NCBI GenBank assembly: GCA_009995425.1 | Contig: JAACPN010000021.1 | Span: forward strand, 1-34,383 | Reading direction: 5' to 3' | Origin: Legionella sp. | Lineage (GTDB): Bacteria > Pseudomonadota > Gammaproteobacteria > Legionellales > Legionellaceae | DNA length: 34,383 bases | Shown here: positions 1-34,383 of the stretch, in pieces | How positions within the stretch are numbered: position 1 is the first letter of the stretch | Layout of the letters: the number at the start of each line of letters is the position of its first letter | Translations under genes and position numbers: made by a program | The notes under the pieces: generated by a model | Database searches by the model: none | Told to the model about the DNA's origin: nothing | What the model saw: the letters and a program-made list of their open reading frames with translations, nothing else

Positions 1-47
1 TAAAGGTGCTAATCTTAAGGTAGCCTACAAGCAACCAGGAGATTAAC

Positions 48-86
48 ATGCCCAAAGGGTACCATCACATGACTCAAGACATACGG
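48..86 (+). CDS. IS30-family transposase, 5' exon (13 codons)
   Basis: ATG at 48 is preceded by a good Shine-Dalgarno AGGAG at 37-41, six bases upstream. The 13 codons read MPKGYHHMTQDIR, which is how many IS30 transposases begin. The frame ends on a whole codon at 86, exactly where the intron consensus GTGCG starts (87). If read through without splicing, the protein would be a useless short peptide. Joined to codon 2312 the reading continues as SQIYALKAIGSS, the expected N-terminal helix of the IS30 family. The exon is too short to be found by ORF calling. The splice model is an inference supported by frame, family similarity and intron-exon pairing. Confidence 0.75.
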
Positions 87-340
87 GTGCGACACGAGGT
101 CGCTATACAAACTGTTGTGACAGATAGCCACCTGTACGCAACCTACTGTTCCGTCAGTAGTTCTCTATCTGAACATGCTATCAGAGTAATTTGTTGGTGT
201 GAAGCTTCAGAGACAATGTAGCCGCGGTAACCCGTAGGTAAATCCGTGAGGACGAACCGAATCTGCTAGCACAGAAGCGGAGAGGAGCTAGAGATGAGTG
301 GTACGGTTAATATAATGTGAACTTTTGTTAAACGCCGTGA

Positions 341-501
341 CTTGAGGGGAGCTAAATGTGCTGATAAGCTCCAACCAAAATGGTACCGCAATTCAAGAAA
401 ACAGGCTTCGTATTCCTGCTTTCACGGATATTGTAATTGCCGGCGAAAAGAAAGAACCTAACCTACTCTGTTTGTTAAGTGGAACGTGGCAACCCCGTAT
501 G
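341..501 (+). other. Exon-binding sites EBS2 (341-346) and EBS1 (495-501) of the group II intron
   Basis: CTTGAG at 341-346 is perfectly complementary to exon bases 73-78 (CTCAAG). CCGTATG at 495-501 is perfectly complementary to exon bases 80-86 (CATACGG), the last seven bases before the intron. The order EBS2 then EBS1 in domain I and the order IBS2 then IBS1 in the exon are as known for group II introns. Two independent perfect pairings in the right order make chance unlikely. The secondary structure placing both in loops was not computed. Confidence 0.7.
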
Positions 502-697
502 ACTCCCTGCTTGCAGGGACAGTGCATCGCAAGATTCACCTAAGGTTGTGCGGGAACAGGAGGTCAGGAGAAGCGAATGCCCTGCTGTAATGGCAAGGAT
601 ATTGATTGAAACATCATCAAACACGAAAGTGAGCCCACGCCTGACTGGTCTTTAAGCGCGAGATAATTTGGAGAATCAATAGCATGAGGAAAAGCAA

Positions 698-2200
698 ATG
701 ACGGCAGCAGCAGTACCGCTGACTGGTGCATCCTCAACTTCAGTCAAATGGAATTCCATCAACTGGAAAAACATCGATGCTGAAGTACATCGACTACAAA
801 TGCGTATCGCGAAAGCTGTTAGCGAAGGTCGTCATGGCAAGGTTAAATCATTGCAATGGCTACTGACGCACTCATTACATGCCAAGCTATTGGCGGTAAA
901 ACGAGTTGTACAAAACAAAGGGAGTAAAACTCCCGGCGTTGATAAAATCGTTTGGAAAACACCACAACAAAAGATAGAGGCAGCACATTCATTGACCCGG
1001 AAAGGTTACCAGACCCAACCGCTCAAACGGATTTATATTCCCAAAAAGGATGGACGGCAGAGGCCGCTTTCAATTCCAACTATGAAATGCAGGGCAATGC
1101 AAGGTCTATACTTGTTAGCTCTGGATCCAATAGCGGAATTTTACGCGGATAAAAATAGCTACGGGTTTCGCCCAAAGCGCTCCACTGCCGACGCACTCGG
1201 AGCCTGTTTCATTGCTCTAGCAAGAAAACACTCGCCTCAATGGATCTTCGAGGCTGACATTAAATCCTGTTTTGACAAAATTTCCCATGATTGGCTACGG
1301 GAAAACATCCCGATGGATAAAGAAATTTTGAGAAAATGGCTGTCAGCTGGCTATATCGACGATGGCATCCTCCATCAAACAGAGTTTGGCACTCCACAAG
1401 GCGGACTCGCGAGTCCGACACTTCTGGTTCTAACCCTAAGCGGATTGGAACAAGCAGTACGCGCCGCAATCAATAGACGACCAGATAAAGTCAATCTCAG
1501 TATCTACGCTGACGATTTTATCATAACGGGTTCATCTAAAGAGGTACTAGAATCAAAAGTGAAGCCGGTGGTAGAGTCATTTCTGAAAGAGCGTGGTTTA
1601 GAGCTCTCGCAGGAGAAAACAAAGATCACGCACATTGATGAAGGGTTTGACTTTCTCGGCGCAAACGTCCGCAAATATAAAGGCAAATGTATTATCAAGC
1701 CTTCAAAAAAGAGTGTGAAAAACTTTTTAACGGATATCAGAGATACTATCAAATCAAACCCAACTGCTAAAACTGAAAATCTGATCCATCTACTGAATCC
1801 AAAAATTCGCGGATGGGCCAACCATTTTCGTTATAGTTGCGCGAAGAGGACGTTCAGCTTTATAGACTGCCAAATCTATAAAGCATTGTGGAATTGGTCT
1901 TGTCGCCGTCATCCAAGAAAAAGCGTCTCATGGATAAAGAGAAAGTATTACCGTAGTCAAGGACTAAGAAATTGGATTTTCTTCGCTAAAACTGGCAAAG
2001 ATGGCTGCACGGATAATTATGTAGATTTATTCAAAGCAAGCTCGGTCGCTATCAAACGGCATATTAAAATCAAAGCCGAAGCCACACCGTACGATCCACG
2101 GTTTACCGAATACTTCAGTAAACGAGAACGTCGTACAAAAAGGAGCAGCCCAAAACGAAAACAATCTACTAAAACCGAACCAACCCCAAACGATACATGA
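698..2200 (+). CDS. ltrA: Group II intron-encoded reverse transcriptase/maturase, no HNH endonuclease domain
   Basis: This is a 500-residue LtrA-type protein that helps the intron fold and splice and copies it into DNA. The RT fingers/palm are complete: TPGVD near 78-82, catalytic Asp in EADIKSCFD (D187), GTPQGG at 231-236 and YADD at 270-273. The maturase X domain follows, with INPKIRGW-like NPKIRGWANHFRY near 367-379. The start has GAGGA seven bases upstream. Many relatives continue after the YDP..EYF segment into an HNH DNA endonuclease of about 60 residues. Here the protein instead ends in a short Lys/Arg-rich tail (about residues 472-500), so it lacks second-strand cleavage and may prime from replication forks. 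Shadow ORFs in the other frames are not real. Confidence 0.95.
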   Translation: MTAAAVPLTGASSTSVKWNSINWKNIDAEVHRLQMRIAKAVSEGRHGKVKSLQWLLTHSLHAKLLAVKRVVQNKGSKTPGVDKIVWKTPQQKIEAAHSLTRKGYQTQPLKRIYIPKKDGRQRPLSIPTMKCRAMQGLYLLALDPIAEFYADKNSYGFRPKRSTADALGACFIALARKHSPQWIFEADIKSCFDKISHDWLRENIPMDKEILRKWLSAGYIDDGILHQTEFGTPQGGLASPTLLVLTLSGLEQAVRAAINRRPDKVNLSIYADDFIITGSSKEVLESKVKPVVESFLKERGLELSQEKTKITHIDEGFDFLGANVRKYKGKCIIKPSKKSVKNFLTDIRDTIKSNPTAKTENLIHLLNPKIRGWANHFRYSCAKRTFSFIDCQIYKALWNWSCRRHPRKSVSWIKRKYYRSQGLRNWIFFAKTGKDGCTDNYVDLFKASSVAIKRHIKIKAEATPYDPRFTEYFSKRERRTKRSSPKRKQSTKTEPTPNDT

Positions 2201-2236
2201 TAGCTGGGTCAACTGAAGTTGGCCTTGAAAAGGCTT

Positions 2237-2311
2237 GAGCGCAGTGCGGTGAAACTCGCATGCTGCGTTCTCAGAGGACTTCCCTCCAGTAATGGAGGGC
2301 GGTTACTCGAC
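2237..2311 (+). ncRNA. Group II intron domains V and VI
   Basis: Domain V at 2237-2270 is exactly 34 nt, opens with GAGC, closes with GTTC, and has a GTGAAA-type loop, the most conserved part of the ribozyme core. Domain VI follows with a stem CCCTCC (2282-2287)/GGAGGG (2294-2299) and an unpaired A candidate at 2305, seven bases from the 3' end counted inclusively, the usual branch-point distance. The intron's 3' end is placed at AC 2310-2311, which keeps the transposase frame. A TTG-initiated reading of the transposase from 2219 would translate this ribozyme and is not credible. Confidence 0.85.
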
Positions 2312-3265
2312 TCTCAGATTTACGCGCTAAAGGCAATAGGATCATCATTGCGCAGTATAGCCGACATTGTTGGCTATCACGTCTCGAACATCAGTCGAGA
2401 AATATCGAAAAATACAGGTGGTCGAGGTTATCGCTATAAGCAAGCAAACGCAAAAGCTGTAGAACGACGAACTGCAGCCAGTAGCGTCCCTAAAAAAATG
2501 ACCCCAACATTGGTAGCCCGCATTGAATCTCATCTATTAGACGATGATTGGAGCCCTGAACAAATTTCAGGCCGTTTGGAGCGCCAAGGTGTTGCTGTCA
2601 TCAGTGTCGAAACCATCTACAAGCACATTCGAAAAGATAGGCTCGCAGGTGGCGTGTTGTATAAGAATCTACGACATCGGGGTAAGAAATATAACAAACG
2701 TGGCTCAGCTAAAACAGCTGGTCGAGGTTTAATTCCTAACCGTGTGGATATCGATGAACGCCCTGAGGTAGTTGAAGAAAAGTCTCGTATAGGTGACTGG
2801 GAAGGCGACACCATTGTGGGTGCGCAACACCAGGGCGCTATTGTGTCTTATGTCGATCGGCGCTCGAAATTTGTTGTACTGAAACAAGTTGATCGAAAGA
2901 CATCAAATTTAGTGACTCAGGGTACACTGGAAAAGCTCAATGGTCTTCCCGTGCTTACGATAACCTATGACAACGGCAAGGAATTTGCTGAGCATATGAA
3001 AATTAGCAGCACACTTGATGCAGCATGTTATTTTGCAAAACCCTATCATTCGTGGGAGCGAGGCCTCAACGAACACACCAACGGTTTGGTGCGCCAATAC
3101 CTACCCAAAGGAACAAACCTACGTGAAGTCAGTGATGAAACTGTCCAGGCCATCGCAGATAAACTCAATCATCGGCCACGAAAAAGCCTGGGGTATCAAA
3201 CACCCATGGAGGTTTTCATGGCTAGTAGCCAACACACAAACACCGTTGTTATTAGAGATGGTTAA
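2312..3265 (+). CDS. IS30-family transposase, 3' exon (most of the protein)
   Basis: This is the DDE transposase of an IS30-type element. Exon 2 gives 317 residues, and with the 13 of exon 1 the spliced protein has 330, normal for the family. It has an N-terminal helix-turn-helix (SIADIVGYHVSNISREISKN), a middle region with WSPEQISGRL, and an integrase-like catalytic core. The core has Asp in GDWEGDTIVG, Asp in TYDNGKEF and Glu in ERGLNEHTNG, followed by the NHRPRKSLGY..P.E signature. No frameshift or internal stop is seen, so it appears functional if the intron splices. Translation could not begin properly without exon 1, which supplies the start codon and ribosome site. Confidence 0.9.
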   Translation, partial: SQIYALKAIGSSLRSIADIVGYHVSNISREISKNTGGRGYRYKQANAKAVERRTAASSVPKKMTPTLVARIESHLLDDDWSPEQISGRLERQGVAVISVETIYKHIRKDRLAGGVLYKNLRHRGKKYNKRGSAKTAGRGLIPNRVDIDERPEVVEEKSRIGDWEGDTIVGAQHQGAIVSYVDRRSKFVVLKQVDRKTSNLVTQGTLEKLNGLPVLTITYDNGKEFAEHMKISSTLDAACYFAKPYHSWERGLNEHTNGLVRQYLPKGTNLREVSDETVQAIADKLNHRPRKSLGYQTPMEVFMASSQHTNTVVIRDG

Positions 3266-3627
3266 AATCCAATAGGTGTTCACTTATACACAGGGCCAAC
3301 AGGCTTATTCGCACTAATTTGAGGGGTGCTACTAGCCTATTGACTTGTGCATAAGTGAATCGATGGTTTTTGATATAAATACACCTTGATTGATATTGTT
3401 TTGATCATTTTGTTGTGAAAATCTTTGTTTAAGTGTTATAGTTCAAAAACAAACCTTAAGAATGCAACTTTTAGGTCTCTTTCAGCCGCTACTGTTGCAC
3501 TTAAGATCTGAAAAGGCGCTTTTCATTTATTAATAATATGCTAACAGGGATCATTACAATAGATCGCCACACCATCTTATTGTATGCTGAGTGCATACGT
3601 TTCTCTTCACGCAGGCATGCATACATT
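3266..3627. other. Gene-free stretch between IS30 transposase and oligopeptidase A
   Basis: The region is AT-rich. It contains the inverted pair 3279-3292/3346-3359 (listed separately), the likely right end of the IS, and a small palindrome GTATGC (3582-3587)/GCATAC (3593-3598) just before the peptidase start that might be an operator or leader hairpin. CTTAAGAT near 3500-3508 recurs in reverse complement near the left edge of the window (12-19), possibly by chance. I see no convincing -35/-10 pair and no ORF with a ribosome site. Confidence 0.5.
3279..3359. repeat. Inverted repeat after the IS30 transposase
   Basis: TTCACTTATACACA (3279-3292) and TGTGCATAAGTGAA (3346-3359) are inverted copies with 13 of 14 matches, separated by 53 bases. 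The first copy sits where the IS30 right terminal repeat should be. The second copy could be a remnant end of another IS copy, or the pair may simply form a terminator-like stem. There is no run of T after it. Confidence 0.55.
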
Positions 3628-5643
3628 ATGAACAAACTTCCTAATTTTTCAAAATTTGATCCGACACGTTTTCCTGAGCAATTTAAATCATTACTTAAAC
3701 ATAATTTAGATGCGATCGATGCTTTGCTTAAAACCAACAACCTATCACCCTCCTGGGATAGCCTGATGCATCCTTTAGATGACCTTGATGACGCGCTATC
3801 AAAAGCTTGGTCTCCGCTCGCGCACTTAAACGCGGTGATGCATTCACCTGAATTACGCGAAGCCTATCAAGCCTGCCTTCCTGAATTAAGCGCGTATGAA
3901 TCAGCCATTCATCATAACCAAGCCTTATTTCAAGCCATCAAGGCCCTCGATACCAACTTACTTGACGCTACCCAACAAAAAATTATCACCGATACCTTAC
4001 GCGACTTTGAACTCGCCGGTGTCGCTTTGCCTCATGATAAGCAAACACGTTTCGAGGCGATCAACACCCGTTTAGCCGAACTTTCGAATCAATTTGATAA
4101 TAACGTATTAGACGCTGTGGCAGCTTATTCACTGCATATCACAGATAAAGCTGAGCTCGCGGGCCTACCTCTGCATGCCATACAACGTGCAGCGGCCTCT
4201 GCAAAAGATAAAAAGCTCGATGGTTGGTTACTCAACCTTGAGATTCCCTGTTATTTAGCCGTGATCACCTATGCAGACAACCGCAAGCTTCGTCAGACCA
4301 TGCATGAGGCCTATGCCACACGCGCTTCAGACTTAGGCCCCAACGCGACACAATTTGATAACACCGCCATTATTTACGAAATTTTAGCGTTACGGCATGA
4401 AAAATCTCAGCTTTTAGGCTTTAACGATTATGCTGAACGTTCACTGGCGACGAAAATGGCCGAAACACCCGCACAGGTATTTGATTTTATCTCGAATCTT
4501 GTAGCACGTGTCTTACCCGAGGCCAAGCGCGAAGTCGAATCACTCAAACAGTTTGCGCACGAACACTGCAGCCTTGAATCACTTGAACCTTGGGATGTGA
4601 GCTACGTCTCTCAAAAGAAAAAAGAAGCTGAATATGCGTTAAACGACGAAGCGCTTCGCCCCTACTTTCCATTACCACACGTTATCAACGGCATGTTTGA
4701 TATTATTCAAAAACTTTATGGCATATATTTCGAAAATATCACGGCCAGAGCGGATACGTGGCACCCCGACGTGCATGTCTACGCGCTACGCGATGAAACA
4801 CAACAGCTTCGTGGTTATATATACATGGACTTATTCGCACGCCCCAACAAGCGTGGCGGAGCCTGGATGGATGACGCACAAAGTCGTCGAAAGCTTGCGG
4901 ACGGTGACATCCAACTACCCATTGCTTTTTTAACGTGTAATTTTGCAAAATCTGAGACCTATCCTGTACCGACGTTATCGCACGATGAAGTGGTGACCCT
5001 GTTCCATGAAATGGGGCATTGTTTGCATCATCTTTTAACTCAGGTAGATTATTTGGGCGCGTCAGGTATTCACGGCGTTGAATGGGACGCCGTTGAGCTT
5101 CCCAGCCAATTTTTTGAAAATTTTTGCTGGGATCCGATAGCGCTCAAACAATTATCGGCGCATGTCGAAACCGGTGAGCCTTTGCCGGATGACTTGTTTA
5201 ACGCCCTGCTTGCCTCAAAACAATTTCAGGCCGGCTTGCATCTCATCCGACAACTTGAATTTGCATGGTTTGATTTTTTACTTCACGCAGACTATCCAGG
5301 CGAGCAAGACAACTGGCTCACGGAAGCCCTGAATCAAGTACGCAAAACAACACAAGTTCTGCCACAGGCATCTTATAATCGCTCTCCACAGAGCTTTTCT
5401 CATATTTTTGCGGGTGGTTATGCCGCCGGCTATTACAGCTACCTTTGGGCCGAAATGCTTTCGAGTGATGCGTTCGCACGATTTGAAGAAGACGGGGTAT
5501 TTAACGCCGAAACAGGACGTGAATTTCGAGATTGCATCTTGGCGGTGGGAAGTTCTCAAACAGCACGTGATTTTTTTAAAAACTTTCGCGGACGAGACGC
5601 CACACCCGATGCCTTTCTTCGACATCACGGTATAAACGCATGA
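3628..5643 (+). CDS. opdA: Oligopeptidase A (M3 family zinc metallopeptidase)
   Basis: This cytoplasmic zinc peptidase degrades short peptides, including cleaved signal peptides. From ATG 3628 it is 671 residues (E. coli OpdA/PrlC about 680), beginning MNKLPNFSKFDP. The HEXXH zinc site is HEMGH at 460-464 (FHEMGHCLHHLL), with the third ligand in the downstream HGVEWDAVELPSQFFENF stretch. The C-terminal FAGGYAAGYYSYLWAEMLSSDAF is typical of the family. An in-frame ATG at 3538 would add 30 residues without similarity and without a ribosome site, so I prefer 3628, though its own Shine-Dalgarno is weak. The stop overlaps the start of the glutathione peroxidase by four bases (ATGA), implying coupled translation. 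Confidence 0.93.
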   Translation: MNKLPNFSKFDPTRFPEQFKSLLKHNLDAIDALLKTNNLSPSWDSLMHPLDDLDDALSKAWSPLAHLNAVMHSPELREAYQACLPELSAYESAIHHNQALFQAIKALDTNLLDATQQKIITDTLRDFELAGVALPHDKQTRFEAINTRLAELSNQFDNNVLDAVAAYSLHITDKAELAGLPLHAIQRAAASAKDKKLDGWLLNLEIPCYLAVITYADNRKLRQTMHEAYATRASDLGPNATQFDNTAIIYEILALRHEKSQLLGFNDYAERSLATKMAETPAQVFDFISNLVARVLPEAKREVESLKQFAHEHCSLESLEPWDVSYVSQKKKEAEYALNDEALRPYFPLPHVINGMFDIIQKLYGIYFENITARADTWHPDVHVYALRDETQQLRGYIYMDLFARPNKRGGAWMDDAQSRRKLADGDIQLPIAFLTCNFAKSETYPVPTLSHDEVVTLFHEMGHCLHHLLTQVDYLGASGIHGVEWDAVELPSQFFENFCWDPIALKQLSAHVETGEPLPDDLFNALLASKQFQAGLHLIRQLEFAWFDFLLHADYPGEQDNWLTEALNQVRKTTQVLPQASYNRSPQSFSHIFAGGYAAGYYSYLWAEMLSSDAFARFEEDGVFNAETGREFRDCILAVGSSQTARDFFKNFRGRDATPDAFLRHHGINA

Positions 5644-6140
5644 ACACAACCAACGAACTTTATACCATACCCATTCAAACCATCGATGGTGAAACAACCA
5701 CACTTGCCCCGTATCGGGGCAATATTTTACTGATTGTCAACGTGGCGAGCCGGTGTGGCTTTACGCGGCAATATCAAGATTTGGAAGCGTTACATCAAGC
5801 CTATTCTAAACAAGGCTTACGCGTATTGGGGTTTCCTTGTAATCAGTTTTTAAACCAAGAGCCGGGAGATAGCGAAGCGATTAAACAATTTGCAACATCG
5901 TGTTTTCGCGTGACGTTTCCGTTGTTTGAAAAATTAAATGTTAAAGGCGCCAAGCAATCGCCGCTTTATGCTTATTTAGCCAAACATATTGAGAAAAAGC
6001 CTTGGATTTTTGTACCATGGAATTTTACGAAGATTTTGGTCGATCGAGATAGGCGTGTGCTTCAGCAGTTCTTACCCATAACCACGGGTTCAAGACTTCG
6101 TCGAGCCATCGAAAAAACAATTAAGAGCAAATTAAACTAG
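5640..6140 (+). CDS. Glutathione peroxidase family protein (Cys type)
   Basis: This thiol peroxidase reduces hydroperoxides, probably with thioredoxin or glutathione. It has 166 residues with a complete thioredoxin-like fold. The peroxidatic Cys39 is in NVASRCGFT. The second Cys67 is in GFPCNQF, followed by Gln73 of NQEPG, and the Trp/Asn of the catalytic tetrad is in VPWNFTKILVDR. It has a Cys rather than selenocysteine active site and no signal peptide, so it is cytosolic. It overlaps the opdA stop by four bases, so the two are an operon. BtuE of E. coli is the likely equivalent. No clear terminator follows, only a weak stem near 6158-6183. Confidence 0.93.
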   Translation: MNTTNELYTIPIQTIDGETTTLAPYRGNILLIVNVASRCGFTRQYQDLEALHQAYSKQGLRVLGFPCNQFLNQEPGDSEAIKQFATSCFRVTFPLFEKLNVKGAKQSPLYAYLAKHIEKKPWIFVPWNFTKILVDRDRRVLQQFLPITTGSRLRRAIEKTIKSKLN

Positions 6141-6269
6141 AATAAAAATAGAAAGGGCCAATCAGTGTGTCGCCAATTGACCCAGTGGAATGACACATAG
6201 CAAGTCCAACCTCGCACAGGCACTATCGCACAACTGAAACATGGCTGTCAATATTCATGAGGAGAATTT

Positions 6270-7073
6270 ATGATAAACCAAGATGATTTTCATTACATGT
6301 GGCGCGGCAAACCAACACGTCCTTTACCTGAATCTGAAATTGAACTGCTCAAACCCGTGCATAGTTACGGTAATAAACACCGCCGCGCGCTACTGCTACT
6401 GCATGGATTTTCATCATCGCCTGCTATATACCGCGCCATGATTCCAGCGATAAAACATTATGATGCCTTGGTGTGTCCGGCCTTGCCAGGACATGCCGAA
6501 AACCTGGCAGCCTTCACCAGTGTTAACGCATCCGAGTGGGTTGCTGCTGCAGAAAATGCTTGCGAGGCGCTTATCCACAAATACGACACGGTCGACGTGG
6601 TTGGCTTGTCTTTAGGTGGGTTGCTTGCCTATCATCTTGCCAACAAATACACCATCAACCATCTTTACCTCTTGGCTCCAGCCTTCAAATTAACGTTTAA
6701 TTTAACCGGCGCGACCGCGCTGGCCCGCATTTTGCATACGTGCGGCTTAAAACATATCACCAACCGAGCAGGCAATTTATATACAAAAAAACATGATGAG
6801 TTAACCTATCGTAAACTTCCCGTTCGTACGCTTATTGAGTTATTTCAGCTCATTCATCAGCATAAATATACAAAAATAGTCTGTCCTATTGATTTATTTT
6901 TGGGAAGACATGATGAAGTTGTGCATTCAGCATCGATTGCTAAGCAATTTAAATCCAATCCAAACTGCACCATACACTGGCTAGAAAACTCAGCACATGC
7001 CTTACCGCTCGATGGTGATCTAGAAGAAATCGTAACGTGTATTAATGATCATACATCTGACTTGGCTGGATAA
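6270..7073 (+). CDS. Alpha/beta-hydrolase (carboxylesterase / monoacylglycerol lipase-like)
   Basis: This soluble 267-residue serine hydrolase probably acts on small esters or monoglycerides. It has an oxyanion-hole HGFSSSP near residues 45-51 and a nucleophile elbow GLSLGG with Ser114. The Asp is in LGRHDEVV and the His in ENSAHALPLDGD, the order seen in Est30/monoacylglycerol lipase relatives. There is no signal peptide. The start is well supported by GAGGAG six bases upstream. Its last 32 bases overlap the end of the convergent GIN-domain gene, so the two transcripts are antisense at their 3' ends. The exact substrate cannot be read from the sequence. Confidence 0.88.
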   Translation: MINQDDFHYMWRGKPTRPLPESEIELLKPVHSYGNKHRRALLLLHGFSSSPAIYRAMIPAIKHYDALVCPALPGHAENLAAFTSVNASEWVAAAENACEALIHKYDTVDVVGLSLGGLLAYHLANKYTINHLYLLAPAFKLTFNLTGATALARILHTCGLKHITNRAGNLYTKKHDELTYRKLPVRTLIELFQLIHQHKYTKIVCPIDLFLGRHDEVVHSASIAKQFKSNPNCTIHWLENSAHALPLDGDLEEIVTCINDHTSDLAG

Positions 7074-8001
7074 GCTTTAATTCTTCGGATCGCATGTCGA
7101 GTACCGCCCCAACGTCGCGCATATAATCGGTTCGGCGCGCTGGCCGGTTGTAATAATAAATATCACTCGCACCCTGCGCAAGTGTATGCTGATCGTTGAC
7201 AGAAGAAATCTCAGCAATAGCTTCATCATGCGTTTTAATAAACGTCTCTTTCGCACGTAAATAATGCCCATCAAAACGGGTTTTTCCTGAAAAACAACCC
7301 TCAAGCAAGTCAACAGAACCCGCGAGCGACACACGCGTTGATCCAACCGAACGTACCACAACCCTGCCGCCTTTGACCCAATATAAATTTAACCAACCGT
7401 CTCCCTCGGTATAAAGGTTTCGAAGGCTTGCCTCACCTCGCAAGATAACATGCGGGCTTCCTTCTAATTTTACGTTTAGGTTCGGACTATGAATGCCAGT
7501 AATATGGGTGCTTCCTGGCCCTCGAAGCGTTAAATAACGTAAACCAAGACGCCCACTCCATGTGGTGTTTTTCGTGTTTTCAATGGATATATCCAGTGGG
7601 CTTGCATGAATATTGTGTGCCGTGATGGTGCCCTGTCCTTGATAAGCAAAGCGATAGAGTTTAGGCATATTAATATCTAAATCGGCTGACCCCATGCGCA
7701 ACCGAGGTTTACCGCCAAAACGTTCACGTTTTTGATAGACTTTAATGTAGAGAACGTGATGAACCACGCGTGTTTGAATGCGGCCAAGATCCATCACATC
7801 ACCGCGAATACTTAAGCTCGGCTTTTGCTTTCGATTCGTATGCAGACGAACATTAAAGGGCCCCTCAATATACACCTGTGTAAACGACGGTACACTGCGC
7901 ACTTCATTTTTAATTTGAACAGGAGGTGGCGTGGCAAGCGAGGTCGTATAACTCCCGATAAGCCAGATAAAACTCATCAACGAAATGTAACGCGCCAACA
8001 T
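7042..8001 (-). CDS. Exported GIN-domain (DUF2807-like) protein
   Basis: This predicted exported protein of about 319 residues has an N-terminal signal peptide (ARYISLMSFIWLIGSYTTSLA, cut before TPP). The body is a repetitive beta pattern that starts VPSFTQVYIEGPFNVRLHT and continues with LDINMPKL, LTLRGPGSTHITGI, LNVKLEGSPHVILRG and VVVRSVGSTRVSLAGSV. This is the right-handed beta-helix look of the GIN/DUF2807 family, often called adhesin-head-like; a role at the cell surface is inference. Start: ATG at 8001 has AAGGTGA six bases upstream and is preferred to TTG at 8007. The 3' end overlaps the convergent hydrolase. It is divergent from the cytochrome operon, with 176 bases between. Confidence 0.8.
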   Translation of the reverse strand: MLARYISLMSFIWLIGSYTTSLATPPPVQIKNEVRSVPSFTQVYIEGPFNVRLHTNRKQKPSLSIRGDVMDLGRIQTRVVHHVLYIKVYQKRERFGGKPRLRMGSADLDINMPKLYRFAYQGQGTITAHNIHASPLDISIENTKNTTWSGRLGLRYLTLRGPGSTHITGIHSPNLNVKLEGSPHVILRGEASLRNLYTEGDGWLNLYWVKGGRVVVRSVGSTRVSLAGSVDLLEGCFSGKTRFDGHYLRAKETFIKTHDEAIAEISSVNDQHTLAQGASDIYYYNRPARRTDYMRDVGAVLDMRSEELKLIQPSQMYDH

Positions 8002-8103
8002 AAACAATCACCTTCATGCATAGATTTAACTAACATAGAGGAAGTCACGGCCAAGCGCAAGCAAATTGAACGGCGACGATCACGGATTTCTCGTAACTTT
8101 CTA

Positions 8104-8133
8104 CTGGCAGAATCCTGCTGTCACTGCTATGAT
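8104..8133 (+). promoter_or_regulatory. Putative sigma-70 promoter of the cytochrome c oxidase operon
   Basis: CTGGCA (8104-8109) and TATGAT (8128-8133) are separated by 18 bases. The -10 is preceded by TGC, giving an extended -10. It lies 45 bases upstream of the tetraheme cytochrome start, whose ribosome site AAGGA is at 8165-8169. Sequence match only. Confidence 0.45.
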
Positions 8134-8177
8134 CGCGACCTACATCTTATTTTTCAACAAGAAGAAGGACGCATGCA

Positions 8178-9713
8178 ATGGCATGGATACAAGCAACCGA
8201 GTTTAAAAAAAATCTCGTTCTTTTATTATTGTTCATCACAGCATGCACGTATATCACGCCTGTGCATGCCGACAAACCTGAGCTGATTGACGGCTATTAT
8301 GTAAAATATCCACCCACAACACCAGCGGAAGGTGACAAGGCTGAACAAATCAAGCGCGGTGAATACCTTGCTAAAATGGGTGATTGCCTTGCATGCCATA
8401 CCGACGCTGCAAACGGCGGTCAAACGTTTGCTGGTGGTCTTAGCATTGCAACGCCGTTCGGTACGTTTTATAGCCCGAATATCACGCCCGATGTTGAAAC
8501 AGGGATTGGTTCATGGACCCAAGAGGATTTTATTCGTGCGCTAAAAGAAGGACGTAACCCTAAAGGACAAAACTACTTCCCCGTTTTTCCGTACGTTTAT
8601 TTTGCTAATATCTCCGATAAAGATGCTGGTGATTTATACACCTATTTTATGAGCATTCCAGCGGTTGAGCGCAAAAACACGCCGCTTCCTTTTCCTTTTA
8701 ACGTCCCTGGGTCACGCCTTTCTTTATGGGGCTGGAAGATGCTTTTCTTTTACCCAGAAGAACGCTTGAAAGAAGACCCTAAACAATCAGATGAATGGAA
8801 TCGTGGACGTTATATCGTCGATGGCCCCGGACATTGCAGCATGTGCCATACCCCACTGAATCCACTCGGAGCGCCTAAAAAACAATATTATTTAACCGGA
8901 GGCTTTATTGACGGTTATTGGGCACCTAATATTACAAAATTAGGCATTGAAACCGCGACTAACCAAGAATTGATCGATGTATTTGTTAAAAATGAACTCA
9001 TCAACCATGCCGGTCCCGTTGCAGGCCCCATGGCTGAGGTTAACCATAACAGCTTAAGGTACTTAACGCGCGAAGATCATCTTGCGATAGCGACGTACCT
9101 GAGAACCGTGACCAGCGAGGAGCCACTTGGTCTTGCGCCATCCAACGAGCCACCCAGTCTTGAGCGCGGACGCGAAGTGTATTTAAAAGCCTGTACCATT
9201 TGCCATCAAAACGGTGAAATGACCGCACCGCGCATTGGCAAAGGGGCCAATTGGGCGATGCGCCTAAAAGATGGCGGCCTTACAACGCTCTATAAAAATG
9301 CGATAAATGGCTATAACAGCATGCCACCCAAAGGTGCCTGCGTGACCTGCTCCGACAACGACATCATGTCGGCCGTGGATTACATCTTAAACGAATCCCT
9401 TTCGCGCTCACAATGGCTGGATGCCAAAGCAAGTCAACTTGAAGCCACACCCTTGACCGGAAAAGCGCTTTATGAGACAAACTGCAGCCAGTGCCACGCG
9501 AAAGATAATTCAGGGGCTCCTAAGCTTGATGACAGCCAGGCCTGGAAAAATATTTCAGCTAAAAATCTCGATGTGATTGTGCAAGACACGATGAACGGTG
9601 AGCGCCATCCTAAAAACGGCGCCTGCACGACATGCTCTACGCATGACATTATCGAGGCAGTCAAATACATGCTGGGCGAGGCCCAAGCTGAAGGAAATTA
9701 TAAGCTGTGGTAA
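8178..9713 (+). CDS. Tetraheme cytochrome c, likely electron donor to the aa3 oxidase
   Basis: This periplasmic, probably membrane-anchored protein has 511 residues and four CXXCH sites: CLACH 70-74, CSMCH 220-224, CTICH 339-343, CSQCH 436-440. The N-terminal half (two hemes) resembles the diheme cytochrome subunits of alcohol/gluconate dehydrogenases. The C-terminal half is two tandem cytochrome c5-type domains, each with the disulfide pair seen in c5 (C388/C391 and C483/C486, in PPKGACVTCS and KNGACTTCS). Domain three has the axial Met382 before PPKG, while in domain four the same position is His477. The export segment includes ITAC (C23), a possible lipoprotein cleavage site, or VHA before D32. 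It is first in the operon with ctaC, pointing to delivery of electrons to subunit II. Confidence 0.88.
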   Translation: MAWIQATEFKKNLVLLLLFITACTYITPVHADKPELIDGYYVKYPPTTPAEGDKAEQIKRGEYLAKMGDCLACHTDAANGGQTFAGGLSIATPFGTFYSPNITPDVETGIGSWTQEDFIRALKEGRNPKGQNYFPVFPYVYFANISDKDAGDLYTYFMSIPAVERKNTPLPFPFNVPGSRLSLWGWKMLFFYPEERLKEDPKQSDEWNRGRYIVDGPGHCSMCHTPLNPLGAPKKQYYLTGGFIDGYWAPNITKLGIETATNQELIDVFVKNELINHAGPVAGPMAEVNHNSLRYLTREDHLAIATYLRTVTSEEPLGLAPSNEPPSLERGREVYLKACTICHQNGEMTAPRIGKGANWAMRLKDGGLTTLYKNAINGYNSMPPKGACVTCSDNDIMSAVDYILNESLSRSQWLDAKASQLEATPLTGKALYETNCSQCHAKDNSGAPKLDDSQAWKNISAKNLDVIVQDTMNGERHPKNGACTTCSTHDIIEAVKYMLGEAQAEGNYKLW

Positions 9714-9757
9714 ATCATTATCTACATAAATTAATAGAAACAACGAAAGGAACGGGG

Positions 9758-10951
9758 ATGTTAAAACAACTCAACACCGTTAAACAACTGCTCTTAAGTT
9801 GCCTACTGGCAATATGTTTGGGACCTGTCTGTGCTGCTACAGCGCCTGACCAATGGCAAATGAACATGTACAAAGGTGTCACACCGATAAGCCATGATAT
9901 TTACTGGCTGCATATGGTGGCCATATGGGTTTGTGCCGCCATCGGTGTGGTCGTCTTTGGTGTCATGATTTACTCGCTCATTCATCATCGTAAATCAAAA
10001 GGGTACAAACCGGCCTCGTTTCATGATAACACCCGTCTTGAAATTATTTGGTCCATTATTCCTTTTGTGATTTTAGTCGGCCTGGCCATTCCGGCCACAC
10101 ATATCTTAGCGCGCATGGACGATAGCTCTGAAGCCGATATCACCATCAAAATTGTCGGATATCAATGGAAATGGCAATATCAATACCTTGATCAAGGCAT
10201 AAGCTTCTTTAGTAATTTATCAACGCCCTATGCGCAACTCCAAAACAGTCAAGAAAAAAATGCCTGGTATTTACTTGAGGTCGACAAACCCCTGGTACTG
10301 CCCGTGAATAAAAAAATTCGCTTTTTGGTCACGTCCAATGACGTGATTCACTCGTGGTGGGTTCCTGAATTAGGCATTAAACGTGATGCGATCCCTGGAT
10401 TTATGCACGAGGCCTGGGCACGTATCGAAGAACCTGGCACCTACCGAGGGCAGTGCGCTGAATTATGCGGCGTCAATCATGCGTTTATGCCGATTGTGGT
10501 TGAAGCCGTGACTGAGCAAGCATTCGAACAATGGGTAGCAACGCAATCAAAAGCTGCGGCCGCGCCCACAGAACAAAACACCATGACGCGTGATGCTCTG
10601 ATGGCGCTGGGCAAACAAAAATATGACATGGTGTGCTCGGCTTGTCACCAAGTGGATGGCTCCGGCATTCCCCCGCTGTATCCGGCCCTCAAAGGCAGCT
10701 CCGTTGCGGTAGGACATCCTATTTCCAGGCATATCGATCTGATTCTCGATGGTATCCCAGGAACAGCCATGCAAGCGTATCGAGACCAACTCACCGATCA
10801 GGAAATTGCAGCGATTGTCACGTATGAACGTAATGCGTGGGGTAATAACACTGATGAAGACATACAACCCAGTGATGTAGCACAAGTTCGTAAAGAACTT
10901 GAACAGCCAGCAATACGGGTGAAACAAGCACATGCCGGAGGTTTACAATGA
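9758..10951 (+). CDS. ctaC: Cytochrome c oxidase subunit II with fused cytochrome c (caa3 type)
   Basis: This is the CuA subunit of the aa3 oxidase. It is 397 residues from ATG 9758 (AAAGGA just upstream), and the in-frame GTG at 9707 overlapping the previous gene is less likely. It has a signal peptide, two transmembrane segments (about 53-75 and 97-117) and a periplasmic cupredoxin domain. The CuA ligands are H198, C233, E235, C237, H241 and M244 (CAELCGVNHAFM). A C-terminal class I cytochrome c follows, with CSACH at 293-297 and axial Met338, making this a caa3-like enzyme. The stop overlaps the ctaD start by four bases. The fused heme is the likely entry point for electrons from the upstream tetraheme protein. 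Confidence 0.95.
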   Translation: MLKQLNTVKQLLLSCLLAICLGPVCAATAPDQWQMNMYKGVTPISHDIYWLHMVAIWVCAAIGVVVFGVMIYSLIHHRKSKGYKPASFHDNTRLEIIWSIIPFVILVGLAIPATHILARMDDSSEADITIKIVGYQWKWQYQYLDQGISFFSNLSTPYAQLQNSQEKNAWYLLEVDKPLVLPVNKKIRFLVTSNDVIHSWWVPELGIKRDAIPGFMHEAWARIEEPGTYRGQCAELCGVNHAFMPIVVEAVTEQAFEQWVATQSKAAAAPTEQNTMTRDALMALGKQKYDMVCSACHQVDGSGIPPLYPALKGSSVAVGHPISRHIDLILDGIPGTAMQAYRDQLTDQEIAAIVTYERNAWGNNTDEDIQPSDVAQVRKELEQPAIRVKQAHAGGLQ

Positions 10952-12558
10952 GTCACACAATGTCACCTGAATCATCCCACGATGATCATCACGATCATGG
11001 CCCCCAACAATACCGAGGCGTGATTGGCTTTATTAAGCGTTGGGTTTTTACGACCAACCATAAAGACATCGGCACCCTCTATCTGTTGATTTCACTACTC
11101 AGCTTTTTCTTAGCAGGTGCGATGGCGCTCTTGATTCGTGTTGAGCTTTTTCAACCGGGTCATCGTTTGGTCGATCCGAATTTGTTCAACCAACTGACCA
11201 CCATGCACGGGCTTGTGATGCTCTTTGGTGTGATCATGCCCGCCTTCACCGGCATGGCGAATTGGCAAATTCCGTTGATGATTGGCGCGCCTGATATGGC
11301 CTTGCCACGTCTGAATAACTGGAGTTTTTGGATTCTTCCTTTTGCTTTTAGCTTGCTTTTATCGACCATGTTTCATGCTGGAGGCGGACCAAACTTTGGT
11401 TGGACCATGTATGCGCCGCTTTCAACGCACTATGCCCCTCCTAGCACAGACTTCATGATTTTTGCTATTCATATGATGGGGATTTCGTCCATCATGGGCT
11501 CCATCAATATTATCGCAACCATCTTAAATTTACGTGCACCTGGCATGACCCTGATGAAGATGCCGATGTTTGTATGGACGTGGCTTATTACCGCATTTTT
11601 GTTGATTGCCATTATGCCCGTCTTGGCTGGAACCGTCACCATGATGTTGACCGACAGGCATTTTGGCACCAGTTTTTTTGAAGCTGCAGGCGGTGGCGAT
11701 CCTATTTTATTCCAACATCTGTTTTGGTTCTTTGGACACCCTGAAGTCTATGTCTTAGTCTTACCAGCATTTGGTGTTATCTCTGAGGTCATTCCAACGT
11801 TTAGCCGCAAGCCACTCTTTGGATATCACTTCATGGTTTATGCAACCGTCAGCATCGCACTCTTATCGTTTATTGTTTGGGTGCATCATATGTTTACGAG
11901 TGGTGTACCGCTGGGTGCGGAGCTGTTCTTCATGTACACCACCATGTTGATTGCAGTACCCACGGGTGTCAAAGTCTTCAACTGGGTAAGCACCATGTTT
12001 CGCGGGGCAATGACCTTTGAAACACCGATGTTATTTGCCGTTGCTTTTGTGTTTTTATTTACCATTGGCGGCTTTACAGGGCTTATGCTTGCTTTAGCAC
12101 CGGCCGATTTTCAATACCAAGACACGTATTTTGTTGTCGGCCACTTTCATTATGTACTTGTACCTGGCGTGGTTTTCTCGCTCTTTGCTGGCGCTTATTA
12201 CTGGCTCCCTAAATGGACCGGACATATGTATAGCGAAACCATGGGTAAATGGCACTTTTGGCTTTCGGTCATCTCGGTCAACATTGCATTTTTCCCCATG
12301 CACTTTTTAGGCCTTGCCGGTATGCCACGTCGAATTCCTGACTATGCCCTTCAGTTTACAAACTTTAACGTCGTGGTCACGGTCGGTGCGTTCATCTTTG
12401 GTTTTTCGCAATTGCTTTTTCTTGCAAACATTATTTACACCATTCGCAAAGGCAAGAAAGTGGATGGCCAAGTTTGGGAAGGTGCAACAACCCTTGAATG
12501 GACCTTGTCATCGCCTCCGCCCTATCACTCATTTACGACACCGCCAAGTATTCACTAA
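10948..12558 (+). CDS. ctaD: Cytochrome c oxidase subunit I (A1 type heme-copper oxidase)
   Basis: This is the catalytic core of the terminal oxidase, reducing O2 to water and pumping protons. It has 536 residues and about 12 membrane helices. Visible ligands are the low-spin heme H87 and H401, heme a3 H399, and CuB H264, H313 and H314, with the cross-linked Tyr268 in GHPEVYVL. D116 (GAPDMALPRLNN), E266 and K342 (PTGVKVFNW) mark the D- and K-channels of A1-type enzymes. The N-terminus has a His/Asp-rich stretch (residues 10-18). ATG overlaps the ctaC stop. No heme A synthase (ctaA/ctaB) gene is present nearby, so those must be elsewhere. Confidence 0.97.
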   Translation: MSHTMSPESSHDDHHDHGPQQYRGVIGFIKRWVFTTNHKDIGTLYLLISLLSFFLAGAMALLIRVELFQPGHRLVDPNLFNQLTTMHGLVMLFGVIMPAFTGMANWQIPLMIGAPDMALPRLNNWSFWILPFAFSLLLSTMFHAGGGPNFGWTMYAPLSTHYAPPSTDFMIFAIHMMGISSIMGSINIIATILNLRAPGMTLMKMPMFVWTWLITAFLLIAIMPVLAGTVTMMLTDRHFGTSFFEAAGGGDPILFQHLFWFFGHPEVYVLVLPAFGVISEVIPTFSRKPLFGYHFMVYATVSIALLSFIVWVHHMFTSGVPLGAELFFMYTTMLIAVPTGVKVFNWVSTMFRGAMTFETPMLFAVAFVFLFTIGGFTGLMLALAPADFQYQDTYFVVGHFHYVLVPGVVFSLFAGAYYWLPKWTGHMYSETMGKWHFWLSVISVNIAFFPMHFLGLAGMPRRIPDYALQFTNFNVVVTVGAFIFGFSQLLFLANIIYTIRKGKKVDGQVWEGATTLEWTLSSPPPYHSFTTPPSIH

Positions 12559-12578
12559 TGGAAGGTAGGTAGGATGAG

Positions 12579-13115
12579 ATGAAAAAGCGAGCACGCAACC
12601 TTCCACTACTTTTAGCAGGCATCGCAGTCGCGATGTTTGCTTTTGGCTTTGCGTTGGTTCCTATTTATAACAGCCTATGCAAAAACCTAGGTATCAACGG
12701 TAAAGTTGATTTAACCCCGGTAGCTTTTGATGCATCGAAATCTACCGTGAATCACAACCGTGAAGTGCTGGTGGAATTTGTCGCGACCAATAATGCAGGA
12801 GTACCTTGGGAATTTTATCCTAAAGTCACGAAACTCAAAGTACATCCAGGAGAAATTGCGCGCTTGGCGTTTTACGCAGAAAATAAAACCAACCATCGCA
12901 TGACGGTGCAGGCCATACCGAGCATCACGCCTGGGATTGCAGCGAAATACTTAAAAAAAACGGAATGCTTTTGTTTTGAGCAACAGACATTAGAAGGCCA
13001 TGAAGGTATGAATATGCCGCTTTTATTTCACCTGGATACGGACCTTCCTCAAAAAGTTAAAACCATTACTTTAGCATACACTTTATTTGACGTGACCGAT
13101 CGCGTCAGCAATTAG
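12579..13115 (+). CDS. ctaG: Cytochrome c oxidase assembly protein CtaG/Cox11
   Basis: This copper chaperone inserts CuB into subunit I. It has 178 residues: one N-terminal membrane helix (about 9-29), then a periplasmic immunoglobulin-like domain. The copper-binding CFCF motif has Cys130 and Cys132 (KTECFCFEQQ), and Cys34 after the membrane helix is also conserved in the family. It lies between ctaD and ctaE, 20 bases after ctaD, with AGGATGAG upstream of the start. This order (II, I, Cox11, III) is the usual one in proteobacteria. Confidence 0.94.
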   Translation: MKKRARNLPLLLAGIAVAMFAFGFALVPIYNSLCKNLGINGKVDLTPVAFDASKSTVNHNREVLVEFVATNNAGVPWEFYPKVTKLKVHPGEIARLAFYAENKTNHRMTVQAIPSITPGIAAKYLKKTECFCFEQQTLEGHEGMNMPLLFHLDTDLPQKVKTITLAYTLFDVTDRVSN

Positions 13116-13127
13116 GAGAATCAAAGC

Positions 13128-14006
13128 ATGGGCGCACATCAAAGCACCTATTACATTCCAAGCCCCAGCCATTGGCCGCTGGTTGCATCCACAGCGCTCA
13201 CCACAACTTTGGTTGGTGCTGCGTCTTGGCTTCATGCCGACTGGTACGGGCCCTACATTTTTACGCTAGGCCTTGTCCTCATGACCATGATGCTGTTTGG
13301 CTGGTTTGGCCAAGTGGTGTATGAAAACCAAAAAAACCTGTACGACATACAAGTCGATCGCTCGTTTCGTTGGGGTATGTGTTGGTTTATTTTCTCGGAA
13401 GTTTGTTTTTTTGGGGCTTTTTTTGGTGCTCTGTTTTATTCTCGTTATTGGAGTCTGCCCATGCTTGGCGGTGATTTATCGCTCCATCCGATGACGCATA
13501 TTACCCTGTGGCCTGAATTTAAAAATGCATGGCCGCTTTTAAAAAACCCGGATAACCAGACCTTCGTGGGTGCTTATGAAGCCATGGGCGCTTGGGGTTT
13601 AGCGGCGATCAACACCGTTATTTTGCTTACCTCAGGCCTCACCATCACGTGGGCACACTGGGCTTTAAAATATAACAAACGTAAGCAGTTAGTCATGGGC
13701 TTAGCCCTCACGGTGGCGCTTGGGGTGCTCTTTTTAACCTTGCAAGCCTATGAGTATCATGAAGCCTACACTGAAATGAATTTAACGCTGGATGCGGGTA
13801 TTTATGGTACCACGTTCTTCATGCTCACCGGCTTTCATGGCCTGCACGTGACACTGGGTACCATCATGCTCATCACCATTCTTGTGCGCTCAATTCGAGG
13901 ACATTTCACACCAGAACGCCATTTCGCATTTGAAGCCGTCGCTTGGTATTGGCATTTTGTGGATGTTGTTTGGTTGTTCTTGTTTATTTTTGTTTATTGG
14001 TTGTAA
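13128..14006 (+). CDS. ctaE: Cytochrome c oxidase subunit III
   Basis: This is the integral membrane subunit that stabilises the oxidase and its proton uptake. It has 292 residues, full length for the seven-helix form. Recognised segments are GAHQSTYYIPSPSHWP at the N-terminus, FRWGMCWFIFSEVCFFGAFFGALFYSRY, AINTVILLTSGLTITWAHWAL, LQAYEYHEA and GFHGLHVTLGTIML, with WYWHFVDVVWLFLF at the end. The start follows ctaG by 12 bases with AGGAG upstream. It is the last gene of the oxidase operon, followed by a hairpin at 14016-14043. Confidence 0.96.
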   Translation: MGAHQSTYYIPSPSHWPLVASTALTTTLVGAASWLHADWYGPYIFTLGLVLMTMMLFGWFGQVVYENQKNLYDIQVDRSFRWGMCWFIFSEVCFFGAFFGALFYSRYWSLPMLGGDLSLHPMTHITLWPEFKNAWPLLKNPDNQTFVGAYEAMGAWGLAAINTVILLTSGLTITWAHWALKYNKRKQLVMGLALTVALGVLFLTLQAYEYHEAYTEMNLTLDAGIYGTTFFMLTGFHGLHVTLGTIMLITILVRSIRGHFTPERHFAFEAVAWYWHFVDVVWLFLFIFVYWL

Positions 14007-14015
14007 AACACTATC

Positions 14016-14043
14016 GGAGCATACCTGATTTAGCGTATGCTCC
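14016..14043 (+). terminator. Hairpin after the cytochrome oxidase operon
   Basis: GGAGCATAC (14016-14024) and GTATGCTCC (14035-14043) form a perfect 9-bp stem with a 10-base loop directly after ctaE. There is no T-run after it, so it may be a weak terminator or an mRNA 3'-end stabiliser rather than a classical Rho-independent site. Confidence 0.45.
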
Positions 14044-14071
14044 GTGACATGCAAGACAAAAAACAAGCAGC

Positions 14072-14791
14072 ATGAACCATAAATTTCATCAATTTGAATC
14101 TGCACTCGAAAAATATCAAACGATATCCTGGTACAAACACATTCAAACCCTACTTTCATGGGTGGTCGTCTGCACGCAAATATTAAGCTTAATCTATTTA
14201 GTGCAAACCTACACGGCACTCAGCTTCGCGAGTTTTATCATCACACTTGTATGCGCTTATGTAGCCGCCGATTTCATCAATGGTTTTGTGCATATGTTCA
14301 TGGATAACAACACGCATTACACTTCATGCTTTGGCCCGTTAATCGCGGACTTTCATCTACATCACTACAAATTAAGCTATCAACAAAAGCACCCCATCAA
14401 AATCTATTTTACCGAATCAGGCTATAAAGTTTGGTTGGCTTTTTATTTATTGCTCTTGGTTTGCTTGCAACATGCCCGTATCTTGCCGTGCAATTTTGAT
14501 CTCGGCCTGGTTGCTTTTGGTATTTTATCTTCTGTCGCAGAGCTATCCCATTATTGGTGCCATCAACCCACCACCAATCATCGCGTGATTCGTTTTTTAC
14601 AAAAATATCATCTACTGCTTTCTTTAAAACATCACCGCCTGCATCATGTCCATGATAATACGCATTATGCTTTTCTCAATGGAATCAGTAATCCTCTGCT
14701 CAACATCATTGCGCGCAAATATTTCAAAGGCTACAAAAATTACTCCGACCAATATGTGCGTGCGTATTTTAAAAAAAAGACGCGTCTTTAA
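14072..14791 (+). CDS. CarF/TMEM189-like lipid desaturase (Lipid_desat family)
   Basis: This predicted membrane di-iron enzyme has 239 residues and four or so hydrophobic segments. His clusters match the Kua/CarF/TMEM189 pattern: DFINGFVHMFMD (H74), FHLHHYK (H95, H97, H98), ELSHYWCHQP (H160, H164), LKHHRLHHVHDNTHYAF (H187, H188, H191, H192, H198) and a closing NGISNPLLN. CarF of Myxococcus and human TMEM189 introduce the vinyl-ether bond of plasmalogens, and related FAD4 proteins desaturate plastid lipids. Which substrate applies here is unknown. Sterol-desaturase/fatty-acid-hydroxylase proteins share His boxes but not the DF..G..H...D segment. It starts 65 bases after ctaE, beyond a hairpin, so it may be a separate unit. 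Confidence 0.72.
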   Translation: MNHKFHQFESALEKYQTISWYKHIQTLLSWVVVCTQILSLIYLVQTYTALSFASFIITLVCAYVAADFINGFVHMFMDNNTHYTSCFGPLIADFHLHHYKLSYQQKHPIKIYFTESGYKVWLAFYLLLLVCLQHARILPCNFDLGLVAFGILSSVAELSHYWCHQPTTNHRVIRFLQKYHLLLSLKHHRLHHVHDNTHYAFLNGISNPLLNIIARKYFKGYKNYSDQYVRAYFKKKTRL

Positions 14792-14862
14792 ACCCCACAA
14801 ATCACCAAGAAATGCTTCTGCCTCAATGCTTAAGCAAAAGACATGCCTCACAAGCAGACATT

Positions 14863-14891
14863 TTTACATTGTGGCAAAAATATGCTACTAT
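14863..14891 (+). promoter_or_regulatory. Putative promoter of the effector-like gene
   Basis: TTTACA (14863-14868), a 17-base spacer and TACTAT (14886-14891) lie 63 bases upstream of the start codon. The alternative -10 TATAGT at 14889-14894 overlaps it. The predicted transcript would start just before the 13-bp tandem repeats. Confidence 0.4.
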
Positions 14892-14910
14892 AGTAATATG
14901 ATCGCGACAA

Positions 14911-14949
14911 CCGGAGTATCTGACCGGAGTATCTGACCGGAGTATCTGA
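14911..14949 (+). repeat. Three tandem 13-bp repeats carrying Shine-Dalgarno sequences
   Basis: The unit CCGGAGTATCTGA occurs three times without a mismatch (14911-14923, 14924-14936, 14937-14949), ending four bases before the ATG at 14954. Every unit contains GGAG. Only the last one, 11 bases from the ATG, is near a usable ribosome-binding distance. Slipped-strand changes in copy number would alter the leader without touching the reading frame. Confidence 0.9.
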
Positions 14950-14953
14950 CACC

Positions 14954-16831
14954 ATGACAAATTTAAAACAGACGCCTATTTATACGCTACCACTTAAATT
15001 TTCTCTGAATCAAGATGGCACGTGGAAAGAAGTGGAATTTGATAAGCAATCAAATCAAATCATTGGCGTTAACGATAGGTCTAATATAACTCTTGATGAA
15101 GTTAAGTTTTATGACTGCTATGATTCTGAAGGTAAAAAAGTGTTTTGGATCGGAATGGATTCTGATCAAAGGATTGTTCGCGTGGAGTGGAATGCACAGA
15201 CTTCTACTAAGCCAGAATTCTGGCGTTACCTGGACAATAGCAAACGGCAAGTCATCCCCCATAATATAAATATAAACTTTGATTATTCACAACAAGCACT
15301 CCAGAACATAACAACATCCTATCAAGAATCAAAACGCGCACCCAGCGAATTGCTTACGCTGAATGAGGTTAACAATCGACTGATTAGGCCGGCGGATGCT
15401 GTCGTTCGTGAACAACTTATAGCAACAAACGAAACCATGGAAGAAGGCGGAGACGAGCTCGTCGTGACAAAAAAGAAAGTATTTATTAAAAAATTTCATG
15501 AAAAATATACCGAGCACGTCAAACAAAATCTCACGCGCATTTTGCAAAATAATCCTGATTCCTATTCTCAGTTAAAACAGGCTTTAAACCTTTACTTAGA
15601 GCAACATTGGAATAATTTTGGTTATATAAGTGAATCACCCGCCACAAACTTGTTAAATGATATTGCCAGGCGTTTAAATTTAGAAAACCCTACGGAAGCA
15701 CTCCAAGAGATTCAATCAGCCTTTACCCCAAAGATACTGGGTGATTTAAACTGCGCGATCGCGATCGAAAATGCTACGGATTTAAGATGGCTTTGCACGT
15801 TACCGCCTCAGATCATGATCGCTCATTTCTTGCGTGAGGATGATAGAAATCCTAAAGCGTACCTCAATCAACATTACACTGATTTTGATTCATTTCAAAA
15901 TTTTCTTGTACTAACGCCTCCAGAAGCACACCCTATTTTATTATCACACACCAACATACAACTCAACGCAGAGCAACTGAACACGCTTTTAAAAGCATTC
16001 GATGAGCAAGCGATGATTGAGATCTTACAAGATAAACTTCCTGAAATCATTCAAAACGGAGATGATCTCAAGAAGGTCCTGCAAGATCTCGCAGACGAAC
16101 CATCCACGCGTATACTTAACATCATGAAAGGAAAGTTACCCCACATGATGACTCAAGATCATGACGTTGATCAAAAGATCAAAACAGCCTTGCAAGGCTC
16201 CAAACAAGGCTTTTTTGCTACCCCAAGAGCTGAGAAAATCAATGTTGGTAGTTTGACATCCAAACTTGAAAAATATATTGAGACGCGCAAAGAAGAATAC
16301 AGCTTTCACTGGGATTTTTTACACATCATGACCGCTTTAAACTGGTTGTTTGGTGAAGCCTTTGTTCAATCCAAAGAAACAAAACTGAATGCCGCAAATT
16401 ATGCATTATTATCCCATACCCATCCAGATCAATGCTTAGTAAAACTTCAGTGTTTAGATCAGATACCTGATGAAACCGAGCTGAGCGCGAATCATAAGAA
16501 TAGCTACTTACTCATTGGTAACAACGATTCCACAAACGTGCTTTATTATATTGATTATGAAGGAAAATCAAGAGCCGTACGCATCCAAACCTCATCAGAA
16601 GCAAACTTGGTGCAATTTTTCACGAGCCATGCCAATCAATCCTTAACCTATCAAGAAGTCAACCAAGGCCTGAACGATAAGGTTGCTCACAAGCTCCCGA
16701 CGGATGCACAGCTTGAAGCACTCAAAGAAGGCTTGCTAGGTGATATCATGACAGGTTCTGGGGAGGATGCTATTTTAAACGGTACACACCGCCCGTTAGA
16801 GTCGAGTACAGGCGAGCAAAACACACCGTAA
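14954..16831 (+). CDS. Large helical protein of unknown function, possible secreted effector
   Basis: The 625-residue protein has no signal peptide, no membrane segment and no enzyme motif that I recognise. Residues 1-110 look beta-rich with WKEV, FWIGMD and FWRYLDN. The rest is helical, with repeated Leu/Asp/Glu-rich segments such as ILQDKLPEIIQNGDDLKKVLQDL near 355-380. A block SKLEKYIETRKEE followed by FHWDFLHIM and SKETKLNAANYAL (about 436-485) recalls, from memory, a domain in many Legionella/Coxiella/Berkiella secreted proteins. The C-terminus is polar (STGEQNTP). A Dot/Icm-type effector is therefore a reasonable but unproved guess. Its stop codon abuts the stop of the convergent uvrB with no gap. 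Confidence 0.7.
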   Translation: MTNLKQTPIYTLPLKFSLNQDGTWKEVEFDKQSNQIIGVNDRSNITLDEVKFYDCYDSEGKKVFWIGMDSDQRIVRVEWNAQTSTKPEFWRYLDNSKRQVIPHNININFDYSQQALQNITTSYQESKRAPSELLTLNEVNNRLIRPADAVVREQLIATNETMEEGGDELVVTKKKVFIKKFHEKYTEHVKQNLTRILQNNPDSYSQLKQALNLYLEQHWNNFGYISESPATNLLNDIARRLNLENPTEALQEIQSAFTPKILGDLNCAIAIENATDLRWLCTLPPQIMIAHFLREDDRNPKAYLNQHYTDFDSFQNFLVLTPPEAHPILLSHTNIQLNAEQLNTLLKAFDEQAMIEILQDKLPEIIQNGDDLKKVLQDLADEPSTRILNIMKGKLPHMMTQDHDVDQKIKTALQGSKQGFFATPRAEKINVGSLTSKLEKYIETRKEEYSFHWDFLHIMTALNWLFGEAFVQSKETKLNAANYALLSHTHPDQCLVKLQCLDQIPDETELSANHKNSYLLIGNNDSTNVLYYIDYEGKSRAVRIQTSSEANLVQFFTSHANQSLTYQEVNQGLNDKVAHKLPTDAQLEALKEGLLGDIMTGSGEDAILNGTHRPLESSTGEQNTP

Positions 16832-18841
16832 TCATCTTTTTAAACTTGGCGAGGGTTCAAGCAGCTGATGCTTAAGCGCTAAAATGCGATCGCGCACCAC
16901 CGCGGCTTCTTCAAACGCCAAGTTTTTTACATGCTCTTGCATTTTGTTTTCTAACTGATGGATACGCTTGGTTAACACGGCGGCTGACACAGCTTCTTTT
17001 TCTGGTTCAATGGGTAATGCAGAAGCTTCTGGCGCATCAGGTACTGCCCGCTCCAACACATCCACCACCAATTTTTTTATTCCCTGAGGAACAATGCCGT
17101 GCGCTTGATTAAAAGCTTGCTGCTTTTCACGACGACGCTCGGTTTCGTCTAACGCACGCTGCATCGAGCCCGTTATCTTATCGGCATATAAGATAGCACG
17201 GCCTTCTAAATGCCTTGCGGCACGCCCAATCGTTTGAATTAAAGCCCGATCTGAACGTAAAAATCCTTCTTTATCGGCATCTAAAATAGCCACCAGCGAA
17301 ACTTCTGGCATATCCAAACCTTCACGCAATAAATTAATCCCGACCAACACATCAAACACACCACGCCGTAAATCACGAATAATCTCCATGCGCTCCAAGG
17401 TATCAATATCTGAATGCAAATAACGAACTTTAATCCCGTGCCCTTGATAATATTCGGTCAAATTTTCAGCCATACGCTTGGTTAGCGTGGTGATTAAAAC
17501 ACGTTCTTTTTTGGCAATATTAAGGCGAATCTCTGACAATAAATCATCCACTTGATTCGTCACAGGTCTTATCATAACCGTTGGATCAACCAAACCCGTA
17601 GGCCGTACCACTTGCTCGACCACGCGGTCGGCTTCTGCCAATTCACGAGGACCCGGTGTTGCTGATACATAAATCGTTTGCGGTGAACGCGCCTCAAATT
17701 CTTCAAACCGCAGCGGCCTGTTATCCAAGGCCGAAGGTAGGCGAAAGCCATAATTGACGAGTGTTTCTTTACGTGCTCTATCACCTTTATACATGCCACC
17801 AATTTGCGGAACCGTGACATGCGACTCATCAATCACAAGCAAAGCATCATCGGGTAAATAATCAAAGAGGGTTGGCGGTGGTTCTCCCTCACCTCGACCT
17901 GACAAATGCCGTGAATAATTTTCAATACCCGAGCAATAACCAAGCTCCATCATCATTTCGAGATCAAACCGCGTACGCTGCTCCAAACGTTGCAGCTCCA
18001 CCAGTTTATTTTCAGCCTTAAAGACTTCTAATCGCGCTTCAAGCTCCGGCTTGATTAAATCCATCGCGGCAAGTAAACGTTCTCGTGGTGTCACATAATG
18101 TGTTTTCGGAAAGATCGTAACGCGTTGCAAGCGCTTTAATATTTCACCTGTCAGTGGATCAAACATGGCAATGCTTTCAACTTCGTCATCAAATAATTGC
18201 ACACGCACCGCGTCTTTTTCCATGTCGGCTGGAAAAATATCAATCACATCGCCATTCACACGAAATTGGCCACGCGATAAATCCAAAGGGGTACGTGTGT
18301 ATTGCATCTCGGCGAGCCGCTTTAAAATATCGCGCTGATTCAGCTTTTCGCCACAGGAGACATGCAAGATCATATTCAAGTACGCAACCGGATCACCCAA
18401 ACCATAAATCGCGGAAACAGAAGCCACCACAATCACGTCTTCGCGCTCAAGCAACGCTTTGGTGGCTGATAATCGCATTTGTTCAATATGCTCATTGATC
18501 GAAGCATCTTTTTCAATAAACATATCGGACGACGGGACATACGCCTCCGGCTGATAATAGTCATAATACGAGACAAAATACTCAACCGCGTTCTCTGGAA
18601 AAAACGCTTTAAATTCGCCATAAAGCTGAGCCGCTAGGGTTTTATTCGGCGCCATAATCAGCGCTGGACGTTGAACCTTTTGAATCACGTTGGCAATGCT
18701 GTACGTCTTACCCGATCCAGTGACACCTAAAAGCACTTGACGTGCCAAGCCATCCTCTAATCCTTCCACCAATCCAGCAATGGCCGAAGGCTGATCGCCT
18801 TTAGGCTCAAACATAGAACACAAACGAAAACGCTGACTCAT
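16832..18841 (-). CDS. uvrB: Excinuclease ABC subunit B
   Basis: This is the DNA damage recognition helicase of nucleotide excision repair; it receives DNA from UvrA and recruits UvrC. It has about 669 residues from ATG 18841 (MSQRF). An upstream in-frame ATG at 18853 has no ribosome site and adds four residues not found in the family. Walker A GVTGSGKT is at 39-46. The beta-hairpin region [20 protein letters not shown] is intact, as are the helicase motifs DESHV and YVSATPGP and the motif VI area QTIGRAARH. The C-terminal UVR motif [22 protein letters not shown] that binds UvrC is also intact. It is divergent from the aminotransferase gene by 74 bases. Confidence 0.97.
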
Positions 18842-18915
18842 AAAAAATCCCATGCAATTATCATAAAAATCAGGTTAAATAAGGCCTATTTTTTTATATT
18901 TTGAGAAACCATGCC

Positions 18916-20094
18916 ATGATAACACTCGCACAACGCCTTGATCCCGTCAAACCATCGCCAACGCTCGCCGTTGCAGCCAAAGCCGCAGCCCTCAAAAAAG
19001 CCGGCCGAGATATTATTGGGCTAGGCACAGGTGAACCCGATTTTGACACCCCAGACCACGTCAAGCAAGCAGCCATCAAAGCCATTGAGGCAGGCTTTAC
19101 TAAATATACCCCCGTCGACGGTATACCTGAACTCAAAGAAGCGATTATTGCAAAATTTAAACGTGACAACGGGCTAGATTATCAACCCAACCAAATCTTA
19201 GTCTCAGTCGGCGCTAAACAAAGCTGTTATAACTTATGTCAGGCTTTATTAAATCCAGGCGATGACGTGATTATTCCAGCACCCTACTGGGTGTCTTACC
19301 CCGATATGGTCTTACTCGCTGGCGCAAAACCTGTGTTTATCAGCACGACAACCGAGCAACACTATAAAATCACAGCCGAGCAACTCGAAGCCACCATCAC
19401 GCCCCAAACGAAATTACTGTTCTTAAACAGTCCATCGAACCCCTCCGGCATGGCCTACACCCACGCCGAACTTCTGGCTCTGAGTAAGATCTTACTCAAA
19501 CACCCTAATATTATCATTGCAAGCGATGATATTTATGAGCATATCCTATGGTCAGGGCCGTTTATTAATATTTTAGATGCCTGCCCCGAACTTTACAGCC
19601 GTACCGTGGTCTTAAACGGTGTATCAAAAGCCTACGCCATGACCGGCTGGCGCATTGGCTATGCCGGAGGACCCACTGACTTGATTCAAGGCATGAAGAT
19701 CATCCAATCTCAATCCACATCCAACCCCTGCTCCATTGCTCAAAAGGCTGCTGTTGCAGCTCTCAATGGGCCTCAGGACGTGATTAGCACAATGCTCAAA
19801 GCTTTTCATGAACGCCATAATTACCTCATCAAACGCTTAAGTGCCATGCCTGGTATTCAAGTACTGCCTGCCGATGGCACGTTTTATCTCTTCCCCAATG
19901 TACAAGAGGTCATCACACGCCTCGGTCTTGCAGACGACGTGGCATTTGCTGAAGCCTTGTTAGATAAAGCGGGTATCGCTCTGGTTCCTGGTACAGCATT
20001 TGGAACACCCGGATGCATTCGCCTATCGTTTGCTACTGATTTAAATACACTCAAACAAGCGATGGATCGTTTAGAGCAGTTTATTCAGGCTTAG
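18916..20094 (+). CDS. aspB: Aspartate aminotransferase (PLP class I, AspB/AatA-like)
   Basis: This enzyme moves an amino group between aspartate and 2-oxoglutarate. It has 392 residues from ATG 18916; TTG at 18901 is a possible but weaker start. It belongs to the Ib-type aminotransferases: GTGEPDFDTP near the N-terminus, TKYTPVDGIPELKEAI, Asn175 in NSPSNPSG, Asp204 and Tyr207 in SDDIYEHI, and the PLP lysine Lys238 in NGVSKAYAMTGWRIGY. The C-terminus closes with GTAFGTPGCIRLSFA. Cytoplasmic. The gene names aspB, aspC and aatA are all used for this subgroup. Relatives can also act as prephenate aminotransferases, which cannot be excluded. An 11-bp hairpin follows the stop. Confidence 0.93.
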   Translation: MITLAQRLDPVKPSPTLAVAAKAAALKKAGRDIIGLGTGEPDFDTPDHVKQAAIKAIEAGFTKYTPVDGIPELKEAIIAKFKRDNGLDYQPNQILVSVGAKQSCYNLCQALLNPGDDVIIPAPYWVSYPDMVLLAGAKPVFISTTTEQHYKITAEQLEATITPQTKLLFLNSPSNPSGMAYTHAELLALSKILLKHPNIIIASDDIYEHILWSGPFINILDACPELYSRTVVLNGVSKAYAMTGWRIGYAGGPTDLIQGMKIIQSQSTSNPCSIAQKAAVAALNGPQDVISTMLKAFHERHNYLIKRLSAMPGIQVLPADGTFYLFPNVQEVITRLGLADDVAFAEALLDKAGIALVPGTAFGTPGCIRLSFATDLNTLKQAMDRLEQFIQA

Positions 20095-20100
20095 TTTTAC

Positions 20101-20132
20101 TTGCAGAAGCATTTTTTCCTATGCTTCTGCAA
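20101..20132 (+). terminator. Hairpin after aspartate aminotransferase
   Basis: TTGCAGAAGCA (20101-20111) and TGCTTCTGCAA (20122-20132) form a perfect 11-bp stem with a 10-base T-rich loop, seven bases after the stop. There is no strong T-run downstream (ATATCCCC), but its position between the gene and the tRNA promoter suggests a terminator. Confidence 0.6.
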
Positions 20133-20140
20133 ATATCCCC

Positions 20141-20169
20141 TTGACCAAGGCATAAAATCCCTTTAACAT
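20141..20169 (+). promoter_or_regulatory. Promoter of the tRNA-Asn gene
   Basis: TTGACC (20141-20146), a 17-base spacer and TAACAT (20164-20169) stand just before the mature tRNA start at 20181. The GC-rich discriminator GCCCGC after the -10 box is typical of stringently controlled stable-RNA promoters. Confidence 0.7.
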
Positions 20170-20180
20170 TGCCCGCATAT

Positions 20181-20256
20181 TCCCCGGTAGCTCAGTCGGT
20201 AGAGCGGATGACTGTTAATCATTAGGTCGGCGGTTCGAGCCCGTCCCGGGGAGCCA
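20181..20256 (+). tRNA. tRNA-Asn (anticodon GTT), CCA encoded
   Basis: The cloverleaf is complete. The acceptor stem is TCCCCGG/CCGGGGA, the D-arm GCTC AGTCGGTAGA GAGC, and the anticodon GTT is at 20214-20216 between GATGACT and AATCATT. The T-arm is GGCGG TTCGAGC CCGTC, the discriminator is G, and CCA is at 20254-20256. Its 3' part (20211-20256) is repeated at 33067-33112, so the tRNA is the integration site of the downstream island. The copy attached to the island restores an intact tRNA. Confidence 0.97.
20211..20256 (+). repeat. attL: left copy of the 46-bp attachment repeat (3' part of tRNA-Asn)
   Basis: It is identical to 33067-33112 from ACTGTTAATC through the CCA. The crossover probably lies in the anticodon/T-arm region, as for many tyrosine integrases. 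After the repeat, both copies continue with a similar segment ending in GGTTGTGGC at the same distance (11 bases), so the island also carries an imitation of the tRNA trailer. Confidence 0.92.
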
Positions 20257-20302
20257 CACCAACTCTAGGTTGTGGCAACACCCACCGAAGTTATGAAATT
20301 CT

Positions 20303-20326
20303 CATGTAGAAGCAATGTAGAAAGAT
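20303..20326 (+). repeat. 24-bp direct repeat near the left island end (possible integrase arm site)
   Basis: The 24 bases starting CATGTAGAAGCAATG are identical to 32926-32949 near the other end. Within the repeat the octamer ATGTAGAA occurs twice, 11 bases apart. Short direct repeats flanking both att sites are typical of arm-type binding sites for tyrosine integrases or sites for an excisionase. The otherwise empty 20257-20358 stretch shows nothing more. Confidence 0.75.
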
Positions 20327-20358
20327 AGCGAGATTAAGTAAAGTTAGATGATGCTAAA

Positions 20359-21987
20359 ATGGAGCAATCTTCGCCCATGTCAAATGTATCCATATTCAAT
20401 TTTTCTACTTTTATTTCAGCATTATCATTATTCCTTATAGTATTCACTATAATAGACATTCGTTATCGTTTCCGAGTTGCTGTAGCACCATTCCCTCTAT
20501 TTAAAATTAGTTTGGCATCAATAGCTCTACTAGGGTTGAGTACTTTAGTCTTGGATACAGGAGCGATTGAAGGTTGGACTAAATTTTTAGAGCATCAAGA
20601 TCGTTGGCAAGCTGTGCTTGGCTTAATTTTCCTATGCCTAATCTTTATCTGGATTTTATTTATTTTCAAACCATCTAAATTTTCCAAATGCAACGCTAAA
20701 AAATTCACACAACATTTATATCTGCTGATTCTAAAAGGAGCGGATACTGAGCTTTCTGTCATCTCAGATGAACTAAAATTCTCAGCGGAGCTTCTTGTCA
20801 GGTTAACTAAAGAGAATATCCCCAATGAAAAGATCAGCACGCCCAAAGCGAGGGATTACGCCTATGAAGTTTTATCGCTCATTGGTAACAGGAAGTTTTG
20901 CCAGCATGTTGTTTCAAACGCCCCCGTCACAGCAATTATTCTTTTTGAGTCAATTGCAAAAACTAAAAAATATAATATTCCTATAGAACAATTCGCAAAA
21001 AACATTACTACGGAAGCAATACTTAATAAAAACTCTATCCTGTATCATGAGGATGAGGGCTATAAATCAGGATTAATTGGTTATATAAAGCCTTTTAGCC
21101 GCGTTGTATACGGCAATCATCACTTAGTTGAAGAGCTCGGCATTCATCATGCTTCACCTCTTGATATCCATATTGAAATTAAATCTTTCTGGGATGCAGC
21201 ACAATTAAATACATACTGCAGATGTGTCATGCTCAGTTTCAAAAATTACATTGATACTGCTAATTGGAATGAAAAATTATTTTCTTTATGTCGTGCATTT
21301 GAAAATATAAGAAATTCGTGTGGAAATATCTATAGGCTTAATGAAGCTGGTGATGACTTATCCAAGCACACTAGTTATAACTGTTTGAACATTACTGTGG
21401 AATTTTTCAAAGAGGCTATTAATTACCTAAGTCAACAAGAAAATACACCACCTGCCAAGCTCAAACGAAGAAATAACAGCCATTCATATGAGGATATATA
21501 CGATTATTTTACCAATCACCTTTTTGAAATTATACATTCTGCAGCCTATATTAACTGTCCAAATTTTAATTGCTGGATGATACAACATAACATTGTTTGG
21601 TGTGCATTTTTTAAATCGCATCAAAACCAAAGATATGCCTGGAAAATTATTCATAATAGATTAAGACGTCTGTTATACAACGAAATAAAGCACCTTGAAA
21701 CGTACCCCAACTACAAAGGAGCTAGAATATTAGGATATTTATTAAATATCATGGGATTAAAACTAGGGGAAAAAAGCAGAAATAACAGAGCTTATTATTC
21801 GTTTCATAAAATAATTTTAAAATGGGTAGAAAATAATTATTTAAGTTTAGCTGGGGTTGAACCAACGGTGGCTTCCTCTTGCCTACCAAACGGTTTTCTG
21901 TTCAATAAAAAAGCAAAACAAATAGAAAAAACCTATTCAATAGGTATGGGCTCTAAGATTCAAAAAGATTTTTTAAATTTATCTTAA
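20359..21987 (+). CDS. Membrane protein of unknown function, three N-terminal helices
   Basis: The 542-residue protein belongs to no family I recognise. Three hydrophobic segments lie in the first ~105 residues (about 12-32, 48-65 and 85-103), followed by a long soluble, mainly helical part rich in Asn, Lys, Tyr and His. No catalytic motif is evident. The gene is AT-rich with codon use unlike the backbone. It may start at 20359 or at ATG 20377, and neither has a strong ribosome site. It lies alone at the tRNA end of the island, a common place for accessory or defence genes. Membrane anchor plus large cytosolic part would fit a sensor-effector of abortive infection, but that is speculation. 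A hairpin at 22030-22069 follows. Confidence 0.75.
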   Translation: MEQSSPMSNVSIFNFSTFISALSLFLIVFTIIDIRYRFRVAVAPFPLFKISLASIALLGLSTLVLDTGAIEGWTKFLEHQDRWQAVLGLIFLCLIFIWILFIFKPSKFSKCNAKKFTQHLYLLILKGADTELSVISDELKFSAELLVRLTKENIPNEKISTPKARDYAYEVLSLIGNRKFCQHVVSNAPVTAIILFESIAKTKKYNIPIEQFAKNITTEAILNKNSILYHEDEGYKSGLIGYIKPFSRVVYGNHHLVEELGIHHASPLDIHIEIKSFWDAAQLNTYCRCVMLSFKNYIDTANWNEKLFSLCRAFENIRNSCGNIYRLNEAGDDLSKHTSYNCLNITVEFFKEAINYLSQQENTPPAKLKRRNNSHSYEDIYDYFTNHLFEIIHSAAYINCPNFNCWMIQHNIVWCAFFKSHQNQRYAWKIIHNRLRRLLYNEIKHLETYPNYKGARILGYLLNIMGLKLGEKSRNNRAYYSFHKIILKWVENNYLSLAGVEPTVASSCLPNGFLFNKKAKQIEKTYSIGMGSKIQKDFLNLS

Positions 21988-22029
21988 TTTTCCGCCCACT
22001 ATAGACCAACGTTGAAGATTATCATAAAT

Positions 22030-22069
22030 TTGAAAAGATATGAATGAATAGAAGAGTCTATCTTTTCAA
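22030..22069 (+). terminator. Hairpin after the 542-aa membrane protein gene
   Basis: TTGAAAAGATA (22030-22040) and TATCTTTTCAA (22059-22069) make a perfect 11-bp, AT-rich stem with an 18-base loop, 42 bases after the stop codon. It is a possible weak terminator for either strand. Confidence 0.4.
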
Positions 22070-22147
22070 TCAGCTTTAAATCGCTCTAAACATTCATATA
22101 CTTCAGCCGACAACTCGCTCATAGCGTATACAGGGTAGATAATCATA

Positions 22148-22453
22148 ATGAATCATAATGTTATCACGGGTTGGATAGTCGCTATTTTTACAGCGATTGG
22201 TCTTTTAATAACTGCCGTTCTCTATATTGGAAATATAAATGGCAAGTTACTCCTATTGGAAGATAATTTAAAAGTTATGACAAATAGGATGGATGGGCTA
22301 TATATTTATATTGCAGAGCAAGGTGGTAGTGTTAAAAAAGCTGTCATGTCCTCAAATTTGGATGCGACCACTAAGGATCGGATTATTAAGAGTTTTTTAC
22401 CAAAAGATTCTCAATTAAAATCAAATTCAAAATTTAAGAAAATAAAAAATTAG
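22148..22453 (+). CDS. Small membrane-anchored protein, unknown
   Basis: This 101-residue protein has one N-terminal membrane helix (about 6-29, ITGWIVAIFTAIGLLITAVLYIG). A probable short coiled coil follows (about 33-50, KLLLLEDNLKVMTNRMDG) and then a basic tail with many Lys and Asn. The shape is like holin-accessory or spanin-like proteins and many phage or island membrane proteins, but no family is recognised. The start lacks a clear ribosome site (GGGTAG well upstream). It lies 160 bases after the 542-aa gene and may accompany it. Confidence 0.55.
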   Translation: MNHNVITGWIVAIFTAIGLLITAVLYIGNINGKLLLLEDNLKVMTNRMDGLYIYIAEQGGSVKKAVMSSNLDATTKDRIIKSFLPKDSQLKSNSKFKKIKN

Positions 22454-22524
22454 CTATTTAGTTAAATTTTCGCTTTGTGAAAGTAAAAACAACAAGCACC
22501 ATTGTTTCATTTACGCCATACAAA

Positions 22525-22551
22525 TTGATTTTAAGTCATAAGTGCTATACT
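22525..22551 (+). promoter_or_regulatory. Putative promoter of the HicA-like toxin/antitoxin pair
   Basis: TTGATT (22525-22530) is 15 bases from TATACT (22546-22551). The spacing is short, but TGC just before the -10 box gives an extended -10. The toxin start follows 28 bases later with a strong AGGAG (22567-22571). Confidence 0.4.
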
Positions 22552-22579
22552 TACATCATGCGCTTCAGGAGAAATTTGA

Positions 22580-22843
22580 ATGACTGTACCGGCTCATCCT
22601 GATAAGGATATTAGAAAAGCAATTACAGAAGCCTTGCAAACTAATTGGGATTTTAAAAAATTAGGTATGGGCGGTCATTCTCATGCATGGGGATTGTTAA
22701 CATGCCCTGCTAAATTGAATAGACCTTTTAACGAATGGTGTAAGCAGATTATTATTTATGGTACCCCAAGGAATCCATCAGCAATTGCAAGAAGGATATT
22801 AAGTTATGTTAAAAAATGCATGCACCAACCAAAAATTCTTTGA
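22580..22843 (+). CDS. HicA-like small protein, putative toxin
   Basis: The 87-residue protein begins with HPDKDIRKAITEALQTNWDF and has GGHSHAWGLLTC. Its C-terminal segment IIIYGTPRNPSAIARRILSYVKKC resembles, from memory, a widespread family of small proteins with a HicA/dsRBD-like fold in which a central His is kept (H33/H35 here). HicA toxins cut mRNA; whether this branch does is not shown by sequence alone. The start is clear: AGGAG eight bases upstream of ATG 22580. The next gene begins inside its last 38 bases, so the two are translationally coupled in toxin-then-antitoxin order, as in hicAB. Confidence 0.7.
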   Translation: MTVPAHPDKDIRKAITEALQTNWDFKKLGMGGHSHAWGLLTCPAKLNRPFNEWCKQIIIYGTPRNPSAIARRILSYVKKCMHQPKIL

Positions 22844-23075
22844 ATTTACTTTAAAACTAAATACGATGAGTTTCGATGAAGATGTTGCCAATATTTTATA
22901 TGAGGCAGGGTGCGATGACGCATTATTTAATTCAGATGTGACTGGAGTTTATTTGGACTTTTTCAGAGAAGATAGATCTTTGGAAAAAGCCATAGCGAGT
23001 GCTATCGCTGATGTAAAAAAAGCTGGCTTTGATGCTACCCTTTATGAGGAAAATTGTCTGGATGCTCGTTTTTAA
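22806..23075 (+). CDS. Putative antitoxin partner without a DNA-binding domain
   Basis: The 89-residue protein has FEFTLKLNTMSFDEDVANILYEAGCDDALF, an acidic alpha/beta start. It continues GVYLDFFREDRSLEKAIASAIADVKKAGFDATLYEE. Relatives I remember continue after this point with a helix-turn-helix domain, but this copy ends with NCLDARF and stops. It would therefore neutralise the toxin by binding only, without autoregulation, unless another regulator (for example the nearby XRE protein) does that. ATG 22806 has GAAGGA nine bases upstream, within the toxin gene. The family assignment is from memory and unverified. Confidence 0.7.
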   Translation: MLKNACTNQKFFEFTLKLNTMSFDEDVANILYEAGCDDALFNSDVTGVYLDFFREDRSLEKAIASAIADVKKAGFDATLYEENCLDARF

Positions 23076-23210
23076 AAACTTCTAAAGCACAGTACGAGCA
23101 TTCTTAGTTCTTTATCTCAGCCAATACTTGTAAATATCTCAGAATCTAAAATTACCTCCATTATAAAAAATGCTCTAGCCCTTAATGAAGAGGGACTCCA
23201 GACCGAGCAA

Positions 23211-23243
23211 AGGGGTGGTCTCTGTGGTGGATCCCCACCCCCT
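23211..23243. terminator. GC-rich hairpin between convergent genes
   Basis: AGGGGTGG (23211-23218) and CCACCCCCT (23235-23243) can form a stem of about eight pairs with one bulged C. They lie between the antitoxin stop (23075) and the end of the minus-strand zinc-ribbon gene (23295). There is no T-run on either side. It may serve as a bidirectional terminator. The GC-rich patch is unusual in this AT-rich island. Confidence 0.35.
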
Positions 23244-23294
23244 CTTAAGACTTCCGTAAAAGCACGCCTCTATGACATTGATTAGGAGCCTAAC

Positions 23295-24968
23295 TTATTC
23301 TTTAGCACTCCAACAAAGAGGGCAGTTAGTACCATTGAATCTATTATCAATTGAAGCCTGCCATTCATGCCCTTTTCCACATAACCACCAAACTTTCTTA
23401 TTGCTCCTGGGTAAAAACATCTCTGGCATAAGCTCGTTATTTTTATCCGGATGCCATTCCTTAACTAACTCAGGGCTTTTAACCGCTAAGTTATTATCAT
23501 GAGTTGCTTGTTTCCCGCTGCAATATGGGCATCCTGTACCTTGTGGCCGCGTTCTACTGTTTGGTGTTGCTTCCCATTCATGCCCTTTTCCACACAACCA
23601 CCATACTTTAATTCTTGACCCATATGATAACTGCGCTGGCTGGTAAACATTTTTACTAGGATGCCATTCTTTTAACAAACCTGGATGCCCTGCAATAGAC
23701 CGCTTCATTAATGGGGCGGGGAGAGCGGACACTATTGCACCGTACTCCTCCTTATTTGTATATTCATTTGCACATATATACTCATCAATTTTTTGTCTAT
23801 CAGTCTCAGTTAACTTCAACTTCAGCCTTATAAAGGCTAAAAGACGAAGAACAACATTAAGATGCTCCTCACCATTTACATAAGGAATAGAATTGCTTTC
23901 ATTGACCTCCAATCGGTCATCTACAACACGAATTAAAGTGACGCCATTAGCAGCAAGCGTGGTTTGCTTGGCTTTATCAGCTTGCTTTCTTCCATCGCTC
24001 TGATGCCAATAAAAACCATCGATCTCAATCCCCAATGCAAGCCGAGGAATATACACATCGACTTCTTTTTTATGCACCTTTTCTTGCCATAGTGCATCGT
24101 CAAAGATGCGTTTCAACTCACAATAAATTCTAATTTCAAGACGAGAGGTTCTTATATTACATTTTGGACAATTATGGCCAGCTGCTCTCGTATAAACAGC
24201 CGCTTCCCATTCATGGTTCCACCTACATTGCCACCATACTCGTTTTTTGGAACCTGGGGTCACGCTTTCAGGAGTAAGGGGTTTATTTTTTTCTGTATGC
24301 CATTCAGAAATTAAATGAGGGTGTTTTATTGCAAGATTATATTCTGAGGACGCTTTTTTTTCTGCACAATAAGGACAATCACTTCCCTTAAATCTATCGC
24401 CAACACAAGCTTGCCATTCATGGCCTTTTTCACACAACCACCATATTATTTTAGGCGTTTTTGGCGTAATTTCAAAAGGTGTTAATGGGTTATTTTTCTC
24501 AGGATGCCATTCTTGAGCCAGTCGTGGGCTTTTTATGGCAAGATTGTATTCAGGGCTGACGATCTTTCCAGCGCAATAAGGACAGCCCGTCCCCATATAT
24601 CTATTGCCGGTTTTAGCTTGCCATTCATGACCTTTCTTACATTGCCACCAAATTATATCCTTTCCTCTAGGCGTTACATCAAATGGGCTTAAATCAGCAT
24701 TTTTAGTTGGATGCCACTCTTTGAGTAAGTGAGGGCATTTAACTGCTAAATTGTTTTCTTGTGATAATCTTCGGCCACTACAAATCGGACACCCTGTCCC
24801 TCGATAGCGATTCCCAACGACGGCCTGCCATTCATGACCTTTTTTACAAATCCACCAAAACTTCTTATTTGAAGAATATGAAACCTCATGAGAGGTAAGG
24901 GAGTTTTTGCTTTTATGCCACTCTTCGCTTAAATGAGGGGCTTTACTTGCTAATGAATTTATTTTCAT
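23295..24968 (-). CDS. Six-zinc-ribbon protein with embedded Vsr-like nuclease
   Basis: The 557-residue protein has modules of about 65 residues with the pattern LA.K.P.L..EWH..KN, WW.C..GHEW and CP.C, resembling DUF4379 (zinc ribbon). Four copies cover about 5-270, two cover about 425-552. Each has the Cys/His set for one zinc. Between them, about 275-352, lies a nuclease-like domain: E278, D304 in EVDVYIP, E315 and D317 in GIEIDG, H322 in FYWH, then GVTLIRVVDDRL. This resembles Vsr mismatch endonuclease and DUF559 proteins (PD-(D/E)XK fold). It may be a DNA-recognising nuclease with zinc ribbons reading the target. A role in anti-phage defence is inferred from location. The nearby divergent XRE gene may control it. 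Confidence 0.8.
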   Translation of the reverse strand: MKINSLASKAPHLSEEWHKSKNSLTSHEVSYSSNKKFWWICKKGHEWQAVVGNRYRGTGCPICSGRRLSQENNLAVKCPHLLKEWHPTKNADLSPFDVTPRGKDIIWWQCKKGHEWQAKTGNRYMGTGCPYCAGKIVSPEYNLAIKSPRLAQEWHPEKNNPLTPFEITPKTPKIIWWLCEKGHEWQACVGDRFKGSDCPYCAEKKASSEYNLAIKHPHLISEWHTEKNKPLTPESVTPGSKKRVWWQCRWNHEWEAAVYTRAAGHNCPKCNIRTSRLEIRIYCELKRIFDDALWQEKVHKKEVDVYIPRLALGIEIDGFYWHQSDGRKQADKAKQTTLAANGVTLIRVVDDRLEVNESNSIPYVNGEEHLNVVLRLLAFIRLKLKLTETDRQKIDEYICANEYTNKEEYGAIVSALPAPLMKRSIAGHPGLLKEWHPSKNVYQPAQLSYGSRIKVWWLCGKGHEWEATPNSRTRPQGTGCPYCSGKQATHDNNLAVKSPELVKEWHPDKNNELMPEMFLPRSNKKVWWLCGKGHEWQASIDNRFNGTNCPLCWSAKE

Positions 24969-25097
24969 GCTTCACTTGGTAGTTAATCAAACCAATTGAA
25001 GGCTTTTGATATATAACTGGCCTCACTATAACCAATGAATGGTTAAGTCACATCCTGTGAGGTATTTATTTGAATCCCTAAAAATTTGAGACGAAGC

Positions 25098-25183
25098 GAT
25101 AACTTAAGCCTTCACCGTCCGACCCGCACACAAAATGGTGCTTATAGTCCGTGGTGACATTATCACTTTTATCTTAAGTTATC
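25098..25183. promoter_or_regulatory. Operator-like inverted repeats upstream of the XRE gene
   Basis: GATAACTTAAG (25098-25108) and CTTAAGTTATC (25173-25183) are perfect 11-bp inverted copies 64 bases apart; the second ends four bases before the XRE start codon. Between them lies another dyad, GTGA (25154-25157)/TCAC (25163-25166). This is the arrangement expected for a self-regulating XRE repressor binding at two sites, possibly with looping. Confidence 0.55.
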
Positions 25184-25187
25184 AAAC

Positions 25188-25424
25188 ATGAAAAAAGACC
25201 CTCAGCTATTAAAATTAGGTAACAAAATCCGAGAGGTGCGCAAGGCGCATGGTTTTTCGCAAGAAGCGATCGCCTCAGAATCAGGGGTAGACCGAAGCTA
25301 TATGGGTAGCGTAGAGCGGGGAGAAAGAAACATTGCTGCTCTTAATTTAATTAAAATCGCACAAGCACTGAACGTAGAAGTTGGTGATCTTTTTCCATTA
25401 ATTCACGTATTTAAAAACAGTTAA
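25188..25424 (+). CDS. XRE-family DNA-binding regulator (C-protein/Stl-like)
   Basis: The 78-residue protein is a single helix-turn-helix domain: LGNKIREVRKAHGFSQEAIASESGVDRSYMGSVERGERNIAALNLIKIAQAL. This is very like controller (C) proteins of restriction-modification systems and small phage repressors. It lacks a peptidase or ligand domain, so control probably depends on concentration. It is divergent from the zinc-ribbon nuclease gene with a 219-base shared upstream region that contains candidate operators. On a satellite it could be the master repressor that a helper phage relieves, or the timer of the nuclease. No modification methyltransferase is present, so a classical R-M role is unlikely. 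Confidence 0.88.
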   Translation: MKKDPQLLKLGNKIREVRKAHGFSQEAIASESGVDRSYMGSVERGERNIAALNLIKIAQALNVEVGDLFPLIHVFKNS

Positions 25425-25491
25425 TTCCTTTTAAATTAATTGTAAAATTCACGTTCTCTATTCTGAAAATAATAGGTGGGCGCTTTCTTCC

Positions 25492-25560
25492 TTAGTCGTT
25501 TCTTGCGAGATACAACTCAAGAATGATGACTAGCGTTCCTATGACAAACCATAAAGGCAT
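25492..25560 (-). CDS. 22-residue single-helix membrane peptide
   Basis: The small ORF reads MPLWFVIGTLVIILELYLARND. An AGGAG ribosome site (25567-25571 on the plus strand as CTCCT) lies six bases before the ATG. A promoter candidate lies further upstream (25590-25618). The peptide is one short hydrophobic helix ending in Arg-Asn-Asp, the shape of KdpF-type or type I toxin peptides (TisB, Ldr). A competing ATG five bases upstream leads to an 8-codon frame. With promoter, ribosome site and ORF all in register, I judge it real although very short. It lies between the XRE gene and the terminase small subunit gene. Function unknown. Confidence 0.5.
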   Translation of the reverse strand: MPLWFVIGTLVIILELYLARND

Positions 25561-25589
25561 TGCATGCTCCTGTAATTAAGCGAAGCGTC

Positions 25590-25618
25590 AATATATAGCA
25601 CATATGATTAACCATCAA
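25590..25618 (-). promoter_or_regulatory. Putative promoter of the 22-residue membrane peptide
   Basis: Read on the minus strand, TTGATG (25618-25613), exactly 17 bases, then TATATT (25595-25590). The predicted transcript starts about 20-25 bases before the peptide's ribosome site. It lies just downstream of the terminase small subunit stop. Confidence 0.5.
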
Positions 25619-25661
25619 GCACCTGGTCGTTAATCGAATATTTCCTGTAAAGCGGCTTTGG

Positions 25662-26135
25662 TTAATAATCACGAGCATATTTAGTTTCAAGATCAGCGCT
25701 TAACTGTCGTAACTCCTCTGACATACGGGTATCGCTTTCAATGTCTATTTTATTACCATACACCTTTGGAACTAATTTACATGCTAACCATTTACGTGTA
25801 TCAACTTTTAAGCGCGCTCTGTTTATGGCTGGCGGATTAGGGATTAATGCCCCCTGCTCATTCACATACTGATCTTGAGACGTGTCATCAGAAATTTCCA
25901 GTATTTCATCAACAAGAAGCTCTATTTGAGATATTTTTGCTTGCGCGTACTGCTCGGAAAACTCAGAATATGTTTTTAACCAAGTGAATAAGGTATCTTG
26001 GCATGGCCAATGGGAATGCTCAGCACATAACTTTTTTGTGCCTTTGCTTGATGATGCAATTTTATCGCAGATCTCTTTTGCTAGAGCATCAGTATATTTC
26101 GTTGGCCTACCTTTTTTTGCTGACACTTCAATCAT
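25662..26135 (-). CDS. Phage terminase small subunit-like protein (TerS)
   Basis: The 157-residue protein would recognise the packaging site and load the large terminase. The N-terminus KKGRPTKYTDALAKEICDKIASSSKGTKKLC with DTLFTWLKTYSEFSEQYAQAK is the helix-turn-helix of Sf6-type small terminases. RARLKVDTRKWLACKLVPKVYGNKIDIE is their typical C-terminal block. The start is clear (AAGGAG seven bases upstream). It is the last gene of the minus-strand replication block, and no large terminase, portal or capsid gene is present. A lone TerS in an integrated island suggests redirection of a helper phage's packaging, as known for SaPI-type satellites. A remnant of a deleted prophage is the other reading. 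Confidence 0.85.
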   Translation of the reverse strand: MIEVSAKKGRPTKYTDALAKEICDKIASSSKGTKKLCAEHSHWPCQDTLFTWLKTYSEFSEQYAQAKISQIELLVDEILEISDDTSQDQYVNEQGALIPNPPAINRARLKVDTRKWLACKLVPKVYGNKIDIESDTRMSEELRQLSADLETKYARDY

Positions 26136-26160
26136 TTTATACTCCTTTTTGAGTTAAAAC

Positions 26161-26520
26161 CTAATCCATTAATTTACTGAATTGTACGCAATGCCTTTCA
26201 GCATAACGAAATAAAGGCCTACGTCCATTGTACTCTTGTGTCCATTTTATGCCTAATGCACAGTCACCAATGCCCGCGCCATCACCAATTTCATCGGGTG
26301 TAAATAGTTCACAAGTATTGCAAGTTACTATTTTAAAATTGGGTTGTTCTCCAATCGAAACTGAATTCTGTGGTCTTATTTTCAGTATTGGCTCAAGAGG
26401 TGGGGCTACTGCTAAAGTTGCTAATAGCTCGGAGGTTACTATATATTCATTAGCAACTTTAGCAGTGGTAGCAGTAGCAGTTCGTGCTCTGATTTCTTTT
26501 CTTAGATTAGCAATCGTCAT
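26161..26520 (-). CDS. Cys-containing small protein of replication block, unknown
   Basis: The 119-residue protein starts at ATG 26520 (TTG 26538 is less likely), with GGGGG just upstream. The C-terminal half has CNTCELFTPDEIGDGAGIGDCALG and YAERHCVQFSKL, four Cys that could hold one zinc. Similar CxxC..C..C proteins sit next to primases on other islands as I recall. The N-terminal part is a low-complexity Ala/Thr stretch encoded by an 18-bp inverted repeat. It overlaps the end of the primase gene by 14 bases and ends 25 bases before TerS, so the three are probably one transcript. Confidence 0.7.
   Translation of the reverse strand: MTIANLRKEIRARTATATTAKVANEYIVTSELLATLAVAPPLEPILKIRPQNSVSIGEQPNFKIVTCNTCELFTPDEIGDGAGIGDCALGIKWTQEYNGRRPLFRYAERHCVQFSKLMD
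26408..26466. repeat. 18-bp perfect inverted repeat inside the 119-aa gene
   Basis: ACTGCTAAAGTTGCTAAT (26408-26425) and ATTAGCAACTTTAGCAGT (26449-26466) are perfect inverted copies with a 23-base loop, within coding sequence. In protein they encode TATTAKVANE-like and LLATLAVA-like stretches. The stem is too long and perfect for chance. It could be an mRNA structure, a protein-binding site or the footprint of a small insertion. Confidence 0.85.
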
Positions 26521-28942
26521 TTTTACCCCCACCGGCAAGCAGTGCTGGATTTATTTCAATGCATTTAGTATTTTTATTACTTAATAATCTGGCACGGTTA
26601 AGATGTTCAAGCTCTTCCAATGCCACTTTAAGTATTGATGATTTTCTAAGACGTTTAGGCCCAAATTGTAGTACTTTAGAAAACGGAGCTTGCTTGAGCT
26701 TTTCTTTTTGGCAATAAGCAATTAACCACTCCTCGAGGAGTAACGCATTAGCTAGCTCAGGAGGCAACACCAATTCCGCAAAGAATCGTTGAGCTTCTCC
26801 TAAGTGCCATAATATAATCAGGCTTGCACTGTCAAAAGAATCGCTCCCTACTTCCCCATTAATCCCATGCTCAATCAAATGAAATAGACACGCCAACCGT
26901 GCAGCATTATCGGCAGCTTTACTTGCTACATCACGAACATCATATAATTCCCCTCCTTTGTGTAACTCACTTTCAAGCCCGTCATGAAATCTCACCCATG
27001 CTAATTTTGCTAAAGATGCTAATGTCATTAATTTAGGCGTTAAAATGCCCTCACTATCAATGGGAGGCGATGTATTTAATATCTGGGATATGCTCTGATT
27101 AAACGCCTCCAAACATGACCATTTATCTGGCGGATCAGTATAGAATCGGCTGCCTTGGGTTGATTCGGGCCGAGAGAATAACACCCGGGCAAAGAACCCC
27201 GTACCTCGAGCCAAACTGCCTAATTGCGATGTAAATTCTCTAATCGTTGATTCCTGAACCTGAACACCCATAGTCAGGCGTACTTCTTGTATGCCTAATG
27301 ACTCAGAGGATATGCGATCAGTTGGAACACTTTTACCATCCCAGCATTGGTTATAGGTTGCAAGATTTCTCATTACGGAGTCTTTGTTCATGCCATGAGC
27401 ACCAAATACAATACCACCCTCGCTTGATACAATGCCTGCAGCTGGCCAAATCGTGCCTAAATTACGTTTTAATGCTTCTGGTGTAATATCGCTATAACAA
27501 AGTTTGGGTACTTTAGGCAACTTTGGTTTAATCAATTCAAGCTTGAGGAGCTCCGTTTCTTGGATGGCAGTATCGTTACCTTTGCCAGCTAATTGCCGTA
27601 TTTTAGTTTTAACGCCCTCTACTTTAGACTGCCAAGCCGCCAATTTTGCGTTATATTCTTTGATTAATGGTTTAGCAGCATCTTCCTTGTTTTTCACATA
27701 ATCATGAATTGCGCGCGTAAAGAAACCATCGCAAGTTGATTTTCTTTCTCCTGAATCAGCAATCGTGATTAAAAACAGTCCTGTAGGCCCTGACAGTTTT
27801 TCAGCACGTTTTATATCAACATAAGTTTGCCCAACCAATGAGAGCGCAGTAATTGCTGATGCTGCAACAAGTGGAAGAGGTGCTTTTGTGAAGCTCTGCA
27901 CTTCAATGACAGCTTCTCTTATGGTTTTTGGTAATGCATCTAAAGGGTATGGTTCCGCTGCGATGCTCGACGCTATTGGCAGTGGATCAAGCCAAATATT
28001 AGACTCATTATTCTTTAAGTTGTCATCGTCTATAGGTTTGTTTGCATGGGCTATAGCCTTTTGCACAGATTTAAGACCATATAACGCAGCCATGTCATTA
28101 AAATCTGTTTTATTATCTGCTCTGTTAGCATCAAATATTGGCACTGCTAACAATCCATTGATATGGAGTGCAGCGTCAGTTGCCCTACTTAAACCCGGGT
28201 TACCATCTACCTTAAAATCATCATCCGCACAAAGAATAAGAGTCAATTCAGGAAATTTTTCACGCATGATTGCTGCGACGGCTAATAAATTACCGGCATT
28301 AAATGCTACCGCAATTGGATAATCGGTTGCCTCATGAACAGTTGCGCCAGTAGAAAAACCCTCAACAATGCAAAGAACTTTAGCGTCTTGAATAGATCCG
28401 ATACTAAAATAGCAACCAGACACTCGCCCACCTGTTAAGAAGCGTTTTTCACCACTTGGGTATATATATTGAAGCGAATGCAACTTCCTATTTTCGTCCC
28501 ATAAGGGGATGATTAATATGTCTTTAATGATTTTTGCACCATGGGCTTTAATCTGCTTCTTTTCCAAATATAAGTGTGTATTCGCGGTACTTGCTTTTTT
28601 CCAAATCGACAGTGCTTTAGCTTGAGCTTCGGCTTTAATTGAAATCTCTTCTGCTTGACGTTTCATCTGCATTTTTTTTACTCTATCCCGATGTTTTTCC
28701 TCCTCAATAGGAGATAGAGAACGTCCAATATTAGCGTGCCAATTTTGATTTATCCCAGTGCGCCAATCACCAAAACATCCTGCGGGAATACCATCACCAT
28801 GTAACACATACCAGCCAGCTCGATCATTATGTTTTCCATTACTAGAAAAGCGATACAACTGACCATCCGCGTTGATTATTTCAGGGGGAATTATACCTGC
28901 TGATCGAATAACTTCACTAAATTGATCCATACAATCAAACAT
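26507..28942 (-). CDS. TOPRIM/DUF3987 primase-helicase-like replication protein
   Basis: This 811-residue island replication protein has an N-terminal primase-like part and then a TOPRIM domain: IVEGFSTGATVHEA with E194, and the metal-binding LCADDD near 238-242. From about 330 on it is DUF3987: APLPLVAASAITALSLVGQ and an ATP-site variant ITIADSGERKST near 391-402, as usual in this family. The start ATG 28942 overlaps the 61-aa gene by eight bases. It probably starts replication of the excised island (Pri-Rep of satellites, or P4 alpha in function). No separate origin is obvious. Confidence 0.88.
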   Translation of the reverse strand: MFDCMDQFSEVIRSAGIIPPEIINADGQLYRFSSNGKHNDRAGWYVLHGDGIPAGCFGDWRTGINQNWHANIGRSLSPIEEEKHRDRVKKMQMKRQAEEISIKAEAQAKALSIWKKASTANTHLYLEKKQIKAHGAKIIKDILIIPLWDENRKLHSLQYIYPSGEKRFLTGGRVSGCYFSIGSIQDAKVLCIVEGFSTGATVHEATDYPIAVAFNAGNLLAVAAIMREKFPELTLILCADDDFKVDGNPGLSRATDAALHINGLLAVPIFDANRADNKTDFNDMAALYGLKSVQKAIAHANKPIDDDNLKNNESNIWLDPLPIASSIAAEPYPLDALPKTIREAVIEVQSFTKAPLPLVAASAITALSLVGQTYVDIKRAEKLSGPTGLFLITIADSGERKSTCDGFFTRAIHDYVKNKEDAAKPLIKEYNAKLAAWQSKVEGVKTKIRQLAGKGNDTAIQETELLKLELIKPKLPKVPKLCYSDITPEALKRNLGTIWPAAGIVSSEGGIVFGAHGMNKDSVMRNLATYNQCWDGKSVPTDRISSESLGIQEVRLTMGVQVQESTIREFTSQLGSLARGTGFFARVLFSRPESTQGSRFYTDPPDKWSCLEAFNQSISQILNTSPPIDSEGILTPKLMTLASLAKLAWVRFHDGLESELHKGGELYDVRDVASKAADNAARLACLFHLIEHGINGEVGSDSFDSASLIILWHLGEAQRFFAELVLPPELANALLLEEWLIAYCQKEKLKQAPFSKVLQFGPKRLRKSSILKVALEELEHLNRARLLSNKNTKCIEINPALLAGGGKNDDC

Positions 28943-29120
28943 TGCGCAGCCCCCACCGACGGCTAATACGTTCCGCCAATTTCAACGACACTATTTCAAA
29001 CGCAACCAGCCTCCCCAATAATCGTTTTACAAAAACAGCCATTACTAATGGAATTTTAGGTTTAACAATTTTTTCAATACGTTTATTACTACATTGAGGT
29101 CCGACCGAATGATTAGGCAT
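28935..29120 (-). CDS. Small basic protein between AlpA-like regulator and primase
   Basis: The protein is 61 residues from ATG 29120, which has AGGTGG six bases upstream; a GTG start at 29144 would be poorer. It begins MPNHSVGPQ and has a hydrophobic middle, KIPLVMAVFVKRLLGRLVAFEIV, with a basic end (SRRWGLRNV). It overlaps the AlpA-like gene at its start and the primase gene at its end by eight bases each, so it is translated within the operon. No known family. Confidence 0.6.
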   Translation of the reverse strand: MPNHSVGPQCSNKRIEKIVKPKIPLVMAVFVKRLLGRLVAFEIVSLKLAERISRRWGLRNV

Positions 29121-29445
29121 GTTGATCCACCTGCTTATATTCACTTGTGGAGGTGACCAACGCGTGACTTTCTAGCCAATTAATAACATCGCGTTTTTGA
29201 TATAAAACACGACCGCTTACCTTGCGGTAGGGTATACCTCTCCCTCTCCAACGATCAGACTCTAATGTTTTAATACTTTTATTTGTAACCGGAGCTATGG
29301 TTTCTTGACCAAAAAATGCCTCAACTGATGCATCCCAAAAAAATTGAATAAGTTCAGCTTCAGTTTTTTTTATTTTGGCCATTCTTTTTTTACGGTGACA
29401 TGGTACTGGCAACGCAGAATCCAAGTTCGATAAAGTTATTTTCAT
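29113..29445 (-). CDS. AlpA-like winged-helix regulator/excisionase
   Basis: The 110-residue protein (ATG 29445; TTG 29460 is the alternative) is a small DNA-binding protein. The segment FFGQETIAPVTNKSIKTLESDRWRGRGIPYRKVSGRVLYQKRDVINWLESH is the MerR-like winged helix of AlpA/Xis-type proteins. The upstream part is basic (CHRKKRMAKIKK). In P4-like elements and Gram-negative PICIs, AlpA turns on the integrase/replication genes. It is first in the minus-strand primase operon, followed without gap by the 61-aa gene. Confidence 0.75.
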   Translation of the reverse strand: MKITLSNLDSALPVPCHRKKRMAKIKKTEAELIQFFWDASVEAFFGQETIAPVTNKSIKTLESDRWRGRGIPYRKVSGRVLYQKRDVINWLESHALVTSTSEYKQVDQHA

Positions 29446-29519
29446 TGATATTTCTCTCAAAAGTAATGTCTAAGAGAAAATAGTAGCGCACATAAAAGAC
29501 TATTAGCTAATAAAACAAT

Positions 29520-29559
29520 CAACCGGCTTTAGGTGCTAAAATGCGGATAAAGTTGGTTG
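29520..29559. terminator. Stem between the int operon and the alpA operon
   Basis: CAACCGGCTTTA (29520-29531) and TAAAGTTGGTTG (29548-29559) form a 12-pair stem on the plus strand with two G-U pairs. On the minus strand, which is the direction of the int-yhcG operon ending at 29571, there are two mismatches, but ATTGTTTTATT follows, like a terminator tail. Confidence 0.4.
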
Positions 29560-29570
29560 GATGATTTTAT

Positions 29571-30644
29571 CTATTCAGTTGAACTTTTGCGTATAACGGC
29601 GAGAATTTGTTTGCCAAGAGCATGTTTTTTATCGAGATCAATATAGAATAGATGTGTGTCTGTAGGTTGCGGTTGTTGTGTGCAACGTTTTTCATAGTTG
29701 CAATCAATTGCTTTAAATACAGCATGACAAAAATCATAAAATTGACCTTGATATGTGGCGCCTTGTGCATGTACTTTAGGCTGCTTAAAGTTATCCTTTA
29801 CCTTCCTTCCTGTAAATTTTTCATATATTTTTATCAATGAATCAATAAGATATTTTGCCGCATTAAACGTATTATCACCTCTCTTTTTTTCTGATGGAGT
29901 GATAATAAGTGCAGGACAATCTAGCTTTTCGAGAATGATATTCAATTTGTTGATGTGATCCGAATTTTTAACGAGGCTCTTTTTTTCATCAAAATAATCA
30001 GTGCGATATTGCGTTAACAAGTTGTTATCCGTTATAGAATATTCTCGATATGAACTTTGAGCGCATTGATCATACATAGCGCAATACCCTACTTTGAATG
30101 TTTGCTCATCTGCATCGTAAATGATCAAAACTTCTTGTTGTTGGGTTACTTTTTTCTTATCATCGGATGTCGGCGACGAATAAATGATACGCGCCAAACG
30201 ACCATCTATACGCTCAATTGCACCCTTGGTTGCGCGATGCATTTTGTCAGCTAAATCAGAGAAGCTCTGTAGTTGTTCAATATCATGGTTTAAATATTGA
30301 TAGGTGAGATAGCCATATTTTTGCAGTAATATTATCATATCTTCTCGAATACGGTCCGCGGAAGTTGAAATGCTTTGTAGTAATTCTTTTTCATCCGCTC
30401 TACTGGGAGAAACCGTATCGATGTGTGGATAAAAACAAGCGCCTCGTCTTAACACATTGTTAAGCATTGCAGTTAACTGCGTACATTCTATGCCTTGGTT
30501 TACAATACCCTCCTTATCATCAAATAATATAGAACTAGCACTGGTAATATCATCATGCGAGAAAAAATCGCGCATGAATGGTGCGTTTTCGGGTGTTGAA
30601 AAATAACGACGTTTATTCTTGTATTCAGCTTTCTTTCCCATCAT
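29571..30644 (-). CDS. Protein of unknown function downstream of YhcG nuclease
   Basis: The 357-residue soluble protein has no recognised motif. It contains RYFSTPENAPFMRDFFSHDDI, a helical middle (about 75-140), and a beta-rich part EVLIIYDADEQTFKVGYCAMYD. The end is basic (DLDKKHALGKQILAVIRKSS). It begins 20 bases inside the yhcG gene, and with yhcG overlapping int the three form one operon. A partner or regulator of the nuclease is a plausible guess from position only. A prophage cargo gene without relation is also possible. Confidence 0.72.
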   Translation of the reverse strand: MMGKKAEYKNKRRYFSTPENAPFMRDFFSHDDITSASSILFDDKEGIVNQGIECTQLTAMLNNVLRRGACFYPHIDTVSPSRADEKELLQSISTSADRIREDMIILLQKYGYLTYQYLNHDIEQLQSFSDLADKMHRATKGAIERIDGRLARIIYSSPTSDDKKKVTQQQEVLIIYDADEQTFKVGYCAMYDQCAQSSYREYSITDNNLLTQYRTDYFDEKKSLVKNSDHINKLNIILEKLDCPALIITPSEKKRGDNTFNAAKYLIDSLIKIYEKFTGRKVKDNFKQPKVHAQGATYQGQFYDFCHAVFKAIDCNYEKRCTQQPQPTDTHLFYIDLDKKHALGKQILAVIRKSSTE

Positions 30645-31686
30645 TTAACTCCGCTTCAATTTCTGCCACTGTTGGCAAGCTGGTTTTAAGTTCTTTAGGT
30701 AGCGCTTTAGCAAGGGTATATTCTGAGATGCCAATAGGTGCGTTCATATTGCGTAATGCATACTCCGCCACTACTTTATTTTTCGATTTGCAGAGCAAAA
30801 TACCGAGGGTTTTATTATCACCCTCTTTGCACATCAGCTCATCAACGGCTGTCATATAGAAACCAAGCTGGCCCGTATGTTCCGGTTTAAATTTAGTGGC
30901 CTTGAGCTCAATAACGACGAACGCGCGCAAGTGCAAGTGATAAAAAAGCAAATCAACAAAAAATTCCTGATCATCAAACGTCAAGGGTACTTGTGAGCCA
31001 ACAAAAGCGAAGCCTTGCCCAAGCTCAATAAGAAAGTCGCGTATGTGCGTAACCAACGCATCTTCAATGGCTCGTTCATGCGCCTTGCCTTGAATGGTCA
31101 GGAAGTCAAAGTTGTAAGGGTCTTTCAAAATTTCGTTGGCTAAATCAGACTGTAGAGCCGGCAAGTGTTTGTCAAAATTGGTAATTTTCTTACTCGACTC
31201 GGCTTGACGCTCATACAGGCCACCTTCAACCTGCATTTCTAGCACAGCGCGCGACCAGCCGTTTTTAATGGTCTGGTTAGCGTACCATTCGCGTTGCGCC
31301 CCATCTTTAATCATCTGCATTAAACGAACAATATGCCCCCACGGTAATTGGGGCACAGCTTGTGCCCTAATTTCAAAATCAGGGTAAGCTTGAGCAAACA
31401 GCCGCATTCTTTTAAGGTTCGTAACAGAAAAGCCCTGCATTTCAGGGAAGGCTTGCCGCATATCATGTGAAAACTGCTCTAAAAAATGTGATCCCCATTG
31501 ATGTTTTTTTTGTTTTTCAATTAAATCTGTACCCAACTCCCAGTAAAATCTAATTAATTCGCTATTGGCGGCAAGAGCAGCACGTATCTGGGACGTTTTT
31601 AAGCGGGTCTTAATGCCGCTGAAAAACTCCATGTACTCTTTATCCAAATGCAACGAACCATCTTGGGCTTTAATGTTTTTACTCAT
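30625..31686 (-). CDS. yhcG: YhcG-family PDDEXK nuclease (DUF1016)
   Basis: The protein is 353 residues, normal length. The N-terminal DUF1016_N domain is seen in YWELGTDLIEKQ, WGSHFLEQFSHDM and GFSVTNLKRMRLFAQAYP, then LPWGHIVRLM. The C-terminal nuclease fold has D245 in FFVDLLFYHLHLRAFVVIELKATKFKPEHTGQL, E260 and K262, the D...ExK of the PDDEXK superfamily. This family is found in restriction-like and mobile-element contexts; its exact substrate is not known to me. It starts eight bases within the integrase stop, so it moves and is expressed with the integrase. It is probably cytoplasmic and a defence gene or maintenance gene. Confidence 0.92.
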   Translation of the reverse strand: MSKNIKAQDGSLHLDKEYMEFFSGIKTRLKTSQIRAALAANSELIRFYWELGTDLIEKQKKHQWGSHFLEQFSHDMRQAFPEMQGFSVTNLKRMRLFAQAYPDFEIRAQAVPQLPWGHIVRLMQMIKDGAQREWYANQTIKNGWSRAVLEMQVEGGLYERQAESSKKITNFDKHLPALQSDLANEILKDPYNFDFLTIQGKAHERAIEDALVTHIRDFLIELGQGFAFVGSQVPLTFDDQEFFVDLLFYHLHLRAFVVIELKATKFKPEHTGQLGFYMTAVDELMCKEGDNKTLGILLCKSKNKVVAEYALRNMNAPIGISEYTLAKALPKELKTSLPTVAEIEAELNDGKES

Positions 31687-32908
31687 AAACTGCTCCTTGT
31701 TTTGGTTGGATTGTTAATACAGTGGCGGACGGTTCCACCCCCATGCATTTCAAAAAATAATCCGTAATTTGTTGCATGGGTTTTCTTAAGCGCTCAACGT
31801 CGGTAACGATATATCCGGCGGTGATGTCGCCATTCATCTTGTGGTTCATTAACCGTTTCAACGCGTAAGCTGAAATGTCCAAGCCTTCAGCTATTGTGAT
31901 GAACGTGCGTCTTAAATCATGAACCGTAAAATGAATGCCTGAAAATTTGGTCACATTCGCCATTTGTTTACGTGGTTCGATGATATAACCAGCAGCGCCC
32001 GAACCAGGAAAAACGTAATCATTTGTTTTTCTTTGGCTGCGCAATAATAGCAATTCATAGAGGTAAGTAGAAAGAGGTAGCGTGTGGGGTGCATGATTTT
32101 TTGTATCAAGCACGGTTAATGTTTTGGCGACAAGATCAATTTGCTCCCATTTGAGCGTTGCCGCCTCTTGTCGACGCAATCCAGTAAGGATAAGCAATAC
32201 AAGATAATCTTGTAATGTTTCATTTTGAAGCTGTTGCACACCAGCATACCAGGGCGCTAATTCATGGGCTTTGATGAATGTTTGGCGACGTTCAACACGA
32301 TACCATGCGCGCGTCTGTGAGAGCCGCTTGACTGGATTCTCAGTGATGATTGATTGACCTTGCGAGTCTTCATACTGGCCGGCTGCAAAATTAAATAGAG
32401 CACGAAGCAATCGCATCGCCAAATTAGCATAGGCTTCGCCGTTCTCTTTACCAAGCTTCTCATGATGCTTCGCAACTTTGTCTTTGGTAATCGACAAAAG
32501 CGGCTTGCCCTTCCAGCCAGCAAAGCCCAGATTGAGCACGCGCTCGTAATTATAAAGTGTGTTAGGTTTTAACGACTTCCTGGCTTGCTTGTAATCCTTA
32601 AATACTTGCTCCAAGGTGATGATACTCATCTTAAGCGCTTGTTTCTCAGCAATGGGGTCAACCCCTGTGGCAATTTGGCCAATGATTTTCTGTGCTTCTT
32701 TACGGGCTTGCTCAACGGTTAAGGCCCCGTACTTACCTAATGTAATCCTACGTACTTTATTGCCGATATTTTTCTCAACGACAAAGCTTTTGGTACCACT
32801 GGCAGTAACACGCAGTGCAAAACCTTTCAATTGCTCATCACGATAAAAAATTTGGCCCTTTTCAACGGGTAATTGCGCATTATCAACATTTTTTTTGGTC
32901 AGTTTCAT
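31679..32908 (-). CDS. int: Tyrosine recombinase integrase
   Basis: The protein is 409 residues from ATG 32908 (MKLTKKNVDNAQL). GGGGGC lies nearby upstream, and a TTG start at 32962 would run through the 24-bp repeat. The N-terminal DUF4102-type domain (FYRDEQLKGFALRVTASGTKSFVVE) is typical of P4-like tRNA integrases. The core-binding domain is at about 97-190. Catalytic residues visible are Arg in LTGLRRQEA, Lys in LDTKNHAPHTLPL, HDLRRTF, His in LMNHKMNGDI and Tyr in TAGYIVTD. It faces away from the tRNA-side att and lies beside attR. Overlaps yhcG by eight bases. Confidence 0.95.
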   Translation of the reverse strand: MKLTKKNVDNAQLPVEKGQIFYRDEQLKGFALRVTASGTKSFVVEKNIGNKVRRITLGKYGALTVEQARKEAQKIIGQIATGVDPIAEKQALKMSIITLEQVFKDYKQARKSLKPNTLYNYERVLNLGFAGWKGKPLLSITKDKVAKHHEKLGKENGEAYANLAMRLLRALFNFAAGQYEDSQGQSIITENPVKRLSQTRAWYRVERRQTFIKAHELAPWYAGVQQLQNETLQDYLVLLILTGLRRQEAATLKWEQIDLVAKTLTVLDTKNHAPHTLPLSTYLYELLLLRSQRKTNDYVFPGSGAAGYIIEPRKQMANVTKFSGIHFTVHDLRRTFITIAEGLDISAYALKRLMNHKMNGDITAGYIVTDVERLRKPMQQITDYFLKCMGVEPSATVLTIQPKQGAVYE

Positions 32909-32925
32909 GGAACGCCCCCTTTCTA

Positions 32926-32949
32926 CATGTAGAAGCAATGTAGAAAGAT
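32926..32949 (+). repeat. 24-bp direct repeat near the right island end (possible integrase arm site)
   Basis: This is a perfect copy of 20303-20326, in the leader of the integrase gene. A further ATGTAGAA lies at 32951-32958, with related ATATAGAAG and GGTAGAAAC at 33035-33054. The cluster upstream of int could let the integrase bind and repress its own promoter. The remaining bases 32950-33066 hold no gene. Confidence 0.75.
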
Positions 32950-33066
32950 TATGTAGAATCACTTAGAATAATTAAGTGGTAATTATAAGCGCCAACCCCC
33001 TATATGTATAGGTTTAATGGGGTTTTTTAGGATAATATAGAAGTGGGTAGAAACGTTTATTTTATA

Positions 33067-33112
33067 ACTGTTAATCATTAGGTCGGCGGTTCGAGCCCGT
33101 CCCGGGGAGCCA
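33067..33112 (+). repeat. attR: right copy of the 46-bp attachment repeat
   Basis: This is a perfect copy of the tRNA-Asn 3' part without a 5' half, so it is not a functional tRNA. It marks the right border of the island, 158 bases from the integrase start. The chromosome resumes after it, with the original tRNA trailer (GGTTGTGGC at 33124-33132). Confidence 0.92.
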
Positions 33113-33218
33113 TACCACATAAGGGTTGTGGCGTCCTAGCTCGAAATTATCAAACCAAAATTTCCAAAAACGTTCCTCTAAACGTTCCTGCGCCCAATTT
33201 GTTAAGCAAATTTTATTG

Positions 33219-33224
33219 TATAAT
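33219..33224 (+). promoter_or_regulatory. Putative -10 box of the phosphotransferase gene
   Basis: TATAAT, a perfect -10 match, lies 30 bases before the start codon of the phosphotransferase. No good -35 box is visible at 16-18 bases; TTTGTT is 15 bases upstream. A ribosome site is only weakly present (AGGTAG at 33243-33248). Confidence 0.4.
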
Positions 33225-33254
33225 GTCGCCAATTCTCAATTCAGGTAGTTATTT

Positions 33255-34190
33255 ATGACCCACGCTTGGAATCAATCCATTGATATCAATGAACAGAAAG
33301 CCAAACAGCTTATTGAGTCACAACACTCTCTTATCGTTAAAACAATTCATCTATTGGATGAGGGGTGGGACAATCTAGTTTATCTTGTCAATGAAACCTA
33401 CATTTTTCGATTTCCTCGTAGAGATTTTGGGTTAGCTTGTATGGAAAACGAAATAGCCTTGCTGCCCTATATTGCAAGCCAAGTATCATTCCCACTCTCA
33501 GCACCGCAGTGGATTGGAAAACCGTCAGATTTATATCCATATCCCTTTGCGGGCTATCCGATGATTCCAGGCAAACCCGTTTCAGATATTGCTCAGTCAT
33601 TAATTGCAGATAATAATTTTGCTATAACACTCGCCTCATGGCTTTCCGAATTACACGCTATCCCTGTCACAGAGCCCTATGCGTCATTGATTAAAGGCGA
33701 ACAGGGCTGGCGATATGATGTTAACCATAGGATGTTGCGTTGCAAGGAAAATCTTAAGAACTATGAAAATTATTTCTTAGAATTAGGTTTTGATAAGGAA
33801 ATTTTGCTTGAAGTAATAGCATCATTACCTCATTTAACCTTCAAAGAAGATAAAAAATCCTACTTACATGCGGATTTGTATAGTAGGCATGTTGTTATGA
33901 ACTCTTTAACCTTTGCTCCATCAGGGTTAATTGATTGGGGAGATACACATATTGGTCATCCTGGAATTGATTTAGCTGTAGGTATGATTTTTACAGAAAA
34001 AACATTTCAAACATTTTTGAATGCTTATGGTGATGTAGACAACGAAACAATCAATCTCTTGCTGTTTCATGCTTTTTGCCATCACATGAGTTTTCTACCC
34101 TATACTTGTGAGCAAAATAGAAGCCATTTAAAACAATGGGCGTCAATGGTATTAGCCAGAGTAATCAATGAAATTAGAAAGCGATATTAA
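33255..34190 (+). CDS. Aminoglycoside-phosphotransferase-family kinase
   Basis: The 311-residue kinase-fold protein (APH/choline kinase family) has a glycine-poor ATP lobe, DEGWDNLVYLVNETYIFRFPRR with the Lys/Arg-type contacts, and an FAGYPMIPGKPVSD hinge. The catalytic loop is YLHADLYSRHVVMN (HxD), followed by LIDWGDTHIGHPGIDLA, the metal-binding Asp. The usual Asn after HxD is His, as in the HGDLY-RHLL subgroup. Substrate unknown; I do not recognise a named resistance gene. It is the first gene outside the island's attR. Its end overlaps the start of the truncated P-loop ORF by 23 bases. Confidence 0.82.
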   Translation: MTHAWNQSIDINEQKAKQLIESQHSLIVKTIHLLDEGWDNLVYLVNETYIFRFPRRDFGLACMENEIALLPYIASQVSFPLSAPQWIGKPSDLYPYPFAGYPMIPGKPVSDIAQSLIADNNFAITLASWLSELHAIPVTEPYASLIKGEQGWRYDVNHRMLRCKENLKNYENYFLELGFDKEILLEVIASLPHLTFKEDKKSYLHADLYSRHVVMNSLTFAPSGLIDWGDTHIGHPGIDLAVGMIFTEKTFQTFLNAYGDVDNETINLLLFHAFCHHMSFLPYTCEQNRSHLKQWASMVLARVINEIRKRY

Positions 34191-34305
34191 TTTTCTTGAT
34201 GCGTTGAATCAAACAACTCCCCAACGCATTATGATCATGGGACGTCCTGGAAGTGGAAAATCAACTTTTTCCATAAAACTACAATCCATCATGGATTTTC
34301 ATTAA
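34168..34305 (+). pseudogene. Truncated P-loop kinase fragment
   Basis: A 45-codon frame begins ATG 34168 inside the previous gene and reads QRIMIMGRPGSGKSTFSIKLQ, a Walker A motif of a small kinase of the adenylate-kinase-like / FlaR type. It reaches only MDFH before a stop at 34303. Full-length relatives continue for about 120 more residues, so the gene has been cut off by a deletion, insertion or recombination near 34285-34305. The remaining bases to 34383 are AT-rich and show no gene. Confidence 0.6.
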
Positions 34306-34383
34306 GATAAATCAGGTAACGCTACCGCCACTGAAATTAATTTTTAAGCCTCCCATCCAAGGTATGGATGTTTCATTTTTAAG

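What the first reader, a model, noticed from the sequence alone, without database searches (positions are those of the whole stretch)
20257..33112. A phage-satellite (PICI-like) island in tRNA-Asn
A 46-bp att repeat, a P4-like integrase, AlpA-like regulator, TOPRIM/DUF3987 primase, XRE repressor and a lone terminase small subunit occur together, without structural, large-terminase or conjugation genes. This set fits elements that hijack a helper phage. Such satellites are hardly described in this bacterial group.
Basis: partly seen in the sequence, partly recalled or inferred. Interest (0 to 1): 0.8.

Follow-up and report, generated by a model that had tools for sequence, protein, structure and literature searches.

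The report
Phage satellite island in Legionella family
A 12.9-kb stretch of this bacterium's chromosome looks like a complete phage satellite, a mobile element that copies itself and probably borrows a virus's shell to travel, and it belongs to a mix-and-match group of such elements in the Legionella family.

Summary
Window 20257-33112 is bounded by an exact 46-bp repeat of the tRNA-Asn 3' end and carries a P4-type integrase, a weakly supported AlpA-like protein, a TOPRIM-DUF3987 primase, a lone Sf6-type small terminase (TerS) and an XRE protein; the ORFs scanned gave no structural, large-terminase or relaxase hit. The host is in Legionellaceae. It does not look like a prophage remnant: of 22 family TerS loci with at least 3.5 kb held downstream, 20 lack large terminase and portal; nine att-bounded TerS elements of 8.5-13.0 kb, this one included, sit at three tRNA genes; core genes are under purifying selection. 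New here: integrase arm repeats 47 and 121 bp inside the att cores, a layout repeated in an IMG/VR contig that reads as the circle of a relative; and a two-sided iteron cluster just 3' of the primase in 9 of 9 loci with a close primase, in none of 20 others, a published PICI hallmark. Helper, induction and packaging are untested.

The parts
20181..20256 (+). tRNA-Asn (anticodon GTT), integration target
   Evidence: ARAGORN, Rfam RF00005
20211..20256 (+). attL core, 46 bp
   Evidence: exact copy of 33067-33112
20304..20322 (+). left integrase arm site: two ATGTAGAA half-sites, 11-bp period, 47 bp inside the core
   Evidence: function inferred
20359..21987 (+). orf542, unknown cargo (92% identical copy at the same place in L101)
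   Evidence: phrog_25374 2.9e-62
22148..22453 (+). orf101, unknown cargo (51% relative in L083)
   Evidence: no family
22580..22843 (+). orf87, unknown; overlaps orf89
   Evidence: no family
22806..23075 (+). orf89, candidate defence or toxin-antitoxin protein
   Evidence: PADLOC PDC-M06B 8.6e-15
23295..24968 (-). DUF4379 repeats with a PD-(D/E)XK-like part, nuclease cargo
   Evidence: DUF4379 1.9e-116; MTES_1575 9.3e-5, below cut-off
25188..25424 (+). XRE protein, control-protein type
   Evidence: HTH_3 5.9e-14; PADLOC control protein 1.5e-21
25662..26135 (-). TerS, Sf6-type small terminase subunit without large subunit
   Evidence: PF20901 3.2e-31; phrog_1482 2.4e-33; family profile to Sf6 gp1 structures 7.2e-29
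26161..26538 (-). orf125, between primase and TerS; carries the iterons at its start
   Evidence: homologues in L029, L032
26408..26466 (.). predicted replication origin: exact 18-bp inverted repeat of TGCTAA/TTAGCA units around a 23-nt spacer (61% A+T)
   Evidence: function inferred
26507..28942 (-). TOPRIM-DUF3987 primase-helicase
   Evidence: phrog_2249 1.7e-73 and phrog_2373 8.5e-59
28935..29144 (-). orf69, small ORF conserved in L031/L116 and L032/L117
29113..29460 (-). AlpA-position regulator, weak HTH match
29571..30644 (-). orf357, unknown accessory protein
   Evidence: no Pfam or NCBIfam family
30625..31686 (-). YhcG-type PD-(D/E)XK nuclease, candidate defence gene
   Evidence: YhcG_C 5.2e-64; PADLOC PDC-S02 9.6e-143
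31679..32962 (-). P4-type tyrosine integrase
   Evidence: phrog_1 1.8e-54
32927..32945 (+). right integrase arm site, 121 bp inside the core (one further ATGTAGAA at 32951)
33067..33112 (+). attR core, 46 bp

Best explanation
A complete, selectively maintained phage satellite of the PICI kind in Legionellaceae. Proposed cycle: (1) the integrase binds core and paired arm repeats and excises the 12.86-kb element as a circle (layout shown; excision inferred from a circular relative); (2) the AlpA-position protein switches on the int-to-TerS operon when a helper phage is active (inferred, by analogy with EcCICFT073); (3) the primase-helicase starts replication at the iteron pair just 3' of its gene (cluster shown, function inferred); (4) the satellite's Sf6-type TerS brings satellite DNA to the large terminase of a P22/Sf6-type phage, so that satellite DNA fills phage heads (inferred); (5) the nucleases are cargo that probably protect the cell from other phages (inferred).
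For: Exact att repeat and intact core ORFs; arm repeats with 47/121-bp geometry here and in L101, 47/120 in circular contig L125, whose single core matches a tRNA-Thr 3' end; iteron cluster 3' of the primase in 9 of 9 loci with a close primase and none of 20 others, the published PICI origin layout; 20 of 22 assessable family TerS loci lack large terminase and portal, against 51 of 80 IMG/VR TerS loci that have one; nine att-bounded TerS elements at three tRNA genes; dN/dS 0.06-0.10 for TerS, 0.19 for the primase; TerS homologous to Sf6 gp1; phage contig L126 with a 53% TerS and a large terminase 81% identical (381 aa) to a Legionellaceae prophage's.
Against: No helper seen in the host genome, which is 97% complete in 83 contigs. 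AlpA assignment weak. No exact empty site for this element. Best phage TerS only 53% identical. L125 could be a tandem integrated array, and its primase alignment has a 12-residue gap near the contig join. TerS rows without large terminase are not one clade: phage rows L027, L102 and L113 fall in the same half of the tree. Locus L038, with a 50% identical primase, lacks the iterons. No particle or induction data.
Confidence: 0.8

Rival explanations
1. A deletion remnant of a prophage that once carried capsid and tail genes, TerS being a leftover.
For: TerS is a phage gene, in 6 of 6 phage records read followed by the large subunit.
Against: The same compact layout recurs with different integrases, sites and primases; low dN/dS; att-bounded ends intact; phage relatives of this TerS share no other island gene in the DNA compared, save weak primase hits in L148 and L190.
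Confidence: 0.06
2. An integrative element that moves by another route (conjugative mobilisation, natural transformation); TerS has a regulatory or other role.
For: No helper in the genome; defence-like cargo; Legionella species can be naturally transformable (papers seen in listings).
Against: No relaxase family among the ORFs scanned (oriT not searched). TerS kept with dN/dS 0.06-0.10 at the end of the replication operon in elements with different integrases.
Confidence: 0.1
3. A satellite that is now stranded: intact genes but no helper left in this lineage.
For: Small genome without a P22-type portal or phrog_2 hit; helper-type portals in only 3 of 144 family genomes.
Against: Helpers may be infecting or virulent phages that leave no prophage; closely similar modules in other genera imply recent transfer.
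Confidence: 0.04

Closest known systems
Gram-negative PICIs (EcCICFT073; PMC6092414, passages seen)
   Same: Integrase, regulator, primase in one unidirectional operon; tRNA-type site; no structural genes; about 12-15 kb; origin of two iteron sets just 3' of the replication gene
   Different: Own Sf6-type TerS (EcCICFT073 needs the phage's terS); TOPRIM-DUF3987 primase; regulator only weakly AlpA-like; cargo at the end away from the integrase
SaPI-type PICIs that carry terS (as described in PMC6092414)
   Same: Own TerS placed after the replication genes, implying pac-type redirection
   Different: TerS here is Sf6-type, homologous to P22/Sf6-like phages; no Stl-type divergent switch identified; no capsid-morphogenesis gene found
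EcCIMP1 with helper Kapi1 (PMC11773190, passages seen)
   Same: PICI core genes; helper called a close relative of P22
   Different: EcCIMP1 lacks identifiable terminase genes by its authors; it is about 20 kb and at tRNA-Thr
PICMIs of Vibrionaceae (PMC10803314, abstract and one section seen)
   Same: int, alpA, prim core; no capsid remodelling genes; defence cargo
   Different: PICMIs sit at fis and average 6.7 kb; here tRNA-Asn, 12.9 kb, with TerS
P4-like satellites (recalled; PMC8628076 listing only)
   Same: P4-type integrase, tRNA site, primase-helicase, defence cargo
   Different: No P4 capsid or regulatory family hit; own TerS

Membership tests
PICI (criteria of PMC6092414) | Integrase, replication module and regulator in conserved order | tested here: met
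   the regulator itself is weak (next row)
PICI | AlpA or MerR-type regulator | tested here: inconclusive
   HTH_17 E 0.035 below cut-off; model pLDDT 53; same slot holds Phage_AlpA in L029
PICI | att site never used by prophages | tested here: inconclusive
   53 loci at this tRNA-Asn, 893 ORFs, no large-terminase or portal hit, but only P22/Sf6-type queries and 47 of the 129 located sites plus 6 TerS loci were looked at
PICI | No phage structural or lytic genes | tested here: met
   for the window (orf69 not scanned); relatives: 67 leftover ORFs, 25 of 27 PHROG families listed, none structural, one further small-terminase hit
PICI | Size about 12-15 kb | tested here: met
   12,856 bp; several relatives are smaller, 8.5-10.3 kb
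PICI | Origin immediately 3' of the replication gene, two iteron sets flanking an AT-rich stretch | tested here: met
   spacer 61% A+T; origin activity not tested
PICI | Helper-dependent induction, packaging into particles, interference | not testable with these tools
   no experiment; L125 is indirect evidence for a relative's circle only
PICMI | Integration at fis | tested here: not met
   tRNA-Asn site; criterion in PMC10803314
P4-like satellite | P4 sid, psu, delta, epsilon genes (recalled) | tested here: not met
   no such family among hits
Capsid-forming PICI | Own capsid genes (recalled) | tested here: not met
Integrative conjugative or mobilizable element | Relaxase | tested here: not met
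   no relaxase family; oriT not tested

The most novel reading that the evidence does not exclude
Legionellaceae hold a family-wide satellite system built from exchangeable parts: integrase with matching arm repeats (tRNA-Asn, two tRNA-Leu, tmRNA), primase with matching iterons, and a packaging slot after the primase that holds either an Sf6-type TerS or one of several unrelated small proteins, each of which would select a different helper phage. Such satellites would then be a main carrier of anti-phage genes in this family.
Probability: 0.35. Interest if true: 0.75.

Novelty: new variant of a known kind. Interest (0 to 1): 0.62.

Why it matters
If these islands are satellites, their TerS points to P22/Sf6-type phages as helpers in the Legionella family and gives a way to look for them. 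It would extend PICI-type elements to a family in which my six searches of open-licence papers that name Legionella or Legionellaceae together with satellite, PICI or prophage terms showed none in what I saw (listings, and term look-ups in two papers; PMC look-ups). The co-occurrence of primase type with iterons, and of integrase with arm repeats, turns a gene list into a testable map of attachment, origin and packaging parts.

Tried and rejected
Empty site: in 7 of 7 congeners the tRNA-Asn has no second core in the DNA held downstream (785 to 17,819 bp), but that DNA does not match the window's right flank, and the APH-family gene is absent from all 7; so no exact empty junction is claimed. 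I then fetched 40 further sites, picked by me from the 129 genomes with the flanking gene, mostly for long contigs: 11 of 40 have a second core in the held DNA.

Large terminase by phrog_2 proved insensitive for this phage type (it missed G025:C529 and was weak in G131), so P22_portal and own phmmer query sets were used. The primase found no relative in IMG/VR. The AlpA model was too poor for a fold search. Whether the 200-aa and MGGFGSG proteins in the TerS slot are terminases is unresolved. XRE as the satellite's master repressor: I prefer a control protein of the nuclease cargo (inference). One dN/dS pair (XRE with L087) was undefined and dropped; several dS values exceed 1 and are saturated. 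Left out of the 20-of-22 count: 11 loci with under 2 kb downstream or without an intact TerS ORF, and two fragment loci (the second G070 locus, G037:C10) not classified. In one search, 28 loci plus the window's island were scanned, with the rest of the window as control; of the 20 without the cluster, L039 and L118 end just after the primase and could not show it. In one search, eight replication or regulator ORFs had been removed by me from the 75 to shorten the list; only 25 of 55 families were shown. ORFs already matching known element genes were not in either set.
Full report
Where it is. The window is the whole of contig C82 of a 1.86-Mb genome, 97% complete, in 83 contigs. The host itself is unnamed.

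Boundaries. tRNA-Asn 20181-20256 is intact; its last 46 bases recur exactly at 33067-33112, spacing 12,856 bp, G+C 38.9% against 45.0% for the window left of it.

Gene content. One minus-strand run holds integrase, YhcG-type nuclease, orf357, AlpA-position protein, orf69, primase, orf125, TerS; cargo lies beyond TerS. The ORFs scanned hit no structural, large-terminase or relaxase family. TerS is Sf6-type: Pfam 3.2e-31, and the profile of 24 family TerS finds Sf6 gp1 structures at 7.2e-29. In 6 of 6 phage records read, the homologous gene is followed by the large terminase; here it is not.

Att architecture. A 24-bp exact repeat lies just inside each end. It holds two ATGTAGAA half-sites with an 11-bp period, 47 bp inside the left and 121 bp inside the right core. 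The 19-base unit is found twice where 0.01 is expected. I read these as integrase arm sites. L101 (G071) has the same tRNA, repeats and 47/121 spacing. I found no such pair by the same rule in 6 of the 8 other bounded elements tested; they carry more distant integrases.

A circular relative. IMG/VR contig L125 (9,675 bp) has TerS and integrase 64% identical and a 43% AlpA-like protein. Its primase reads in frame from the contig end into its start, aligning over almost its whole length to the L098 primase (57%), with a 12-residue gap near the join. It has one 46-bp core at 4654-4699 between cargo and integrase, with paired TTCGACA repeats 47 and 120 bp away. That core matches the 3' end of a tRNA-Thr(CGT) gene in G007 with 3 mismatches (1 of 144 family genomes). 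This is the expected attP. No exact terminal repeat of 9 bases or more exists; a tandem integrated array and a few missing bases are not excluded.

Origin. Just 3' of the primase gene, at the start of orf125, lies an exact 18-bp inverted repeat of TGCTAA/TTAGCA units around a 23-nt spacer; folding z -5.4. Counted in 130-bp windows, 9 of 9 loci whose primase (whole or C-terminal part) is at least 57% identical peak there with 4-9 units, Markov shuffles reaching at most 3-4; none of 20 other loci exceeds 3. Limits: L030 and L034 reach only 4 against a shuffle maximum of 3; L039 and L118 end just after the primase; L038, at 50% identity, lacks the cluster. Single-strand folds of seven of those relatives gave z from -1.3 to -4.4. 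[quoted passage not shown]

Not a remnant. TerS was found in 30 of 144 family genomes. Of 33 loci classified, 22 hold at least 3.5 kb downstream: 20, the window included, lack large terminase and portal; 2 (G025, G131) have both. With the same method 51 of 80 IMG/VR TerS loci show one or the other. Att-bounded TerS elements: tRNA-Asn 12,856 (window), 12,979, 10,086 and 8,497 bp; tRNA-Leu(caa) 10,234, 8,465 and 10,315; tRNA-Leu(cag) 9,262 and 8,878. At the tmRNA gene 6 of 7 loci tested showed no repeat in the held DNA and one a 21-base repeat. In a tree of 24 family TerS without a seen large terminase and 10 phage TerS the labels need 4 changes against 8.8 in shuffles, but they are not one clade: phage rows L027, L102 and L113 fall in the same half; some of the 24 lie at contig ends. 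dN/dS: TerS 0.06-0.10, integrase 0.04-0.06, YhcG about 0.03-0.04, AlpA-like 0.10-0.20, primase 0.19, orf125 0.45.

Modularity. L029 shares primase, orf125, TerS, XRE and DUF4379 (71-92%) but has a different integrase and sits at the tmRNA gene. L101 shares site, orf542 (92%), integrase (82%) and YhcG (87%) but has another primase and a 50% TerS; L083 has an 87% TerS at tRNA-Leu. Recent exchange is inferred.

Helper. None is seen in the host genome. P22-type portals occur in 3 of 144 family genomes. Phage contig L126 has a TerS 53% identical to this one and a partial large terminase 81% identical (381 aa) to that of the prophage in G131: the best helper guess.

Cargo. YhcG (PDC-S02, 9.6e-143), a DUF4379/PD-(D/E)XK protein beside a control-protein-like XRE, and orf89 (PDC-M06B). 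Among 67 leftover ORFs of the bounded relatives and L125, PADLOC lists AbiE, PD-T7-3, HEC-09 and DrmC models (25 of 42 families shown).

What follows the island. A different arm repeat (AACGTTCC twice) starts at 33169. The same repeat follows tRNA-Asn in G099 and G060 and lies at both ends of the G060 element; in G132 it precedes a 91% identical APH-family gene in the same position. The window thus probably ends inside a second element. APH is a broad phosphotransferase family; no resistance is claimed.

Literature. PMC6092414: passages. PMC10803314: outline with abstract, and one section. PMC11773190: passages. PMC11472951 and PMC9393566: term look-ups. All others: listings. Ten searches were made, six of them naming Legionella or Legionellaceae; I saw no Legionellaceae PICI or satellite report in them. 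Papers outside that library were not seen.

Verdict. A PICI-like satellite with its own Sf6-type TerS. In-silico criteria are met except that AlpA and att exclusivity stay inconclusive; the biological criteria are untested.

Noticed in passing
window 33113-34383: Probable left end of a second tandem element (arm repeat at 33169, APH-family gene at 33255-34190); a 91% identical gene follows the same repeat in G132.
   Followed up: partly
L125 (IMGVR_UViG_3300046516_002098), 1-9675: Reads as a closed circle of a related satellite with a tRNA-Thr attP.
   Followed up: yes
L033, L034, L036; L035, L037; L038, L230, L246: Related elements have other small proteins in the TerS slot: a 200-aa family, an MGGFGSG family, and a 154-aa plus 92-aa pair; the L038 92-aa protein weakly matches small-terminase PHROGs (2.9e-4).
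   Followed up: partly
L041 (G000:C52): The same genome has another satellite-like locus: XRE 72% identical, an AlpA-like ORF, a split TOPRIM/DUF927 primase.
   Followed up: no
L108 and L109 (G028, G029): In two congeners a YhcG gene 77-79% identical lies downstream of tRNA-Asn without the rest of the island, perhaps a remnant.
   Followed up: no
L032 / L244 (G142): Two integrases between tRNA-Asn and the far end suggest two elements in tandem at this site.
   Followed up: no
window 23295-24968: The DUF4379 gene is built of about six repeats with a period near 207 bp.
   Followed up: no
L118 (Competibacteraceae MAG); Primase relatives occur outside the family: 16 genomes besides G000 of 369 sampled in the class at E <= 1e-60, and L118 with a 39% integrase beside it.
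   Followed up: no
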